Shown: positions 1-64,000 of the stretch, piece by piece | Layout: each line of letters begins with the position of its first letter | Numbering within the stretch: the first letter of the stretch is position 1 | Assembly: GCF_002741055.1 (NCBI RefSeq) | Contig: NZ_CP016809.1 | Location: 3,388,501-3,452,500 of the forward strand | DNA: 64,000 bases | Source of the DNA: Paenibacillus ihbetae | GTDB taxonomy: Bacteria > Bacillota > Bacilli > Paenibacillales > Paenibacillaceae | Reading direction: 5' to 3' | The notes under the pieces: model-generated | Told to the model about the DNA's origin: nothing | Database searches by the model: none | Seen by the model: only the letters and a program-made list of their open reading frames with translations | Program-made: the position numbers and the translations under genes

Positions 1-1
1 T

Positions 2-3000
2 ACTGATGGGACAAAGATGTGGACAGCGACCAAGAACGTTGGGTACGGCAACCGTATTACAGGGATTGGACTCGACGAAACTGGCAATTTGAATCAAAAG
101 CAGTCAAAGTCTCAGGAAACGGGAGCAATCGTAACGATTGCATTAGGTAATGAGATTACTACGGCTAATAAAGATGTTCAATCTGAAATTGTAAATGATC
201 GCTCATTCTTTGTATTCAGCGATGATAATGGAAGCGCAGAGTATAACCAAGCAGTTTCCACAACGGACGTTCCTGGTGATTTACAACGCATGCAACGTAA
301 TTTTAAGGTGGAAAAAACAAATTGGGCTGATGCCGAAATTACACTGCAAATACCCGATGTAGATGAAGATTATTGTTATTACTTGCTCATTAATGAGACC
401 ACAGCTAAAGCGTTGGATGTATCCGGTCAAGTAACATTGAGTACCGGTGAGCTTGCAGACGGTGCAACCTTTACATTTGCCAGAGCACTAAAGATTCCTT
501 TGGCTGCGCCGAATGTTAAATTGGATGTTCATGAGCTAACATGGGAGCCGGTGGAGCATGCTGATAAGTATGAAGTGACGATCACGTTAAACGATAACAC
601 GGTAAAAATAGTGGAAGTACTTGATGGTAAGACGACGCTTGACTTGACGACTCTGGGATTAGCCCCGGACACCTATAAATTGACGGTTATCGCGAAGTCA
701 AGCGATCTGGCGTATTCGGAATCCGAAGTGTCAAATGAGGTGGATTACAAAGCCGTCCCAAAGTTGGAGAGACCAGACAACGTTACAGTGAACGGGGACC
801 AGCTGACATGGGATGCGGTTACAGATGCTGACGGTTACGAAGTAACCATCAAGCATAGTGATGGAACGATCAGCAAAGTTCCGGTACCAAATGGAACAGA
901 ACTCGACTTATCGAAGATAGAACCTGCCTTGGTTCCAGGGACTTATTCAGTGACTGTAACGGCGAAGTCGGATAATCCAGCAGAATATACGGATTCGGAA
1001 GCATCGGATGCTGTGGAGTATACGGTTGATCAGATGCAGTTAAAGAAACCAACTGCGCAGTTGCAGGACAATAAGCTGATCTGGGAAGCTGTAAACTATG
1101 CAGACAAGTATGAAGTAACCGTTAAGTCAAAAGACGGTGTGGTTATAACTACAGAAACGGTAGAGGGAACAGAATTCGACTTGTTGACGTTGGGATTAGC
1201 ACCAGGAACCTATGAAGTGACTTTAACGGCGAAGTCGAATACTCCGGATGTATATACGGATTCAGAAGCATCGGATGTCGTAGAGTTTACGGCACCGGAA
1301 GGTGTAGATAAAACAGCGTTGAGGAACAAAATCAATGAGGCGAAAAGCCTGACACCTTCCGACTATACGCAAGCAAGCTGGACTAATCAGGAGCGTGTGC
1401 TTGAGGAAGCGAATCGTGTGCTGAAAGATCCAAATGCAACACAAGCCGATGTGGATCAAGCGCTGGACAAGCTGCAAAAAGCGTTGGATAATCTCGTTGT
1501 ATTGAACGGAGAACTAGAGGAGTTGAATCTCGCAGGTTTGAATAACGATGGGAACCAAGCCATTACACTTAACCCAGCGTTCGATCCGAACCAATACAAA
1601 ACCTATCAAGGAACCGTAGCGAACGACGTATACGGCATCAGCTTGAATCCGAAGGCGAAATATCCAGATGATAATCAGGTCAAAGTCTTCGTGAACGGTA
1701 AAGAGTATCCTGTTGACCAGTGGGACAACCTTCCGTTAGAGGAGGGCGTGGATAATGTTGTAAAAGTCGGCGTCTATAGTAAAACCGGTCAGCTGATCAA
1801 CGAGTATACCTATACAATTTTCCGTGAAAGTGCTGTACCAGCCGACAACAAGTTGGAATCGTTAGTTCCTTCTGTAGGAAGCTTGTCTCCGGCATTTGAT
1901 CCGAATCAGGATACCTACACGATGAACGTAAGTAACAGTGTGTACCAGATTCAATTGACGCCGACGGCAGTGGATCCAAACGCGACGATTCAAATACGCG
2001 TAAATAACGGGGAATGGAAAGAAGTCGCTAGTGGTCAGATCAGCGATGATCTCGCGCTGAATGTCGGACTTAATAACATTGTCGTCAAAGTTACCGGTAA
2101 AGACGGCAGTTCCAAAGAATATACCGTGAAGGTAACGAGGGAATACAGCAGCGATAATGGTGGCGGCAGCACCGGCAATACCGGAGGAACAACAACCCCA
2201 TCAACACCAGACAACACGGAGAAACCGGGTAGCATCGTAACAACCGATAACGGTTCGAATGTATCGTTCGCTTCGGGTACAGTCAATGGTAACCAAGCGA
2301 TGGTTACGATCGATAAGAACAAGCTGTCCGGCATTCTTGCGGATGGTAAAGGACATAAACTTGGCATCCGCGTTCCGGGTAACAGCGATGTCGAAGTTCG
2401 AGGATTGACACTTGAAGATCTGAAGAAGCTTGCCGATACCGGCTCCAGCCTGGAAATTGAAGACGTGCTGGCGATTTATCCGGTTCCTGCAGGGCAGCTT
2501 GATGTGAACGCAATCAGCAAGCAGTTCGGCAACGCGCTGATCAGCGATATTGCCGCTAACATCAAAATCAAACGTTCTGCGGACGATCTCGCTAAGCTTG
2601 CCAGCGAGAAGGCAGCTGAAGGCGGTTATGAACTGCTTGTGCATCCGGTCGATCTCGATTTGACCTTTAACCATGACGGGAAAACAGATAGAGCGGGATT
2701 GTTGAACGGTTATGCGCCGAAATACATCGCGCTTCCGGAAGGCATTGACCCGAACCGGATTACGACAGGCGTTATTGTGAATCCGGACGGCAGCGTGTAC
2801 CATGTACCGACGGTCGTAACAAAGGTCAATAACCGGTACTTCGCGCTGATTAATGACCTGCGCAGCAGCGGTACTTATTCAGTGATCTGGAATCCGCAGG
2901 ATTTCGAGGATGTGCAGTATCACTGGGGCAGAGCAGACGTGAACAATATTGCCGCAAGACTCGATCTGAAAGGCAATGGCGACAACACGTTTTCGCCGAA

Positions 3001-3472
3001 CCGTCATGTGACACGCTCTGAATTTGCTGAAATTGTCGTGTTGGGCCTGGGATTGATGCGTCAAGACGCACCGCAGAATATCTACCCAGACGTGCCGTCT
3101 ACGGCATGGTATCGGAATGCCGTTGCGCTCGCGGACGAATTTGATATCGTTCGGGGTTATACGGACGGCAGCTTCAAAGGTAGTCAGCAAATCACGAGAG
3201 AGCAAGGATTTGCGATGATTGCCCGTGCGTACCGCTTGATCCAATCCGAAAACGTGCCGAGCCCGGAGCAAATTGCTTCCACATTGGCGCCATATGCGGA
3301 TGGAGATAAAGTCGCTTCATGGGCTAAAGGGGATGTTGCCCAGCTGATCGCAGCGGAAATTATCCAAGGCAAAGGACCTGATCACCTTAGTCCAAAGGCG
3401 CAAATGACACGCGCTGAAGTAACCGCATTGATCGCAAGAATGCTGAAAGTGACGAACCTGATCGATAAGTAA
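2..3472 (+). CDS. SLH-domain surface protein, 5' end outside window
   Basis: The frame is open to the window edge, so this is the C-terminal part (more than 1150 residues) of a secreted S-layer-type protein. Residue numbers count from the first Met at position 17. Residues 1-160 resemble a beta-rich domain containing GLDETGNLNQKQSKS, reminiscent of DUF8202. Three fibronectin-III-like repeats follow (about 165-245, 250-340, 345-430), then a FIVAR-like helical segment (432-495), two cadherin-like beta-sandwich repeats (500-605, 610-715), a Gly/Thr linker and a domain often found before SLH repeats. Three SLH repeats lie at about 965-1150 and would bind pyruvylated secondary cell-wall polymer. 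Enzymatic function cannot be judged because the N-terminus is missing. The SLH assignment is firm; the other domains are by resemblance. Confidence 0.85.
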   Translation, partial: TDGTKMWTATKNVGYGNRITGIGLDETGNLNQKQSKSQETGAIVTIALGNEITTANKDVQSEIVNDRSFFVFSDDNGSAEYNQAVSTTDVPGDLQRMQRNFKVEKTNWADAEITLQIPDVDEDYCYYLLINETTAKALDVSGQVTLSTGELADGATFTFARALKIPLAAPNVKLDVHELTWEPVEHADKYEVTITLNDNTVKIVEVLDGKTTLDLTTLGLAPDTYKLTVIAKSSDLAYSESEVSNEVDYKAVPKLERPDNVTVNGDQLTWDAVTDADGYEVTIKHSDGTISKVPVPNGTELDLSKIEPALVPGTYSVTVTAKSDNPAEYTDSEASDAVEYTVDQMQLKKPTAQLQDNKLIWEAVNYADKYEVTVKSKDGVVITTETVEGTEFDLLTLGLAPGTYEVTLTAKSNTPDVYTDSEASDVVEFTAPEGVDKTALRNKINEAKSLTPSDYTQASWTNQERVLEEANRVLKDPNATQADVDQALDKLQKALDNLVVLNGELEELNLAGLNNDGNQAITLNPAFDPNQYKTYQGTVANDVYGISLNPKAKYPDDNQVKVFVNGKEYPVDQWDNLPLEEGVDNVVKVGVYSKTGQLINEYTYTIFRESAVPADNKLESLVPSVGSLSPAFDPNQDTYTMNVSNSVYQIQLTPTAVDPNATIQIRVNNGEWKEVASGQISDDLALNVGLNNIVVKVTGKDGSSKEYTVKVTREYSSDNGGGSTGNTGGTTTPSTPDNTEKPGSIVTTDNGSNVSFASGTVNGNQAMVTIDKNKLSGILADGKGHKLGIRVPGNSDVEVRGLTLEDLKKLADTGSSLEIEDVLAIYPVPAGQLDVNAISKQFGNALISDIAANIKIKRSADDLAKLASEKAAEGGYELLVHPVDLDLTFNHDGKTDRAGLLNGYAPKYIALPEGIDPNRITTGVIVNPDGSVYHVPTVVTKVNNRYFALINDLRSSGTYSVIWNPQDFEDVQYHWGRADVNNIAARLDLKGNGDNTFSPNRHVTRSEFAEIVVLGLGLMRQDAPQNIYPDVPSTAWYRNAVALADEFDIVRGYTDGSFKGSQQITREQGFAMIARAYRLIQSENVPSPEQIASTLAPYADGDKVASWAKGDVAQLIAAEIIQGKGPDHLSPKAQMTRAEVTALIARMLKVTNLIDK

Positions 3473-3486
3473 TAAAGCAACGCCAA

Positions 3487-3527
3487 AACAACCATTGATG
3501 ACCTGAACGTCGTCAATGGTTGTTTTT
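3487..3527 (+). terminator. Rho-independent terminator of SLH gene
   Basis: A 16-bp stem with one wobble pair (AACAACCATTGATGAC with GTCGTCAATGGTTGTT) and a 6-nt loop is followed by a T run, 15 bases after the stop codon. The rest of the gap to 3784 (about 255 bases) shows no gene or motif I can support. Confidence 0.85.
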
Positions 3528-3783
3528 CTATTATATGCGGCATTTCATCGCCAAAAGTATAGTTGAGCAGTGTGGCGGACGATCAAACTTGAGCATGAGT
3601 CGGGGAGAGGGATCGATTATTCGTAAGAGCTCTTTATCAAATGAAATTATGGGCGGAATTCGGAAAGGAAATTTCAGGTGACGTTCACCGAACCTTAGGC
3701 AACTGTACAGAGCCTCATAAAGCTTAATCCGAGATCGCGTATTCATCGATGATGGTCACGTGGACCTGAATGTACTCCATACC

Positions 3784-3826
3784 AAAACAAATCCCCCCAG
3801 TATGATCACTTGGGGGATTTGTGTTT
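3784..3826 (-). terminator. Terminator of LPNTA surface protein gene
   Basis: Inverted repeat CAAATCCCCCC / TGGGGGATTTG immediately downstream of the minus-strand gene ending at 3831. On the minus strand it is followed by TTTTG. The plus strand also has a short T run, so it may act in both directions. Confidence 0.8.
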
Positions 3827-3830
3827 TATC

Positions 3831-6800
3831 CTATGCTTTTCTTCTTCTGAGCAGAAGCAAACCTGCAAGAAGCAGAATCGCTCCGGCTACCATGTAGCTG
3901 TACATGTTCGTAGCCGTATTCGGCAATTTATTGCCGTTAGGCTCATTTGCTGCTTGATCTCCGGATTGAGCCGGATTTTGTGGAGCAGCATCTGACTCAC
4001 CTAAGGTTGAATCGTTCTGATCTTCCGGTGTTTGTGCACCGGTATTCGAATCCCCGTCGGCGTCTCCATTCGAATCTTCATTCGAGTTCCCGTTGGAGTC
4101 TCCGTCCGTGTCTTCATTCGAGTTACCGTTCGGATCTTCATTCGAATCTCCGTTGGAGTCTCCGTCGGAATCTCCCGTGCCACCAGGGTTGGTGTTGTTA
4201 CCACCGTTATTCCGGTTGTCGGTCACTTCGATGACATTCGATGGCTTTTGTGGACTTGTCACATTATCGCCTGTGACTTCACCGATGTTTTCGATCGTTT
4301 TGCCGGCTTGTTCCGCTTTGACGGTTGCCTTGAACGCAATCGTATGCCATTCGGTATCCGTAATCCGTCCAAAGTTACCGCTCACTTTGCCGTTAACGTA
4401 CTGGCCTTTGTCTCCATCAACGTTATCGGTGACGGAAATGCCGTCCACCTTCAGGCTGCCTGCTACATATGCCAGACCTTCCGGCAGGGCGTCGGCTATC
4501 ACAAGGTTCGATACATAGCTGCCGACAACGGTGTTGCGTGCTGAGATTGTATATTCCAGCGTATCGCCAACCCCGATGATGCCGCCACTTAGATCCCGCG
4601 ACGTCTTCCGTGACTCGATGACTGGAGAAGGCGGAGTCGGCGGTGTTACAGGCGGTGTTACAGGCGGTGTAACCGGTGGATCCGGATCTACCGGCGGATT
4701 GACTGGCGGGTCGACTGGCGGATCAACCGGTGGGTCCACCGGTGGGTCCACCGGCGGCGTGTCGCCTTCCTCAACCACAATCTCATCCGTTGGACGGCTC
4801 GGCTGATCGATGTTGTCCCCGGTAATTTCACCGGTGTTGCGAATCGCTTCTCCGGCGCTTGCTACGATCTTCGCCTGGAACTCCAGCGTATGCCATTTCG
4901 TATCCCATACATCCCCGACGTTACCGGCCACCTGACCTGAGACATAGTGGCCTTTGTCGCTGTCCTTGTCGTCGGTAACCGAAACACCGTCGACCTTCAA
5001 GCTGCCCGGAATATATTCCAGACCAGCCGGCAGCGTATCCGATATGACCAGGTTGGACATATACGTATCGTCCAGCACCGTTCTAGTCCGGATCGTATAA
5101 GTGACCGTATCCCCGACTTCGAACGACTGCTTGCCCGCTTCAAGGTTCGCTGAGGACTTCTCCGATACGACGACCGGATTGCGCGGATAGACCTTGACTT
5201 CGGTTTCCGGCATGCTTGGAACGTCGAGATTGTCGCCGCTTACGTTGGCAATATTTCGAATATCCTTGCCGGCTTGACCGGATTCGATGATCGCATGGAA
5301 TTGAAGCTCATGCCAATCTTCGTCCCATATATCACCGAACCCTCCGTACACGGAGCGGGTCACCACATGGCCTTCATCGTCGCTTTCTGCATCAGTGACT
5401 GATTTGCCGTCCACGGTCAAGGTGCCCGGCACGTATTCCAGTCCATCCGGCAGGGTATCCGTAATTTTCAAATTCGAGATATACGCATCCTGCGTCACCG
5501 TTCTTGCTCGAATGGTGTACACAACCGTATCCCCGACTTCAAAATTGGCTTTGCCCGCGTCCAGGTTCTCTGCGATCTTCTCCGATTCCACAACCGGATG
5601 GCGCGGATAAACCAGAACTTCTTCCTCGGACTTGCTCGGCGTGCTCACATTCTCGCCGCCAACAACAGCGATGTTGCGAATATTCTTTCCGGCTTGTCCA
5701 GATTCGATGACTGCGTCGAATTCAAGCGTATGCCATTCGGTATCCGTAATATCCCCGACCAAGCCGATCACTTGACCATCGGTGTACAAACCGCCGTCTT
5801 GATCGCTATCGTCATCCGTGACGGAGACGCCGTCTACCTTCATGCTGCCCGGCACATATTGCAGTCCGGCCGGCAGATCATCGGAGATAACCAGATTGCT
5901 GACAAAGCTGCTAAGGGCTGTATTTCGTGCCTGAATCGTGTACCGCAGCGTATCGCCTGGTTCAGGATGATCAGGGTCCGTATTTCCGGCGGCCTTGGTT
6001 TGAAGGACTGCCGTTTTGTTAGACTCAAGAACAGGCGGATTGAAACGAACCGAAGTTGTGGTTTCATTGGATTCCTTTTCTTCCGTATCGCCTGTCAATA
6101 AGTTGTCATAACTGATTTGTGCTTTGTTTTTAATTTGCTGATTGGTAGCGCTCGCTAACACCTTGACTTTAAATTGCACGGTAACGCCATCAGCCAATTG
6201 GCTCGTATTGGCCAAGTCGCCTAGCTGAATGCTGACCTGGCTGCCGTCAAAGCGACCTTCGTCGGTATCGTCGGCATCCGTCAAGTTCTTAGTGGTCGAG
6301 TCTTGGATCAATTTCATGGAGCCAGGAACGTATTCCGTTCCAGCAGGAATCAGATCCGTCACGCTCGCATCGGCGGCGATGTCTCCGCCTTCGTTCTTGA
6401 TCTGAATCTCGTAGGTTACTTCATCGCCGGCATTCACTTCTTGTGGAGATGCGGTCTTGTTGGCCGTCACGCATGGTGCCGTTCCAAGGAAGATATCATC
6501 GATGAAGTTGCCTGCACCAATGCTCGCGCTTGCTGTGCTCACCGCTTCAAAGCCGAAGCGGGTAACCTTTTGTCCTGCAGGAACCGTATATGTACCCGTA
6601 TAAGTTCCCCAGGCTTTGTTACCATCTGTCATTTGTTGCTGAACTACGGTATCGTAAGGGTTAGCCGTAGCTGCCCCGATACGAAGCTGCATCGTATCGG
6701 ACCCTTGCCGCCCCATATGCGATAGGCGCCAATAAATGGTTTGTCCAGGGGTTGTCTTCACATCCTGATAGAGCATCCCGTTTTCAAAAGCATTTAATTC

Positions 6801-8213
6801 CGCCCATTTGTCGCCATCCGGGGGAGCTGGCCAGTTCTTTACAACCGAAGGAATATTCTGCTCCCAGTCCCATAACTCAATGACCGGATAACCATTAGCA
6901 TCATCCGTGGTCTTCCACCCGGGTACTTCAGATTCATAGTAGTAGAGTCCGGATCCATTAACAGCAGTTCCCCGGACAGCGCCTTGCTCAAAACTGCCGT
7001 TGATCATCGCTACCGGAGCCGGGCACACGTTCGTTTCGCCGGCAATGGATGTGCTCACCTCATTGGAAGCGACTTCTTCCGACTTGTTGGTCAAATTGTT
7101 GTCATATTTGATAATGGCCTGGTTCCTTGTGACGATGCCCCCATAACCGGACAACACCTTCACCTTGAATTGAACCGTTTTTCCTTGAGGCAACTGCGCG
7201 GCATTCGGCACCTCACCCAGATCGATAACGATCATGTCGCTGCTGCGATCATAATGGGAGTCGTCAACCGGCTGGCCATTCACCACAATAGAGCCGGGAA
7301 CAAATTCGGTTCCTGCAGGAATGCTGTCCTCAAAAGTTACATTTGCTGCGGCATCGCCGCCATTGTTTTTAACCGTCACTTCGTACGTTAACTCTTGCCC
7401 GGCGGATGCTTCTCCCTGTGGAGATACCGTTTTATCTGCGATGACGCAGGGCTCTGTTCCGAGGAAAATATCATCGATGAAGTTGCCTGCGGCAGGGTTG
7501 CCCCCAGCCGATGAGACGGCTTCGAACCCAAAGCGAGTTATCGTTTGGTTGGCCGGAACAACATAGCTACCCGTATAATATTTCCAGTTGTCTTTACCAG
7601 TCGTTAGTTGCTGAACAATCGGAAGAGCTTTGGGCTCTACAGTGGCTGAGCCGATCTTAACAGCCATGGTATCCACGCCTAGTCTTCCTTTATGTGCTAT
7701 TCTCCAATAAATCGTTTGCCCGGGAGTCGTCTTAACATCTTGATATAACTGTGCAGGCTCTTTACTATTCAATTCAGCCATTTGCTGCCCATGAGGCACG
7801 GCATTTTTAAGGCCTTGTTGATCAGCAGGAGAACCAGGCTGGATTTGATCCATTAATCCTTTGTTAAAGATTTCGAATGATCCAGTGGAATCGGTTGTCT
7901 TCCAGCCTGGCACGTATTGACCTTGAACCGAAAAGTAACCTGGGCCGGTCGGGAACCTTGGATCATTCGGTGCATACACCGGCTCCTCAAAGCTGCCATT
8001 AATCAGAGCTGCTGGCTCTGGGCACGCGGCAAGAGGAGTTATCCCGGACGTAACCGTCGATGGGGCTTCCTCGATCCCGGTACTATCGGCTCCTGCAGCC
8101 TGAACCGGTACGGTCAATGCAGGCTGTAACCCGCCTAGAATAACTAATAGAATAGAAAATTGAATGAAAATCCGCTTTAATACGTTTGATCTTGCCGAGC
8201 GGGCAGAATGCAA
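3831..8213 (-). CDS. LPNTA sortase-anchored giant repeat surface protein
   Basis: Predicted 1460-residue secreted adhesin-like protein. The TTG start at 8213 is preferred over the longer frame to 8258 because GGAGGGAGACAGA lies just upstream and the paralogue at 56036 has the same SD-TTG arrangement. A hydrophobic signal segment follows VLKRIF. Two galactose-binding-like modules beginning with Cys-Pro and ALINGSFE or AMINGSFE are interleaved with about seven DUF11-type repeats ending in VPGSxxVDG motifs. A Pro-Val-Asp repeat stretch, an Asp/Asn/Ser/Gly-rich spacer, then LPNTA, a membrane helix and RRRKA form the sorting signal. LPNTA is the known motif of class D sortases such as B. anthracis SrtC, and a class D sortase is encoded divergently at 8780. 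No riboswitch was seen upstream, unlike the paralogue. Confidence 0.9.
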   Translation of the reverse strand: MHSARSARSNVLKRIFIQFSILLVILGGLQPALTVPVQAAGADSTGIEEAPSTVTSGITPLAACPEPAALINGSFEEPVYAPNDPRFPTGPGYFSVQGQYVPGWKTTDSTGSFEIFNKGLMDQIQPGSPADQQGLKNAVPHGQQMAELNSKEPAQLYQDVKTTPGQTIYWRIAHKGRLGVDTMAVKIGSATVEPKALPIVQQLTTGKDNWKYYTGSYVVPANQTITRFGFEAVSSAGGNPAAGNFIDDIFLGTEPCVIADKTVSPQGEASAGQELTYEVTVKNNGGDAAANVTFEDSIPAGTEFVPGSIVVNGQPVDDSHYDRSSDMIVIDLGEVPNAAQLPQGKTVQFKVKVLSGYGGIVTRNQAIIKYDNNLTNKSEEVASNEVSTSIAGETNVCPAPVAMINGSFEQGAVRGTAVNGSGLYYYESEVPGWKTTDDANGYPVIELWDWEQNIPSVVKNWPAPPDGDKWAELNAFENGMLYQDVKTTPGQTIYWRLSHMGRQGSDTMQLRIGAATANPYDTVVQQQMTDGNKAWGTYTGTYTVPAGQKVTRFGFEAVSTASASIGAGNFIDDIFLGTAPCVTANKTASPQEVNAGDEVTYEIQIKNEGGDIAADASVTDLIPAGTEYVPGSMKLIQDSTTKNLTDADDTDEGRFDGSQVSIQLGDLANTSQLADGVTVQFKVKVLASATNQQIKNKAQISYDNLLTGDTEEKESNETTTSVRFNPPVLESNKTAVLQTKAAGNTDPDHPEPGDTLRYTIQARNTALSSFVSNLVISDDLPAGLQYVPGSMKVDGVSVTDDDSDQDGGLYTDGQVIGLVGDITDTEWHTLEFDAVIESGQAGKNIRNIAVVGGENVSTPSKSEEEVLVYPRHPVVESEKIAENLDAGKANFEVGDTVVYTIRARTVTQDAYISNLKITDTLPDGLEYVPGTLTVDGKSVTDAESDDEGHVVTRSVYGGFGDIWDEDWHELQFHAIIESGQAGKDIRNIANVSGDNLDVPSMPETEVKVYPRNPVVVSEKSSANLEAGKQSFEVGDTVTYTIRTRTVLDDTYMSNLVISDTLPAGLEYIPGSLKVDGVSVTDDKDSDKGHYVSGQVAGNVGDVWDTKWHTLEFQAKIVASAGEAIRNTGEITGDNIDQPSRPTDEIVVEEGDTPPVDPPVDPPVDPPVDPPVNPPVDPDPPVTPPVTPPVTPPTPPSPVIESRKTSRDLSGGIIGVGDTLEYTISARNTVVGSYVSNLVIADALPEGLAYVAGSLKVDGISVTDNVDGDKGQYVNGKVSGNFGRITDTEWHTIAFKATVKAEQAGKTIENIGEVTGDNVTSPQKPSNVIEVTDNRNNGGNNTNPGGTGDSDGDSNGDSNEDPNGNSNEDTDGDSNGNSNEDSNGDADGDSNTGAQTPEDQNDSTLGESDAAPQNPAQSGDQAANEPNGNKLPNTATNMYSYMVAGAILLLAGLLLLRRRKA
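4638..4769 (-). repeat. Pro-Val-Asp/Thr-Pro tandem codon repeats
   Basis: Short degenerate tandem repeats encode PPVDPPVDPP followed by TPPVTPP units within the surface protein. The copy number is higher than in the paralogue at 60606-60712, so the tract has expanded or contracted since duplication. It probably forms a stiff wall-spanning spacer. Confidence 0.8.
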
Positions 8214-8779
8214 TCTGTCTCCCTCCAATCTGCTGTAATCTTCCCGGAAGTTGAGCACATTAGTGCGATATGCTCATTTTCTGTCTCAGGCACTATCTCC
8301 TTTCCCTAAAATTATACATTTTCACCGTCAAGTATAAGTTAGCAGCCACTCAGCCACAATATTCCGCCGGTACCATATCCAGCATATGCCAGGTGGCCCC
8401 GTTGTCCCATACGTTAATTCGACAAATTACAACAAACAAGCAGCCGGACAGACAAAATAACATGGGAAAGCCGCCTTGAAACGACATGCTTAGTCATGCA
8501 GAAAACGCCATATGACAGGGGGTTAGGGGCTGTTGGAATGCGAAAATAACCTGCGCTTAAATACTTAATATAAAAAGAATAGAGGGTTGGATCACACAGA
8601 GGAAATTTATTACTTTTGACTCATTAAGAGAAGAAGTACGGTCCGCGGCTGGATTTTAAAGAGAAGAAGAAGTAAGATATGGTTGTAAAAATATAGATAA
8701 AACCCATTGAAATCATAGATTCCATTGTTGTCCTGGCAGTCACCGACTGATGAATTTGAGCAAAATGAAAGGGGAAGCC
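8214..8779. other. Divergent intergenic region, LPNTA gene / sortase
   Basis: About 560 bases without a credible gene between the divergent surface protein and sortase genes. It must hold both promoters. I found no riboswitch aptamer, no clear operator and no terminator here. An AT-rich stretch around 8560-8720 precedes the sortase. Confidence 0.5.
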
Positions 8780-9409
8780 ATGCGAAGAATCGTAGGTGCG
8801 TTGTTAATGCTTGCCGGTGTCGGGTTTGTGACATTCGCTGCAATTCAATATTTCGAGCATCAGGCAAGCCTGAAGGAAGCCATGGCGGAAGCGAATACGC
8901 TGATTTCTCAGCCGCAAACCATAGATCATTCGGATGATAAGGGTGTTGATCCAGCCTCGCATCGTGATCCCTTGATCGAAAGGTCCAAGTTTGACCCAAG
9001 TCCGAACGATGTGATCGGGATGCTTGAAGTTCCTAAGCTGGAAGCCGAGCTTCCGATAATCGAGGGGACGGATGAGGAGATGCTCGAAAGAGGAGTCGGG
9101 CACTACAGCTCCACCGCATTTCCACTGGACGATGAACAGATTCTGCTGTCGGGCCATCGGGACACGGTGTTCCGGAACTTTGACAAGCTGGAGGTTGGGG
9201 ATCGATTCGTCGTAAAGCTGCCGTATGGAACATTTGAGTACGAGATTCGAAGCACGGATATTGTAGACAAGGACGATACATCGGTTATTCGATCGATGGG
9301 ATCCGAGGTGCTGGTCGTTTCGACCTGTTATCCGTTCCGCTACTTAGGCAATGCGCCGGAGCGTTTTATCTTCTATGCATATCCGGTTGGAGATGAGCAG
9401 ACCACCTAG
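8780..9409 (+). CDS. Class D sortase
   Basis: Predicted 209-residue membrane-anchored transpeptidase that joins sorting-signal proteins to the cell wall. The ATG at 8780 is chosen because AAAGGGG lies 6 bases upstream and the signal anchor then begins directly (MRRIVGALLMLAGVGF). The catalytic triad is visible: His about 126 in LSGHRDTVF, Cys about 183 in STCYPF, Arg about 195 in APERF. The TCYPF-x-Y-x-G-x-AP-x-RF pattern is typical of class D sortases, which use LPNTA. The adjacent divergent gene encodes an LPNTA protein, and a second LPNTA protein lies at 56036, so this enzyme is the likely anchor for both. Substrate pairing is inference. Confidence 0.92.
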   Translation: MRRIVGALLMLAGVGFVTFAAIQYFEHQASLKEAMAEANTLISQPQTIDHSDDKGVDPASHRDPLIERSKFDPSPNDVIGMLEVPKLEAELPIIEGTDEEMLERGVGHYSSTAFPLDDEQILLSGHRDTVFRNFDKLEVGDRFVVKLPYGTFEYEIRSTDIVDKDDTSVIRSMGSEVLVVSTCYPFRYLGNAPERFIFYAYPVGDEQTT

Positions 9410-9452
9410 TTTTTCATGCTAACCCAAAAAGATTAATGCAATGGCGAGGATG

Positions 9453-9485
9453 TCTCACAATCCATTCATGGATTGTGAGATTTTT
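9453..9485 (+). terminator. Terminator of class D sortase gene
   Basis: Perfect 12-bp stem TCTCACAATCCA / TGGATTGTGAGA with loop TTCA, followed by TTTTT. The remainder of the gap up to 9776 holds a small TGACAA-ACC-TTGTCA palindrome (9614-9628) that may belong to the next promoter, and no gene. Confidence 0.92.
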
Positions 9486-9776
9486 CGTTCATCCCGCTTT
9501 TTTTGCAGTCGCGTCATGATGCAGATTTCCCGGTGCTCTTTTTTTCTTCGCTCGCTAAGACATTTCAATTTATGAACAAATTTTCGATTAACACTTCATT
9601 CGCCGAATAATAATGACAAACCTTGTCACTATTAACGATTAGGATAGAGATAAGGCAGCCGGTCCACTAACCATTTAATGAGAACCCCGGGACTCCAATA
9701 TATGGAGGGCGCTGGAACAGGAACGGATGGGCGAGCCGTATAACATATGCTTCTAATAATAAGGAGGATTGCGTTT

Positions 9777-10280
9777 ATGTATGTTACGATTGCAGATTTT
9801 GTTGCCGAGTGGAAGAGGGAGGCTGCATTGACTCAGCAGGTATTGAACGGTTTGACGGATGCGTCGCTGCAGCAGAAGGTGTACGGGGAAGGACGAACGT
9901 TGGGGAGAATCGCCTGGCACTTCACCACGAATATCCCGGAATATTTGTCAGAGTTCGGAATTGCCATCGAACAGATCCCGAACGCGGAGGAAGTCCCCGC
10001 TTCCGCGAAGGGAATTGCCGATACCTTTGCGAAGATCAGCGACCGGGCGGCACGCGCCATCGAGGAGCAGTGGACGGACGCTTCGCTGCAAACGGTGCAG
10101 AATGCCTTCGGAAGAGACGAATCCAATGCGTCCATCTTGATGGGACTCATCAAGCACATTGTCCACCACCGGGGACAGGTTACCATTCTGATGCGTCAAG
10201 CGGGATTAAAGCCTTTTGGCGTATATGGGCCTCCTAAAGAAGACTGGGTTCATTTCGGGGTGGAACAGGCGCCCCTGTAA
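9777..10280 (+). CDS. DinB-family protein
   Basis: Predicted 167-residue cytoplasmic four-helix-bundle protein of the DinB/YfiT-like superfamily, which usually carries a metal held by three histidines. The start ATG at 9777 follows AAGGAGG with good spacing; a longer in-frame start at 9747 has none. Candidate metal ligands are the His in IAWHF near residue 48 and the pair in KHIVHHRGQ near residue 135. Family members include thiol S-transferases and many proteins of unknown reaction, so no substrate is assigned. It stands alone between the sortase and the TPR gene. Confidence 0.85.
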   Translation: MYVTIADFVAEWKREAALTQQVLNGLTDASLQQKVYGEGRTLGRIAWHFTTNIPEYLSEFGIAIEQIPNAEEVPASAKGIADTFAKISDRAARAIEEQWTDASLQTVQNAFGRDESNASILMGLIKHIVHHRGQVTILMRQAGLKPFGVYGPPKEDWVHFGVEQAPL

Positions 10281-10585
10281 TAATAACCTGACCGGAGCCC
10301 AGCGTTAAACTTTAACTCATTTAGCGTCCATCTTAAACCGCACGGATGTTGGGCCTGGCTAAAGCTCATCGGTTTCTGGCTGCGATCCTTACAGGGATTG
10401 CGGCTTTTCTTGTGTTCCTGGCGTCTGACCGGAAGTTATTGGCCGGCAGAACCCTACACACCCTCCCCACAAAAAGTACGTACACGGTACCTTGGAAGAC
10501 CCAGCCTTACTAACAATACACGATGTGGAGCCTGCCGTGCCGGAAATGGTATAATTCTACTAAAGTATGAGAGGGGGCAAGGCCA
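10281..10585. other. Intergenic region upstream of TPR-SUKH gene
   Basis: About 305 bases. I see no convincing gene, terminator or operator; the promoter of the TPR-SUKH gene presumably lies in the AT-richer end near 10540-10565. Confidence 0.4.
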
Positions 10586-11494
10586 ATGAGGGAAGAACTC
10601 TTGGAACAGCTCGAGGAATGGCACGAAGAGGATGAATTCGAAGCGATCGTAGATGCGATCACGGAGATTCCGGAAGAAGAACGGGATTACGTCCTGACAA
10701 GCCATTTGGGCAGAGCGCTGAACAATCTGGAGCGCTACGAGGAGGCGGTTGAGCAGTTCTTGTCGATTGCGGAAGAAGGACAAGAGGACCCGCTCTGGCA
10801 CTACCGCATCGGACTGGCTTATTATTACCTGGAGCAATATGACAATGCGCGCGAGGCTTTCGAAGCTGCAGACCGGCTGGAGCCGGGGGATGAGGATACG
10901 CTGGAGTTCCTGGAGTGGATCCGGGGTAAAACAGAGGAGCAGGAGGAAGAAGCAGCTGTGTCAGCCGTTGAAGCTCCAACCGGACAGGCGTCTATTCCTG
11001 CTGATACGGATGTTACGGATTTTTGGGATGACGGCGCGGAAGCTGCCGATTCGTTCATCATGGCACCGCCGACGGACGATTTGGTTGAATCCATCGAGGA
11101 AGAGCTGGTCTTCAAACTGCCGGCGGCTTATATTCGGATGATGAAAGTACATAATGGCGGGATTCCCCGCAGAAGGTATTTCCCTGTAACATCGGGGGAT
11201 GCAACCGAAGGCCGCATCGAGATTGCGGGCGTGCTGGGCATTGGCCGGGAGAAGAGGCTTTCGCTCTGCGGAGAAGCCGGCAGCCGGCATATGATCGAGA
11301 GCAGAGGCTACCCGGAGATCGGTGTCGTTCTATGCGTGTGCCCTTCCGAGGCGGAAGCGGTCATGCTGGACTACCGGGCAGCCGGCAATGACGGTGAACC
11401 CGAGATCGTTCATGTCGACCAGAGACATCCGGACAAGATTACCCGGCTTGCGCCGAACTTTCAGGCTTTTGTTCAGGGATTGGTGCACGAGTAA
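10586..11494 (+). CDS. TPR and SMI1/KNR4 (SUKH) domain protein
   Basis: Predicted 302-residue cytoplasmic protein. An acidic N-terminal half (about 1-115) carries tetratricopeptide-like helices with the pattern GLAYYYLEQYDNAREAFEAA. A low-complexity linker follows, and the C-terminal part (about 165-300) has SUKH hallmarks: an acidic helix, LPAAYIRMMKVHNGG, a turn with glycines and a late strand/helix region. SUKH proteins are often immunity proteins in polymorphic toxin systems, but housekeeping versions exist. No toxin gene is adjacent, so a scaffold role is equally possible. SD GAGGGGG lies upstream of the ATG. Confidence 0.8.
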   Translation: MREELLEQLEEWHEEDEFEAIVDAITEIPEEERDYVLTSHLGRALNNLERYEEAVEQFLSIAEEGQEDPLWHYRIGLAYYYLEQYDNAREAFEAADRLEPGDEDTLEFLEWIRGKTEEQEEEAAVSAVEAPTGQASIPADTDVTDFWDDGAEAADSFIMAPPTDDLVESIEEELVFKLPAAYIRMMKVHNGGIPRRRYFPVTSGDATEGRIEIAGVLGIGREKRLSLCGEAGSRHMIESRGYPEIGVVLCVCPSEAEAVMLDYRAAGNDGEPEIVHVDQRHPDKITRLAPNFQAFVQGLVHE

Positions 11495-11508
11495 ACGGAT
11501 GCGATAAG

Positions 11509-11556
11509 AAGCTGTTCAGTGAGGAGCGCGATCTCTTCCTCCTGAGCAGCTTTTTT
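11509..11556 (+). terminator. Terminator of TPR-SUKH gene
   Basis: Long stem beginning AAGCTGTTCAG and ending CTGAGCAGCTT with inner GAGGAG/CTTCCTC pairing, followed by TTTTTT. Confidence 0.85.
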
Positions 11557-11691
11557 ACAATGCGCCATTAGTCGGCATTACGCCGGGTGCCTCACCACAA
11601 ATAATTCCAGCTGCATGAAGCAAAAATTGTAATCGAATATCAAAAGAAACATTCTATTGTGTTAAGATGAGTATAAAGACTTAGAATAAGC

Positions 11692-11728
11692 ATTCAGAAA
11701 ATATTCAACGCAACATGCCAATATATAG
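11692..11728 (+). promoter_or_regulatory. Promoter-proximal motif of response regulator
   Basis: ATTCAGAAAATATTCA (11692-11707) contains TTCA twice with an 11-base period and is followed 14 bases later by TATATAG, a possible -10 box. Nearly the same 16-mer recurs before the LPKTG adhesin at 13799. It may be the binding site of the response regulator encoded just downstream. Direct observation of the repeat; function inferred. Confidence 0.45.
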
Positions 11729-11892
11729 AAGAAATGGTGTTGGACGATTGGGGAAGCTGTTCGCTGGATTTGCGTCCGAGGGATAACAAGAAGTCCTTCA
11801 TGCATGATTGCAATTCATCAGGAGCATCACTTCATCTATTACGAACCCGGTCAAGGGGGATGGCGAGCCTGCAGAAGGGGGAGAGAAAGACC

Positions 11893-13059
11893 TTGAAGGT
11901 CATGTTCGTCGATGATGAAATACTGGCTACACAGTATTTGAAGAGACTGCTGTTACAAGAGGAGGCTGCCGCCGATTTCCAATGGGTTGGCGAATATCAT
12001 AATCCGTATGAAGCATTAGATGCAGCCCAAATAGAGGAGCCTGACGTCGTATTTCTGGATATCGAGATGCCGGAGATGAACGGTTTTGAATTGGCGGAGC
12101 GTTTGTGGGAGATTCGGCCCCAGCTTCAGATCGTGTTTGTGACCGCCTACGATGATTATGCGATCAAGGCATTTGAGGTCAACGCGCTGGATTATTTGCT
12201 GAAGCCCGTGCTTCCTTCACGGCTTTCCGTTACATTAAACAGAATCGTTAAAGGTTCGTTATCAAAGCCAGCAGCAGCGGTCAGCCTTACCGAAGATGAA
12301 CAAGAACAAGTAACCCTTTGCTGTTTGCAATCCCTGCACTATAGGGAGAACGGCGAGCCGAAGCATTTTCCGTGGAAAACATTAAAGGCCCCGGAGCTGT
12401 TCGCCTACCTTATTTACTACCGGGGCAAGACGGTGAGCAAGCAGACGCTCATGGATCTGCTGTGGCCTGTCCACGACCCGCACAAGGCGGTGACCCAGCT
12501 TCATACGGCCATATATCAGATCCGGAAAATGATCAGAATGTGTGGGCTGGATGCCCGGATTCATTATCATGACGAGAGCTACCGGCTGGAGCTTGCGGGC
12601 AGGCTGGACGTGGAGAAATGGGAAGACAGGCTGAGTAAAGCGCCGGAGGTAACGCCGGACACGCTTTCCATCCACCAGTCGATCATGGATATGTACGAAG
12701 GGGATTTCCTGGCGGACCACCGGTATGTGTGGGCAGAGCCGGAGCAGGAACGGCTTCGGCTGCTCTGGCTCGAGCATGTTCAATCCGTCGCAGCATGTCA
12801 TGTCGAAATCGGCCAGCATGCGGAAGCCGTAAAAATCCACCAGCAGGTGATCGAGCGGCTGCCGTATTTGGAGGACGGCTATGTCGGATTGATGTATATC
12901 TATGCTTCGCTGTATCATCACTCTGAAGTCAGAAAGCTGTTTCAGCGGATGAAGGAAGTGCTGCTCGGAGAATACGAGGTCCCTCTCTCGGACAACATCG
13001 TTCAATGGTACAAAGAGTGGGAGCAGACCATTGAGGTCGCTGATGAGCAAGGGGTGTGA
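11893..13059 (+). CDS. Response regulator with BTAD output domain
   Basis: Predicted 388-residue cytoplasmic transcription factor. The TTG at 11893 is favoured because AAGGGGGAGAG precedes it and the receiver domain then starts at once (MKVMFVDDE). The receiver (1-120) has acidic D7/D8, phospho-acceptor D56 in VVFLDIEMPE and a KP motif in LLKPVLP. A winged-helix OmpR-like segment (about 150-230) and a bacterial transcriptional activator domain with TPR-like helices (240-385) follow. No histidine kinase is adjacent. Its stop overlaps the sortase start region, so the two are probably co-transcribed, and the LPKTG adhesin downstream is the likely regulatory target. Confidence 0.87.
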   Translation: MKVMFVDDEILATQYLKRLLLQEEAAADFQWVGEYHNPYEALDAAQIEEPDVVFLDIEMPEMNGFELAERLWEIRPQLQIVFVTAYDDYAIKAFEVNALDYLLKPVLPSRLSVTLNRIVKGSLSKPAAAVSLTEDEQEQVTLCCLQSLHYRENGEPKHFPWKTLKAPELFAYLIYYRGKTVSKQTLMDLLWPVHDPHKAVTQLHTAIYQIRKMIRMCGLDARIHYHDESYRLELAGRLDVEKWEDRLSKAPEVTPDTLSIHQSIMDMYEGDFLADHRYVWAEPEQERLRLLWLEHVQSVAACHVEIGQHAEAVKIHQQVIERLPYLEDGYVGLMYIYASLYHHSEVRKLFQRMKEVLLGEYEVPLSDNIVQWYKEWEQTIEVADEQGV

Positions 13060-13067
13060 GTGAGACC

Positions 13068-13691
13068 ATGATCAAACGGGTATTGCCTATTTTATTCATC
13101 ATTGCAGGAATCATCCTAATATTCTATCCGAAGCTGACGGAAATGGTTCAGCAGGCGGAGCAGGAGCAGCTGGCCCGCGAATGGCAGGATAGTCTTCAAC
13201 AGATCAGCGTTGTGGATGATCGTCAGGCGTCGGGGAACCCGGAATCCATTGAAGGTGAGTCGGGTACCCCCGCGCCGGCGGCTGCCAAGTCCGAAGGGGA
13301 GCTTGAAGTGATGCTTGCTATCCCGAAGATTGATCTGAAGCTGCCCGTATTGCACGGGGCGACGAAGGAGAATCTGAGGACGACATTGGCCAGCATCGAG
13401 CATACCGGAAGACCCGGACAGATTGGCAATTTTGCCGTTGCCGGTCATCGCAACCGAACCTATGGAAGGAACTTTAACCGATTGGATGAGCTGGCAGTGG
13501 GCGATTCCATCGAAGTGGATACGGGCTCACAAGTCTTTACGTATGAAGTAACCGAAAAGCTGATCGTCAAGCCGGAAGAGGTATGGGTGCTGGAGAGCGA
13601 CGGGAAGAACAAGGAGATTACGCTGGTGACCTGCCACCCGATGGTCAATCCGACGCATCGGCTCATTATTAAAGGGAAAATCATATCTTAA
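13068..13691 (+). CDS. Sortase (class A/D-like), second system
   Basis: Predicted 207-residue membrane-anchored sortase. An alternative GTG start at 13056 overlaps the preceding stop codon, so translational coupling with the response regulator is likely either way. The N-terminal helix is VLPILFIIAGIILIF. Catalytic residues are visible: His about 127 in VAGHRNR, Cys about 189 in TLVTCHPM, Arg about 198 in NPTHRLI. It lacks the TCYPF signature of the class D enzyme at 8780, so it is a separate type, closer to class A or the second class D subfamily. The gene 3' of it encodes an LPKTG protein, its probable substrate. Confidence 0.88.
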   Translation: MIKRVLPILFIIAGIILIFYPKLTEMVQQAEQEQLAREWQDSLQQISVVDDRQASGNPESIEGESGTPAPAAAKSEGELEVMLAIPKIDLKLPVLHGATKENLRTTLASIEHTGRPGQIGNFAVAGHRNRTYGRNFNRLDELAVGDSIEVDTGSQVFTYEVTEKLIVKPEEVWVLESDGKNKEITLVTCHPMVNPTHRLIIKGKIIS

Positions 13692-13725
13692 CGGTTGTAT
13701 TAGGTTTATTGTGAATATGCATTGG

Positions 13726-13764
13726 AAATAGGTCAATCCGATCCTGCGGTTGACCTATTTTTTT
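13726..13764 (+). terminator. Terminator between sortase and LPKTG adhesin
   Basis: Perfect 11-bp stem AAATAGGTCAA / TTGACCTATTT with a long T run. It separates the regulator-sortase transcript from the adhesin gene, which therefore needs its own promoter. Confidence 0.9.
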
Positions 13765-13798
13765 ATGAGTGACTGGCCGATGAAAGGACCTATGATTT

Positions 13799-13830
13799 AT
13801 TCAGAAAATGTTCAGAAGCCTGGTATATAG
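13799..13830 (+). promoter_or_regulatory. Promoter-proximal motif of LPKTG adhesin gene
   Basis: ATTCAGAAAATGTTCA (13799-13814) matches the 16-mer before the response regulator at 15 of 16 positions and is followed 9 bases later by TATATAG (13824-13830). This supports coordinated control of the adhesin and its regulator. Confidence 0.5.
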
Positions 13831-13894
13831 TAGGAAGGTCCTGCTCGAAAAACGGGTGCGACGATTTTAATTAAAAGAGAGGGTGATTCAACGA

Positions 13895-16800
13895 ATGCGA
13901 AGGAAGCGTTGGAGACAGCTGCCATTGCTTATGGCGATGCTGCTCTTGCTGAATTTGTTGTTCCCCCAAGGCTCGGCCTCTGCGGCTGCCGGCTCCAATC
14001 TCATCACGGAAAATATTATTACAGACATCATGATTAAAGATAGTGCGGGCAGAGATATTTCGCAGGAGGATGTGCGGCTGGACCAGGGAGCACGTGTTAA
14101 CATCATTATGAATTGGGAGCTGCCTGAGAATCACGGCTACAAGGACGGGGCGAAATTTATTTTCAGCCTTCCGGATCGATTCAAAGCGGGCAGGATTCTC
14201 GAAGGAGACCTTACCGGCGGGGTAGGAACGTATATCGTGTCGCCGGAGGGCGAAGTGACATTTACGTTCAATCAAGAGATCGAGGACGATGACCGATTGG
14301 ATGGAAATTTCTACGTCGAGATCGAATTCGAGGCAAGCAAATTTTCGGGCGGAACCCGCCAGGTCCTGGATTTTGATTTCCAGGGCGACATCGTTCAGAT
14401 TCCGGTGCATTTCAAAAGCAAGAGTGCCAGCGAAATCGACAAGAACGCTAAGCTGGACCGGCCGATGAACCCGAACAAAATCAGCTGGACCGTTGATTTT
14501 AACAAGGGTGAGAAGGCTACCGAAGATGCTGTGTTTGAAGACACGCTGCCTGCGGGACTTCAATTGGATGCAGCTTCGATTAAGGTGTACGAGCTGGAAG
14601 TGCAGCTGGATGGCAGCGTGAAGGAGACAAGAACGCTGACCGAAGGCACCGAGTATACCAAGGATTTAACTGCGGGGTTCAAGCTGAACTTCAACGGAAA
14701 GACCGACAAGGCCTATCGTGTTGTGTATGACACGGAGATCAAGGACAAGTCCGTTGCGAAATTCGATAACCGCGTGGAAGTGGCAGGCGATAATCTGACG
14801 CTGTCAGATACGGCGAGCGTGGGCGTTAAGTACAGCCAGCCGCTCGGGAAGAAACAAATAGGGTATGATGCGAACTCCCAGACGATTTCTTGGGCCATTC
14901 AATACAACTACAATGAACAGCGGATTGAACAGAACGATGCCTGGATCGAGGATAAATTCGATACTAGCACTCAAGAGCTGATTGATGATTCGTTCACTGT
15001 CTACAAAATGCAGATCGCTGACGACGGAACTGCGGTTAACAGTGGTCAGTCGCTCGTTAAGGGTCAAGACTATACCGTATCGAAAGAATCAACCGGGTTC
15101 AAGCTGGCGTTCAACGATATTATTGACTCCGCCTACGAGATCCGATATCAAACCAAAGCGAAGGGCCGCGTTCATCAAAACGGAGTAGTGGAAAACGCCG
15201 TTACCATGTGGGATGGTACTGAGGCTAAGGCAAGCGGGAATATCCGACAGGTCATTTTCAATAAAACTTATACGGGCATTAACTATGCCGACAAGACCAT
15301 CGACTGGCGGCTGATGCTCAATGAAGACGAACATCCGATGACCGGCGTGGTCATTACGGACAGCTTCGCAGGCGAGCATATGGAGCTTAAGGCTGGAAGT
15401 CTGGTCATAAAGGATAAGGGCGGCAACTTGCTCGCAGAAGGGACAGACTACAAGCTGGAGCCCGATCCCGATTACAGATCCGGCTTCAAGATTACCCTTT
15501 TGAAAGATATCTCGACGAGCCATGTCATTACGTATACCACAACCTTTGATCCTACCGCTCAAGCCGGGAAAGCAAGCTATGGGAACACCGGCGAAATCAG
15601 CTGGGATCAAGGAACCCCGATTAAGCTCCAAAAGGTTTCAATCGAAGTGGATCAATATACGAAGGATAACGGAGCAAAGACCGGGGAGTATGACGCAACG
15701 ACCAAGGAAATGACGTGGACGTTGATCGTGAATTACAATCTGTATAACATCGACAAACCGGTCGTGCGTGATTTCTATACGGGTCCGCAGCATTTCCTGG
15801 AGGATTCCGTTATAGTTCAGCCGCTGGATTTGACGGGAGGGACCAACGGCGTAAAGGATAGTGGAGCTCCTCTCACCCCAGGTACGGATTATACGGTTAG
15901 TCGGAGTACGAAAGACGGGAAAGACGGTTTTGAGTTAACGTTTGCAGATCCGATCGATTCCGCATACCGTATTACGTACAAAACAAGTCTGGATCAACTG
16001 CTGGTTGCCGAGGAATATGAGAATAACGCCGAGATGTATGATGCGGGCAGCCCGGACAACCAGTTGTTTAAAAAGGGCTCGATAGTCGAACCGAAGCACG
16101 GCGGGGAAGTCATTCATAAGAGCGGCAAGCAGGGGACCGGAGCGGAACAAGAGTACGCCTATTGGACCGTGGATATCAACCGAAGCCAGTCTTACGTGGA
16201 AGACGCCGTGGTGAAAGACGAGCTGTCCGTGAATCAAATTCTGATTCCGGATTCCTTCAAGCTGTACAAGACCAACGTTGCCAAGAATGGCACGCTGGCC
16301 AAAGGCGCGCTCATTAATAAAACGGACTACAGCTTGGACATTCAGGGCAATGCGTTTACCCTGACGTTCCCGCAACCGATTGAAGAAGCTTATGTGCTGG
16401 AATACACCTCGTTTATCAACGCGGATAACGGGGAAGCCATCAGCAACCATATTTCGTTAGCCGGCCAGTCGGCAGGCGATGTGCAGGATGCCAAGATGGA
16501 GCAGTTCAACGTCAGCTTCTCCGGAGCCGGGGGCGGGGCGAATGTCCCGGGCAAGGGCGATCTTTTGATCAAGAAGATCGATGCGGATACCCATGCGCCA
16601 TTAGCCGGCGCCAAGTTCGGGCTTTACGATAAGACCGGAAGCACACTCCTGCAGATTCTTGAGACGAATGAGCAAGGTGAAGCAATTTTTAAGAATTATA
16701 AATATAAGCAGTACATGCTTAAGGAATTGGAGCCTCCGGCCGGATACCTCATCGATGATCCATACCGGGATGGTTACACCATTGATTTTGCACCGGGTAA

Positions 16801-18226
16801 AACCGAAGTAACGGTCACCAATACAAAGGGGAACTGGGATGTCGTGTTCACCAAAGTGGACAAGGACGATGCCGGGAAGCTTTTGCCTGGCGCATTCTTT
16901 AAGCTGCAGAAAAATAACGGCGGCGTTATTGAGGATGTGTACGGCGGGAAAGAATGGGAAACCGATCACAACGGGCAAATCCGGCTGGCGAGCCTTGCGC
17001 CCGGAGATTATCAGCTTGTCGAAACCAAAGCCCCGAAAGGGTACAAGCTGAATTCGGACCCGATTCCGGTCACCATCGATGTCTACCAGACCGAGCCGAA
17101 AGTCATTTCGGCCGCGAATGAAATCCACATCGGTTCCGTCCGATTGACCAAGACCGATGCCTTCGACGGTACGCCGCTGCCTGGAGCCGGATTTGTGCTT
17201 CAGGATGTGTACGGCAACCCCGTCGCCGACGGACTTGTTACCGATGAGAACGGAACGTTGTTCGTGGATCAGTTGAAAGCCGGAAGTTATATGTTCGTTG
17301 AGACAGCGGCTCCGGCCGGATACGAGCTGGTGATCGAGCCGTTGAAATTCGAAATCGTCGATGATCAGACGCTGGAGCTCTCCTTCACCAATAATATGAT
17401 CACTGGCTCGCTGAAGCTGAGCAAGATTGAAGCCGGAAGATTGGACATCCCGCTCGAGGGTGCCGAATTCCGCATTTTGGATAGCGGCATGAAGCCGGTT
17501 CTGGATGCCGCCGGCGAGGCTTTAGCCGGATTGAAGACGGATGGGAACGGGGAGCTTGCCCTTACTGGGCTAAGACCCGGTAAATATTATGCGGAAGAAA
17601 CCGCAGCCCCTTCGGGATATATCATCCGTCAGGCCTTGACGGAATTCGAGGTTCAACAGGGGACGGAAACCCATATCATCATTGAGAATACCCGTAGAAT
17701 CATCGATAGTGGAGGCGGAGATGACGGAGGCGGCACGAATCCGAATCCGCCGGTAACCAATCCGGGTCCGGTGAGGCCGGAGCCGCCGAAGCCGCCGCAG
17801 CCGGAAATTCCGGAGGTTCCAGGTACGATTGTACAGCCAGGAACACCAGGAACACCAGGAACACCGGGGACCCCGGGCACACCGGAACAGCCAGGCACAC
17901 CAGATGCGCCGGGTACAGGTACAGATCCGGTGACGGATCCGGAAGAGCCTGGCCGTCCTGACGGCACGAATACGGAATCCCAACCTGATGGAGATGGATC
18001 CCAAGATGTGAACGATGCCAGCACACGCCCTGGCGCCGGTCACAATCATGATTCGGCGAATGGCAACGGTAATGGCAGCAAACCTGAAGCAGGCGCATAC
18101 GGAGACAAGCTGCCTAAGACGGGAGAAGAGAGCCAGCTTCCAATCCAATTGGCAGGCTTCGGGCTGATTCTTCTCGCTATAGGGGTAATGATCAGAAATA
18201 AGCGTCAAGCGATGAAATCCAATTAA
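13895..18226 (+). CDS. LPKTG-anchored Cna/SpaA-type adhesin
   Basis: Predicted 1443-residue wall-anchored surface protein. ATG at 13895 has SD GAGGGTGATTC; the upstream GTG at 13883 sits inside that SD. A signal peptide ending in ASAAAG is followed by an adhesive domain (about 30-170) and five or six collagen-binding-like beta domains (170-870) of the kind that form isopeptide bonds. Four SpaA/Cna-B prealbumin-like repeats follow (about 880-1255), each with a KxD start and an E-x-x-APxGY end. A Pro/Gly/Thr-rich spacer, then LPKTG, a hydrophobic helix and a basic tail complete the sorting signal. Ligand specificity cannot be read from sequence. The sortase at 13068 is the likely anchoring enzyme. 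Confidence 0.92.
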   Translation: MRRKRWRQLPLLMAMLLLLNLLFPQGSASAAAGSNLITENIITDIMIKDSAGRDISQEDVRLDQGARVNIIMNWELPENHGYKDGAKFIFSLPDRFKAGRILEGDLTGGVGTYIVSPEGEVTFTFNQEIEDDDRLDGNFYVEIEFEASKFSGGTRQVLDFDFQGDIVQIPVHFKSKSASEIDKNAKLDRPMNPNKISWTVDFNKGEKATEDAVFEDTLPAGLQLDAASIKVYELEVQLDGSVKETRTLTEGTEYTKDLTAGFKLNFNGKTDKAYRVVYDTEIKDKSVAKFDNRVEVAGDNLTLSDTASVGVKYSQPLGKKQIGYDANSQTISWAIQYNYNEQRIEQNDAWIEDKFDTSTQELIDDSFTVYKMQIADDGTAVNSGQSLVKGQDYTVSKESTGFKLAFNDIIDSAYEIRYQTKAKGRVHQNGVVENAVTMWDGTEAKASGNIRQVIFNKTYTGINYADKTIDWRLMLNEDEHPMTGVVITDSFAGEHMELKAGSLVIKDKGGNLLAEGTDYKLEPDPDYRSGFKITLLKDISTSHVITYTTTFDPTAQAGKASYGNTGEISWDQGTPIKLQKVSIEVDQYTKDNGAKTGEYDATTKEMTWTLIVNYNLYNIDKPVVRDFYTGPQHFLEDSVIVQPLDLTGGTNGVKDSGAPLTPGTDYTVSRSTKDGKDGFELTFADPIDSAYRITYKTSLDQLLVAEEYENNAEMYDAGSPDNQLFKKGSIVEPKHGGEVIHKSGKQGTGAEQEYAYWTVDINRSQSYVEDAVVKDELSVNQILIPDSFKLYKTNVAKNGTLAKGALINKTDYSLDIQGNAFTLTFPQPIEEAYVLEYTSFINADNGEAISNHISLAGQSAGDVQDAKMEQFNVSFSGAGGGANVPGKGDLLIKKIDADTHAPLAGAKFGLYDKTGSTLLQILETNEQGEAIFKNYKYKQYMLKELEPPAGYLIDDPYRDGYTIDFAPGKTEVTVTNTKGNWDVVFTKVDKDDAGKLLPGAFFKLQKNNGGVIEDVYGGKEWETDHNGQIRLASLAPGDYQLVETKAPKGYKLNSDPIPVTIDVYQTEPKVISAANEIHIGSVRLTKTDAFDGTPLPGAGFVLQDVYGNPVADGLVTDENGTLFVDQLKAGSYMFVETAAPAGYELVIEPLKFEIVDDQTLELSFTNNMITGSLKLSKIEAGRLDIPLEGAEFRILDSGMKPVLDAAGEALAGLKTDGNGELALTGLRPGKYYAEETAAPSGYIIRQALTEFEVQQGTETHIIIENTRRIIDSGGGDDGGGTNPNPPVTNPGPVRPEPPKPPQPEIPEVPGTIVQPGTPGTPGTPGTPGTPEQPGTPDAPGTGTDPVTDPEEPGRPDGTNTESQPDGDGSQDVNDASTRPGAGHNHDSANGNGNGSKPEAGAYGDKLPKTGEESQLPIQLAGFGLILLAIGVMIRNKRQAMKSN
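17839..17906 (+). repeat. PGT tandem codon repeat in adhesin spacer
   Basis: A 9-base unit of the form CCAGGAACA is repeated about six times with drift, encoding GTPGTPGTP. It is a wall-spanning spacer tract prone to slippage. Confidence 0.8.
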
Positions 18227-18230
18227 GAGG

Positions 18231-18264
18231 AACAGCCTGCCGGCAAGCGGCAGGCTGTTTTTTT
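18231..18264 (+). terminator. Terminator of LPKTG adhesin gene
   Basis: Perfect 12-bp stem AACAGCCTGCCG / CGGCAGGCTGTT with a 5-nt loop and a T run. Confidence 0.93.
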
Positions 18265-18349
18265 CGTGTCCACATGAGATATGTATCGAGAGAAACTTCA
18301 GGCCACAATACTGCTAAAGTCACCCTATCACCCTTTTACGGCTTAACGC

Positions 18350-18955
18350 CTACAACCAGCCCTTATCCTCCGCAATCGCGACCGCCTGCTGCCGGGACTC
18401 GGCGTCCAGCTTCTGAATGGCCGAAGAGAGGTAATTGCGAACCGTTCCCCGCGTCAGGAACAGAGCCTTGCTAATGTCCTCGGTCGTCATCCCTTCCTTG
18501 GTCAAGCGAAGCATTTCAAGCTCCCGCTCGCTGAGCGGATTCTCCTCCTTCATGAAGAGCGCTGCCGCCAGGTCGGTGCTGACGACCCGCTCGCCCTTCA
18601 TGACCCGGCGGATCGCCTCGATCAAGTAATCGATCGGCTCGTCCTTTAGCAAATATCCCTCCACTTGCGCATCCATCGCTCTTTGCAAATATCCGGGGCG
18701 CGCGAAGGTCGTAACGATCACGATTTTGCAAGGCAGGCCGGCATGGCGAATCCTCTCGGCTATCTCAAGTCCGCTAAGATGAGGCATCTCGATGTCGAGC
18801 ACGCACACATCCGGCTGATGGAGCAAGATGGCTTCCCAGGCCAGTTCTCCGTCCGGCACCTCTGCCACCACCTCGATGTCGTCTTCGAACTGGAGCAATG
18901 AGGCGAATGCGCCGCGAAGCATTTTCTGATCTTCTGCAATCACGATTCGAATCAT
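18350..18955 (-). CDS. NarL/DesR-like response regulator
   Basis: Predicted 201-residue DNA-binding response regulator. The receiver domain (1-118) has D9, phospho-acceptor D54 in VCVLDIEMP, and K104 in LLKDEP. The C-terminal LuxR-type helix-turn-helix (about 138-200) contains LSERELEMLRLTKEGMTTEDI. Its start overlaps the kinase stop by 4 bases (ATGA-type), so the two proteins are made together. The overall form is close to DesR of the DesK-DesR thermosensor pair, though no desaturase gene is present; the adjacent DUF418 gene is a more likely local target. The palindrome at 21323 is a candidate binding site. Confidence 0.9.
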   Translation of the reverse strand: MIRIVIAEDQKMLRGAFASLLQFEDDIEVVAEVPDGELAWEAILLHQPDVCVLDIEMPHLSGLEIAERIRHAGLPCKIVIVTTFARPGYLQRAMDAQVEGYLLKDEPIDYLIEAIRRVMKGERVVSTDLAAALFMKEENPLSERELEMLRLTKEGMTTEDISKALFLTRGTVRNYLSSAIQKLDAESRQQAVAIAEDKGWL

Positions 18956-20073
18956 GCGGGGTCCTCCTTTTTAAGCTGGCGTAACGGGAGCTTTAAGGAT
19001 AAGGCGGTTCCCCCGGTCGGGGAAGACGCAATGGCAAACGTGCCTCCGAGCATCTTCATCCGCTCCTTCATCGAAGGGATGCCGTTTCCGCCGTCCGGCT
19101 GCTTGATCCCGGTGCCGTCATCCGCAATATGGATCTCGTAGGCTTCGTCCTTGGCCTCGATCCGGATGGTGCATCGCTTGGCGCGGCTATGCTTGATGAT
19201 GTTGGTCATGGCTTCCCGCACGCAGAGCGCAAGCATCGTTTCCTCCACGCTGGATAACAGCGGGGACTTCTCCGGCTTCTCGATCCTCAGCTCAATCCCT
19301 GCCGTACCCAGCAGCTTAGCCGAGTGCTCCAGCTCGCCGGCCAGGGAGATGAATTTCATCTCCGATACCAGCTCTCTCACCTGCTTGAGGGCCGTTCTGG
19401 AGCTGTCGAGAATCTCGCCAAGCTCCCGTTTGGCCTGGACAGGATCCTTATCCACCCATCTCGTTGCCAGCTCAGTCTTCATCTTGATCATCATCAGCGT
19501 CTGTCCGAGCGTATCATGAAGATCCCTTGCAATCCGCTGACGCTCCTCCTGCTGGATATACATGGCGATCTGCTGGTTGGCTTCCTCCAGCTCGCCCTGC
19601 AGGCTTTTTGCTTTTTCCCGAATATAGATGATGGCGGGGTACAGCGTCTGTATGATCATAACCGGCAGGTAAATGGCATTCGCCGTCTTCAGCAGCGGCT
19701 CCTGGCGGATGACGAACACGAGCAGATACGAGAGGGCAATAGCAGCACTGCCGACAGCGATCTGCCCTTTGGACCTGGACTTGCCGAGCAAGTCGGCAAA
19801 GATGAGCCCGAACAGCAGGACGCTCGGCCCAATGAATACGCCAAGAACGGCAAGTGTACACTGGCCGGCCAGTACAGCTGCCAGAAGCCAGCCGCCGCGG
19901 CGCCACAGCGCAATATAAAACGAAACCAGGAACAGCAGGAGCAGCAGAAGGCTGCCCCACAGTCCCGGTGCCGTCTCCGAGCTTAGCACCCGGTAGAATA
20001 AAAACACCGTTAGTACAATATCGATCAGCAGATAATTTTTGATCTGATCCTTCGGGTACAACTTATGAAACAT
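18952..20073 (-). CDS. DesK-like sensor histidine kinase
   Basis: Predicted 373-residue membrane kinase. The ATG at 20073 is preferred because GGGGG lies 6 bases upstream; the longer frame would overlap the DUF418 stop. The first 150 residues hold about five hydrophobic segments, then a coiled linker, the HisKA_3 dimerisation motif RQRIARDLHDTLGQTL with the phospho-accepting His, and a HATPase_c domain with DDGTGI and a G-rich lid near the end. It is the cognate kinase of the overlapping NarL-type regulator. The signal is unknown; membrane state would fit the DesK family. Confidence 0.9.
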   Translation of the reverse strand: MFHKLYPKDQIKNYLLIDIVLTVFLFYRVLSSETAPGLWGSLLLLLLFLVSFYIALWRRGGWLLAAVLAGQCTLAVLGVFIGPSVLLFGLIFADLLGKSRSKGQIAVGSAAIALSYLLVFVIRQEPLLKTANAIYLPVMIIQTLYPAIIYIREKAKSLQGELEEANQQIAMYIQQEERQRIARDLHDTLGQTLMMIKMKTELATRWVDKDPVQAKRELGEILDSSRTALKQVRELVSEMKFISLAGELEHSAKLLGTAGIELRIEKPEKSPLLSSVEETMLALCVREAMTNIIKHSRAKRCTIRIEAKDEAYEIHIADDGTGIKQPDGGNGIPSMKERMKMLGGTFAIASSPTGGTALSLKLPLRQLKKEDPA

Positions 20074-20092
20074 ATCAAGCCCCCAATTTTGG

Positions 20093-21229
20093 CTATCTGG
20101 ATTCAAATAGGCCTATCGCTTGTTTGCGGACGGATTCCATAGGTCCTAGCTTAAAGCCCCGAAGCCATAGGGATGAAATGCACAGCAAGACGATGCAAAT
20201 CATCAGCCAGATGGCGATGATGGCTGCAGAATTCAGCTTGCCGGCGAGCCCCAAGCCCCAGCCGTAAAAGAGGAAGGAAGCCATGATGTTTTGGAGCACA
20301 TAGCAGCTTAGCGACATTTTCCCGGCGTTCTCCAGGAGGCGCCACAGCCATTCCCATTTCGTATATTGTATCATTCTCGCAATGATTGCTATATAGAGGA
20401 TGGACATTAGCGGAGCAAATAAATAGCGCACCGGCAGATCGAATGCGCCGCCAGGGATGAAAATGAGCAGGTTAAGCGGCAATCCGATAAACATGCCGAG
20501 TTTGAATAGGTTTTTTCGTATCCTTTGGCCTCTCTCATCCGGGGAAAACACTCCCGCACGCATGAAACGAACCCCCAGCAGAAACAGGAATACGTTGGAC
20601 GGAATCGTCAGAATGGCTTCGATTCGAAGCGGAAGGAAGTTATCGATCCTGTATCGCACGTGCTCCATCCACGTGCCTTGTTGATAAAGTGCAACGATAT
20701 CGTCAAAGCTGCCCATCGACACCTGTCCGTTCGCCGCCAGCATCAATCCCATTAAGCCGAGCAGCAAAGCGGCGCAGACACTGCCGATGACCGTCATCGA
20801 ACGGGCGATGAGCCGGTCGCCGCCTTTTACGATAAACGCCGCGATGATTGCCGTAATCCCATAGCTCATTAAGATGTCATATTCCATAACCAGTATAAAA
20901 TGCAGCAGTCCCTCCAGGAACAAAAACAGCACAGCCCACAAATAAACCCCCGGCCATGGCCTTCCCTTCCGTTTGGCCTGCCGATACTTCATTTCGAGCC
21001 CGACGCCGAACATGATCGTCAATAGTCCGAGCAGCTTCCCGTTAACAAGGAATAACACAATCATGCGGAGAAGATCATCGATTGCCCACCAGCCGGAATA
21101 TTCGAAGGTCGTCATATAATTGAGGTCTCCCGCATGCGCGAAGAGCCAAATATTCGTCCCGAGTGTTCCAAGGATGGCGAATCCCCGCAAAATATCCAGC
21201 AGACGAATGCGTTCCTTTCGTTGTTCCAT
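20093..21229 (-). CDS. DUF418 membrane protein
   Basis: Predicted 378-residue polytopic inner-membrane protein. It begins RIRLLDILRGFAILG, the DUF418 family signature, and has about nine to ten hydrophobic helices with the conserved C-terminal block near residues 230-375. Family function is not established; members are suggested to act in transport or membrane adaptation. It is the first gene of a probable three-gene operon with the kinase and regulator (gap 19 bases to the kinase). An 18-bp palindrome lies 94 bases upstream. Confidence 0.88.
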   Translation of the reverse strand: MEQRKERIRLLDILRGFAILGTLGTNIWLFAHAGDLNYMTTFEYSGWWAIDDLLRMIVLFLVNGKLLGLLTIMFGVGLEMKYRQAKRKGRPWPGVYLWAVLFLFLEGLLHFILVMEYDILMSYGITAIIAAFIVKGGDRLIARSMTVIGSVCAALLLGLMGLMLAANGQVSMGSFDDIVALYQQGTWMEHVRYRIDNFLPLRIEAILTIPSNVFLFLLGVRFMRAGVFSPDERGQRIRKNLFKLGMFIGLPLNLLIFIPGGAFDLPVRYLFAPLMSILYIAIIARMIQYTKWEWLWRLLENAGKMSLSCYVLQNIMASFLFYGWGLGLAGKLNSAAIIAIWLMICIVLLCISSLWLRGFKLGPMESVRKQAIGLFESR

Positions 21230-21322
21230 TGTTCTTTCCCTCTCTCCTTAATCATTCTCTCTCACAGCTTTTATTGTAGAATCGGCCGCTCTGCTGCAAC
21301 ATTCACACCTGTAAAGAGATCC

Positions 21323-21340
21323 TTATGACACCTGTCATAA
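21323..21340. promoter_or_regulatory. 8-2-8 palindrome, candidate response-regulator operator
   Basis: TTATGACA-CC-TGTCATAA is a perfect 8-2-8 inverted repeat upstream of the DUF418-kinase-regulator genes. The geometry suits a NarL-family dimer, so autoregulation by the regulator at 18350 is a fair inference. Confidence 0.55.
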
Positions 21341-21449
21341 AGTTAACGAAGGCTGGGGTCATCCCGAGAGATTGAGGGTATGTATTGTAATAATTGGGGG
21401 GACTGTATACGGAAAAAGGATCTAACTAAGCGATAAAGGAGACATCATC

Positions 21450-21623
21450 ATGAATTTCAAACACATTACGGTTGCCGGAAGCGGCGTATTGGGAAGCCAG
21501 ATTGCCTACCAGACCGCTTTCAAAGGCTTTCAGGTATCGGTGTACGACATCAACGATCAGGCGCTTTTCAGGCTGCTCTTTCGGCGTTTGGCGAGCGGTC
21601 GGGGCAGGGGCCGGCTATTTTAG
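21450..21623 (+). pseudogene. Truncated 3-hydroxyacyl-CoA dehydrogenase remnant
   Basis: A 57-codon frame with a good SD (AAAGGAGA) encodes only the NAD-binding N-terminus: ITVAGSGVLGSQIAY with the GxGxxG loop and a following VYDIN acidic strand end, as in 3-hydroxybutyryl-CoA dehydrogenase-like enzymes. After residue 41 the sequence turns into Arg/Gly-rich out-of-family residues and stops. Intact family members run about 290 residues, so this is a deletion relic. The intact SD suggests recent decay. The following 254 bases to 21877 hold no recognisable remainder. Confidence 0.75.
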
Positions 21624-21877
21624 CGGTAAACGATAACCGGGTGCATGGGCGCCATGTTTGGCGAAGCAGGCTGAATCGCGTAAACTAAAGGGTAACGGCT
21701 GGGTTGATTCCTTACGCTGTCCGGCAAGGAATAATACAGGAGAGCCGGTACAACCTATAAAGGCTGAAATCGGGTTGGATGATACATATAAGATGTACAC
21801 CAAGCATGGAACTCATTGTTGCGAACTTTAACGAAGAGCGTAATACGAGAAACATAAAATGAAAAAGGAGACTTCCG

Positions 21878-23350
21878 ATGACCATTGAATCAACGCCAGC
21901 CGCAGGCTGGAACTTTGACAACAGCTACGCCCGCCTGCCGGATAAGATGTTTACCCGTCTTGACCCCACACCTGTGCGTGCCCCTGAGCTCGTTATCTTC
22001 AACGAGCCGCTTGCTGCATCGCTTGGGCTTCATGCCGAATCGCTGCAGACCGAAGGCGCGGCGGACGTATTTGCCGGCAACCGGATCCCCGAGAGGGCCG
22101 AGCCCCTCGCCCAAGCTTATGCGGGGCATCAGTTCGGGCATTTCACGATGCTGGGCGACGGCCGCGCCATTCTGCTGGGCGAGCAAATCACGCCTGAGGG
22201 AAAACGGGTGGATATTCAGCTTAAAGGGTCAGGCCGAACTCCATACTCCCGCGGCGGCGACGGCCGGGCCGCGCTTGGCCCGATGCTGCGCGAATACATT
22301 ATCAGCGAGGCGATGCACGGGCTCGGCATCCCGACTACCCGCAGCCTGGCGGTGGTGACAACCGGGGAGGAGATCTTCCGCGAAACGGAGCTGCCCGGCG
22401 CTATTCTTACCCGGGTAGCGGCAAGTCACCTGCGCGTCGGCACCTTCCAGTATGCCGCAAATTGGGGGAGAGCCGGGGAGCTGAGGGAGCTTGCCGATTA
22501 TACGATCCAAAGGCATTACCCCGAGGCGGAACAGGAAGAGAACCGCTATCTTGCGCTTCTGAAGGCGGTCATCCGGCGACAGGCTTCCCTGATTGCCAAG
22601 TGGCAGCTGGTCGGATTCATCCACGGCGTGATGAATACCGACAATATGGCGCTCAGCGGAGAGACGATTGATTACGGGCCGTGCGCCTTCATGGACACGT
22701 ATCATCTGAATACGGTGTTCAGCTCCATTGATGTGCAGGGCCGCTATGCGTACGGGAATCAGCCGCAGATCGCCGCTTGGAATCTGGCGCGCTTCGCCGA
22801 GACGCTGCTGCCGCTTCTGCAGGAGGACGAGAAGCAGGCGATCGCGACAGCCGAGGAGGCGCTTGCGGATTTTGCCGAGCTGTACCATCGCCATTGGCTA
22901 GAAGGCATGCGGGCGAAGCTCGGGATCGTGAACGAGGAGGAAGAGGATGAAGAGCTCGTCAAGAGTCTTCTCCATCTCATGCAGCGGCACGGAGCGGACT
23001 ACACGAACACCTTCCGTGCCTTGACGCTGGGCCGGCCGGAGGAAACGGGTCTGCACGGCAGCGCCGATTTCGCTCAATGGCTGGAGCTGTGGCGAGACCG
23101 ATTAAACCGGCAGGAGGCGTCCGAGGAGGAGTCGAAGCAGCAGATGCGCAGCAGCAATCCGGCGATCATCCCGCGCAACCACCGGGTAGAGGAGGCGCTG
23201 GAGGCTGCCGTGGAGTCGGGGGACTACAGTCTGCTGAAGCGTTTGGTTGCAGCCTTGGCGAACCCGTACGCTTATGTCCCCGAGCAGGATGAATATTGCA
23301 CGCTCCCTCCGCAATCGAACCGTCCCTACAGGACCTTTTGCGGAACCTGA
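21878..23350 (+). CDS. selO: Protein adenylyltransferase SelO (YdiU family)
   Basis: Predicted 490-residue pseudokinase-fold enzyme that transfers AMP from ATP to Ser/Thr/Tyr of target proteins. The sequence matches the family almost end to end: early NSYARLP, then [54 protein letters not shown], and the catalytic stretch HGVMNTDN followed by DYGPCAFMD. Length fits the usual 480-500 residues. ATG follows AAAAAGGAGA. It appears monocistronic with its own terminator at 23462. In proteobacteria the family protects against oxidative stress; the role here is not shown. Confidence 0.95.
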
Positions 23351-23461
23351 TGGACAGCCCGATAGAGGCATAGCTATTGTTGTTCATCGCACGCATTTCC
23401 CCTTATGCGCATGGTGCGGGAACGGAATAGTTCAGAGCCATCCTGTCATAGAGCACAGTAC

Positions 23462-23490
23462 AACCCTGCGCCTTCTGGTGCAGGGTTTAT
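23462..23490 (+). terminator. Terminator-like hairpin after selO
   Basis: 11-bp stem AACCCTGCGCC / GGTGCAGGGTT with one G-T pair, loop TTCT and a short TTTATT tail, about 110 bases after the selO stop. Confidence 0.65.
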
Positions 23491-23568
23491 TGGCTTTGGT
23501 TTTTCACGTGCCGATCAGGTGCGCCGGACACCTCCATCGTCTTTCGGGGAGCGCGAATGAGAGCTAAT

Positions 23569-23653
23569 GGATGAAACGGGCTTTCTTTTTGTAATCCGAC
23601 ACCCGCCCGTTCATCCTCGAAAGACCCGGAGACAGCAGTAAAAATACCGGGTC
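23569..23653 (+). other. Hairpin-rich leader before methyltransferase
   Basis: Two consecutive inverted repeats: GGATGAAACGGGC (23569) with GCCCGTTCATCC (23605), one bulged base; and GACCCGG (23623) with CCGGGTC (23647). GCCG/CGGC arms follow near 23670-23687. No known riboswitch class was recognised. It lies 125-210 bases before the methyltransferase start. Confidence 0.35.
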
Positions 23654-23778
23654 GCCCGGCGGTTTCGGTGCCGTCACTTGCAGGCGGCAATCTCACTTGG
23701 TCTCGTAACCATGGCACACATCGCATGTGCTCAAAATAAAATAAAGGAATGAGTACAAGCGAAGGAGGCGATGAGTGA

Positions 23779-24306
23779 GTGAGAATCAATTGGCATGAGG
23801 ACTTCATCCTCTTTCTGACAAGCATCGTCCGGCCCAAGGTGTACGTGGAGCTGGGCCTGTACCAATGCGCGCTGTTCAATCGGGTCATTCCGTTTGCGGA
23901 AACCCTGATCGGCGTCGATCTGAACGGTGAGGCCGGTCAGCACATGCAGATGACCCCCAAGACACGGTTCTTCCACGGAACGACACAGGCCTTCGCCCAG
24001 GAGCTGGCGGCTCGCCCGATGCAGATTGACATGCTGTTCATTGACGCCGATCATTCCAGAGAGGCCGTACTGCAGGATTTCTATGATTTTTTCCCATATG
24101 TGTCGCCGCACGGCCTGATCCTGCTTCATGATTCGCATCCGGGGAATGCTGAGATGATGGACCCGACGCTATGCGGGACCGCTTATCAAGCGATCGATGA
24201 GTTATCCCGAAGAACCGATGCCTATGAGATGGTGACGATTCCGATTTCGCCGGGACTTACGATTTGCCGTAAACGTAGGCAGCAGCTATCCTGGCAGGAA
24301 ATATAG
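23779..24306 (+). CDS. Class I SAM-dependent methyltransferase
   Basis: Predicted 175-residue cytoplasmic enzyme. The GTG start at 23779 follows AAGGAGG. The Rossmann features of the Methyltransf_24 type are visible: VYVELGLYQC in place of motif I, GVDLNGE for the adenosine-binding acidic residue, and IDMLFIDADHSREAV followed by GLILLHDSH. The family methylates sugars or small molecules in surface polymer and secondary pathways; the substrate is unknown. No neighbour points to a pathway. Confidence 0.8.
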   Translation: MRINWHEDFILFLTSIVRPKVYVELGLYQCALFNRVIPFAETLIGVDLNGEAGQHMQMTPKTRFFHGTTQAFAQELAARPMQIDMLFIDADHSREAVLQDFYDFFPYVSPHGLILLHDSHPGNAEMMDPTLCGTAYQAIDELSRRTDAYEMVTIPISPGLTICRKRRQQLSWQEI

Positions 24307-24766
24307 CAGCTCCGGGTGTACAGGTTGTCGGTGATTCGCCCCCTTATTTCCGAAGCCTGGTACGTGGAGGGAACGTCCTCCTTTTCTAAACGGTTTGAAG
24401 AGTGATGCTTCGTTCATAGTTTCAAAGGGGTGTCAGATGAGATGCTGGAGGATCATTTGGCATGTTTCTTCACCGGCGGTTGGCCTTGATGCCTTCCGCC
24501 TTTTAGCGTTCCAGCTTCATGAAGGCTTTCGTGCAAATGCAGGGCTGCGGAAAAAGGGGAGGGACAAGCGGCTGCCGCATCAAGCGGGCACGGCCATTTC
24601 GGAGTTCTTGCAGGCTTGAGTCGTACGCTTGCAGGAAATCGGGGGGCGGCAGACGAATGTTATCTGAAATACGCCGAGCTTTTTTTGAGAACCGTGTTTG
24701 GTTCCGGCTCCGGAAAGCGTTTCTTATGTTGGAAGTGAATAACCCAGTGAGAGGAATGAACTGTAA
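24307..24766. other. Gene-poor intergenic stretch
   Basis: About 460 bases. Open frames here lack ribosome binding sites, family resemblance and sensible composition (Arg/Cys-rich), so I call no gene. No terminator with a clear T run was found. Confidence 0.4.
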
Positions 24767-25228
24767 ATGTCGAATGTTCAAGGAAATGCTTTAAAGGCTG
24801 TGTGTTCCGTCTATGTGCCGGTCCGTGACCCGCTAAAGTCAGCGGCATGGTGGCAGAGTACCTTTGGGCTTGAGTATGCCGTGCCTTATAATCCGGCGGG
24901 TGACCAGGTCATTTTGAGGCTTTCCGACGGGCAATGGCTTCACTTGGTGGAGACGGAGGGCCCGCACAATAATCAGTTTCCCACGAAGGACGGATATGAA
25001 ATGTTTCGGTTTACCTTTGAAGTCAGGCAGATTGAGGTGCTGTATCATAAATTGAAAGAAAATGGCGTCGTAACGGATCAGCTACAGGACCGTCACAGCT
25101 GTGGAATCAATTTCGTGTTTTACGACCCGGATGGAAATAAGTTCGATGTCAATGAAGTCGTGGACCATCACCGAACCCCGGAAGAGGCTGAAAAGGTGAG
25201 AGCCGCGTTATTCCAAACGGTAAGCTAA
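24767..25228 (+). CDS. VOC-family (glyoxalase/dioxygenase-like) protein
   Basis: Predicted 153-residue cytoplasmic protein with two beta-alpha-beta-beta-beta motifs of the vicinal-oxygen-chelate fold. The first half starts VCSVYVPVRDP and includes WWQSTFGLEY; the second ends FVFYDPDGNKFDVNEV, the typical C-terminal metal-site strand. Members act as glyoxalases, dioxygenases or antibiotic-binding proteins; the substrate is not indicated. SD GAGAGGAA precedes the ATG. Confidence 0.82.
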   Translation: MSNVQGNALKAVCSVYVPVRDPLKSAAWWQSTFGLEYAVPYNPAGDQVILRLSDGQWLHLVETEGPHNNQFPTKDGYEMFRFTFEVRQIEVLYHKLKENGVVTDQLQDRHSCGINFVFYDPDGNKFDVNEVVDHHRTPEEAEKVRAALFQTVS

Positions 25229-25383
25229 GGGGACCGTGGAAGACACCCAGGAGTGTGCCCTGCATGAACGAGCCCATAACGGCCGTAAAGTAAAGCTGCG
25301 CCCCGGCTCACGATGCTCGGCGTATGTGCGCGGTGGTCGCAATATCATGAATACTTTGCGTTCAAGCATAGGGGGAGGCTCAG

Positions 25384-25917
25384 ATGAATTTCGAATTAAA
25401 TGAAGCCATTGCGCTTTTGGAACGGACGCCGGCGGCTCTTGCGGCATTGCTGTCCGGCTTGCCGGAGGGCTGGCTGGCGTGCAACGAAGGGGAAGGGACC
25501 TGGAATGCCGCCGAAGTGATCGATCACCTTATCGAAGGGGAGCGAACGAATTGGATGCCGAGGCTGGCGTTTATTCTGCAGGAAGGGGAGGACAAGCCGT
25601 TCCCTCCCTTTGACCGGTTTGCCCACCTGGCCGAAGGGGAGAAGGCGTCGACGGATGAACGACTGCAGACCTTTAAGGCGGCTCGGGCGGAAAGTATCGA
25701 GAAGCTGAAGACGTTGGTCCAATCGGAGCATCAGCTGGAGCTGACGGGTATGCATCCGGCTTTCGGCGTTGTGAAGGTACGGGAACTGCTCTCGACTTGG
25801 GTGGTGCATGATCTGACGCATTTCGCCCAAATCGCCCGGGTATTGGCGGAGCGGTACCGGACGGATGTCGGCCCTTGGGTGGAATACTTGGGCATCTTGA
25901 ACCGGACGGGCAAATAA
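25384..25917 (+). CDS. DinB-family protein
   Basis: Predicted 177-residue four-helix-bundle protein with the DinB_2 pattern: [15 protein letters not shown] near residue 40 supplies the first metal-ligand His, and [17 protein letters not shown] near residue 145 supplies the other two. It is unlike the other DinB protein at 9777 outside these motifs. Such proteins are often stress-induced and may be thiol transferases; the reaction is not known here. The start has a GGGGGAGGC SD and the gene has its own terminator. Confidence 0.87.
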
Positions 25918-25936
25918 CAGATAGGAAAAAAAGACA

Positions 25937-25974
25937 AAACGGATGCCATTGGAGCGATGGGCATCCGTTTTTTT
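25937..25974 (+). terminator. Terminator of DinB-family gene
   Basis: Stem AAACGGATGC / GCATCCGTTT with inner CAT/ATG pairing and a run of seven T. Confidence 0.92.
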
Positions 25975-26113
25975 GCGCTTGCAAAGGATGCCGGCGCAGC
26001 TGAAGCCGTGTGTGATGGTTCTGCCGATGAAGGCCGGCCTGTCGGCCTTTGCCTTAATCTGACCGTCACGATATCCAAAGTCTGACCGTCACGACGTCCA
26101 GGCCTCCGGCTGG

Positions 26114-26494
26114 TCAGGACTGGGGCTGACGCTCATTCTGGCCGAGCAGCCCTCCCAGGAGAATGAGCGAGTACGCCCATAGCAGCCAAACGAAGAAGAG
26201 GTGCAGATGAGCTTGCGGAAGCCCGGGGAACACCAGGTCATGAAAGGCTACGCTGAAGAGGTCCAGCAGCATCCCCGGAATCGCCACCAGCATGGCCGCC
26301 CGCGGGCGCTCTGGGGAAGAGAGCTTCCGTGCACGAAACAGCGCCCGCAGCGTCAGCAAAATCAGGGGAACGATCACAATAAAGGACAGCCAGATGAGCG
26401 GCTGGCCGGGATCGATCAGGGGACCTCCCCAAAATCGGAACACGATTGTAGCGGCCAACCACAGCAGGAATCCTAAGCTGATCCAAAAGCGCAT
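26114..26494 (-). CDS. Small four-helix membrane protein (DUF5367-like)
   Basis: Predicted 126-residue integral membrane protein with four hydrophobic segments (about 3-22, 33-52, 66-88, 98-118). The run VAIPGMLLDLFSVAFHDLVFP and its size resemble DUF5367 proteins, whose function is unknown. It lies 17 bases after the TetR regulator on the same strand, so it is probably co-transcribed with and controlled by it. Such TetR-small membrane protein pairs often respond to toxic compounds, but that is inference. Confidence 0.78.
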   Translation of the reverse strand: MRFWISLGFLLWLAATIVFRFWGGPLIDPGQPLIWLSFIVIVPLILLTLRALFRARKLSSPERPRAAMLVAIPGMLLDLFSVAFHDLVFPGLPQAHLHLFFVWLLWAYSLILLGGLLGQNERQPQS

Positions 26495-26511
26495 GACTAT
26501 GCAGCTCCTTT

Positions 26512-27117
26512 CTAACTTGAAGTGTTGGATGAATCGGAGGAATTCTCTATCCAGGCGGAGGCTATCGAGATCAGCTCCGCGTACACCGCTTCCGCCTCGA
26601 ACTCCGGATCGAGCAGCGCCTGAAGAGCCAGGCCGTCGATGAGGGCGTTGACCATCATGGCCCGGTATTTCAGGGAGGGGCCGGACATCTCCATTTCCGG
26701 GAAGAGCCGGGCAAGGAGGCCGGCAGCATGCGAGTTCTCACGCTCGACCATGCCCTTGAGCTGGTCGCGGAGGGCAGCGTTCTGCAAGCTGTGCACAACC
26801 AGCGAGAAGAACAGCGTATGATACGACTTCTCCGCGCAGCGGTCGCGGGCGGCCTTCAGCACGCGGGCCATCGTTTCACGTCTGCTGCCAACCTGCTGAG
26901 CTGACTCCGCCGTTTGCCAGGACGCATCACAGACGGAGCGGACGATTTCGAGCATAAGCTGCTCTTTGGTTTTGAAATGGTAGTAAACCGTCCCCTGCGT
27001 CACACCGGCCCCTTCGGCGACAGCCTTCAACGTCAGCTTATCAAGTCCCTTCTCTCGAATGCACTGCCGGGCTGAGGCGATTAATTCCTCTTTCGTAATC
27101 CGTTGGGGTCTTGCCAA
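26512..27117 (-). CDS. TetR-family transcriptional regulator
   Basis: Predicted 201-residue repressor. The TTG at 27117 is chosen because GGAGGTG lies 8 bases upstream; a further in-frame TTG at 27132 is within that SD. The N-terminal helix-turn-helix (about 5-52) reads KEELIASARQCIREKGLDKL and TQGTVYYHFKTKEQL. The C-terminal ligand domain is helical and unspecific. A near-palindrome 21 bases upstream (27138-27159) is a candidate self-operator, and the downstream membrane protein is the likely partner target. Confidence 0.88.
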   Translation of the reverse strand: MARPQRITKEELIASARQCIREKGLDKLTLKAVAEGAGVTQGTVYYHFKTKEQLMLEIVRSVCDASWQTAESAQQVGSRRETMARVLKAARDRCAEKSYHTLFFSLVVHSLQNAALRDQLKGMVERENSHAAGLLARLFPEMEMSGPSLKYRAMMVNALIDGLALQALLDPEFEAEAVYAELISIASAWIENSSDSSNTSS

Positions 27118-27137
27118 CAGACCCACCTCCAATAAAT

Positions 27138-27159
27138 AAGTTATTCAACTAACTAACTT
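27138..27159. promoter_or_regulatory. Candidate TetR operator
   Basis: Quasi-palindrome with arms AAGTTATT and ACTAACTT (7 of 8 match) around a 6-base centre, just upstream of the tetR start. Size and position suit a TetR dimer site. Confidence 0.45.
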
Positions 27160-27340
27160 TCTTTGAAGGTATATTATCATAATTATCCTGGAAATGGAAG
27201 ATGCGTATCGGGCTATACGTTCGAAAGATAAAGACCGGCACACCAATAAGCCGGGCAAGCTTCCGCTTGCCCGGCCGTACGCTGCATGCGGCTCATTGAA
27301 AGCCGGCACATTAAATCCCTGAAGCCGGAGCTTTAATCGT

Positions 27341-30300
27341 TTACTGCCCTGATTTCTTGCCCAGCCGGCGATGCTCCGGGATGACGAAGGACACGGACGT
27401 GCCTTCACCCGGACGGCTGACGATGGTCAATCCTTGGCCATACATTTGAATCAGCCGGCGGTTCGTGTTCGGTATACCGATCCCTCGCAGCTCCTTCCCG
27501 GCGGGGTTTAACAGCTCGGCTACCTTATCCGCCTCCATCCCGCTGCCGTTGTCGATGACTTCAATCAGCACCCCTCCGCTTTGGCGCTTGATCCGAATCC
27601 GGACCCTTCCGCCCTGATGACGACGAAGGATTCCATGCTTGACGGCATTCTCCACCAGCGGCTGAATCGACAGCGGCGGAAGACGCAGCTGGATGCCCGG
27701 GTCGACCTCCCAGTCGGCTGACAATCGCTCGCGGAACCGTTCCTGCTCAATATACAAGTAGGCTTTGACAAGCTCGAGCTCGTACGTGATATCCACCAGC
27801 TTGCCCGTGTTCAGAAAATCGAAGCTGATCCGCAGGAACGAAGCGAACGCACCCGCCAGATGCTGCATCTTCTTGGTGTCGATCTCGCTCAGCGCCATGA
27901 TGGAATTCAGCGTATTAAACAGGAAATGAGGCTGGATTTGTGCCTGAAGATAGGCGGCCTCGATCCGCAAGCGCTCGCGGACCGAATGCCGGAGCATGAT
28001 CAACGCACGGATCCGGTATTTTAACTCCGTTGCATCGACAGGCTTGGTCATATAATCATTGGCGCCCGACGCGAATCCCGTATAGATGTCCTCAGGCTGA
28101 CTTCGGGCGGTAAGCAGCAGAATCGGCAGCTCCGCTACCGAGTAATGCTCCCGGACGCGCTTCGTCAATTCATAGCCGGACATTTGAGGCATCATGACAT
28201 CCGCGATGAGCAGATCCCATGTCTGTGTTCCCAGATGCTCCAGCACTTCCAGCCCTGAACCGGCTGTGGTGATGTGGTATGGCTCTGAAGAAAGGATGCC
28301 CAGAAGCACCTTCAGGTTAACCGGGTCATCATCGACGACTAGAATGCTTGCTTGGCCATCGCCTCCCATCGACGGATCGAAGGGTGGCGGCAGCGCCTCG
28401 CGGGTGTCTCCGGCGGCTGACGGGAGCGAGGCGGGCTCACCCTCACTTGGTACCGATTCCTCAGCTGCCTCGAGTCCGGCTGATGCTTCCATTTCGTCGG
28501 CTGACATGGAAAGTCCCGCCCCGCTGGTCCCGGCCTCTGCCAGCGGCAGACTGAACGAGAAGACGGAGCCTGCATCAGGCTCGGAGCTGACGGATATTGT
28601 GCCGCCATGCAGCTCGACCAGCTGCTTGCATATGCTGAGGCCGAGTCCAAACCCTCGGCCGTCATGGACGCCGTGGGAGCCCTGCTCATAAGGAAGAAAG
28701 ATGCGCTCCAGCGTTTCCGTGCTCATGCCGATTCCGGTATCGGATACCTGGATGACAGCCTGGCCGTTCCGAACCGCGGCGGACACCGTCACGCTTCCCT
28801 GATCCGTATATTTGAGCGCGTTATGAATCAAGTTGTACAGAATTTGCACGAGCCGCTTCTCATCGGCCATAACCGGAGGCATCGACTCCGCAATGTCCAT
28901 TCGGAGCCGGATCGGCTTGCCCTCCACCATGAATTGAAGCATGGCGATAACGCCGGGAACGACCGATTGAACGCGCAGGGGCTCGGGAGTCAGCGTAATG
29001 CGGTGGTCCTTCAGCCTGGTGATATCGAGCAGGTCTTCAAGCAAATGGGACATTCGGCGGCTGATCGTGATGAGCAGCTTCATGTCTTCGACGCTGCCCT
29101 TGTTCATGTTCTCCTGTTCCTTGGTGACGACGGATTGGGCAATATTCATAATGCCGTGCAGAGGGGTTCGAAGCTCATGCGACGTGTTGGCCAGAAATTC
29201 GTCTTTAAGCTTGTCGGCCTTCTGCAGCTGGATGTTCAGCTGGGCGTTCTCCTTGGCATTGCGGATATATTTTTTGAACCAGTATGTCGAGAACCCGATA
29301 ATCGCCGCTATGATATCGACCGGGTAATAGACGGTGGTAATCTCCTTGGCAGACTCCGCCAGGGTCCACAGCTGATTGGTGATCATGCCGGCTGCCGTAA
29401 GCAGCAGGAATAGGATGTCCTGATCCGTTTGCCGCCGGAGGATCATCGTTCCGACCAAATGGACGAGCCCGGCAAGCGGAATCAGATAGAAGAGCGCGAA
29501 CAGCTTAAACTCCATGACACTGTGGACCCAAGACGCCGGGGAAACGACCAGGAAGCCGGTGAACAGGATAAGCCCCCCTGTAAATGCCCGCAGCCAGGTT
29601 CGTCCGGAGACGGGAGAGAGGAATTGCCGGAACAAGAGCAGCATCAGCATGTTCTGCCACAGCAGGGCGATCAGGCGGACCTTAATCCCTCCCGCGTAAT
29701 CGATCGGGAGCCACAGCAGCAGGATATAATCGTTTCCGGCCAGGATCGCGATGCCCGCCGTCAGGGTCAGCAGCCCCGTCATCAGCAGTGCCGGTTCCTG
29801 CCGGTTGAACGCAAACAGAATGCCGGCATAAAGACCGTGCAGCAGCAAGACCATGAAGGTCACCAGCTGGAATCCGATCGAATACCAGCGAACATAATCG
29901 ATCGACGCCGCCGATCCGAAGCGGATCGAGCGGACGATGCCGCCGTTATGCGGCTCGTCGTAATTGGCGACCTGGATGAACAGATCGATTTCGGTCGCGC
30001 CTTCTTCGGAATAGGTGGCCGTATACGAAGCGCTCCTTGGAATATAGTTCTTCTTGTCCTCGGCCAGCTTGCCGAATTCCGGTTCTGCGTAGCCGTTCAT
30101 TTCTACGCGGGAGACGGCCTCGATTCCTTTAATCCATAGGGCGACGGGCTCCTCCAGCGGGTCGATCAAGATGCGGAGCTGGTAAGTTCCGTATCCGTAG
30201 GACGATCCGTTCCCGTCATGAAGCGCGCTGCCCCAGTCCCCGGGAACCTGGACGCTGCGAAAGGGAGCCTCCTCCGCATCCGATCGGGACCGGAACTGAT

Positions 30301-30508
30301 GCGGGTAGAATTGCCATTCTCCATCCAGATAGAACGGGGAGGACGAATTTAAATCCATCCCGCGGAGATCGAGCACACCGTCAACGGCGCGAGGATCGTG
30401 CGAGGTGGAGAACATGTCGGACCAGGCCCATCGCAGGCCGAATAACAAGGCAAGAAATAAGATGATGATCGCAGTATATTTGAGAGATGTTTCATTCCAT
30501 TTTCGCAT
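27341..30508 (-). CDS. Hybrid sensor kinase, 7TM sensor with two kinase modules
   Basis: Predicted 1055-residue membrane signalling protein. An anchor helix near residues 10-30 precedes an extracellular jelly-roll sensor domain (about 45-185) and seven transmembrane helices (195-415), as in 7TMR-DISM receptors. A HisKA domain follows with NTSHELRTPLHGI (phospho-His), then HATPase_c. The receiver domain (about 720-840) has ILVVDDDPVNLKVL and phospho-acceptor Asp in LLIADVMMPQ. The C-terminus is a second, LytS-type kinase: QIQPHFLFNTLNSI plus an ATPase with LVENAVKHG. The partner regulator is not adjacent. The start has no strong SD, so it may lie slightly elsewhere. Confidence 0.9.
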   Translation of the reverse strand: MRKWNETSLKYTAIIILFLALLFGLRWAWSDMFSTSHDPRAVDGVLDLRGMDLNSSSPFYLDGEWQFYPHQFRSRSDAEEAPFRSVQVPGDWGSALHDGNGSSYGYGTYQLRILIDPLEEPVALWIKGIEAVSRVEMNGYAEPEFGKLAEDKKNYIPRSASYTATYSEEGATEIDLFIQVANYDEPHNGGIVRSIRFGSAASIDYVRWYSIGFQLVTFMVLLLHGLYAGILFAFNRQEPALLMTGLLTLTAGIAILAGNDYILLLWLPIDYAGGIKVRLIALLWQNMLMLLLFRQFLSPVSGRTWLRAFTGGLILFTGFLVVSPASWVHSVMEFKLFALFYLIPLAGLVHLVGTMILRRQTDQDILFLLLTAAGMITNQLWTLAESAKEITTVYYPVDIIAAIIGFSTYWFKKYIRNAKENAQLNIQLQKADKLKDEFLANTSHELRTPLHGIMNIAQSVVTKEQENMNKGSVEDMKLLITISRRMSHLLEDLLDITRLKDHRITLTPEPLRVQSVVPGVIAMLQFMVEGKPIRLRMDIAESMPPVMADEKRLVQILYNLIHNALKYTDQGSVTVSAAVRNGQAVIQVSDTGIGMSTETLERIFLPYEQGSHGVHDGRGFGLGLSICKQLVELHGGTISVSSEPDAGSVFSFSLPLAEAGTSGAGLSMSADEMEASAGLEAAEESVPSEGEPASLPSAAGDTREALPPPFDPSMGGDGQASILVVDDDPVNLKVLLGILSSEPYHITTAGSGLEVLEHLGTQTWDLLIADVMMPQMSGYELTKRVREHYSVAELPILLLTARSQPEDIYTGFASGANDYMTKPVDATELKYRIRALIMLRHSVRERLRIEAAYLQAQIQPHFLFNTLNSIMALSEIDTKKMQHLAGAFASFLRISFDFLNTGKLVDITYELELVKAYLYIEQERFRERLSADWEVDPGIQLRLPPLSIQPLVENAVKHGILRRHQGGRVRIRIKRQSGGVLIEVIDNGSGMEADKVAELLNPAGKELRGIGIPNTNRRLIQMYGQGLTIVSRPGEGTSVSFVIPEHRRLGKKSGQ

Positions 30509-30649
30509 AATACGATAGATTTCGACATATCAGGCAAGGAATCCTTTTCCCTGCGGGAAGGTCTTTGGTCTTTGGCTGTTTATTTGTTTGAGTTCCGGTC
30601 CCTCCGGGTACTGGTACTACGAGTACATCAATCGTGCAGAAAGGAGCGG

Positions 30650-31156
30650 ATGACAGTGGACACACAGGTCAGATCTTTCTTCGTGAGGGACGATGGAGAA
30701 GTTCCGAATCATCCGGATTTGCCGGTGATCGTGTACGAGGGCGTGTTTGCGGATTACCCGGCCGGAATCGAAGCCGCCTTTAACCGTCATCAGTGGACGG
30801 GCAGCTGGACGGGGGGGATCTACGATTACCACCATTACCACAGCAATACGCATGAAGTGCTGGGCGTGCAATCCGGCAGCGCAACGGTGCTGATCGGCGG
30901 CGATGCCGGGGAGCGGGTGACCCTCGCCACAGGCGACGTGATCGTGCTGCCGGCCGGAACGGCGCATATGCTGCTGGACGCCAGTCCGGATTTTGCGGTG
31001 GTGGGTGCCTACCCCGGCGGAATCACGCCTAATATGCGGGAGCGGAATCCGACCGATCGGGCGCAGGCCATATCGGAGATCCGGAGCGTTCCGGTTCCGC
31101 CTATGGACCCGGTCTACGGCGAGGAAGGACCGCTGCTGCACAAATGGGTGAAGTAG
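30650..31156 (+). CDS. YjlB-like cupin protein
   Basis: Predicted 168-residue cytoplasmic cupin. The core motif 1 is YHHYHSNTHEVLGV with metal-type histidines and a Glu, and motif 2 is GDVIVLPAGTAHML. The overall pattern resembles B. subtilis YjlB, whose function is unknown. The start is ATG 30650 or GTG 30656: AAGGAG is only 3 bases from the ATG and 9 from the GTG. Expressed divergently from the hybrid kinase. Confidence 0.85.
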   Translation: MTVDTQVRSFFVRDDGEVPNHPDLPVIVYEGVFADYPAGIEAAFNRHQWTGSWTGGIYDYHHYHSNTHEVLGVQSGSATVLIGGDAGERVTLATGDVIVLPAGTAHMLLDASPDFAVVGAYPGGITPNMRERNPTDRAQAISEIRSVPVPPMDPVYGEEGPLLHKWVK

Positions 31157-31180
31157 CGGGTTTCGATGATGGAATGGACG

Positions 31181-31227
31181 AAAGAGGCTCGGTCATCTGT
31201 GGCGTACAGACGGCCGGCCTCTTTTTC
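31181..31227 (+). terminator. Terminator of cupin gene
   Basis: Stem AAAGAGGC..GG / CCGGCCTCTTT with a bulge and long loop, followed by T run. Confidence 0.7.
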
Positions 31228-31248
31228 GTGAGGGGACTTTGGTGGTGA

Positions 31249-31593
31249 TTATTGGACAAGCAGAGTAACGGACAGCACGAGCATCAGCATTGCATTGATG
31301 GCCATGATTGGTTTATGCTTGGCTCGAAAAAGATGGGCGTGAACGGCTCCGATCATCAACACGGCAAACAGGGCGGCGGCATAAATGCTGTTTTCCGGTG
31401 CCCAAAAGGCCGTAATCATGAGCGCAGCGCCCGCAGCCTCCAGTCCGGCGACTGCATACATTCCCCAGAAAGGGTAGCGGTATTCGGTCCAGTGCTGCAC
31501 CATCGACCGGGTACGCAGAAACTTCAGGGAAGCAGAAATGATGAACATGACGATTAATATGCTTTGGAACAGAACGGTCCATATCGGCTCCAT
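31249..31593 (-). CDS. DoxX-like small membrane protein
   Basis: Predicted 114-residue protein with four membrane helices. The spacing and the motif LKFLRTRSMVQHW followed by a Gly-Leu-Glu helix (YAVAGLEAAGAALM) fit the DoxX-like family. These are quinone-linked or redox-associated membrane proteins in some cases, mostly unassigned. Convergent with the cupin gene and divergent from the Crp/Fnr gene at 31707, which could control it. Confidence 0.8.
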   Translation of the reverse strand: MEPIWTVLFQSILIVMFIISASLKFLRTRSMVQHWTEYRYPFWGMYAVAGLEAAGAALMITAFWAPENSIYAAALFAVLMIGAVHAHLFRAKHKPIMAINAMLMLVLSVTLLVQ

Positions 31594-31706
31594 GAAAGAT
31601 CACTCCTTGTCATGAGGTGCGGCTTCACAGCCTCCAAGGAACAGTGTACCCGGGACAAAGAGCTGAGGGATGTAGTCTGGAATACATAGGGGAAGGGTGA
31701 GGTCAG

Positions 31707-32402
31707 ATGGAGTTGATTACGTATCTGTCGAGAGTGGACTTGTTTAAGGGGCTTAGTGAGGAGGAGCTGCAGCAGTTGAACCATATCACGCCGCTTGAAG
31801 TCCGGCCCAGAGGAACCGTGATCGCTTCGCCTTACATGGAGCATAAGGTGCTGTATATCATCAAATCTGGCAGCGTTCGCCTGTATAAGGTTACGGAGGA
31901 CGGGAAGGAGCTGACGCTTGATATTTTAGGGACAGGCCATCTTTTCGGGGAGATTACCTCTTTTCGTTCAGGGGTCCCCTTGTTTGCAGTCACGATGGAG
32001 GACTCCGTCATATGCGAGATGGATAGCGGGCAGTTTCGCAAGGCCATCACCGAGAAGCCTGAGCTCGCCTTAAAGTACATCGAGATCGTCACCGCCAGGC
32101 TGCAGGAAACCGAGGACATGCTGGAATACATGGCTTACGGAAGCGTGCGTAAAAGGCTGCTCTACCTTTTCAATAAGCTTGCGTCGAAATTGAATCCGTC
32201 TGCAAGCAATGAGGATTGGATTCCGATATCGGTGCAAATCACGCACCAGGAGCTGGCGAGCATGACCGGGAGCATTCGGGAAACCGTAACGCCGATTCTG
32301 AACCAGCTTGCGGACGAGGGAATCCTCCGAAGAGAAGGAGCCCGTAAACCGTATTCAATCCATAGGAGCCGGCTGCAGGCTGCGCTATCGGAGTCTAAAT
32401 AA
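31707..32402 (+). CDS. Crp/Fnr-family transcriptional regulator
   Basis: Predicted 231-residue regulator. An N-terminal cyclic-nucleotide-binding-type beta barrel (about 10-125) includes VLYIIKSGSVRLYK and GHLFGEITSF. A long dimerisation helix follows, then a winged helix-turn-helix (about 165-225) with ITHQELASMTGSIRETVTPIL. There is no N-terminal cysteine cluster, so an Fe-S oxygen sensor of the Fnr type is unlikely. The effector is unknown. The divergently transcribed DoxX-like gene is the nearest candidate target. Confidence 0.88.
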   Translation: MELITYLSRVDLFKGLSEEELQQLNHITPLEVRPRGTVIASPYMEHKVLYIIKSGSVRLYKVTEDGKELTLDILGTGHLFGEITSFRSGVPLFAVTMEDSVICEMDSGQFRKAITEKPELALKYIEIVTARLQETEDMLEYMAYGSVRKRLLYLFNKLASKLNPSASNEDWIPISVQITHQELASMTGSIRETVTPILNQLADEGILRREGARKPYSIHRSRLQAALSESK

Positions 32403-32479
32403 CAGGAAGCGAGCGAAAATCTCCCCGGTCGCTGCAGCATCATTTACCTGCTGTAACGAACATGCGGTATCATCACGAA

Positions 32480-32522
32480 AAAGGCTGTGCCCGCGTGAAC
32501 ATCAATGGCAGGCACAGCCTTT
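32480..32522. terminator. Bidirectional terminator
   Basis: 12-bp perfect stem AAAGGCTGTGCC / GGCACAGCCTTT between the convergent Crp/Fnr and deacetylase genes. The minus-strand transcript has the better T run (TTTTT). Confidence 0.85.
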
Positions 32523-32563
32523 CTTTGTCTTGTCGGAGGTCTGCATGCAGGGGCCGGTAATGG

Positions 32564-33961
32564 TTAGCGCAGACTGACAATTTTCAAATCCTGATCCTTC
32601 AGGTACGCAATTATGGCTGGCAGCGCATCGATGACCGCCTGCGACTCGTGAAGAAGAATGATGGAGCCGGAGGGCTCCGTGTGGCGGACATAGTTAAGGA
32701 TCTTGTCCTTATCGCGCGTCAGCCAGTCCTCGGGGTCTTTGTTCCACAGCACGATGCTGCTTCCGTACGAGCGGCTCGCTTCTTCCGTCATCTCGTTGAA
32801 TGCCCCGTATGGCGGCCGGAAAAGTGTAACCGGCTGTTTCGTAATGGCCTCGATGGATTCAGCGGCGCTCTTGATCTGCGCTTTCTGTTCCTCGAAGGTT
32901 AACAGCGGCATGTTCACATGATTCATGGAATGACTGCCAATGGAATAGCCGCTCTCCTGAATGGCCCGAACCGCGGCGGGATGCTTGTCTACATTCTGAC
33001 CGACAAAGAAGAAAGTGCCGCCGACCTGATGCTCCTTCAGCACCTTCATAATTTTCGCCGAGTATTTGGATGGTCCGTCATCAAAGGTCAAAGCGACATA
33101 GCCCTTCGGAAGGCTGTAGGTGATGGCATCCTTAAGCTCGAAGGACGGAAGCTCTGCCTGCTGCTTCAGCTCTGGCTGCTTCTTAAACGCGGTCTGCGGC
33201 TTCGGTTCCATCTGGGGTTCCGTCTGCTGCTTCAACTCCGCCTGCGGCTTCGGCTTCGGCTCGTGGCTGGCTTTTGGCCGGAGCTCTGATTCCAGGCTCC
33301 TTGGAGCGGGGCTCGAAGAAGCCTCAGCCACAGCAGCGGTGTGCCGTACGGACTGGAATGCCGGAAGGGCTGTCCCGGTTGTAAAGGCTGGAGCGCCCGG
33401 CGACTCCGCTACCTGGAGGGACGGGGCATCGAACGAGCCCAATAACAGGATCGACAGCATGCTGAGGGCCGAGATGGCGGTTCGCCTCAGCGGCATTCGT
33501 TGCTTTTTGGGCTTCTTCTTGTCTCTGTTCCGTTTTTCTTCCTGCTGCAAGGTCACTGCCTCCCGCTCCTCGTATGCCAGGGACAGAAAAGGCAGCGCCT
33601 GAATCCCGTTCAGATGCTGAACGCGGTGAATAGAATCAAGATTATGTATAAATGCTTCGGAGCAGAGGAATGGATAGCGGATGCTCTGATCGCGGCGTGT
33701 TTTGGTGATATAGCCGATGTACAGCCGACGATTAACATCCCATGCGGTATGCCGGGACAGCCGGTATTTATGAGTTCCGTCAAAATCCGTAACCGCCAGC
33801 AGGCTCTCCGCAGTCGCGTGATCGATGGCCCAGATCCAGACCCGTTCAAACGCCGGCTCGGCTTGTGACTCGGGGACCGATAGCCGGATTCGCATACCAT
33901 ACTGACCTTCATGCTGTTCAATGTCTTGCAATTCAATCACTTTTCCGTAAAAGACGGACAT
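32564..33961 (-). CDS. Membrane-anchored NodB-type polysaccharide deacetylase
   Basis: Predicted 465-residue enzyme removing N-acetyl groups from cell-wall or surface glycans. Residues 1-160 have no signal sequence and should be cytoplasmic; a helix near 163-182 then crosses the membrane, followed by a Pro/Glu/Lys-rich linker. The NodB domain (about 285-465) has the catalytic TFDDGPS, metal histidines in SHSMNH, RPPYG, and LLHES. It lies 36 bases after the coiled-coil gene on the same strand, and SD AAAGGAGA precedes the ATG. The cytoplasmic N-terminal domain is not one I recognise. Confidence 0.88.
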   Translation of the reverse strand: MSVFYGKVIELQDIEQHEGQYGMRIRLSVPESQAEPAFERVWIWAIDHATAESLLAVTDFDGTHKYRLSRHTAWDVNRRLYIGYITKTRRDQSIRYPFLCSEAFIHNLDSIHRVQHLNGIQALPFLSLAYEEREAVTLQQEEKRNRDKKKPKKQRMPLRRTAISALSMLSILLLGSFDAPSLQVAESPGAPAFTTGTALPAFQSVRHTAAVAEASSSPAPRSLESELRPKASHEPKPKPQAELKQQTEPQMEPKPQTAFKKQPELKQQAELPSFELKDAITYSLPKGYVALTFDDGPSKYSAKIMKVLKEHQVGGTFFFVGQNVDKHPAAVRAIQESGYSIGSHSMNHVNMPLLTFEEQKAQIKSAAESIEAITKQPVTLFRPPYGAFNEMTEEASRSYGSSIVLWNKDPEDWLTRDKDKILNYVRHTEPSGSIILLHESQAVIDALPAIIAYLKDQDLKIVSLR

Positions 33962-33997
33962 GCTGGATCTCCTTTCTCTTGCTGCGGATCCGCGGAA

Positions 33998-34735
33998 TTA
34001 CTCCGGCATCTGCGTCGTTGAAGTCTTGGGTGCGAAGGAGAAGCCCATTCTCTCGGTAAAGTCCTGAATCGTCTGCAAGAGCTCTGCTTTTTCGTCGGCG
34101 ATCTTCCGATATTGCTCGGCGTATTTCTGATTCTCGATCTGCAGCTCCCGGATTTTGTCCTCCAGCTCATTAATCTTGAGCATGCTCTGGTACTGGGCAT
34201 TCGTGGACTCCTCATACAGCTTCCCGTATTTCGCCGTTTCCGTCTCCAGCTGCCCGGACAGCTTCTCATAAGCCAGGTTGGAGCTGAGCTGGAATTCCTT
34301 ATAGTCCTCAAGCAGCTGATCATAACCCATCTGTTTGTGGGTCAGCGTGTTTTCAAGCTCGCGGATTTCCTTGCTCTTCTCCTGGATCAGCTGGTCCTTT
34401 TTGATATGCTCCTGCTTCAGGCGCTGGATCGTCTCGTTGGCTGCTGCCAGCTGATCCTCCAGACCGTTGTTTCTATAAGACAGCAACTGTCGTTCCTTGA
34501 GTATGTTTTCAATCGAAACGATGACGTCCAGCACAATTTTATCCTGGTTATTCTTCGATAACAGGGATTTCTGATGGTCTGCCGAGGGCTGGGCAGGATT
34601 TGCGGGCCCGGATGCTTCCAGCACCGATTCGGCCGGGGCGTGGACCGGAGCCGGCTCCACAGGTTCCTTCTCTGATGGGGCTTGCGGGGCAAGCACGCTC
34701 TTAAACCATCCTTTTTTCTCAGTATCTCTGGCCAA
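33998..34735 (-). CDS. Coiled-coil protein of unknown function
   Basis: Predicted 245-residue protein. The TTG at 34735 is favoured since AGGAGAGG lies about 7-10 bases upstream. A Pro/Ala-rich disordered segment (about 20-60) is followed by an almost continuous coiled coil (75-230) rich in Gln, Glu and Lys heptads. No signal peptide or catalytic motif. The 36-base gap to the membrane deacetylase suggests an operon, and the protein may scaffold that enzyme's cytoplasmic domain; this is inference. Confidence 0.7.
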   Translation of the reverse strand: MARDTEKKGWFKSVLAPQAPSEKEPVEPAPVHAPAESVLEASGPANPAQPSADHQKSLLSKNNQDKIVLDVIVSIENILKERQLLSYRNNGLEDQLAAANETIQRLKQEHIKKDQLIQEKSKEIRELENTLTHKQMGYDQLLEDYKEFQLSSNLAYEKLSGQLETETAKYGKLYEESTNAQYQSMLKINELEDKIRELQIENQKYAEQYRKIADEKAELLQTIQDFTERMGFSFAPKTSTTQMPE

Positions 34736-34892
34736 AAAATATCCTCTCCTAATCAACGATTGTTCGGTGGCACCTCATCACGGTCTGATCCTTCCGGTCT
34801 ATATAAATCATCGGCTGAATGGGCCCAAAAACTTTGCCTTGATTCGTTGACAGGCAAGCGTTGAGCTTATGGCGAAGAGTTGCAGGCATGAG

Positions 34893-34914
34893 AAAAAAAC
34901 CCCATTGCTGGGGG
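34893..34914 (-). terminator. Terminator of GDPD-like gene
   Basis: On the minus strand CCCCA-GCAA-TGGGG is followed by seven T, about 30 bases after the stop. Short stem but stable GNRA-type loop. Confidence 0.65.
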
Positions 34915-34945
34915 TATAGCCGAAGCAAGCGCTCTTGCTCCATGT

Positions 34946-35926
34946 TCATTTCTTGATCGTTAGTTCCGGTGCGATGACATCCACCCGATTGGTCCAAATG
35001 CCGCCGCTGTAGTTCTTCGGCAGCCGCTTCAGATCTTCGGCCGTATCGAAGCCTTCCGACCAGCCGCCGTCTCCGGCGACCAGAATGACCCTTGTGTTGA
35101 TCCGATCCATCCGGTTCAGGAATTTATCGGGCCAGCCCCACAAGTAAGGGGCGTACTTCTCGGGAATATGCAGCTGGGTATTGCGGCAGACCGACGGCAT
35201 ATAGCCGCTCCAGCCGGCACCGATATAAGAGATGAGGCAGCTCTTCAGGGAATCCATCGACATGACCCGAAGCGCAGGGAGCCTCGACTTGAGCTCGCCG
35301 ATCGGCGCATCGTCGCCATATACCGTGAGCCTGTTTAGGCGCTCTTCCGGCAGCTGGGCGAGATAAGCGGCCAGAAGTTCCCCTTCGCCGGCATCCTGGC
35401 TTTTAATATGGATCAAAAATTCACCGTCAGGAAATGCAGCCAGCACCTCCGATAGGGACGGCATGAGCCCGACGCCCTTTCCCCGGAACGGATAGGTGGC
35501 TCCCTGATCCGCCGTGTAGCCGTAGCCGATATCGATGTTTTTCAGCTGCTCCATGGTATAATCCTTGACCGAGCCGTGTGCATTGGTCCGGCATTCCAGC
35601 GTCCAGTCGTGGAATACGGCGAACTGGCCGTCCTTTGTCGGCTTAATGTCCAGCTCCACGATATCCGCGCCGGCATCGAAGGCTGCCTTCATGGACGGTA
35701 TGGTGTTCTCCAGAAAGGCATGCTCCGGTATGTAAATACGTGAAGCGGTACATGTATCGGATTCAATTCCCTCCATCGGAAAGGTTTGGCCGATCCCCCG
35801 ATGCGCGAGCAGCAAGGGCTCTCCTTCGCGTTCCTTGGTGAACACCGACGAGTTGTTAACATACAGAAATCCGAGTATGATGAGAATAACCAGAATGACG
35901 TTCCTCCAGCTTTTTCGAATACGCAT
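34946..35926 (-). CDS. Glycerophosphodiester phosphodiesterase-family protein
   Basis: Predicted 326-residue protein with an N-terminal membrane anchor (VILVILIILGFLYVNN) and an extracellular TIM-barrel domain. Family motifs are present: LLAHRG near residue 40, ENTIPSMKAAFDAGADIVELDI and FHDWTLE, giving the His/Glu/Asp metal and catalytic residues. It would hydrolyse glycerophosphodiesters or related phosphodiesters such as teichoic-acid fragments at the cell surface. The segment between HRG and ENT is longer than usual and contains Cys. SD GGGGGATT precedes the ATG. Confidence 0.83.
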   Translation of the reverse strand: MRIRKSWRNVILVILIILGFLYVNNSSVFTKEREGEPLLLAHRGIGQTFPMEGIESDTCTASRIYIPEHAFLENTIPSMKAAFDAGADIVELDIKPTKDGQFAVFHDWTLECRTNAHGSVKDYTMEQLKNIDIGYGYTADQGATYPFRGKGVGLMPSLSEVLAAFPDGEFLIHIKSQDAGEGELLAAYLAQLPEERLNRLTVYGDDAPIGELKSRLPALRVMSMDSLKSCLISYIGAGWSGYMPSVCRNTQLHIPEKYAPYLWGWPDKFLNRMDRINTRVILVAGDGGWSEGFDTAEDLKRLPKNYSGGIWTNRVDVIAPELTIKK

Positions 35927-36116
35927 GATTCAATCCCCCAAAATCGTTACAGTTAAGAGCCGATCGTTTCGGCTTCCTCTATATCTCTAGCTTCATTCTC
36001 TTTATCCATGTTAGTGATTTTGGGCGCATACTCAATGGCTGGAGCATAACAATTGCATAATAGCGATCTGATAAATGAAGCAAAGCATGGTGATATTACG
36101 ATAAACAGGAGGTAGC

Positions 36117-36818
36117 ATGATGGATAGATCCTCCTACTTGATGGTGGAACGGGGGAACCCGTACGAGCGCGGGGATGTCATCCCTTTGACACGATCGATG
36201 ACGGTGCTTGGACGCAAGGGCAAGCAGTGGGACCCGGATATCACGTTCGATAATGTGTACGTGTCCCGCAAGCACGCAGCCCTGATCCACCGGGATGGAC
36301 AATTCAGCATAAAGGATCTGAACAGCAAGCATGGAACCTTCGTCAACCAGCAGCGGCTGGAGCCGAACGGGGAAGCTCCGCTGCAGCACGGGGATTACGT
36401 AGCACTGGCCGGTGATCTGGTCGTGTTAACCTTCTCGGTGCTGCGAATGGATGAGACGATGGATATTACGCCGCTCATGAAACAGCTGGCGGCTGCCGAG
36501 GATACCGGAGGCATAACGCTTAATCCATATAAGCAGGAGCTCGTTCACGGGAGAACGGTGATTGCCTTCTCGGAAAAAGAATATAAATGCGTTGAACTTC
36601 TGCTTCATCACAAGGAGCAGTTTGTATCCAAAGAGCAGCTGAAGCTGCTGGTCTGGCCCGAGCGGGAAGCGGGGCCGGATGGCGTGCCGGATGTGAGCGC
36701 AGAGGAGATGAATGCCCTCATCTACCGGGTACGGAAGAAAACGCGCGGACCGCTCGGGATTGAGAGCATCCGGGGCAAAGGTTATATTCTTCACATTCAG
36801 GCGGATGATGAAGGGTAA
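36117..36818 (+). CDS. FHA-domain winged-helix regulator
   Basis: Predicted 233-residue cytoplasmic protein. An FHA phosphothreonine-binding domain (about 10-105) has the hallmark VLGRKG, VSRKHAAL and LNSKHGTFVN. A C-terminal OmpR-type winged helix (about 135-230) has EKEYKCVELLLHH and IYRVRKKT with GIESIRGKGYIL. It resembles a response regulator in which the receiver is replaced by an FHA domain, so Ser/Thr kinase signalling is likely. A kinase gene is not seen nearby. ATG 36117 or 36120 both suit SD AGGAGG. Confidence 0.88.
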   Translation: MMDRSSYLMVERGNPYERGDVIPLTRSMTVLGRKGKQWDPDITFDNVYVSRKHAALIHRDGQFSIKDLNSKHGTFVNQQRLEPNGEAPLQHGDYVALAGDLVVLTFSVLRMDETMDITPLMKQLAAAEDTGGITLNPYKQELVHGRTVIAFSEKEYKCVELLLHHKEQFVSKEQLKLLVWPEREAGPDGVPDVSAEEMNALIYRVRKKTRGPLGIESIRGKGYILHIQADDEG

Positions 36819-36867
36819 CGGTGTCAGGACAAGCAGCAGATGATTATGAAGAGTTACGCAGACAACA

Positions 36868-36906
36868 AACAAGCTCTTCCTCTAATAGAGGACAGGGCTT
36901 GTTTTT
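36868..36906. terminator. Terminator between FHA regulator and methyltransferase
   Basis: Stem AACAAGC / GCTTGTT with inner CCTC/GAGG pairing and T run on the plus strand; convergent genes so it may serve both. Confidence 0.75.
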
Positions 36907-36913
36907 GTATGTT

Positions 36914-37594
36914 CTATCTTGGCTTCCTTCCGAAGAACACGGCAAAATCCAAATACTTATACATGCAGTCCGTCTCCTGGAAGCCCGCCTCCTCCATCCA
37001 ACGGAGCTGATCCTCCAATGGCGCGTTAATATCAACTGCCCGCCGCTTGATCGAAGCCTCGATCGCTGCCTCGGATAAGCCGCTGCGGCGGATCGATTCC
37101 AGCCAGCGCTTTCGGTAATATTCGTCGGAGCTCGTGTGCCTTCCCTGAACCTGATCGGCGTTCACGAAGATGCCGCCCGGCTCGAGCGTCCCGTACACGG
37201 CACGGAACAATCGCTGCTTCGCAGGGTGGGTCAGATGGTGGATCGACAGGGAGGAGATGACGATGTCGTAGGACTCCGAAAATGGGTAATCTGCGTAGTC
37301 GCCGGTAATGTAGCGCACCTGATCCGCTCCCGCGAATCTTCGGCGGGCGCCTTCGAGCATTTTGTCGCTCAGGTCCATCAGGGTCAAACGGGCATGCGGG
37401 TGCTTATGCAGCACCATGCCGGAGAACAGTCCGGTGCCGGCTCCCAGGTCCAGGATACGCGGCGATGGGTGATCGCTCTCCACGAGGGACAGCGCCATTC
37501 CATAAAAATCGTCAAAACAGGGGATCAGCTGCCGGCGTTCCCGGTCATAGTCACCGGCGACAGCGTCAAACAGGTCTTTTACCGACGGGTCCAT
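36914..37594 (-). CDS. Class I SAM-dependent methyltransferase
   Basis: Predicted 226-residue cytoplasmic enzyme. Motif I is ILDLGAGTGLFSG, the acidic strand-2 end is LTLMDLSDKML, and motif IV region is DIVISSLSIHHL followed by GGIFVNADQVQG. This is the Methyltransf_25/12 type. The N-terminus VKDLFDAVAGDYDRERRQLIPCFDDFY is typical of ubiquinone/tRNA-uridine-like small-molecule methyltransferases. Substrate unknown. A 7-3-7 palindrome lies 88 bases upstream. Confidence 0.85.
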   Translation of the reverse strand: MDPSVKDLFDAVAGDYDRERRQLIPCFDDFYGMALSLVESDHPSPRILDLGAGTGLFSGMVLHKHPHARLTLMDLSDKMLEGARRRFAGADQVRYITGDYADYPFSESYDIVISSLSIHHLTHPAKQRLFRAVYGTLEPGGIFVNADQVQGRHTSSDEYYRKRWLESIRRSGLSEAAIEASIKRRAVDINAPLEDQLRWMEEAGFQETDCMYKYLDFAVFFGRKPR

Positions 37595-37681
37595 GGCTCA
37601 AAACTCCTCTCGAAATGATGAATTAGCTCCATCGTAACCCGCCTTTGCCTCATTATGGAAATATATAAATCGAATATATCT

Positions 37682-37698
37682 TATAGGTATAACCTATA
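37682..37698. promoter_or_regulatory. 7-3-7 palindrome in mtl/methyltransferase region
   Basis: TATAGGT-ATA-ACCTATA is a perfect inverted repeat in the 388-base gap between the divergent methyltransferase and mtlA genes. It could be an operator for either; no factor is assigned. Confidence 0.4.
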
Positions 37699-37879
37699 TT
37701 AAACCGACATAAACAGAGCAGTCGTTGGACTGTAGAAGCGGAGGTTCCCTTTATCCCTGGATTTTAACAATGGATGAGCTATGAAAGAACAGGATTTCGA
37801 TAGAGATTTTCAAATAACAAACATGATCCATTTAAAAACTGTCAACAATATTCTTGCCGAAACCGAATTTTCCTTTCGT

Positions 37880-37893
37880 TGAGTGCGCTTACC
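37880..37893 (+). promoter_or_regulatory. cre-like site upstream of mtlA
   Basis: TGAGTGCGCTTACC resembles the CcpA catabolite-response consensus TGWAANCGNTNWCA with three mismatches. Location about 90 bases before mtlA suits carbon catabolite control. A TGTCA...TGACA repeat (37914-37934) nearby could be an MtlR site. Both are weak. Confidence 0.3.
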
Positions 37894-37982
37894 GAAATGC
37901 CTTAACATAAAGATGTCAGACATGGTTCATGACACAACCGATTTTTTATATATTTCAAAATAAGGACTGGAGGTATTGCATC

Positions 37983-39419
37983 ATGTCCACTGAGACGAAG
38001 GCCAACGCATCCGGCGGAGGCATCCGCGTCAGAATTCAACAGCTCGGCCGTCTCCTGAGCGGTATGGTCATGCCGAACATTGGCGCATTTATCGCTTGGG
38101 GCCTGATTACGGCCTTATTCATCCCGACCGGCTGGTTCCCGAACGAAACGCTCGGCAAGCTGGTCGGTCCAATGATCAGCTACTTGCTGCCGCTCTTGAT
38201 CGGTTATACCGGCGGGCAGATGGTGCACGACAAGCGGGGTGCCGTCATCGGTGCAGTCGCTACAGTCGGGGTCATTGTCGGCTCGGACATTCCGATGTTC
38301 CTCGGAGCCATGATCGTCGGACCGCTCGCAGCCTGGGTGCTGAAGCAATTCGACAAGCTGATCGACGGCAAGATCAAATCCGGCTTCGAAATGCTGGTTA
38401 ACAACTTCTCGCTCGGTATCATTGGCGGCGTGCTCACTCTGATCGCCTATACCGGCATCGGACCGTTGATTCAGGGGGTTACCAAGGCGCTGTCCGCCGG
38501 CGTCGACGTGCTGGTCAATGCCAATTTGCTGCCGCTGGTCAACATTATTATTGAACCGGCGAAAATCCTGTTCCTCAACAATGCGATCAACCACGGGATT
38601 TTGAGCCCGATTGCAACCGAGGAATCGGCCCGGATTGGCCAGTCCGTCCTGTATATGCTCGAATCGAATCCCGGCCCGGGCCTCGGCATCCTGCTGGCTT
38701 ACTGGCTTGTAGGACGCGGATCCGCGAAGGCTTCCGCACCGGGCGCGGTTGTTATTCACTTCCTGGGCGGGATTCATGAGATTTATTTCCCGTACATTCT
38801 GATGAAGCCGGTACTGATTCTCGCTGCCATCGCGGGCGGCGTTGTCGGAACGTTCACCTTCCAGCTGTTTGGTGCTGGACTTGTAGGCCCGGCATCGCCG
38901 GGAAGCATCTTTGCTTACTTTGCCATGGCGCCTAAGGGCGGGCTGCTGGCCGTCCTGTCCGGTGTCATCACGGCGACGATCGCATCCTTCCTCGTTGCGG
39001 CAGTGCTGCTGAAAACGGGTAAGAAGGGTGAAGAAGAGCCGAACCTGGAAGAAGCGTCTGCAAAAATGAAGGCAATGAAGACAGGCGGCATGAACGACCA
39101 AGTTGCTCCTGCCGCAGCTGCTGTCGCTAATGCGGATAAAGCGAATATCAACAAAATCGTATTCGCATGCGACGCAGGCATGGGCTCGAGCGCGATGGGG
39201 GCTTCCGTCCTCCGGAAGAAGCTGCAGCAGGCCGGCGTGAACATTACCGTCGTGAACTCCGCGGTCAGCGAAATTCCGGACGATGCGGATATCGTCATCA
39301 CGCAGAAGACGTTGACGGAACGGGCCATCGCCAAAAATCCGAATGCGGAGCATATCTCGATCGACAACTTCCTGAAGAGCCCGAGATACGATGAGCTTGT
39401 GGAACGTCTGAAAGATTAA
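37983..39419 (+). CDS. mtlA: PTS mannitol-specific EIICB
   Basis: Predicted 478-residue permease that imports mannitol and phosphorylates it to mannitol-1-phosphate. ATG 37983 follows GGAGGT; a longer frame to 37929 lacks an SD. The N-terminal EIIC domain (1-345) has the conserved LLSGMVMPNIGAFIAWG, multiple helices and the GGIHEIYFPYILM loop. The C-terminal EIIB domain (about 388-478) has the phospho-cysteine near residue 396 in FACDAGMGSSAMG. EIIA is a separate gene, mtlF at 41618, as in other Bacillales. First gene of the mannitol cluster. Confidence 0.96.
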   Translation: MSTETKANASGGGIRVRIQQLGRLLSGMVMPNIGAFIAWGLITALFIPTGWFPNETLGKLVGPMISYLLPLLIGYTGGQMVHDKRGAVIGAVATVGVIVGSDIPMFLGAMIVGPLAAWVLKQFDKLIDGKIKSGFEMLVNNFSLGIIGGVLTLIAYTGIGPLIQGVTKALSAGVDVLVNANLLPLVNIIIEPAKILFLNNAINHGILSPIATEESARIGQSVLYMLESNPGPGLGILLAYWLVGRGSAKASAPGAVVIHFLGGIHEIYFPYILMKPVLILAAIAGGVVGTFTFQLFGAGLVGPASPGSIFAYFAMAPKGGLLAVLSGVITATIASFLVAAVLLKTGKKGEEEPNLEEASAKMKAMKTGGMNDQVAPAAAAVANADKANINKIVFACDAGMGSSAMGASVLRKKLQQAGVNITVVNSAVSEIPDDADIVITQKTLTERAIAKNPNAEHISIDNFLKSPRYDELVERLKD

Positions 39420-39436
39420 TATTGCAGTAACGATAT

Positions 39437-39467
39437 GACACGCTGGCGCCTATACGCCGGCGTTGTC
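39437..39467 (+). other. Intercistronic hairpin mtlA-mtlR
   Basis: GACACGCTGGCG pairs with CGCCGGCGTTGTC (one bulged A, one wobble). No T run follows, so it is not a usual terminator; it may protect or process the mRNA between mtlA and mtlR. Confidence 0.5.
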
Positions 39468-39490
39468 TCCATTTCGTGCAGAAGGGAGGC

Positions 39491-41563
39491 ATGGATCTGG
39501 AACCTATAACTGCCCGGCAGCGCCAGCTGCTTCTGCTCTTGCTCGACAGACCGGAGGGCATGACGGCTGCAGAGATCGCGTCTGAGATCGGGGTCAGCGT
39601 CAGAACGGTCCATCGAGAGCTGGAAGCTATTGAGGAGCATCTACAGAGTGCGGAGGTTCTGCTTCACAAAAAGTCGGGGACGGGCATCCGGCTGGAGAGC
39701 AGGGCGCCAGGAGCCGAAGCAAGCCTTAAGGCTCGGCTGATCGCAGGCAAGCCTGCCGACTATTCCGGGGAAGAACGGAAAATCCTTCTGCTGTGTGCGC
39801 TGCTGGAAGCCGAGGAGCCGATTAAGCTGTTTGCCCTGGCCCACAGCTTGAAGGTCACGGTTCCGACCATCAGCAATGATCTGGATGAGGTCGAGCCGTG
39901 GATGAAGCGGTTCGGACTGTCGCTGATCCGGCGCAGGGGTTATGGCGTCGAGATCGAAGGGACGGAGAGCGGCAAGCGGTGGGCGATCTGCAGGCTGGCC
40001 GATGAGCATGTGGATTATTCCGATCTCGTCGGAGACGGCTATGAAGACTACAGTCATCCCGCCATCGCCCGCCTGCTGTCCATGATCGACAAGCCTGTCC
40101 TTTTGGACGTTGAAAGAGCCCTGTGGGATATGGGCTGGAGCTGGACGGAGAGTTTGACCGAAGAGGCTTATACACGGATGCTGATCGCTTTGTCGGTCGC
40201 CCTAAGCCGAATACGGCAGGGGCGGCCGATTGAATCCATCCGGCCCGAGGATGCAGGAAGCGCAAAGGCTATGCTGGCCGACGCGAGGAGCTTTGCCGTC
40301 CGGCTGGAGGAGACGCTGAACCTGAAGCTCACGGATGCCGAGATGGTTTATATCGCAAAATTGTTTGACGATGCCGGCGAAATGTCGGAGATTATGGAGC
40401 TCGCCCATTCCGATGTGGAAATGGTAGAGATCGCGCACCGATTGACCGAGGCGGTGGCGAAGCGGACAGGGGTGGATTTTCAGGAGGACCGGACGCTTCG
40501 GGCCGGGTTGGTAGAGCATTTGGGTGCCGCGATGAAACGGCTCCGGGAAGGCGCCCGCATCCGCAATCCGCTGCTTAGTCCGATCCGCAAGGATTACGAG
40601 GAGCTGTTTGGCATCGTCCGGCAGGCCGTGGACGAAATCCGAAACGGACTGGATGTGCCTGATGAAGAGATCGGCTTCCTCGTCATGCATTTCGGCGCGT
40701 CGATCGAACGGCTGAACCAGCCGGAGCAGCCGGTGAGGGCGATTCTTGTCTGCTCGAGCGGGCTCAGCTCATCCAGGCTTCTTGGAACCCGGCTGCGCAA
40801 GGAAATGCCTCAGATTGAGGTTCTCGGCAACGCGTCATGGTATGAAGCGGCCCGGATGCCGGAGGAGCAGTATGATCTGATTATTTCCACGATAGATCTG
40901 CCGCTGCCAAAAGATAAATACATCCGGCTCAGCCCACTGCTTACCGCAGAAGATAAGGAGCGCCTGCTTCAATTCATCCAGCGCGCGGCGGCAAAGCCGG
41001 CAGGCGGCAGCGGAGGCGCTGCTGCCGCACATCAAGATGAACGCAAGGCCGCATCCTTCGAGCGATTGCGAATGCAGGCCGCGCTCATGAACGAAATCGT
41101 GGCGCTGCTAGACGGCTTCCATGTATACCGCCTGGACAATGCTCCAGAGGATCTTGAAGGTACGCTGACGGACGCGTTGTCGCGCATGCATGGGCTGGGG
41201 GCGGTGCATGATCCTGGGAGCGTGGTGAACCGCCTGCTTGAGCGGGAGCGGATGGGCACGCAGCTCATCCCGGAGACGACGCTTGCGCTGTTCCATACCC
41301 GCAGCCGGCAGGTTGCGAGACCTTCGATCACGCTCTTCCGTTTGGCTGAGCCCGTACCGCTCGATGGGGGGGCGGAAGCCGACGTCATCCTGCTGATGCT
41401 CGCCCCGAAGCAGCTTCCGAAGGAGAGTCTGGAGGTGCTGAGCGAGATTAGCGCGATGCTGCTCGGATCCGAGCTGATCGAGCTGATGCAGCGGGGCGGC
41501 GAGGAAGAGATCCGCTCCTTCTTGGCGGAAGAGCTGCAGCATTTTTCTAATCATAGACCGTAG
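39491..41563 (+). CDS. mtlR: Mannitol operon activator MtlR
   Basis: Predicted 690-residue PRD-type activator. ATG 39491 sits close to GAAGGGAGG; a GTG at 39476 has no SD. Domain order: HTH (about 5-55, ASEIGVSVRTVHRELEAI), a second Mga-like HTH (80-160), PRD1 (about 180-285) and PRD2 (290-400) with phosphorylatable histidines, an EIIB-Gat-like domain with VCSSGLSSSRL, and an EIIA-mannitol-like domain (about 540-690). In relatives, HPr and the PTS phosphorylate the PRD2 and inhibit or activate through EIIB/EIIA-like domains. Position between mtlA and mtlF matches the Geobacillus-type order. Confidence 0.95.
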   Translation: MDLEPITARQRQLLLLLLDRPEGMTAAEIASEIGVSVRTVHRELEAIEEHLQSAEVLLHKKSGTGIRLESRAPGAEASLKARLIAGKPADYSGEERKILLLCALLEAEEPIKLFALAHSLKVTVPTISNDLDEVEPWMKRFGLSLIRRRGYGVEIEGTESGKRWAICRLADEHVDYSDLVGDGYEDYSHPAIARLLSMIDKPVLLDVERALWDMGWSWTESLTEEAYTRMLIALSVALSRIRQGRPIESIRPEDAGSAKAMLADARSFAVRLEETLNLKLTDAEMVYIAKLFDDAGEMSEIMELAHSDVEMVEIAHRLTEAVAKRTGVDFQEDRTLRAGLVEHLGAAMKRLREGARIRNPLLSPIRKDYEELFGIVRQAVDEIRNGLDVPDEEIGFLVMHFGASIERLNQPEQPVRAILVCSSGLSSSRLLGTRLRKEMPQIEVLGNASWYEAARMPEEQYDLIISTIDLPLPKDKYIRLSPLLTAEDKERLLQFIQRAAAKPAGGSGGAAAAHQDERKAASFERLRMQAALMNEIVALLDGFHVYRLDNAPEDLEGTLTDALSRMHGLGAVHDPGSVVNRLLERERMGTQLIPETTLALFHTRSRQVARPSITLFRLAEPVPLDGGAEADVILLMLAPKQLPKESLEVLSEISAMLLGSELIELMQRGGEEEIRSFLAEELQHFSNHRP

Positions 41564-41617
41564 GTATACAGACAGATAGAACATAGGCCATAAACCATAG
41601 AAAGAGGGAGATTAACG

Positions 41618-42058
41618 ATGACCAACATACTGTCGAAGGAAAAAGTGATTTTGAACGCTCAGGCAAGCAGCAAGAGCGAAGCGATTCGCATGGCAGGCAA
41701 CCTGCTCGTGAAGGCGGGCCATGTGTCGGAGGATTATGTGGACAAAATGCTGGAGCGCGAAGAGATCGCCTCCACGTACATGGGCGGCGGCCTCGCCATT
41801 CCGCATGGCACGAAGGAAGCCAAGGGCATGGTCGCTTCGACGGGCTTGTCCATCGTTCGCTTCCCGGAGGGCGTTGATTTCGGCGGCGACGAGCCGGCCT
41901 TCATCGTTATTGGCATTGCGGCTGCCGGCGGCGACCATATGGAGATTTTGACGAATGTGGCGATGATTTTCACCGATGACGAGAGCATTGAGAAGGTTAT
42001 GAACGCTTCGACGGAGGAGGAGATCCTCGCCATCTTCGAAGGAGGAATGGGCGCATGA
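41618..42058 (+). CDS. mtlF: PTS mannitol EIIA
   Basis: Predicted 146-residue phosphocarrier that passes phosphate from HPr-His to the EIIB cysteine of MtlA. The active-site histidine is H63 in GGGLAIPHGTKEAK, within the usual MLEREEIASTYMG context. SD AAGAGGGAG precedes ATG. The stop overlaps the mtlD start by 4 bases (ATGA). Confidence 0.96.
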   Translation: MTNILSKEKVILNAQASSKSEAIRMAGNLLVKAGHVSEDYVDKMLEREEIASTYMGGGLAIPHGTKEAKGMVASTGLSIVRFPEGVDFGGDEPAFIVIGIAAAGGDHMEILTNVAMIFTDDESIEKVMNASTEEEILAIFEGGMGA

Positions 42059-43221
42059 AGGCAGTCCATTTCGGAGCAGGGAACATCGGGCGCGGGTTTA
42101 TCGGACTTCTCCTGTCCCAAGCCGGCTACGAGGTTTGTTTCGTCGATGTAAACGAAGAGCTTGTATCTGAGCTTAAAGCACGCGGGGAATATCCGGTTAC
42201 GCTCGCCAGCGAAGGTCAGGAAACGACCGTGGTTAAGGGCATCACCGCGCTGAACAGCGCCACGGAGCCCGAGGCGGCTGCGCGGGCAGTCGCGGAAGCC
42301 GATCTTGTGACAACGGCGGTAGGCGTCAATATTTTGAAGTTTATCGCGCCGACGATTGCGGAAGGACTGAAGCTTCGGCTGCAAGGGGACGCTGCTCCGC
42401 TGCATATTATCGCATGCGAGAATGCCATCGGCGGCAGCACCCAGCTGAAAGAGCATGTTTACGGCCTGTTGGATGAAGAGACGAGACGGAAGGCGGATTC
42501 CAGCATCGCGTTCCCGGATGCGGCGGTTGACCGGATCGTGCCGCTCCAGCAGCATGAGGACCGGCTCAAGGTGGTTGTGGAGCCGTTCTACGAGTGGGCG
42601 GTGGACCGTTCGCAGATGTTGGATGGCTTCAAGCCGGTTGAGGGCGTGCATTATGTGGACCGGCTGGAGCCGTATATTGAACGCAAGCTGTTCACGGTAA
42701 ATACCGGACATTGCTCCGCTGCCTACATCGGTTTCCTGAAAGGGTATGAGACGATTCAGGATGCGATGAAGGACGATGAGGTGGCGGGACATGTCCGCGC
42801 CGTTCTGGATGAGACCGGCGCGGCGCTGACTCACAAGCACGGCTTCAACCCGGCGGAGCATCAGGCTTACATTGCGACCATTCTGGACCGTTTCCGCAAC
42901 CCGGCTCTTACCGATGAGGTGGTGCGCGTAGGTCGGTCCCCGATCCGGAAGCTGTCGCCCGGCGATCGTCTTGTGTCCCCGGCCATGCTGGCCTTCGAAA
43001 GCGGACTGGCATACAAGAGCTTGGCCAAATCGATGGCGGCCGCGCTGCTGTTCGACGTGCCCGAGGACCCGGAAAGCGCCGAGCTGCAGCGTTCCGTTCG
43101 CGAGATCGGACCAAGCGATACGGCGTCCGAGTATACGGGCATTGCGGGCGAGCATCCGATTATGGGCGAGCTGATGGAGCAATATGAGGCGCTGAAGGCC
43201 GAGCTGGAAAGTCGCTCTTGA
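42055..43221 (+). CDS. mtlD: Mannitol-1-phosphate 5-dehydrogenase
   Basis: Predicted 388-residue NAD-dependent enzyme converting mannitol-1-phosphate to fructose-6-phosphate. The N-terminus MKAVHFGAGNIGRGFIG is the diagnostic NAD-binding loop, and the central ERKLFTVNTGHCSAAYIG carries catalytic Lys and His of the polyol long-chain dehydrogenase family. Length is normal. It is translationally coupled to mtlF and ends the operon; its native terminator has been split by an IS element. Confidence 0.96.
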   Translation: MKAVHFGAGNIGRGFIGLLLSQAGYEVCFVDVNEELVSELKARGEYPVTLASEGQETTVVKGITALNSATEPEAAARAVAEADLVTTAVGVNILKFIAPTIAEGLKLRLQGDAAPLHIIACENAIGGSTQLKEHVYGLLDEETRRKADSSIAFPDAAVDRIVPLQQHEDRLKVVVEPFYEWAVDRSQMLDGFKPVEGVHYVDRLEPYIERKLFTVNTGHCSAAYIGFLKGYETIQDAMKDDEVAGHVRAVLDETGAALTHKHGFNPAEHQAYIATILDRFRNPALTDEVVRVGRSPIRKLSPGDRLVSPAMLAFESGLAYKSLAKSMAAALLFDVPEDPESAELQRSVREIGPSDTASEYTGIAGEHPIMGELMEQYEALKAELESRS

Positions 43222-43248
43222 GCTGAAGCTAGGGTCGTGTTGATGTTG

Positions 43249-43264
43249 AAAAGCCCCGGATTCC
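43249..43264 (+). terminator. 5' arm of mtl terminator split by IS
   Basis: AAAAGCCCCGGATTCC is complementary at 15 of 16 positions to GGAACCCGGGGCTTTT (44547-44562). Without the IS and one target duplication the two arms form a standard terminator with a short loop. Confidence 0.8.
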
Positions 43265-43352
43265 TTGATGACTAGGTGAAGTGCACCCCTTAGAATAGAC
43301 ATTGGATTAACCCCCTGGTTGATCCGATAAAATTCTAGGGGGTGCATTTTTT

Positions 43353-43700
43353 ATGCCAGCAATTAAAGGTCAGAAGTTTAAGAAGTATTCCTACGAGACA
43401 AAGATGGAGGCGATACATCTTCACTTGGTGGAAGGCTGGACTTATCGCAGAATCATGGAGAAGCTTGGGATGACAGACAGACATCGTCTCAAAGACTGGA
43501 TGAAGAAGTACAAGGAATTCGGCGAGTTTGGACTCATCGATCATCGTGGAAGACGAGACGAATATGTTGACCAAGACAGACAAATGAGCCGGCTGAAACG
43601 AGAAAATGAAATGTTAAAAAAGTGCTTGGAAATCTGGATGCAGGAGATGAAACGGAAAGATATATTAGCGTCGAGAAAGCCGCGAAAGAGTATTCAGTGA
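43353..43700 (+). CDS. IS3-family transposase OrfA
   Basis: Predicted 115-residue DNA-binding subunit. An N-terminal helix-turn-helix begins near residue 12 (YETKMEAIHLHLVEGWTYRR) and a leucine-zipper-like segment follows (MSRLKRENEMLKK), the usual OrfA arrangement. SD AGGGGGTG precedes the ATG. Ribosomes shifting back one base at AAAAAAG would fuse it to OrfB to make the full transposase. Confidence 0.9.
   Translation: MPAIKGQKFKKYSYETKMEAIHLHLVEGWTYRRIMEKLGMTDRHRLKDWMKKYKEFGEFGLIDHRGRRDEYVDQDRQMSRLKRENEMLKKCLEIWMQEMKRKDILASRKPRKSIQ
43616..43622 (+). other. Programmed -1 frameshift heptamer
   Basis: A AAA AAG read in the OrfA frame at codons 43617-43622. Slipping to the -1 frame enters the OrfB frame. 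It is the classical IS3 slippery sequence. Confidence 0.8.
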
Positions 43701-44506
43701 GCGCTCTTTGTAAGATTTTTGGCGTCTCTAGAAGTGGCTACTATGCTTATCTCAAACGCAAAGGTCAAGATCGGGATCAAATGGACAAGGCACTTGTACA
43801 GAAGGTTTACGACCAATACAACGGAGTGTATGGCTACCGTCAGATCCAGTTGTTCTTGCTGCAGGAGCACGGGGTCTGGATGAATCATAAGAAAGTGCTG
43901 CGGCTGATGCAAGCACTTGGAATCCGTTCACGAATTCGGCGTAAACATCGATGTAATTACGTTTCTTCAACCGAAGGACGTGTTGCCAAAAACCTGCTAA
44001 AGCGCGACTTTAAAGCAGATAGAGCTAACCAAAAATGGGTTACGGACGTCACTCAATTCCGTGTAGGTGAGTCGTGGATCTACCTCTCTGCCGTAAAAGA
44101 CCTATTTAATAATGAGATTGTAGCCTATCACATGAGTCAGAGAAACGACAATCTGCTGGTGTTGCAGACCTTTGAGAATGCCTTTAACAAGACAAAAAAC
44201 GTGACTGGACTGATCGTTCACAGCGATCAGGGATTCCAGTACACGTCCTATGCCTACCACGACATGCTGCCAAAGGTTGGCGCCCAAATCAGCATGTCTC
44301 GCCGAGGAAATTGTTATGACAATGCCTCGATGGAGAGCTTCTTCTCGCATCTCAAAACGGAAGGGCTCTATCCTTATGATATCCGAAATATGGACGAGGC
44401 ACAAAGGCGAATTGAAGCCTATATCCATTTTTACAACCAACATCGACCACAACGAAAACTCAATAAACTGCCTCCGGTAGAGTTCCGGAAGCAGTTTGTA
44501 GCCTAG
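43622..44506 (+). CDS. IS3-family transposase OrfB
   Basis: Predicted 294-residue catalytic part of the transposase, probably expressed as OrfAB. The HTH_21-type start (YSVSALCKIFGVSRSGYYAY) precedes the retroviral-integrase-like core with DDE residues in WVTDVTQF, HSDQGFQYTS and CYDNASMESFF. An intact C-terminus ends RPQRKLNKLPPVEFR. The catalytic triad is intact. Confidence 0.92.
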   Translation: MLGNLDAGDETERYISVEKAAKEYSVSALCKIFGVSRSGYYAYLKRKGQDRDQMDKALVQKVYDQYNGVYGYRQIQLFLLQEHGVWMNHKKVLRLMQALGIRSRIRRKHRCNYVSSTEGRVAKNLLKRDFKADRANQKWVTDVTQFRVGESWIYLSAVKDLFNNEIVAYHMSQRNDNLLVLQTFENAFNKTKNVTGLIVHSDQGFQYTSYAYHDMLPKVGAQISMSRRGNCYDNASMESFFSHLKTEGLYPYDIRNMDEAQRRIEAYIHFYNQHRPQRKLNKLPPVEFRKQFVA

Positions 44507-44546
44507 GGTCTTTTTTCAATGTCTATTAAATGGGGTCTTGACCAAG

Positions 44547-44563
44547 GGAACCCGGGGCTTTTT
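44547..44563 (+). terminator. 3' arm of mtl terminator split by IS
   Basis: GGAACCCGGGGCTTTT then T; partner of the 5' arm at 43249. The first G belongs to the AGG target duplication. Confidence 0.8.
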
Positions 44564-44732
44564 GCCATGGAATTTCTAGGGTTGAAGCGATCACGGTTAG
44601 AGCCTGGTGACCTGCAGTCTACCCGCTCAAAGCGATCCTTCATGTACAACTTGACAGGGCGTCACGGTCGTTACGCCATCATTGTGCCACTTCGGTTTGA
44701 ACATGTACGAAGGATCATTCTAAAAGCTCGTT

Positions 44733-45947
44733 TCATGCCTTCACGGCTGCATCCCCGGCCTTGCGCTCGGAGATATAGCAGGCGAGGCCCAGCAAGAAGG
44801 CGATTCCTACCAGAATCGCCCCGACCCAAGGCAGGGCGTTCAGGCTTAGATGCGTAATGACAAGCCCGCCGATGAAAGCCCCGGCCGCATTCCCCAAGTT
44901 ACCGGCGGAATGGGAGGAGGTTGAGGCGAGGGCTGGCGCTCCCTGCGCCAAGTTCATTACCCGGATTTGCAGGCCGGGCATGACGGCGAACGAGGCCGCC
45001 CCCCACAGGACGATGGTTGCCACAGCCAATATCGGCTGGTGAATGGTGAACGTCAGGATCGCCAGAATGACGGCGGTCGCGAAATAGATGCTCAGGATCG
45101 ACGGCATCAGCTTCCAATCGGCCAGCTTCCCGCCAACGATATTGCCCAGCGTAACGCCGCAGCCGAACAGAATGAGAATCCATGTGACGCTCGCCTCGGC
45201 GTACCCCGTAATTTCGATCAGCAGGGATGCGATGTAGGTAAACACTGCGAACAAGCCGGCATTGCCGAGCGCGCCAATGAGCAGAAACAGCGTCAGCTTG
45301 GGCTTGAGCAGCTCCTTCACCTGCTGGATCACGCTTGAAGACTGCTCCTGGCGAATCTGCGGAATGAAGAGGAGAATGCCGACCAGCGCAAGCACACCCA
45401 TGATGGCAATTGCGCCGAAGGAGGCGCGCCAGCCCATCTGTTGACCGATGAAGGTACCGAGCGGGACGCCGATAATATTAGCGATCGTCAAGCCGGCCAT
45501 CATAATGGAGACGGCGCCGGCTCGTTTATCCGGGTGTACGAGGCCGGAGGCGATCACCGCGCCGACCCCGAAGAAGGTGCCGTGCGTTAACGCCGTCAGC
45601 ATGCGGGCGCCCATGAGAACGGCATAATTCGGCGCGAACACGGAAATTCCGTTGCCGAATATGAAGAGCCCCATAAGCAGAAGAAGGAGCTTCTTCTGCG
45701 GAATTTTATGCGTAAGAATCGTCAGGATGGGAGCACCGACCGCAACCCCCAAAGCGTACATCGTGATCAGCTGGCCAGCCATCGCGATGCTGACGTTAAG
45801 ATCTGCGGCGACATTCGGAAGAATTCCCATGATGACGAACTCCGTCATGCCGATCGCAAATGCGCCGACCGTAAGCGATAGAATGGACACGGGAAACGGC
45901 TGCTTAATGGATGAATTGCCGCTGCTAAGCTGCTGGGATAATGCCAT
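44733..45947 (-). CDS. MFS exporter (DHA1, AraJ/YdhP-like)
   Basis: Predicted 404-residue major-facilitator transporter with 12 hydrophobic helices. Motif A-like and TM1 features are TVGAFAIGMTEFVIMGILP, and the loop 2-3 region has THKIPQKK. The TEFVIMGILP motif is typical of the AraJ/YdhP sugar- or drug-efflux group. No regulator is adjacent. The gene reads toward the IS flank; no terminator was seen at its end. Confidence 0.9.
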   Translation of the reverse strand: MALSQQLSSGNSSIKQPFPVSILSLTVGAFAIGMTEFVIMGILPNVAADLNVSIAMAGQLITMYALGVAVGAPILTILTHKIPQKKLLLLLMGLFIFGNGISVFAPNYAVLMGARMLTALTHGTFFGVGAVIASGLVHPDKRAGAVSIMMAGLTIANIIGVPLGTFIGQQMGWRASFGAIAIMGVLALVGILLFIPQIRQEQSSSVIQQVKELLKPKLTLFLLIGALGNAGLFAVFTYIASLLIEITGYAEASVTWILILFGCGVTLGNIVGGKLADWKLMPSILSIYFATAVILAILTFTIHQPILAVATIVLWGAASFAVMPGLQIRVMNLAQGAPALASTSSHSAGNLGNAAGAFIGGLVITHLSLNALPWVGAILVGIAFLLGLACYISERKAGDAAVKA

Positions 45948-46312
45948 TGTTCTCTGTCAACCTTTCTGCTGCTACTAATATATTGATAATCCCAATCTTT
46001 ATAATCGGTTTAAGCAGCCTGCTACATATTATTTAACGTTCATGAAATATAATCAAGATATTATTTGGCGCGAAGGGCTTGTCCATTCGTTGTTCGGCGA
46101 TAGCCACGGTCGTTCCGGCAGTGCCGGGCGGTTGTCTAAGCACTGTCGTTTCGGCAGTGCCAAGCGGTTGTCTAAGCCGTGTCGTTGATTTGTGGATGTT
46201 AACTTGGGAAGGGAGTGCTGCCGGAGGAACAGCAATCCCTTTTTTGATTCAGATGATCATTCCATGGTGCGGAAGGATAAGCGCCAATTGTAGATATTGG
46301 CCTGGCTTCGGT
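45948..46312. other. Intergenic with 36-bp tandem repeat
   Basis: Divergent/convergent gap of 365 bases. Apart from the tandem repeat at 46109-46180 and the exporter promoter region, no gene is supported. Confidence 0.5.
46109..46180. repeat. 36-bp tandem repeat, two copies
   Basis: Unit starting GTCGTTCCGGCAGTGCC is repeated at 46145 with four or five differences, then starts a third time for six bases. Non-coding as far as can be judged. Confidence 0.75.
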
Positions 46313-46720
46313 TTAGTAATAGCAAGTAAAGGACTCGATCGTTCTTAAATCAAAGCCCGAGAATACCCAGGTGCTTCCGGTCCACCGGAAGCCTGCTACG
46401 GAGGTACGTCCTACGAACGTCGGGAAGAACCAAAAGCCCCTTCCGCGCCTTGGCCATATAAACGTGAACCGAAACAGACAGCCCCGAATGGCACCGGGAT
46501 CAACCGCAAAGGTTGAAGGGCCGGTTCCGGTGACGGAAGTCGCGGCAGGATTCTGGGGAATGAACTGGGGCGGAGGAGATGTCGGTCCTTGCTGCATTCC
46601 TTGCAGTCCCGGTGGCCCCAACAGTCCTGGCGGCCCAGGAGGTCCTGGCTGTCCTGGTAGACCTGGCAGACCCGGCAGACCTGGCGAACCTGGTGGTCCT
46701 TGCGGCGGCAAAAATGCCAT
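46313..46720 (-). CDS. Collagen-like small protein
   Basis: Predicted 135-residue protein. After MAFLPPQ there are about eleven Gly-X-Y collagen triplets (GPPGSPGLPGLPGLPG...), a Pro/Gln/Thr linker, then an aromatic C-terminal domain of about 60 residues (CLFRFTFIWPRRGRGFWFFP, then FVGRTSVAGFRW). Similar aromatic domains occur in small Bacillales proteins suspected to be spore- or surface-associated. There is no signal peptide. SD AAGGAGTGAAG supports the start. Collagen-like triplets suggest trimer formation, perhaps on the spore surface; this is inference. Confidence 0.75.
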   Translation of the reverse strand: MAFLPPQGPPGSPGLPGLPGLPGQPGPPGPPGLLGPPGLQGMQQGPTSPPPQFIPQNPAATSVTGTGPSTFAVDPGAIRGCLFRFTFIWPRRGRGFWFFPTFVGRTSVAGFRWTGSTWVFSGFDLRTIESFTCYY

Positions 46721-47098
46721 ATAACTTCACTCCTTCATGGGATTCATGCTGCCGTGCACGACGTGCAAGAGCTGCAAACGGCAGTGGCCTCCGCTTGGCT
46801 ACCGGCCCTGTGCAAGCTTGCGTTCCGTACAGACAGCAGATACATTCGCTGCTTGGTACAATCCTATAATCGAATGATGATTCCTGATTTTCATAATATG
46901 CTATGCAGAAGCCTATGCAGGCGTGACGGGTGTTTCAATAAGCGAGAAGCAAAGCCGGGAGTAGGGAGGAAGATGACCCCAACAGCAGAATTATCTTTAT
47001 AAAGGCAAATAAAAAATAAATATTCCTTTACAGGAATATTCCTTATGTGGTATATTCAATTCAAGAACACGGCATAACCAAATAAACGCATCGAGGTG
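46721..47098. other. Intergenic upstream of ArsR pair
   Basis: 378 bases. The last 80 hold the candidate ArsR operator and promoter; the rest shows nothing recognisable. Confidence 0.4.
47019..47056 (+). promoter_or_regulatory. Palindromic operator and promoter of ArsR gene
   Basis: Perfect AATATTCCT-TTAC-AGGAATATT inverted repeat (47019-47040). It covers a -35-like TTTACA (47027-47032); an 18-base spacer leads to TATATT (47051-47056). Placement over the -35 fits repression by the ArsR-type protein downstream. Confidence 0.6.
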
Positions 47099-47179
47099 AT
47101 GTTGGTGGCTGGGATAGACAGTAGACATAAGCCGTATTCCTTGAAGCTTCGGGTCTATAGCCGTCACCGCCGGAAATGA
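47099..47179 (+). CDS. Possible short leader peptide before ArsR
   Basis: A 26-codon basic frame whose stop TGA overlaps the ArsR start in ATGA. GAGGTG abuts the ATG, so GTG at 47105 may be the true start with better spacing. The arsR gene itself has almost no SD, so translational coupling is plausible. No family resemblance. Confidence 0.4.
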   Translation: MLVAGIDSRHKPYSLKLRVYSRHRRK

Positions 47180-47505
47180 AGCAAGCGATATTTAGTGCAT
47201 TGGCAGAACCGAGCCGCTTCGCGATTGTAGAGCTGCTGCTGGGAGGGCCTATGACGGTGGGCGATATTGCCGAACGTCTGCAGATTCGCCAGCCTCAGGC
47301 TTCGAAGCACTTGAAGGTGCTGCTGGAAGCCGGATTGGTGGAGGTCAAGGCGGAGGCGAACCGGCGAAACTACATGCTCCGCTCGGAGCCCTTTCAGGAG
47401 CTGGATGCATGGCTGAATGATTACCGCAGAATATGGAATGAACGTTTTGACAACCTGGACGCATATTTGAAGAAATTGCAATCGGGTGAGAAGAAGGACC
47501 CGTAA
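47176..47505 (+). CDS. ArsR-family repressor
   Basis: Predicted 109-residue winged-helix regulator: IFSALAEPSRFAIVELLLG, then MTVGDIAERLQIRQPQASKHLKVLLEAGLVEV, typical of the SdpR-like ArsR subgroup. It has no metal-binding ELCVCDL motif, so metal sensing is unlikely. Followed after 29 bases by an SRPBCC protein, a common pairing in which ArsR and an AHSA1-type protein form one operon. Perfect palindrome upstream is the likely operator. Confidence 0.88.
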   Translation: MKQAIFSALAEPSRFAIVELLLGGPMTVGDIAERLQIRQPQASKHLKVLLEAGLVEVKAEANRRNYMLRSEPFQELDAWLNDYRRIWNERFDNLDAYLKKLQSGEKKDP

Positions 47506-47534
47506 GCTAACCTAAACTTGAGGAGGAAATGATC

Positions 47535-48044
47535 ATGACAAGCAAAATGATTACCCGGGTGGAAGGACCTGTAATTGTGTTGGAGCGCGTATTCGATGCG
47601 CCGCCGGAGCTCGTATTCGAGGTGTTCTCGGACGGGGAGCATCTGAAGCAGTGGTGGGGTCCGCGCGGATGGGAGACAACCGTGTCGAAAATGGATTTTC
47701 GCCCCGGCGGTTCATGGCATTATTGCATGAAGTGCATGGATAAGAACCAGGGGGACTTCTACGGCATGGAATCATGGGGGAAATCGGTCTACCATGAGAT
47801 TGATGAGCCATCTAAAATCGTTTACACCGATTATTTCTCCGATGCCGAGGGCAATACTTCCGAGGAACTTCCAGCATCGACTACAACAATGTCGTTCGAG
47901 GAGTTCGATGGAAAGACGAAGCTGGTCTCCCGGACCGTATATGAATCCGCAGATGAGCTTAAGAAGGTGCTTGAAATGGGCATGGAGGAAGGCATTACGC
48001 AAACTTGGGACCGCCTCGAGGAATACTTGCTTGCCAAGAAATAA
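47535..48044 (+). CDS. SRPBCC (AHSA1/START-like) protein
   Basis: Predicted 169-residue hydrophobic-ligand-binding fold protein. ATG 47535 has AGGAGG 8 bases upstream; the ATG at 47529 is too close. Motifs include VFDAPPELVFEVFSDGEHLKQWWGP and FRPGGSWHYCM, characteristic of the Aha1 C-terminal/CalC type, and a C-terminal helix QTWDRLEEYL. Ligand unknown. Co-transcribed with the ArsR repressor. Confidence 0.88.
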   Translation: MTSKMITRVEGPVIVLERVFDAPPELVFEVFSDGEHLKQWWGPRGWETTVSKMDFRPGGSWHYCMKCMDKNQGDFYGMESWGKSVYHEIDEPSKIVYTDYFSDAEGNTSEELPASTTTMSFEEFDGKTKLVSRTVYESADELKKVLEMGMEEGITQTWDRLEEYLLAKK

Positions 48045-48241
48045 ACCGCACAGGAGACCGGACTTCGAATGTGAAGCGCCGGTCTTTTCTTTATTTGAAT
48101 CGGTCGATATGAGCAGGATACCGCCCTGATGTATTTTGGCTTGAAAAAAGATGCGTAAACGTTCAATATAAAGATATATTAACTAAAGAAAATATAGCAT
48201 CTGTGAAACATACACAGTAACGATACTAGGAGGAACTGCTC

Positions 48242-49303
48242 ATGGAAATCGGAGTTAGCTCGTTTGTTGAAACCGTGCCGGACGTTCACACCGGAGAACT
48301 GATCAGCCACGCGCAAAGGCTGCGCGAGGTCGTGGAGGAAATTGTGCTGGCCGACCGAGTCGGCCTGGATGTATACGGGGTAGGCGAGCATCATCGCCAA
48401 GATTATGCGGCCTCGTCCCCCGCGGTCGTGCTTGCGGCGGCAGCGTCCCGGACCAAGTGGATTCGCCTGACAAGCGCGGTGACGGTATTGTCATCGGCGG
48501 ACCCGGTACGGGTATTCCAGGACTTCGCCACGCTGGACGCGATCTCGAACGGGCGCGCGGAAATCATGGCCGGACGGGGCTCGTTCATCGAATCCTTTCC
48601 TTTGTTCGGCTATGATCTTCACGATTACGATGAGCTGTTTGAAGAGAAACTGGAGCTGCTGTTAAAAATTCGGGAGTCGGAGCGGGTGACCTGGGAGGGC
48701 CGGCACCGTCCGGCCATTCATAATCTGGGCGTATATCCGCGTCCCGTGCAGAACCCCCTGCCCGTATGGATCGGCAGCGGCGGCAACTCCGAATCCGTCG
48801 TCCGCGCCGGCCTGCTCGGCCTGCCGCTCGTACTGGCGATCATTGGCGGGAGCCCGCTGCAGTTCGCTCCGCTCGTGAAGCTGTATAAAGAAGCGGCCGC
48901 CCACGCAGGACATGATGTATCGAGGCTTCCGGTCGCCTCACATTCCCATGGATTTATTGCGGAGGATACGGAGCTTGCCGCGGACAAATTCTTCCCCTCC
49001 ACCCAGGCGGCCATGAACGTGCTCGGCCGGGAGCGGGGCTGGGGTTACTATGATCGCGCCCGCTTCGATGCCGCACGCAGCTTCGAGGGAGCCCTCTATG
49101 TAGGCGATCCGGAGACGGTCGCCCAGAAGATCATCCATCTTCGCAAGCATGTGGGCATTACCCGGTTCATGCTGCACGTGCCGGTCGGCTCGATGCCGCA
49201 TGAAGAGGTCATGAGGGCGATCGAGCTGCTTGGCACCGAGGTTGCGCCTCGGGTGCGCTCCGAGATCGACCGGTGGGAAGCGGCCGGCGAGCCGGCGGAG
49301 TAA
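48242..49303 (+). CDS. LLM-class flavin-dependent oxidoreductase
   Basis: Predicted 353-residue luciferase-like monooxygenase. The TIM-barrel starts MEIGVSSFVE, has VGEHHRQDYAASSPAVVLAAAASRT, and the flavin-site loop GRAEIMAGRGSFIESF and WIGSGGNSESVVRAGLLGLP. These are the features of the YhbW-type subgroup. It would use reduced FMN with an unknown substrate. ATG follows AGGAGGA. Separate from the downstream TetR group. Confidence 0.88.
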   Translation: MEIGVSSFVETVPDVHTGELISHAQRLREVVEEIVLADRVGLDVYGVGEHHRQDYAASSPAVVLAAAASRTKWIRLTSAVTVLSSADPVRVFQDFATLDAISNGRAEIMAGRGSFIESFPLFGYDLHDYDELFEEKLELLLKIRESERVTWEGRHRPAIHNLGVYPRPVQNPLPVWIGSGGNSESVVRAGLLGLPLVLAIIGGSPLQFAPLVKLYKEAAAHAGHDVSRLPVASHSHGFIAEDTELAADKFFPSTQAAMNVLGRERGWGYYDRARFDAARSFEGALYVGDPETVAQKIIHLRKHVGITRFMLHVPVGSMPHEEVMRAIELLGTEVAPRVRSEIDRWEAAGEPAE

Positions 49304-49492
49304 GCAGGCAGGCATGCACAAGCACGGCTGATGATCATTTGAAGCTGCGGATTGGATTGGAGGGTCTCGGAAATCAGAGGCATGGGGTCATCTTTGCATT
49401 GCTCCCGGATATCCGGTACCCTTCGGTCTTTCCAATCCGATTAAAATTCCATTTGACAAATCAGACAATGTAAAATATGATAAATCCATCGA

Positions 49493-49510
49493 ATGACAGT
49501 CAGCACTGAC
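49493..49510. promoter_or_regulatory. TetR operator-like site 1
   Basis: ATGACAGTCAGCACTGAC matches site 2 at 50142 in 15 of 18 positions and contains the near-palindrome CAGT..ACTG. Located 25 bases before the tetR start. Confidence 0.5.
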
Positions 49511-49534
49511 ATCCATGCAGGAAGGGGAGCTTTC

Positions 49535-50125
49535 ATGAGTAGAGATCAGCATACAAGCAGTGACGACAAGCTGCTTCAGGCTGCGATCGATCTGATATCC
49601 CGGAAGGGCTATAACGGCGTCACGACGCAGGAGATTGCCTCGGCGGCCGGGCTCAGCGAGAAGACTCTATTCCGAAAGTTCGGCAGCAAGCGCAATCTCC
49701 TGGAGACGGCGTTCGAACGCTATCATTATGGTCGAGAAATGACAAAGCTGTTCGAAGAAAAGCTCACGGGAGAGCTTACCGCGGACCTGATTTTGATCAG
49801 CCGGACGTACCATGACTTGATGATCCGGAACCGGAAGCTGATCACGATCAGCATCAAGGAGAGCGATCATCTCCCGGGACTTCGAGAGATGACCAGCAAG
49901 CATCCTAAGCAGTTTCTGGACGTGATGACGAAATATTTTACGATCATGACGGAGAAGGGGAAGCTGGTTGCCGGAGATCCCGAGCTGCGGGCGATCTCGT
50001 TTATGATGATGAACTTTGGCGCGTTCATGAACGAGCTGGATTCCAAGGAGATATTTCCTTCCGTAACGCTGGATGACTTTATTGAGGAGAGTGTGCGGAT
50101 TTTTGCTAGGGCGTTAACCCCCTAG
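49535..50125 (+). CDS. TetR-family transcriptional regulator
   Basis: Predicted 196-residue repressor. ATG 49535 follows GGAAGGGGAGC; the frame extends to 49493 without SD. The HTH (about 12-58) reads AAIDLISRKGYNGVTTQEIASAAGLSEKTLFRKFGSK. The C-terminal domain has TetR_C features. Gene order tetR-MFS-azoreductase and matching palindromes before it and before the MFS gene indicate it represses both transcripts. Inducer likely a quinone or lipophilic toxin given the azoreductase; inference. Confidence 0.88.
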   Translation: MSRDQHTSSDDKLLQAAIDLISRKGYNGVTTQEIASAAGLSEKTLFRKFGSKRNLLETAFERYHYGREMTKLFEEKLTGELTADLILISRTYHDLMIRNRKLITISIKESDHLPGLREMTSKHPKQFLDVMTKYFTIMTEKGKLVAGDPELRAISFMMMNFGAFMNELDSKEIFPSVTLDDFIEESVRIFARALTP

Positions 50126-50141
50126 TTTTTTTTCAAAGCAA

Positions 50142-50159
50142 ATGTCAGTAAGTACTGAC
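50142..50159. promoter_or_regulatory. TetR operator-like site 2
   Basis: ATGTCAGTAAGTACTGAC includes the perfect 7-2-7 palindrome GTCAGTA-AG-TACTGAC. It lies between tetR and the MFS exporter. Confidence 0.6.
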
Positions 50160-50214
50160 GGACAATCGACCATGCTTGCCTAATATTTTCTACTCCCAAG
50201 GAGGGTGAAGCTTA

Positions 50215-51576
50215 ATGGAGACTCGGAAGCTGATGCGCGTCCTCATGTTCACGCTGTGCCTGTCCGCTATGAGCGGATTGATGTTTAACTTTGTCCTGCC
50301 GGACATGCGAGAGGAATTCAGCTTGAGCACCGCTCAGGTGAGCTGGGTAACTTCCTCGTATTCCCTGCTGTACGGGATTGGCACGGTTCTGTACGGGAAG
50401 CTGACGGAACGCTACCAGCTTAAAAATTTGCTGTCATTCGGGCTGCTGCTGTTCGCGGCCGGCTCCCTGGTCGGCCTCGTCTCCCAGGCATTCTGGATGG
50501 TCCTGGCTGCAAGATGCCTGCAGGCGGTCGGTGCTGCCGCCATTCCGGCAGCGGCTACACTTATACCGATTCGCTACTTCGCGCCGGAGCGAAGAGGAGC
50601 GGCCATGGCGACAGCCTTTGTTGGATTGTCCATCGGCAGCGCACTCGGGCCGGTCGTGTCCTCGCTCGTGGCCGGCTTTGCTCATTGGCGCTGGCTGTTC
50701 AGCATCCCTCTGTTGATTCTCGTCACGCTTACTTTTTACCGGAAATATCTGAAGGACGAAGACCCTCAGGTGTCAGGATCATTCGATCTGCTGGGAGGCG
50801 GCCTGCTGGCCGTCGCGATCACTTGTCTGCTGCTGGGAATCACGAACGGAATCTGGTGGCTTCCGCTAGCCGGGCTGCTGGTGGCCTTGCTGTTCATTAT
50901 CCGGATCCACCGTACGTCCGCCCCGTTCGTGAGCCCGGTTTTGTTCCGCAATCAAGAGTATTCGGTTAGGCTTGTCATCATGTTTCTGTTTAGCGGCACG
51001 GCCTTTGCGCTGCATTTTCTAAGCCCGCTGCTGCTGGCAGATGTCCATGCGCTGCCTCCGGGATGGATCGGATTTGTCATGGTGCCGGCCGCCGCGGCCT
51101 CCGCTCTGCTCGGGAAGACAGGGGGGAAGCTGGCCGATGCCAAAGGGAACACGTATCTGTTTCTGATCGCCATGATCATGTTAATCGCTTGCTTTGTACT
51201 CTTATCCACGTTCTCCGCCATTTCAGCCGTCGCGGTTGCGCTCCTCCTGATTATTGGCAATGTCGGGCAGACGTTCGGGATGATTGCACTATCCAATTCC
51301 GTCTCCCTCAGCTTAGCGAAGGAGCAGGCCGGCATCGGAATGGGGCTGATGCAGATGCTGAATTTTATTGCGGCCGGGATCGCTTCCGGTGTGTACGGCA
51401 CGATGCTGGATATCCGTTCCGGGGGATCGTGGAACCCCTTGTACGCCTATGCCGAGGGGCAGATTTACAGCAATATTTATCTGGTGCTTGCCGGGCTGTT
51501 GATCGCCATGCTGATGTTCTATTCCCTAAGGTTCGGGAGGAAGGAACCGGGCCATATAAAAGCGGCGGGAAGCTGA
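50215..51576 (+). CDS. MFS exporter (DHA2, EmrB/QacA-like)
   Basis: Predicted 453-residue transporter with about 14 hydrophobic helices. The early loop has FNFVLPDMREEFSLSTAQVSWV, a DHA2 marker, followed by YGKLTERYQLKN and later RCLQAVGAAAIPAA, the motif C region. It probably exports lipophilic toxic compounds. Good SD (AAGGAGGGTGA). Upstream operator-like site ties it to the TetR regulator; the azoreductase follows after 56 bases. Confidence 0.9.
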   Translation: METRKLMRVLMFTLCLSAMSGLMFNFVLPDMREEFSLSTAQVSWVTSSYSLLYGIGTVLYGKLTERYQLKNLLSFGLLLFAAGSLVGLVSQAFWMVLAARCLQAVGAAAIPAAATLIPIRYFAPERRGAAMATAFVGLSIGSALGPVVSSLVAGFAHWRWLFSIPLLILVTLTFYRKYLKDEDPQVSGSFDLLGGGLLAVAITCLLLGITNGIWWLPLAGLLVALLFIIRIHRTSAPFVSPVLFRNQEYSVRLVIMFLFSGTAFALHFLSPLLLADVHALPPGWIGFVMVPAAAASALLGKTGGKLADAKGNTYLFLIAMIMLIACFVLLSTFSAISAVAVALLLIIGNVGQTFGMIALSNSVSLSLAKEQAGIGMGLMQMLNFIAAGIASGVYGTMLDIRSGGSWNPLYAYAEGQIYSNIYLVLAGLLIAMLMFYSLRFGRKEPGHIKAAGS

Positions 51577-51632
51577 TATCGCATGCTTTCGAGTCCATTC
51601 ATTACAATTACGAAATATAGGAGGAGATTCTA

Positions 51633-52247
51633 ATGACAACCACTTTATTCATTAAAGCCAACAACCGCCAAGGGGCCGTCACAAGCAGATTATACGACGC
51701 ATTTTTCAACAGCTACCGCGAGGCACATCCGAATGATACGGTGGTCGAGGTCGACCTGTTTCGGGAACGCATTCCCCTCCTGGACGACATTATGATTAGC
51801 GGGAATTTCAAGTCAGCCATGGGCATGGAGCTTACGGATGAGGAGCAGGCCGTTCGGGACATCGTCAACAGGCACTTGGAGCAATTTCTTGCCGCCGATA
51901 AACTGGTGTTTGCCTTCCCGCTCTGGAACCTGACGGTTCCTGCAGTGCTGCATGCCTACCTGGACTGCATGCACCATCCGCGCAAAACTTTCATGTATAC
52001 GGAGCAGGGATTGGTCGGTCTGTTGGGTGACAAAAAAGCAGCACTGCTGAATGCCAGAGGCGGGATCTACAAGGAAGGCGATCCATCCGAGATGGCCGTC
52101 AGCTTCGTAAAAAATCATCTCAACGTGTTCGGAATCACCGACATCACGACGGTTATCATTGAGGGGCATAATCAATTCCGGGATCGCAGCGAGGAAATCA
52201 TCGAGGAAGGCCTTCGGCGGGCAGCCGAGACAGCAAAGCTTTTCTAA
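51633..52247 (+). CDS. FMN-dependent NADH-azoreductase (AzoR family)
   Basis: Predicted 204-residue flavodoxin-like-fold enzyme reducing azo dyes and quinones with NADH. Family markers: N-terminal [18 protein letters not shown] phosphate loop, [17 protein letters not shown], and LLNARGGIY for the flavin ring. SD AGGAGG precedes the ATG. As last gene of the TetR-MFS-AzoR cluster it suggests a quinone/aromatic-stress function. Confidence 0.9.
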
Positions 52248-52446
52248 AATCACGATGAGAAGCTGGTTATTTTGACATATTGCGCTTCCTGTTATTTGCT
52301 CTGCGACAAAAAAAGACAAAATACAACAAAAAAATGTCGGGAATTTGAGCCAAGCAGCCTATGTTCAATAAAAAACAATGTAAGTTATAGTTTGATTAGG
52401 TCATTTATTCAGAACTATTTGTAGTACTATTCGACAATTGAATCGT

Positions 52447-52548
52447 TCGTACGATAATCGCAAACCCACTGAAAAGTGGCGACGCAAAGCTATAGGGGCT
52501 AATGCGGATCTGCATAGAACCGCGATGCCAGCCAGCTGCCGAATACGA
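52447..52548 (+). promoter_or_regulatory. Cyclic-di-GMP-I (GEMM) riboswitch, copy 1
   Basis: Matches the class I c-di-GMP aptamer: GCAAACC, a GAAA-tetraloop P2 (CCACT-GAAA-AGTGG), GACGCAAAGCTATAGGGG-CTAA, and the receptor/P3 element ATGCCAGCCAGCTGCCG. P1 is TCGTA (52447) with TACGA (52544). The G before CAAACC is the position that favours c-di-GMP over cGAMP. The aptamer is followed by alternative hairpins at 52547-52606. It stands in tandem with copy 2, ahead of the regulator at 53060. Confidence 0.93.
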
Positions 52549-52610
52549 CGGAAGCCTCCGTCACTTCTTGCTAGTTACTACCTAGGTCTTCAAGCTGACG
52601 GAGGCTATTT
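52547..52610 (+). terminator. Expression platform of riboswitch copy 1
   Basis: Antiterminator GACGGA (52547) / TCCGTC (52557) competes with an 11-bp stem AGCCTCCGTCA (52553) / TGACGGAGGCT (52596). The T run after it is weak (TATTT), so termination strength is uncertain. Confidence 0.6.
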
Positions 52611-52696
52611 GCTGTTCACAAATTTTTCAAAGGGAGGTTCCTGCGCCAGCTGCCTGTTCCTCGAAGAGAAAATCATGGATGCCTGAAGGGAGGTGA

Positions 52697-52756
52697 ATGA
52701 TGCGGAGAATGATGTCCCGCAGCATGTCATTACTAGGCAGGGCTATAAACGGATAA
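52697..52756 (+). CDS. Possible 19-residue peptide between tandem riboswitches
   Basis: ATGATG preceded by AAGGGAGGTGA, one of the strongest SD sequences in the window. The frame encodes a Met/Arg-rich basic peptide (MMRRMMSRSMSLLGRAING) and then stops. No family is known to me. It sits between riboswitch copies 1 and 2 and would be gated by copy 1. Confidence 0.4.
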   Translation: MMRRMMSRSMSLLGRAING

Positions 52757-52807
52757 CTCGGTAATTTCATGCGGAAGCGTGTTTGACAGCCAACCAATCG
52801 AATCGTT

Positions 52808-52910
52808 TCGTACGATAATAGCAAACCCACTGAAAAGTGGCGACGCAAAGCTATAGGGGCTAATGCGGATCTGCCTAAGATTCGTGATGCCAGCCAGTTG
52901 CCGAATACGA
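52808..52910 (+). promoter_or_regulatory. Cyclic-di-GMP-I (GEMM) riboswitch, copy 2
   Basis: Nearly the same sequence as copy 1 over the whole aptamer, including GACGCAAAGCTATAGGGG and GCCAGCCAGTTGCCG; differences cluster in the P3 tip. P1 is TCGTA (52808) / TACGA (52906). Followed by a strong terminator and then the regulator at 53060. Copies 1 and 2 look like a recent tandem duplication. Confidence 0.93.
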
Positions 52911-52915
52911 CGGAA

Positions 52916-52963
52916 ACCCCCGTCCTATTTTGCTATGGTAATTTTCATGGATGGAGGTTTTTT
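52916..52963 (+). terminator. Expression platform terminator of riboswitch copy 2
   Basis: ACCCCCGTCC (52916) pairs with GGATGGAGGT (52949), one mismatch, followed by TTTTTT. The alternative GACGG/CCGTC antiterminator shares its 5' strand with P1. Confidence 0.8.
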
Positions 52964-53059
52964 ATTTTTCGCTAAAAGACTACGATTTTGCAGCGGCGAT
53001 GAATAGGAGATCGATTTCATTATTAATCACTTATTCTTAACAAGGAAGAAGGGAAAATA

Positions 53060-53779
53060 ATGGGCCAAAGAACATTGCTGAAAGTAAACGATCATTTCCT
53101 CAGCATGACTGAAATAAAAAAGAGGCTGATCGAGCGAAAAGAAATCCTGTATCTGTTGCAAGAGGAAACCGGGAATATGAACGATTTGCTGCCTATACCT
53201 TATTTATTTGTCATTGCGGACCCAGAGGGAACCATTATCGACTATTGCGGGACGGAGCTGTTAAAAGGCTACTTTGAAAGAAACCATATGAAAATTGGTA
53301 CATCTTCTGCTATGAACAAGGCGGGAATCAATGCCATTGGTTTATCCATGGAAAAACACTCGGCTTCAGTCGTAATCGGCGCCGAGCACAGCAATCGATT
53401 GTTTGCGGAGCTGTCCTGCGTTTGCACGCCCATCCGAATCAAAAATGTTATCATCGGCTACCTCAGCCTCTGTTTTCATTATTTTCACGAGGTTACATTT
53501 GCCCTGCCCCTCATTGAGCATTTGGCCAAAAATATTGAAGAAAAGCTGCCCCAGAAGGATCCCATGCTGCAAAAGGAGCTGACCTATTCCCTCTTTGAGC
53601 AATATAAATTAACGAATCGCGAGAAGGAAATCGCCTACGGGTGGCTGGAAAATAAAAACGTGCCTGAAATCGCGGATACCTATGGAATTAGTCAAAGCAC
53701 GGTCCGCACGTTTATTAAAAAAATTTACGCCAAAACGAGAGTCAATCATAAAGGAGCGTTTCTGAGGAAGTTTACCTAA
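53060..53779 (+). CDS. GAF-like sensor with LuxR-type HTH, riboswitch-controlled
   Basis: Predicted 239-residue cytoplasmic regulator. The N-terminal part (about 45-165) resembles the GAF sensor of sigma-54-activator-like proteins: PYLFVIADPEGTIIDYCG, then a segment of the type AMNKAGINAIGLSM and a later CTPIRIKNVIIGYLSL. The C-terminal LuxR-like HTH (about 185-239) reads LTNREKEIAYGWLENKNVPEIA and STVRTFIKKIYAKTRV. No receiver domain. A tandem c-di-GMP riboswitch pair lies in its leader, so its synthesis should respond to c-di-GMP. Target genes are unknown; the neighbouring surface cluster is plausible. Confidence 0.8.
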   Translation: MGQRTLLKVNDHFLSMTEIKKRLIERKEILYLLQEETGNMNDLLPIPYLFVIADPEGTIIDYCGTELLKGYFERNHMKIGTSSAMNKAGINAIGLSMEKHSASVVIGAEHSNRLFAELSCVCTPIRIKNVIIGYLSLCFHYFHEVTFALPLIEHLAKNIEEKLPQKDPMLQKELTYSLFEQYKLTNREKEIAYGWLENKNVPEIADTYGISQSTVRTFIKKIYAKTRVNHKGAFLRKFT

Positions 53780-53803
53780 AGAATGGAATACATACGCATC
53801 CAT

Positions 53804-53827
53804 TACCCAATTTTGGGTATTTTTTTT
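53804..53827 (+). terminator. Terminator of LuxR-type regulator gene
   Basis: TACCCA-ATTT-TGGGTA followed by eight T, 25 bases after the stop. A matching element with one loop change occurs at 61628. Confidence 0.85.
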
Positions 53828-53898
53828 ATTTACGTCGAATCTTATAATTTAAAGTAAGTTGTTGTTGAAGGATTAATTAATTTTTACAATTTCATACA

Positions 53899-54003
53899 TC
53901 GTACGATAATAGCAAACCCGTTGAAAGATGGCGACGCAAAGCTACAGGGGCTAAGGTGGGTGTTTTTAATGCAACCACTATGCCAGCCAGTTACCGAATA
54001 CGA
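53899..54003 (+). promoter_or_regulatory. Cyclic-di-GMP-I (GEMM) riboswitch, copy 3
   Basis: GCAAACC, P2 with GAAA loop (CCGTT-GAAA-GATGG), GACGCAAAGCTACAGGGG-CTAA, a longer P3, and TGCCAGCCAGTTACCG. P1 is TCGTA (53899) / TACGA (53999). Strong terminator at 54009. It precedes the interrupted small gene and the two genes at 54287 and 55011. Confidence 0.92.
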
Positions 54004-54008
54004 CGGAG

Positions 54009-54041
54009 CCTCCGTCTATTTAAACATGGCGGGGGTTTTTT
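54009..54041 (+). terminator. Expression platform terminator of riboswitch copy 3
   Basis: CCTCCGTC (54009) pairs with GGCGGGGG (54028) including wobble pairs, then TTTTTT. Antiterminator GACGGA / TCCGTC overlaps it and the P1 3' strand. Confidence 0.78.
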
Positions 54042-54131
54042 GTATTCTAGGTGATCTTGCTATAGGAGGTGAGGAACACACTCCCGTCTCGAAATAACGG
54101 CACCAAAGCAGAATCGTGTGACAAGGAGGGG

Positions 54132-54272
54132 ATGATATGTATTCAAGCTGTATTAAATCTATTGAATGCATAAGCGCTTTTGGAACTTCGGAGAGAACTG
54201 GGCGAAGAAGCGTTCTTGATATATGATCCAAACAGTATCCTGGAATTAATAGAAGCTAAACTAAAACTTTGA
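54132..54272 (+). pseudogene. Small gene interrupted by in-frame ochre codon
   Basis: ATG with SD AAGGAGGGG opens a frame of 13 codons, then TAA (54171), after which the same frame continues for 32 codons (LLELRRELGEEAFLIYDPNS onward) to TGA just before the next SD. Without the TAA the product would be a 46-residue helical protein. Either two short peptides or a recent nonsense mutation. Confidence 0.5.
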
Positions 54273-54286
54273 GGAGGAAATGATTT

Positions 54287-55030
54287 ATGAGCGATATTAA
54301 AATGGAGGATTCCAATACCTTCGAAGCTGTAGCAATTAAAAACGAAGCTGTGCCTTACAGTCAATATGCCCCGGATATGCATGTATCGGTTGGTTGTATC
54401 CCCTGTACAAGAGCGCACTTGTCAGCGGTCTCCGTATCGCTAAAGGAGGGGGATGCAGAGACTGCCCGTGAGGAGATCTCCGCACTGATGGAATACGATT
54501 TGACACCGGAGAAGCTAGCGGCGACACCAGAGAGAGACCGTGAAGTATTAGCCAAGTACGCAAAAGCCATTTCCTCCTTGCAGAAAAAACTAGCTGAACC
54601 CGTACCGGAATTGACGGCAATTGCTGCATCGCTTAAAGAAGCCATCCGTTTTGCCAGAGTAGACGGTATAGAACATCCCGAAGTACAGATGCGGCTTGAA
54701 CGTTCTGAGGAATTGGTGAATGGCTTAGAACGAATTCGGTTCGCACCGGAAAAACTACAGTCTCTGGATCCGAATATGCGCGATGAAGTAAAGAGGTTGT
54801 TGCCCGAGCTTCGCGAGGCACGCCATCAACTGTTGAACGGCATCACCACAGCGGATGATCTGGAATTGGTAGGCGCTCGTTTTGCTGTAATTTCACGGAA
54901 AATCAACGTCAATCCTGATCCGGAGACATTACAACTAGCGCAGAAGGAAGCCGCAGAATTGAATTCAAGCTTTCGTCGGGATGTACTTCAAGCTTGGGGA
55001 GGTAAATCATATGAGTCAACTAGACAATGA
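54287..55030 (+). CDS. Protein of unknown function, riboswitch-3 regulon
   Basis: Predicted 247-residue cytoplasmic protein, start fixed by GAGGAGG. A short variable N-terminus leads to VGCIPCTRAHL near residue 35, a CxxC that could bind metal, and then long amphipathic helices rich in Glu, Arg and Leu to the end. No signal peptide or membrane helix. I do not recognise the family. The stop overlaps the start of the next gene by 20 bases, so the two form an operon under riboswitch copy 3. Confidence 0.75.
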   Translation: MSDIKMEDSNTFEAVAIKNEAVPYSQYAPDMHVSVGCIPCTRAHLSAVSVSLKEGDAETAREEISALMEYDLTPEKLAATPERDREVLAKYAKAISSLQKKLAEPVPELTAIAASLKEAIRFARVDGIEHPEVQMRLERSEELVNGLERIRFAPEKLQSLDPNMRDEVKRLLPELREARHQLLNGITTADDLELVGARFAVISRKINVNPDPETLQLAQKEAAELNSSFRRDVLQAWGGKSYESTRQ

Positions 55031-55286
55031 AATCATATATGGTTTGTCTATGGAGTGCAGCATTGCAGACCATCGCCCTTGCGAGCTTGCCACCGTTATC
55101 GGCATGGCGGTGGACATCAGTCAACAGGAAGATATAGCTCTTCCACCGCAGCTCCAACTTATCATGGATACTCAGACTTTGACTGAAAGTGGCGTACGTT
55201 TGGCTCTCCATGAATGGATGAATACTATTCCTGAGTCCCAAAAAGAAGTTGCCGCAGGTTTACTCAGCATCCTTGAAAATGGATAA
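55011..55286 (+). CDS. Small protein of unknown function, partner of preceding gene
   Basis: Predicted 91-residue acidic cytoplasmic protein. ATG 55011 follows GGGAGGTAAATC. It contains cysteine and histidine in MECSIADHRPCELATVI and predicted helices after. No family recognised. Overlap with the preceding gene indicates coupled translation and a joint function. Confidence 0.7.
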   Translation: MSQLDNEIIYGLSMECSIADHRPCELATVIGMAVDISQQEDIALPPQLQLIMDTQTLTESGVRLALHEWMNTIPESQKEVAAGLLSILENG

Positions 55287-55304
55287 CGATATAAAAACAA
55301 ACAT

Positions 55305-55331
55305 AAAAAATACCGATTTTCGGTATTTTTT
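55305..55331 (+). terminator. Terminator of unknown-function operon
   Basis: Stem AAAAAATACCGA / TCGGTATTTTTT with 3-nt loop; bidirectional look. The following stretch to 55600 is AT-rich and holds the promoter of the next transcript. Confidence 0.9.
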
Positions 55332-55600
55332 ATCGCAGACGCCTCTAACATAGATCGCGTCATTAATAGATCTACTAAGTTTCCAAAATAACCATTCTTT
55401 TTATGAGATCTTGTTTCGGAATGATCTTGTCGGCTTATCATTGCTAGCAAATAAATGTTGATATAGCACTAAAGCCTTATATTCCAAAATACGACAAATA
55501 GTGATAAACTACCACGAAATTGAGTCAATATAACCTAACTTATCAATTATATGTGTTGTAAGATTAAGGAAATGTTAAAACTTACATTTACATAAAATGC

Positions 55601-55707
55601 TCGTACGATAATGGCAAACCCATTGAAAAGTGGGGACGCAAAGCTACAGGGGCTAATGGATTTGCTGAAAGAAGCAAGTACTATTGCCAGCCAGCTACCG
55701 AATACGA
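55601..55707 (+). promoter_or_regulatory. Cyclic-di-GMP-I (GEMM) riboswitch, copy 4
   Basis: GCAAACC, P2 with GAAA loop (CCATT-GAAA-AGTGG), GGACGCAAAGCTACAGGGG-CTAA, longer P3 and TTGCCAGCCAGCTACCG. P1 is TCGTA (55601) / TACGA (55703). It lies about 330 bases before the giant LPNTA protein start. Confidence 0.93.
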
Positions 55708-55713
55708 CGGAAG

Positions 55714-55749
55714 ACCCGTCTGTTAGCGTTTGCTATTGGACGGGTTTTT
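55714..55749 (+). terminator. Expression platform terminator of riboswitch copy 4
   Basis: Perfect ACCCGTC / GACGGGT 7-bp stem followed by TTTTT. Antiterminator GACGG (55706) / CCGTC (55716) is mutually exclusive with both P1 and this stem. The 286 bases from here to the gene start hold no credible gene. Confidence 0.82.
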
Positions 55750-56035
55750 CATTTTTAGTTATTTCAAATTTTAATTAACGTTAGTCGAGGCAACAAGCCT
55801 TGTCTATAGATAAGATGAACCTTCGAGGAGGGAGCGTCCTTTGGGAAAATAAGAAATACATAGTAGGAGGCGATGAGTAAGTGATGGCGTTACGGCCATT
55901 CGCTCGTATTGATCAAATGGATTGAGATCAATCCATAAGTCGAAGTATGGATTCGATTTGACTAGCAATGTATTAAATTTAAGGCTCATTACAGTCCAAT
56001 GACGGCCAAGACTAACAACGATTGGAGGGAGATGT

Positions 56036-59000
56036 TTGAGCAGTATTCATTCTGGTACGAGCACAAAATTGATCAAGCGTTTGTTTATCCAGTTTTGTGT
56101 ATTTTTAGTTGCTTTAGGCGGGATATTTCCTTTACAGCCATCTCAGGCTCAGGCCGCATCCTTTTCGATTAATGACACTGATACTTATATTATATCCGGG
56201 AATGCTATCTACCAGATCGACGGAAATAATCCGGGCGAGCTAGACCCAAAGGCAAGCCTAGCACTTAACAACGCACTCCTCATTAATAATGGATTAGCGA
56301 TGTCCATGACGGAAAATGCCTTCTACGCATTTAGCGGAAGTGGCGGCATCAATCGGCTGTATAAGATTTCAGAAACGGGTGCTACTACACAGGTAGCCAC
56401 GTTGACCGGAACAGCAGCAAACGCCGTAATTAGCCCGGATAATAAATACTATTATATTTACACCGAAAATGGGGAGAATTATCTCGCATACTACGATATA
56501 ACAACAAATCAGCAAGATCGTAAGGTTATTATCGGCTTGACAAGTAGCAACGGTGGCGACATTCTTTATGACAAAAACGGGTTTATTTGGCTTTTGGATC
56601 TTGTTGACCAGGTAAAGGTCTATCAAATCGATCCGGCAACGGCAGAAGTAATACGTTCTGTTCCTATGGTAAGTGCAGACGGCCAATCCATCGATCCTGG
56701 ACCGCGGGCTCTTAGCTTCCTGCCGAACGGGAAAATGTATGTGGGCGCTGGAAACACCAACACGCTCGTATACGAACTTGATCCAGAAACACTTAGCTAT
56801 CGATTCCTGAGCTCTACAAATATTGAGATTACTTACGATGCCGCTTCGCGTGTCATTCCTAATTTCGATCCAAATCCTCCTCAACTTGAATCGCAGAAAT
56901 CGGCGAAGATTCAAGAAAAAGCGGATGGAAACACCGTTGCGGACCAGCCTGAAGTGGGAGATACGCTGCTATACACGATTCAGAGTCGAAATACGATCTC
57001 TGAAAGTCTGATTCGAAACATGGTTATCTCGGATACGATTCCGGAAGGCTTGGAATATGTTCCGGGTACACTGACAGTGGAGGGGCAACCGGTCAGTGAT
57101 GATCGAGATAATGATCAAGGCGAGTTTGTCGATTCTACAGTAACCGGAACGATTGGCGATGTAACCGACACTGAGTGGCATCGTATCACTTTTCAAGTGA
57201 AGGTCACTTCGGGTCAAGCCGGTAAGAGCATCGAAAATGTAGCAACTGTTACGGGCGACAATCTAGATATGCCTGATGAGCCGAAGAATGCGATTGACGT
57301 GTATCCACTTAATCCTCCAAATGCTTGTTCATCACCAGTGGCTTTGATTAATGGTGAATTTGAAAAGCCGGAGGGACCTGGTACTTTTGATAACTCGGTA
57401 GCCGGAGGCGGTTACTACTATGCAGACACGGTTCCAGGGTGGAATACGACGGATACTAACCGTACACCAAGAGGGATCATTCAAATCATGGACCCTGCCC
57501 GACCAAGCACGATACCTTCAAACACTCCGAATCAGGACAATCTTACGAGTAGATTTGCAGAATTAAATGCGGATACAAATAGTATGCTGTATCAAGATTT
57601 ACCAACTGTACCAGGGCAGACAATCTATTGGCGCTTAGATCACAGAGGATATAGTGGCGTGGACACGATGAGTGTTAATATTGGACCGGTTACGAACGAT
57701 CCATTCAATACCACGCCAGAAATAAAGAGAATTTCAACTGGGACTGCATGGGAAACTTATTCCGGGAGTTATACGGTTCCTGCAGGTCAAACAGTAACAC
57801 GTTTTGGATTTAAAGCAATTAGTACATCTACTGGAGCCTTGGCTTTCGGTAATTACCTGGACAACATCTTCCTGGGAACTGAACCATGTGTTATCGCAGA
57901 GAAATCCGTTTCTCCTGCTGGAGAAGTTTTTGAAGGCGATGAACTTACTTACGAAGTCACAGTTAAAAATGAAGGCGGAGACGTTGCCGCAAATACCGTC
58001 TTTGAAGACGTCATTCCTGCGGGCACGGAATATGTTCCAGGCTCCATGAGAATGGTGAGCGGGACCAATACCATTGATCTAACCGATGCAGATGATACAG
58101 ATGCAGGACACTTTGACGGCAGCAAGGTGATCATTAGGCTCGGAAATTTGCAGAATACCAATGACTTGCCTGACGGCATCACAGTTCAATTCAGAGTGAA
58201 AGCATTATCCAGCCATGTCGGCCAGACGGTCACCAATCAAGCGACTGTTGATTATAAGAACTTACTGGCAGGCAAAGAGGAAACGATCGATTCTAATGAA
58301 GTGTCGAGTGGTATTCTCGAAAGAGAAGTCATTGATGCTTGCGCTAGGCCAGTTGCAATGATCAATGGCAGTTTTGAGCAAGGCGCTGTCCGGGGAACTG
58401 CTGTTAATACGTCCGGACTCTACTATTATGAATCCGAAGTACCTGGATGGAAGACCACGGATGATGCTAACGGTTATCCAGTCATTGAACTATGGGACTG
58501 GGAGCGAAATAATCCTGCGGTTGTAAAGAACTGGCCAGCTCCCCCGGACGGCGGGAAATGGGCGGAACTAAATGCTTATGAAAACGGGATGCTTTACCAG
58601 GATGTGAAGACAACCCCTGGACAGACCATCTATTGGCGCCTATCCCATATGGGACGGCAAGGGGTTGACACGATGCAGCTTCGTATTGGAGCAGCAACGG
58701 CTAACCCGTACGACACCAAAGTTCAAGAACAAATGACGGACGGTAACAAAGCATGGGGAACCTATACAGGCACGTATACGGTCCCAGCAGGACAAACGGT
58801 CACTCGCTTCGGCTTTGAGGCGGTGAGTACAGCAAGTGGAAACATTGGAGCTGGAAACTTCATCGATGATATTTTCCTTGGTACGTCGCCTTGTGTGACA
58901 GCTAACAAGACCGCATCTCCACAAGAAGTGAGTGCCGGCGATGAAGTAACCTACGAGATTCAGATCAAGAATGAAGGCGGAGACATCGCCGCCGATGCAA

Positions 59001-61495
59001 GCGTGATGGATCTGATTCCGCAAGGAACGGAATATGTCCCTGGCTCCATGAAATTGATCCTGGGCTCGACCACCAAAGACCTGACGGATGCCGACGACAC
59101 CGACGAAGGTCGCTTTGACGGCAGCCAGGTCAGCATTCAGTTAGGCGACTTGGCCAATACGAGCCAATTGGCTGACGGCGTTACCGTGCAATTTAAAGTC
59201 AAGGTTCTAGCAAGCGCCGCCAATCAGCAAATTAAGAACAAAGCACAAATCAGCTATAACAACTTACTAACAGGCGACACGGAAGAGAAGGAATCGAACG
59301 AAACCACCACGACGGTCCGTTTCAATCCTCCTGTTCTGGAGTCCAGCAAAAATGCCGTCCTTCAAACGAAGGCTGCCGGAAACACGGACCCTGGTAACCC
59401 TGAACCAGGCGATACGTTGCGGTACACGATTCAGGCACGGAATACGATCGAAAAGAGCTTTGTCAGCAGCTTGGTTATCTCGGACGATCTGCCGGCAGGA
59501 CTGCAATATGTACCGGGCAGCCTGAAGGTAGACGGCGCTGCCGTCACGGATGACGCAAGCGATCAAGACAGAGGTATGTATACCGATGGGCAAGTTATCG
59601 GCCTGTTCGGGGATATTACGGACACCGAGTGGCATACGCTGGAGTTCGAAGCGATTATTGAGCCTGGACAAGCTGGCAAAAATATTCGAAATACCGCTGT
59701 AGCCGGTGGCGAGAATGTGAGCACACCGAGCGAGTCCGAGGAAGAAGTTCAGGTTTATCCGCGTCATCCGGTTGTGGAATCGGAGAAAATTGCAGAAAAC
59801 CTGAATGCGGGCAAAACTCATTTCGAAGTCGGGGATACGGTTGTCTACACCATTCGGGCAAGAACGGTGACACAGGATGCGTATATCTCGAATTTGAAAA
59901 TTACGGATACACTCCCGGCAGGACTGGAATACGTGCCGGGCACCTTGACCGTGGATGGCCAATCCGTCACCGATGATGAAGGCGACGATGAAGGCCATGT
60001 GGTAACCCGCTCCGTGTACGGAGGATTCGGCGATATCTGGGATGAGGATTGGCATGAGCTTCAGTTCCATGCAATCATCCAATCCGGACAAGCCGGCAAG
60101 GATATTCGGAATATTGCCGCTGTCACCGGCGATAATTTCGACGAGCCTAGTGAGCCGGAAGAAGAAGTCAAGGTCTATCCGCGCGATCCAGTGATCGTAT
60201 CCGAGAAGTCCGCAATGAATCTTGAAGCGGGCAAGCAAACATTCGAAGTCGGGGATACCGTTACCTATACGATCCGGACAAGAACGGTGCTGGACGATAC
60301 GTATATGTCCAACCTGGTAATATCGGATACGCTGCCGGCCGGTCTGGAATATATTCCGGGCAGCTTGAAGGTCGACGGTGTTTCGGTCACCGATGACCAG
60401 GACAGCGACAAAGGCCATTATGCTTCAGGTCAGGTTGTCGGTAACGTCGGGGATGTATGGGATACGAAATGGCATACGCTGGAGTTCCAGGCGAAGATCG
60501 TAGCAAGCGCCGGAGAATCGATTCGTAACACCGGTGAAATTACCGGGGACAACATCGATCAGCCGAGCCGCCCAACGGATGAGATTGTGGTTGAGGAAGG
60601 CGACACGCCGCCGGTAGACCCACCGGTTGATCCGCCAGTCGATCCACCCGTCAATCCACCGGTAGATCCAAATCCACCGGTCACACCGCCTGTAACGCCG
60701 CCGACGCCTTCTCCTGTCATCGAGTCACGGAAGACGTCACGGGATCTAAGTGGCGGCATCGTCGGGGTCGGCGATACGCTGGAGTATACGATTTCCGCAC
60801 GGAATACCGTTGCGGGCAGCTATGTATCGAATCTGGTGATTGCCGACGTCCTGCCGGAAGGGCTGACGTATGTAGCAGGCAGCCTGAAGGTGGACGGCAT
60901 TTCCGTCACCGATAACGTTGATGGAGACAAAGGCCAGTACGTTAACGGCAAAGTGAGCGGTAACTTTGGACGGATTACGGATACCGAATGGCATACGATT
61001 GCGTTCAAGGCAACCGTCAAAGCGGAACAAGCCGGCAAAACGATCGAAAACATCGGTGAAGTCACAGGCGATAATGTGACAAGTCCACAAAAGCCATCGA
61101 ATGTCATCGAAGTGACCGACAGCCGGAATAACGGTGGTAACAACACCAACCCTGGTGGCACGGGAGGTTCCGACGGAGATTCGAATGAAGATCCGAATGG
61201 AAACTCGAACGAGGACACAGACGGCGATTCTAACGGGAACCCGGATGAAGACTCGAATGGAGACGCTGACGGGGATTTGAATACCGGGGCACAAACACCG
61301 GACGATCGGAACGATTCAGACTTAGGCAAATCGGGTGCATCTCCACAGAATCCGGCACAATCCGGAGATCAGGCAGCAAATGAGCCTAACGGTAATAAAT
61401 TGCCGAATACGGCTACGAATATGTACAGCTATTTGCTGGCTGGATGCATCATTTTCTTTACAGGACTGTTCCTGATCAGAAGAAAAAAGGTATAA
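56036..61495 (+). CDS. LPNTA sortase-anchored giant surface protein, riboswitch-controlled
   Basis: Predicted 1819-residue secreted protein. TTG start at 56036 with SD GGAGGGAGATGT as in the paralogue. After the signal peptide (to QAQAAS) residues 40-275 form a beta-propeller-like module absent from the paralogue. Then DUF11 repeats, three ING-type galactose-binding-like modules (NACSSPVALINGEF, NACARPVAMINGSF type) and further DUF11 repeats match the 3831 gene closely. A Pro-Val-Asp tract, an Asp/Asn-rich spacer, LPNTATNMYSY, a membrane helix and RRKKV complete it. The class D sortase at 8780 is its likely anchor. The c-di-GMP riboswitch copy 4 should govern it, fitting an adhesin switched with lifestyle. 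Confidence 0.92.
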   Translation: MSSIHSGTSTKLIKRLFIQFCVFLVALGGIFPLQPSQAQAASFSINDTDTYIISGNAIYQIDGNNPGELDPKASLALNNALLINNGLAMSMTENAFYAFSGSGGINRLYKISETGATTQVATLTGTAANAVISPDNKYYYIYTENGENYLAYYDITTNQQDRKVIIGLTSSNGGDILYDKNGFIWLLDLVDQVKVYQIDPATAEVIRSVPMVSADGQSIDPGPRALSFLPNGKMYVGAGNTNTLVYELDPETLSYRFLSSTNIEITYDAASRVIPNFDPNPPQLESQKSAKIQEKADGNTVADQPEVGDTLLYTIQSRNTISESLIRNMVISDTIPEGLEYVPGTLTVEGQPVSDDRDNDQGEFVDSTVTGTIGDVTDTEWHRITFQVKVTSGQAGKSIENVATVTGDNLDMPDEPKNAIDVYPLNPPNACSSPVALINGEFEKPEGPGTFDNSVAGGGYYYADTVPGWNTTDTNRTPRGIIQIMDPARPSTIPSNTPNQDNLTSRFAELNADTNSMLYQDLPTVPGQTIYWRLDHRGYSGVDTMSVNIGPVTNDPFNTTPEIKRISTGTAWETYSGSYTVPAGQTVTRFGFKAISTSTGALAFGNYLDNIFLGTEPCVIAEKSVSPAGEVFEGDELTYEVTVKNEGGDVAANTVFEDVIPAGTEYVPGSMRMVSGTNTIDLTDADDTDAGHFDGSKVIIRLGNLQNTNDLPDGITVQFRVKALSSHVGQTVTNQATVDYKNLLAGKEETIDSNEVSSGILEREVIDACARPVAMINGSFEQGAVRGTAVNTSGLYYYESEVPGWKTTDDANGYPVIELWDWERNNPAVVKNWPAPPDGGKWAELNAYENGMLYQDVKTTPGQTIYWRLSHMGRQGVDTMQLRIGAATANPYDTKVQEQMTDGNKAWGTYTGTYTVPAGQTVTRFGFEAVSTASGNIGAGNFIDDIFLGTSPCVTANKTASPQEVSAGDEVTYEIQIKNEGGDIAADASVMDLIPQGTEYVPGSMKLILGSTTKDLTDADDTDEGRFDGSQVSIQLGDLANTSQLADGVTVQFKVKVLASAANQQIKNKAQISYNNLLTGDTEEKESNETTTTVRFNPPVLESSKNAVLQTKAAGNTDPGNPEPGDTLRYTIQARNTIEKSFVSSLVISDDLPAGLQYVPGSLKVDGAAVTDDASDQDRGMYTDGQVIGLFGDITDTEWHTLEFEAIIEPGQAGKNIRNTAVAGGENVSTPSESEEEVQVYPRHPVVESEKIAENLNAGKTHFEVGDTVVYTIRARTVTQDAYISNLKITDTLPAGLEYVPGTLTVDGQSVTDDEGDDEGHVVTRSVYGGFGDIWDEDWHELQFHAIIQSGQAGKDIRNIAAVTGDNFDEPSEPEEEVKVYPRDPVIVSEKSAMNLEAGKQTFEVGDTVTYTIRTRTVLDDTYMSNLVISDTLPAGLEYIPGSLKVDGVSVTDDQDSDKGHYASGQVVGNVGDVWDTKWHTLEFQAKIVASAGESIRNTGEITGDNIDQPSRPTDEIVVEEGDTPPVDPPVDPPVDPPVNPPVDPNPPVTPPVTPPTPSPVIESRKTSRDLSGGIVGVGDTLEYTISARNTVAGSYVSNLVIADVLPEGLTYVAGSLKVDGISVTDNVDGDKGQYVNGKVSGNFGRITDTEWHTIAFKATVKAEQAGKTIENIGEVTGDNVTSPQKPSNVIEVTDSRNNGGNNTNPGGTGGSDGDSNEDPNGNSNEDTDGDSNGNPDEDSNGDADGDLNTGAQTPDDRNDSDLGKSGASPQNPAQSGDQAANEPNGNKLPNTATNMYSYLLAGCIIFFTGLFLIRRKKV
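60606..60712 (+). repeat. Pro-Val-Asp/Thr-Pro tandem codon repeats
   Basis: Same type of tract as in the paralogue but with fewer PPVDPP and TPPV units. Slippage or gene conversion has altered the number. Confidence 0.8.
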
Positions 61496-61509
61496 AGATA
61501 TGAGTTGCA

Positions 61510-61543
61510 AACAGTCCCTCCGGAAGATTATGGAGGGGCTGTT
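61510..61543 (+). terminator. Weak hairpin after surface protein gene
   Basis: AACAG(T)CCCTCC pairs with GGAGGGGCTGTT with one bulge; no T run follows. The better terminator is at 61628. Confidence 0.4.
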
Positions 61544-61627
61544 CTCACTTATAGCCCAGAGATTAGCAACGCGCAGTTATAGATGAAAAGCAAGATCTGA
61601 ATCCTTCGCATAGATGTTTTTGTCCAC

Positions 61628-61650
61628 TACCCAATTATGGGTATTTTCTT
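61628..61650 (+). terminator. Terminator before riboswitch copy 5
   Basis: TACCCA-ATTA-TGGGTA then TTTT; like the element at 53804, including downstream bases. It may end the surface protein transcript. Confidence 0.7.
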
Positions 61651-61724
61651 TATTTAAGTAAAATTTTATAATTGTAAGCAAGTCACCTGATGGTAGATAG
61701 TTAAAATTTAAACTAATTCATAAT

Positions 61725-61830
61725 TCGTACAATCTATCGCAAACCCATCGAAAGTGTGGTGACGCTAAGCTACAAGGGCTAACGTGGATGCTAATAGGCA
61801 CCCACAATGCCAGCCAGTTGCCGAATACGA
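61725..61830 (+). promoter_or_regulatory. Degenerate cyclic-di-GMP-I riboswitch, copy 5
   Basis: Recognisable core GCAAACC, GAAA, GGGCTAA and ATGCCAGCCAGTTGCCG with P1 TCGTA (61725) / TACGA (61826). However the normally invariant GACGCAAAGC reads GACGCTAAGC (T at 61766), P2 is imperfect, and no terminator follows. Binding may be lost or altered. It is the only such element before the Spo0E-like gene. Confidence 0.8.
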
Positions 61831-62069
61831 CGGAAACCTCTGATTCGACAAGCGACAACGATTGGATAGGGAACTGTTGATTTTAGATAACCCTGTGACC
61901 TGATGCCGCTGCAGAACTGAATCGGGTAGAGCCTCCAACATTTTAAGAGAAGCATGTGTAAAAAGTTTGTTCGTCTAGGGATGAGCGATCGACTCTCTGT
62001 TTGAGAAGGTTTGCCACGAACACGGTGGCAGCTGTCATAAATCACTTGCTACGACGGGGATGGGATGTG

Positions 62070-62297
62070 ATGGTTTCTATAGTGAACGAACTGAAGCATG
62101 TATCTCAAGAGCTTGAATATCTTCGGAAGGAACTTGAGCGAATGGCCGGCAGTCTTGAATTCGTCCATCAAGATGTTGTCGCTCTTTCGCAGTCGCTCGA
62201 TAAGCTGATTGTCCGTTACATGGAATTAAAGAACCAAGAGGAAGCGATAAAAAGAAAGTGCGCATGCGCGAAGTCCAATAAATCAAGGCATGGGTAG
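62070..62297 (+). CDS. Spo0E-like aspartyl-phosphate phosphatase
   Basis: Predicted 75-residue cytoplasmic protein. The C-terminal helix motif SQSLDKLIVRY is the Spo0E-family signature (SQxLDxLI), and the first helix is YLRKELERMAG. Such proteins dephosphorylate Spo0A~P and delay sporulation. ATG 62070 is chosen; GTG 62067 and a TTG at 62001 are alternatives without a better SD. A degenerate c-di-GMP riboswitch lies 240 bases upstream, but the intervening sequence has no clear gene. Length fits the family (50-85). Confidence 0.85.
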   Translation: MVSIVNELKHVSQELEYLRKELERMAGSLEFVHQDVVALSQSLDKLIVRYMELKNQEEAIKRKCACAKSNKSRHG

Positions 62298-62320
62298 ATA
62301 AGTCTTCCATAAAAAAATAG

Positions 62321-62358
62321 AACCCCGGATGTCGGCTCTCGACCTTCTGGGGTTTTTT
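62321..62358 (+). terminator. Terminator of Spo0E-like gene
   Basis: AACCCC / GGGGTT stem with extended imperfect inner pairs, followed by TTTT; A run on the other side lets it act on the minus strand too. Confidence 0.75.
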
Positions 62359-62418
62359 GCTTAAAAGATATGGCGCCTCCACCTTTAAGGGAAGCCATTT
62401 CAATTCAGGTGCGTTGGT

Positions 62419-62862
62419 TTAATCATTTTTCTGTACGAGCGAACAGCTGCTCCAATTATCCATTGTAATGTACCCGCGCCGGACGAGCGCAAAGATCGTA
62501 TTGGTTCGGCAATACCACTCCAAGTTGGGTACGGATGACGAATCCGAGCCTGCCCCCTTCGTCAAGACACCCTCATACGTCCAGTATCCGCCTTTCTTCC
62601 AGCGGACAAGTCTCCCATGCTTCTTAGCTTGTTCCAACGCTTCTTGTTGTATTTCCGATAACGTCAATTCATCCTCACCACACAAATCCTGTAATATCTG
62701 TCTAGAAGACGGATGGAATATACCAATTAAAGCATAAGGAACTGAATATTTTCTGAATAACCCGAAGTGCAAACGACCAATGGACATTGTTAGACGCACT
62801 GATTCATCAGCTAGTAAGAGGATCAGAATACCAGACATTATATCTGGACATTCGCGGAACAC
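62419..62862 (-). CDS. Hypothetical small protein
   Basis: Predicted 147 residues (or about 122 from the ATG at 62787). The C-terminal half (TLSEIQQEALEQAKKHGRLV, then YWTYEG and EWYCRTNTIFALVRRGYI) is of a kind seen in several Bacillales hypothetical proteins with a winged-helix flavour. The N-terminus is doubtful because no SD is visible at either start. No function assigned. Confidence 0.5.
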   Translation of the reverse strand: MFRECPDIMSGILILLLADESVRLTMSIGRLHFGLFRKYSVPYALIGIFHPSSRQILQDLCGEDELTLSEIQQEALEQAKKHGRLVRWKKGGYWTYEGVLTKGAGSDSSSVPNLEWYCRTNTIFALVRRGYITMDNWSSCSLVQKND

Positions 62863-62914
62863 TACTTTATAATCAAATAGTTACCTTGAGTAACTAATTG
62901 GATGGAGGTTCCCC

Positions 62915-63343
62915 ATGAGCACCTACCGACATTTCTTTCAGCAGTACTTCAGACTGTACCGTCCGTTCGTCAATGAACTGAATCGGCGGCTCGAGGATTT
63001 CGGGCTGTACTATGCCCAGTGGTCGATTATGTATTATCTGGACGCGAACCAGTCGATGACCTTGGTCGAATTGTCCAAAGTTTTGTACGTAGAGAAGCCC
63101 ACGGTCACCAGAACGGTGAACGCGTTGATCAAACTGGGTTATGTGGAGCAGATCCCGGCTTCGGACAAGCGGGAGAAGCGAATCCGGTTATCAAGCAAGG
63201 GCATCGATGCCGTGCTGCAGATTCGTCAATTATTCGATGACTATGAGATGGAGATCATGGAAGGCGTCTCCGCCGAAGAGCAAGCCAGCGTCATCCGTGT
63301 TATGGAGACTGTCAGGGATAACATTATAAGAAAAGGTGATTAA
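62915..63343 (+). CDS. MarR-family transcriptional regulator
   Basis: Predicted 142-residue winged-helix regulator. The core is LYYAQWSIMYYLDANQSMTL, then LSKVLYVEKPTVTRTVNALIKLGYVEQI and the wing DKREKRIRLSSKG. SD GGAGGTT precedes the ATG. It is directly followed by an MFS transporter, so it is the likely local repressor. Ligand unknown. Confidence 0.9.
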   Translation: MSTYRHFFQQYFRLYRPFVNELNRRLEDFGLYYAQWSIMYYLDANQSMTLVELSKVLYVEKPTVTRTVNALIKLGYVEQIPASDKREKRIRLSSKGIDAVLQIRQLFDDYEMEIMEGVSAEEQASVIRVMETVRDNIIRKGD

Positions 63344-63344
63344 C

Positions 63345-64000
63345 TTGCAGCAAGAAAACTCCCGTGATCGTTTATGGAGCAAGGACTTTTTGATTGTGTT
63401 CGGCGTCAATTTCCTGCTCTTTCTTTGTTTTTATCTATTAGTTGTTATTATGCCTACCTATGCGGCCGAGGAATTCCATGCATCGACAGGAATGGCCGGC
63501 TTTGCTTCCAGCATCTTCGTGGTAGGCGCGCTGATCGGGCGCCTGATCGGAGGAAGCATTATCGAGAGAGTCGGACGAAGACCGCTGCTGTTGACCGGGC
63601 TGGTCTCGTTCAGCGTTTTAATCGGACTGTATTTCATTATTAACAGCTTAGCGGTGCTGCTCATCGTTCGTTTCCTCCACGGCCTGGCCTTCGCGCTGGC
63701 CTCCACGGCTACCGGTACGATTGCCGCTAGCTTGATTCCCAACTCAAGAAGGGGTGAAGGGACCGGCTATTACGGTGTCAGCATCATCATTGCATCGGCA
63801 ATCGGCCCTTTCATTGGACTTATGATTCTCGAGCATGCCTCTATGACAGGCAATTTCGTCCTATGTGCGATCCTGGGCGTGCTCTCATTGATATCCTCGT
63901 TATGCATGCGCATTCCGAAGCTGGTGCTGACCGCCGAGCAGCAGCGGGAGATGAAGGGCTTGCGGCTCTCCAACTTCATTGAGCTCAAGGCGCTTCCGAT
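63345..64000 (+). CDS. MFS transporter, 3' end outside window
   Basis: Open frame of at least 218 residues running off the window end. TTG 63345 follows AAAGGTGAT one base after the MarR stop. Helices 1-6 are visible: VFGVNFLLFLCFYLLVVIMP, then FVVGALIGRLIGGSIIERVGRRPLLL (motif A) and RFLHGLAFALASTATGTIAASLIP. A drug or metabolite efflux pump co-transcribed with MarR is likely. Not complete, so the length is unknown. Confidence 0.88.
   Translation, partial: MQQENSRDRLWSKDFLIVFGVNFLLFLCFYLLVVIMPTYAAEEFHASTGMAGFASSIFVVGALIGRLIGGSIIERVGRRPLLLTGLVSFSVLIGLYFIINSLAVLLIVRFLHGLAFALASTATGTIAASLIPNSRRGEGTGYYGVSIIIASAIGPFIGLMILEHASMTGNFVLCAILGVLSLISSLCMRIPKLVLTAEQQREMKGLRLSNFIELKALP

What the first reader, a model, noticed from the sequence alone, without database searches (positions are those of the whole stretch)
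52447..61830. Five class I c-di-GMP riboswitches in 9.4 kb around one adhesin
Five recognisable GEMM-I aptamers (52447, 52808, 53899, 55601, 61725) share the GCAAACC, GAAA, GACGCAAAGC and GCCAGCCAG core and head four transcription units: a GAF/LuxR regulator, a pair of unknown proteins, a giant LPNTA surface protein and a Spo0E-like phosphatase. Such density around one set of functions is unusual and suggests a local c-di-GMP regulon linking adhesion and sporulation control. Aptamers are seen directly; the regulon is inference.
Basis: partly seen in the sequence, partly recalled or inferred. Interest (0 to 1): 0.9.

Follow-up and report, generated by a model that had tools for sequence, protein, structure and literature searches.

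The report
Riboswitch-headed gene cassette island
Five RNA sensors for the bacterial signal c-di-GMP really do sit within 9.4 kb here, but one is a decaying relic and the other four look like 'off' switches heading gene blocks that have been gained, lost and swapped between related bacteria, so this is a fast-changing corner of a known kind of regulon rather than a proven adhesion-sporulation circuit.

Summary
All five class I c-di-GMP aptamers are real (Rfam). They are 5 of 15 in this 6.59 Mb Paenibacillus genome, the highest count among 100 genomes of its genus; 8 of the other 10 also head surface-protein genes. Copies 1-4 share a platform whose geometry predicts transcriptional OFF switches (folding plus a three-way covariation). 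Copy 5, before the Spo0E-like gene, is a relic: pocket base A47 changed, no terminator, sub-threshold in P. lactis, truncated in one relative, absent in two. A sporulation link is thus unsupported here, though in one relative (G077) loss of the LuxR gene puts an intact leader before the Spo0E-like gene. Only copies 1 and 2 are a local duplication; copies 3 and 4 resemble leaders elsewhere in the genome. The density is a mosaic of riboswitch-headed units that vary between relatives. The adhesin (15 differences in 4.6 kb, against 20% divergence at recN) was recently exchanged between species just downstream of a resident leader. Unexplained: four of five copies lack G at ligand-contact position 20 (C, A, A, C; about 6% in the genus).

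The parts
52449..52543 (+). c-di-GMP-I aptamer 1 (C at ligand-contact position 20), first of a tandem
   Evidence: RF01051 70.3 bits; C20 also in P. lactis, A20 in G100; 89% alike to copy 2
52547..52605 (+). platform 1: antiterminator 52547-52562 overlapping P1, terminator arm 52596-52605; weak U tract
52810..52905 (+). c-di-GMP-I aptamer 2 (A20), second of the tandem
   Evidence: RF01051 67.6 bits; A20 also in the second copy of G002 and G100 and in the single copy of G105 and G077
52909..52969 (+). platform 2: antiterminator 52909-52924 and terminator with U tract
53060..53779 (+). LuxR-type HTH regulator, 239 aa
   Evidence: PF00196 34.7 bits; close orthologs in G002 (92%), G100 (84%) and G105 (81%) among the 60 and 20 genomes searched
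53804..53860 (+). terminator-like element plus leader, left copy of a diverged direct repeat that flanks units B and C
53901..53998 (+). c-di-GMP-I aptamer 3 (A20)
   Evidence: RF01051 70.1 bits; nearest leader in the genome is 5296899, 86%
54002..54041 (+). platform 3: antiterminator 54002-54016, terminator ending in TTTTTT
54287..55030 (+). unit B protein 1, 247 aa, all-helical, unknown function
   Evidence: no Pfam/NCBIfam family above cut-off; 3 of 394 family genomes; model pLDDT 89.9, no PDB match at E 0.001
55011..55286 (+). unit B protein 2, 91 aa, unknown
   Evidence: no family; a similar frame follows the homologue of protein 1 in G342 and G275
55604..55703 (+). c-di-GMP-I aptamer 4 (G20, A47)
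   Evidence: RF03167 61.1 bits, RF01051 70.0 bits; groups with surface-protein leaders elsewhere in the genome, 82-85%
55706..55749 (+). platform 4: antiterminator 55706-55720, terminator with U tract
56036..61495 (+). LPNTATN surface protein, 1819 aa, DUF11/isopeptide repeats, TTG start
55990..60615 (+). block nearly identical (15 differences in 56000-60600) to G100: recent interspecies exchange
61628..61690 (+). right copy of the terminator/leader direct repeat
61728..61825 (+). aptamer 5, relic: C20, A47U, no terminator
   Evidence: RF01051 44.5 bits
62001..62297 (+). Spo0E-like protein, 98 aa (start uncertain)
   Evidence: PF09388 40.1 bits

Best explanation
This is a variable island of genes with c-di-GMP-I (GEMM-I) leaders, inside a genome-wide c-di-GMP-I regulon of a Paenibacillus near P. 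lactis. Copies 1-4 look like working transcriptional switches. Binding of the dinucleotide would close helix P1 (UCGUA/UACGA); the 3' strand of P1 shares two bases with an antiterminator hairpin (GACGGA-loop-UCCGUC), so a closed P1 would let the downstream terminator form and switch the gene OFF. The tandem before the LuxR gene would give two termination checks in series, the first with a poor U tract. Copy 5, before the Spo0E-like gene, is a decaying copy without terminator. The density is a mosaic: one local duplication (copies 1 and 2) plus units that came and went with leaders of other branches (copies 3 and 4), and an adhesin coding block exchanged between species. Shown: aptamers, platforms, geometry, orthologous loci, decay of copy 5, relations of the leaders, exchange of the adhesin block. 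Inferred: ligand binding, OFF direction in the cell, recombination route, species name.
For: Five Rfam hits, 15 genome-wide; by my reading of the translations 8 of the other 10 head surface-protein genes (SLH, LPNTATN/LPNTSTN, LPKTG). Antiterminator -7.5 to -9.1 kcal/mol with P1 open versus -2.1 to -3.6 with P1 closed in copies 1-4; copy 5 only -3.4/-1.9 and no terminator. Of 53 distinct leaders matched by my pattern in the fetched loci, 32 had both hairpins, and I count 29 of the 32 with P1 and antiterminator sharing at least 2 bases; the script's stricter filter passed 18 of 53. The shared base covaries with both partners: C-G-C 22, U-A-U 4, U-G-U 1 of 27 leaders. Aptamer-5 site in five genomes: weak, sub-threshold, truncated, absent, absent. 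At this locus G002 and G105 lack units B and C; G100 has a FAS-like cluster in place of B and the same adhesin. Adhesin 15 differences in about 4.6 kb, against 79.5% identity at recN and 80-85% in the LuxR gene. Unit B in 3 of 394 genomes, behind a GEMM-I leader in each (decayed in one). Copy 4 closest to surface-protein leaders elsewhere, copy 3 to 5296899, copies 1 and 2 to each other.
Against: The covariation rests on five leaders of one gene lineage, so probably one event. The studied adhesin leader Bc2 of B. thuringiensis is an ON switch (PMC4933901, abstract and passages). The left edge of the exchanged block is about 46 bases before the start codon, not in the aptamer, so recombination at riboswitches is not shown. 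Gain in this genome or loss in G002/G105 is not resolved. Five genomes carry the locus or its remains. In G077 an intact leader does stand before the Spo0E-like gene.
Confidence: 0.74

Rival explanations
1. One reading: a local c-di-GMP regulon that joins adhesion and sporulation control through a riboswitch on the Spo0E-like gene.
For: An RF01051 hit above threshold lies 175 bases before the Spo0E-like frame; P1 strands and part of the platform are kept. In G077 an intact A20 leader with terminator precedes the intact Spo0E-like frame.
Against: In this genome A47U in the pocket and no terminator; ortholog below threshold with further losses in P. lactis, truncated in G100, none in G105. In G077 the pairing comes from loss of the LuxR gene. 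One paper holds c-di-GMP, riboswitch, sporulation and Spo0E together (listing only), by title on two-component systems.
Confidence: 0.08
2. The copies with A or C at position 20 sense another dinucleotide (3',3'-cGAMP or an unknown one), so the cluster is a mixed-ligand array.
For: Position 20 is C, A, A, G, C in the five copies, and A in only 1 of the other 10 in the genome; A20 is kept in the copy-2 type leader of five genomes. G20A is the change tied to cGAMP binding (PMC6274999 passages; PMC9481103 section 38).
Against: Nine GGDEF matches in the genome: seven carry the aspartate of canonical cyclases at the selectivity position, two are degenerate, none has the Hypr serine; no SMODS hit, other CD-NTase families not searched. 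The unit B leader has G20 in G342 but A20 here, and copy 1 has C20 here but A20 in G100, so the base drifts.
Confidence: 0.12
3. The leaders are ON switches like Bc2 of B. thuringiensis, so that c-di-GMP raises the surface protein.
For: Bc2 precedent and the general rule that c-di-GMP favours adhesion (PMC6366702, listing and passages).
Against: P1 excludes the antiterminator, not the terminator, in the leaders analysed; the seven functional class I switches of C. difficile are OFF (PMC6366702 passages).
Confidence: 0.12
4. A plain insertion hotspot: riboswitch-headed genes of separate origin collected here, and the leaders play no part in why they came.
For: c-di-GMP-I leaders are common in the genus (622 hits in 100 genomes), tandems are frequent (347 doublets, PMC9481103), and copies 3 and 4 are closer to leaders elsewhere in the genome than to their neighbours.
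Against: 0 of 20,000 random placements; units B and C lie between diverged repeats that contain a leader; unit B goes with a GEMM-I leader in 3 of 3 genomes.
Confidence: 0.2

Closest known systems
c-di-GMP-I (GEMM-I) riboswitches, RF01051, including tandem doublets/triplets
   Same: Aptamer core, P1-linked transcription termination, tandem copies each with own platform; 347 doublets and 12 triplets reported (PMC9481103 passages)
   Different: Pocket position 20 is C or A in four of five copies; copy 5 degenerate
Riboswitch series of Desulfobacca acetoxidans (PMC9481103, section 38)
   Same: Several GEMM-I aptamers within 7 kb in clusters, one with a changed pocket base
   Different: There mixed with AdoCbl riboswitches and predicted ON for the c-di-GMP parts; here one class only, OFF geometry, other genes
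Bc2 / cap of Bacillus thuringiensis (PMC4933901, abstract and passages)
   Same: c-di-GMP-I leader with terminator before a wall-anchored adhesion protein
   Different: Bc2 is reported as an ON switch; geometry here predicts OFF
Tandem c-di-GMP-I before transglutaminase-like genes in Bacillota (PMC12452182, abstract and passages)
   Same: A tandem before what I read as a transglutaminase-like gene is also present elsewhere in this genome (194068 and 194219)
   Different: Other target gene

Membership tests
c-di-GMP-I riboswitch (RF01051) | Covariance score above the gathering threshold | tested here: met
   4 of 5 by best family; the fifth (55604) scores 70.0 with RF01051; so 5 of 5
c-di-GMP-I riboswitch (RF01051) | Usual bases at the ligand contacts G20 and A47 (Vc2 numbering recalled, not from a call) | tested here: not met
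   G20 with A47 only in copy 4 (1 of 5); copies 1-3 have C/A/A20 with A47; copy 5 C20 and U47. The Rfam scores stand; affinity is open
c-di-GMP-I riboswitch (RF01051) | Binds c-di-GMP and switches expression | not testable with these tools
   needs in-line probing and transcription assays
Transcription-terminating OFF switch | P1 excludes an antiterminator, terminator compatible with P1 | tested here: met
   copies 1-4 (copy 1 with a weak U tract); not met by copy 5
c-di-GMP-I-GGC (RF03167) | G in place of A47 (family consensus shown) | tested here: not met
   copy 4 has A47 although it reaches 61.1 bits against a threshold of 59
c-AMP-GMP riboswitch (GEMM-Ib) | A at position 20 | tested here: met
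   copies 2 and 3 only (2 of 5)
c-AMP-GMP riboswitch (GEMM-Ib) | cGAMP synthase in the same genome | tested here: inconclusive
   no Hypr serine in 9 GGDEF matches, no SMODS hit; other CD-NTase families not searched
Spo0E-like phosphatase (PF09388) | Pfam match above cut-off | tested here: met
   40.1 bits, cut-off 23; activity not tested
LPxTATN-anchored surface protein (NF058670) | C-terminal sorting signal above cut-off | tested here: met
   36.0 bits, cut-off 32

The most novel reading that the evidence does not exclude
The island is a c-di-GMP-gated cassette locus: OFF-switch leaders of shared sequence act as landing pads and deletion points that let closely related bacteria swap surface-protein, lipid-synthesis and unknown units while keeping each newcomer under c-di-GMP control, and drift of pocket position 20 (G, A, C) gives the units different set-points or even different dinucleotide inputs.
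Probability: 0.16. Interest if true: 0.72.

Novelty: new member of a known kind. Interest (0 to 1): 0.44.

Why it matters
It gives a natural series (five genomes, four seemingly intact leaders with three different pocket bases on one platform, and one leader caught at several stages of decay) in which to ask how riboswitch regulons gain and lose genes and how a single ligand-contact base sets affinity. It also warns that a threshold-passing Rfam hit before a sporulation gene can be a relic.

Tried and rejected
Adhesion-sporulation link in this genome: rejected after comparison of the aptamer-5 site in five genomes, with the G077 exception told above. RF03167 identity of copy 4: rejected because it has A47. 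My own first reading that the whole cluster arose by local duplication: dropped after comparing all 15 leaders; it holds for copies 1 and 2 only. Mixed-ligand array with cGAMP: lowered after the GGDEF and SMODS searches. Class II c-di-GMP riboswitches: none found in the genome, but the control genomes gave none either, so this is no proof of absence. Function of unit B: no family, 43 homologues, those with a source name called hypothetical or uncharacterized, confident helical model without a PDB relative, best E 0.18. LuxR relatives in other genomes: of the 30 loci returned I scanned 20, and only the P. lactis ortholog had GEMM-I aptamers in its 1.5 kb flanks. Promoter scan gave fewer hits than shuffles (12 against mean 16.4) and the terminator scan no excess (10 against 10.0), so neither was used as evidence that sites work. 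Literature: nine searches listed no paper on this locus; absence from print is claimed only for those listings of the held library. Kellenberger 2015 and Weinberg 2017 are not held. T20 was not searched; the A20/C20 patterns are narrower than the covariance model, so 35 non-G20 against 622 hits is a rough lower bound.

Full report
Observation. Rfam at gathering thresholds finds five class I c-di-GMP aptamers on the + strand of the window and no other family: 52449, 52810, 53901, 55604 and 61728. The fourth is listed under the sister family RF03167, but it carries the A that RF03167 replaces by G, and scores 70.0 bits with RF01051. Five of 15 genomic aptamers within 9.4 kb did not occur in 20,000 random placements.

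Genome-wide setting. The genome (one contig, 6.59 Mb, window at 3388501-3452500) has 15 RF01051 hits; 8 of the 15 lie in 72 kb, counting three just left of the window (3378196, 3382879, 3387277). Of the ten outside the finding, eight head surface-protein genes by my reading of the translations: SLH proteins (3378196, 3387277, 2423230), LPNTATN/LPNTSTN proteins (3382879, 2937962, 2569711) and, as a tandem, a transglutaminase-like plus LPKTG pair (194068, 194219). The other two (2087830, 5296899) head what look like an oxygenase pair and a RibD-like pair (no family search was run on these). In the genus 93 of 100 genomes have at least one hit, 622 in all; 15 is the highest number, the next is 12 (one search used stricter filters). 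So the regulon is common; its size and local density are at the top of the range.

Mechanism. Copies 1-4 share the ending CCGAAUACGACGGA, then a pyrimidine-rich arm, then a G-rich arm and, in copies 2-4, a U tract. Helix P1 is UCGUA/UACGA. The GA at the end of P1 is also the start of the antiterminator GACGGA-loop-UCCGUC. Folding gives the antiterminator -9.1, -7.5, -8.2 and -7.5 kcal/mol with P1 open, and -3.6, -2.4, -2.8 and -2.1 with P1 closed, for copies 1-4. The terminator does not need P1. A ligand that closes P1 should therefore switch the gene OFF. In 27 distinct leaders with this platform the shared base covaries with both partners: C-G-C 22, U-A-U 4, U-G-U 1; the five departures belong to one gene lineage, so this is probably one event. 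Of 53 distinct leaders matched by my pattern in the fetched loci, 32 showed both hairpins by my simple search, and I count 29 of the 32 with P1 and antiterminator sharing two or more bases; the script's stricter criterion, which also asks for a four-base overlap of antiterminator and terminator, passed 18 of 53. Many of the remaining leaders have other platforms. The OFF direction is an inference; Bc2 of B. thuringiensis, also before an adhesion protein, is reported ON (PMC4933901, abstract and passages), whereas the functional class I switches of C. difficile are OFF (PMC6366702, passages).

Copy 5. The aptamer before the Spo0E-like gene has U at the position of A47 (GACGCUAAGC), an inserted base in the first hairpin, and no terminator. 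At the same site P. lactis (G002, named through by its contig) has a sub-threshold copy with further losses, G100 a fragment, G105 and G077 none, while the Spo0E-like frame is kept in each. One result runs the other way: in G077 the LuxR gene is gone, and the single intact A20 leader with its terminator now stands directly before the intact Spo0E-like frame.

A variable island. Close orthologs of the LuxR gene were found in G002 (92%), G100 (84%) and G105 (81%) among the 60 and 20 genomes searched. Leaders before it are tandem in three (window genome, G002, G100) and single in two (G105, G077) of five genomes. Behind the LuxR gene: G002 and G105 have the Spo0E-like gene at once; G100 has another aptamer, a fatty-acid-synthesis-like cluster (my reading of the translations), aptamer 4 and the same surface protein; the window genome has aptamer 3, two unknown proteins, aptamer 4 and the surface protein. 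The segment present here but absent from this locus of G002 (54007-61628) is flanked by a diverged direct repeat made of a terminator-like element, a leader and an aptamer (53804 and 61628). Unit B protein 1 is found in 3 of 394 family genomes, 79-81% alike in two other genera, each time behind a GEMM-I leader, one of them decayed. Gain versus loss at each step is not resolved.

Origin of the leaders. Over aptamer plus antiterminator, copies 1 and 2 are closest to each other (89%). Copy 3 is closest to the leader at 5296899 (86%; 78% to copy 1). Copy 4 groups with surface-protein leaders elsewhere (82-85%, against 71-75% to copies 1-3). Copy 5 is 75% to copy 3 at best (short sequences, tree support moderate). 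So only the tandem is a plain local duplication; the cluster is otherwise a mosaic.

Exchange of the surface protein. Against G100, the window's 56000-60600 has 15 differences (about 99.7% identical), with a sharp left edge at 55990 and a ragged right edge after 60616; the leader just upstream is 81-93% identical, the LuxR gene 80-85%, and recN 79.5%. Both genomes are single-contig assemblies. The coding block was recently exchanged between species while the resident leader stayed.

Position 20. The base before GCAAACC, which contacts the ligand (Vc2 numbering recalled), is C, A, A, G, C in copies 1-5 and G in 9 of the other 10 genomic copies; Fisher test 4/5 against 1/10, p = 0.017, with the caveat that copies are related. 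In 394 family genomes patterns found 50 A20 matches in 40 genomes and 25 C20 matches in 23 genomes; within the genus 21 and 14, against 622 RF01051 hits, about 6%. A20 is kept in the second or single leader before the LuxR site in five genomes; copy 1 is C20 in two and A20 in G100; the unit B leader is A20 here and G20 in G342. G20A is linked to cGAMP binding (PMC6274999 passages; PMC9481103 section 38). Of nine GGDEF matches, seven have the canonical aspartate and two are degenerate; none has the serine that marks Hypr enzymes (PMC6456294 passages), and there is no SMODS hit. The simplest reading is altered affinity for c-di-GMP; altered ligand is possible.

Novelty. Tandem and clustered c-di-GMP-I riboswitches are known: 347 doublets and 12 triplets, and seven riboswitches in 7 kb of Desulfobacca acetoxidans including one with a changed pocket base (PMC9481103, passages and section 38); c-di-GMP is among the families most prone to tandem arrangement (PMC12452182, abstract and passages). 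What is added here is the evolutionary anatomy: turnover of riboswitch-headed units, a leader in decay, a recent allele exchange behind a resident leader, and three pocket bases in one cluster. I file it as a new member of a known kind.

Noticed in passing
54135-54272: Short frame with a good ribosome site, interrupted by one in-frame TAA, before unit B; the second part has no convincing relative in the fetched loci apart from this place itself.
   Followed up: partly
L111, L113, L115-L119, L121, L125: Tandem GEMM-I pairs with G20 in the first and A20 in the second aptamer, mostly before a secreted-protein operon that I read as transglutaminase-like; tandems before that gene family are already reported (PMC12452182).
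   Followed up: no
L090, L091, L094-L101, L105, L106: A C20 GEMM-I subfamily with a changed 3' half (GAUCGUCCG or close to it instead of GACAGCCGG), mostly before secreted proteins.
   Followed up: no
L150 (reverse) 6664-14827: Fatty-acid/polyketide-like gene cluster, by my reading, behind a GEMM-I leader next to the LuxR ortholog in G100.
   Followed up: partly
G000:C1:3378196, 3382879, 3387277 (L016): Three more GEMM-I leaders before giant SLH/LPNTATN proteins just left of the window; the gene behind the last one runs into window 1-3472.
   Followed up: partly
L124, L127-L129, L154: A20 leaders before an NRPS-like frame in five other genomes (G077, G100, G104, G105, G002), with compensated changes in P1 and antiterminator.
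   Followed up: partly
L151 (reverse) 5715-6185: In G077 the LuxR gene is lost and an intact A20 leader directly precedes the Spo0E-like frame.
   Followed up: partly
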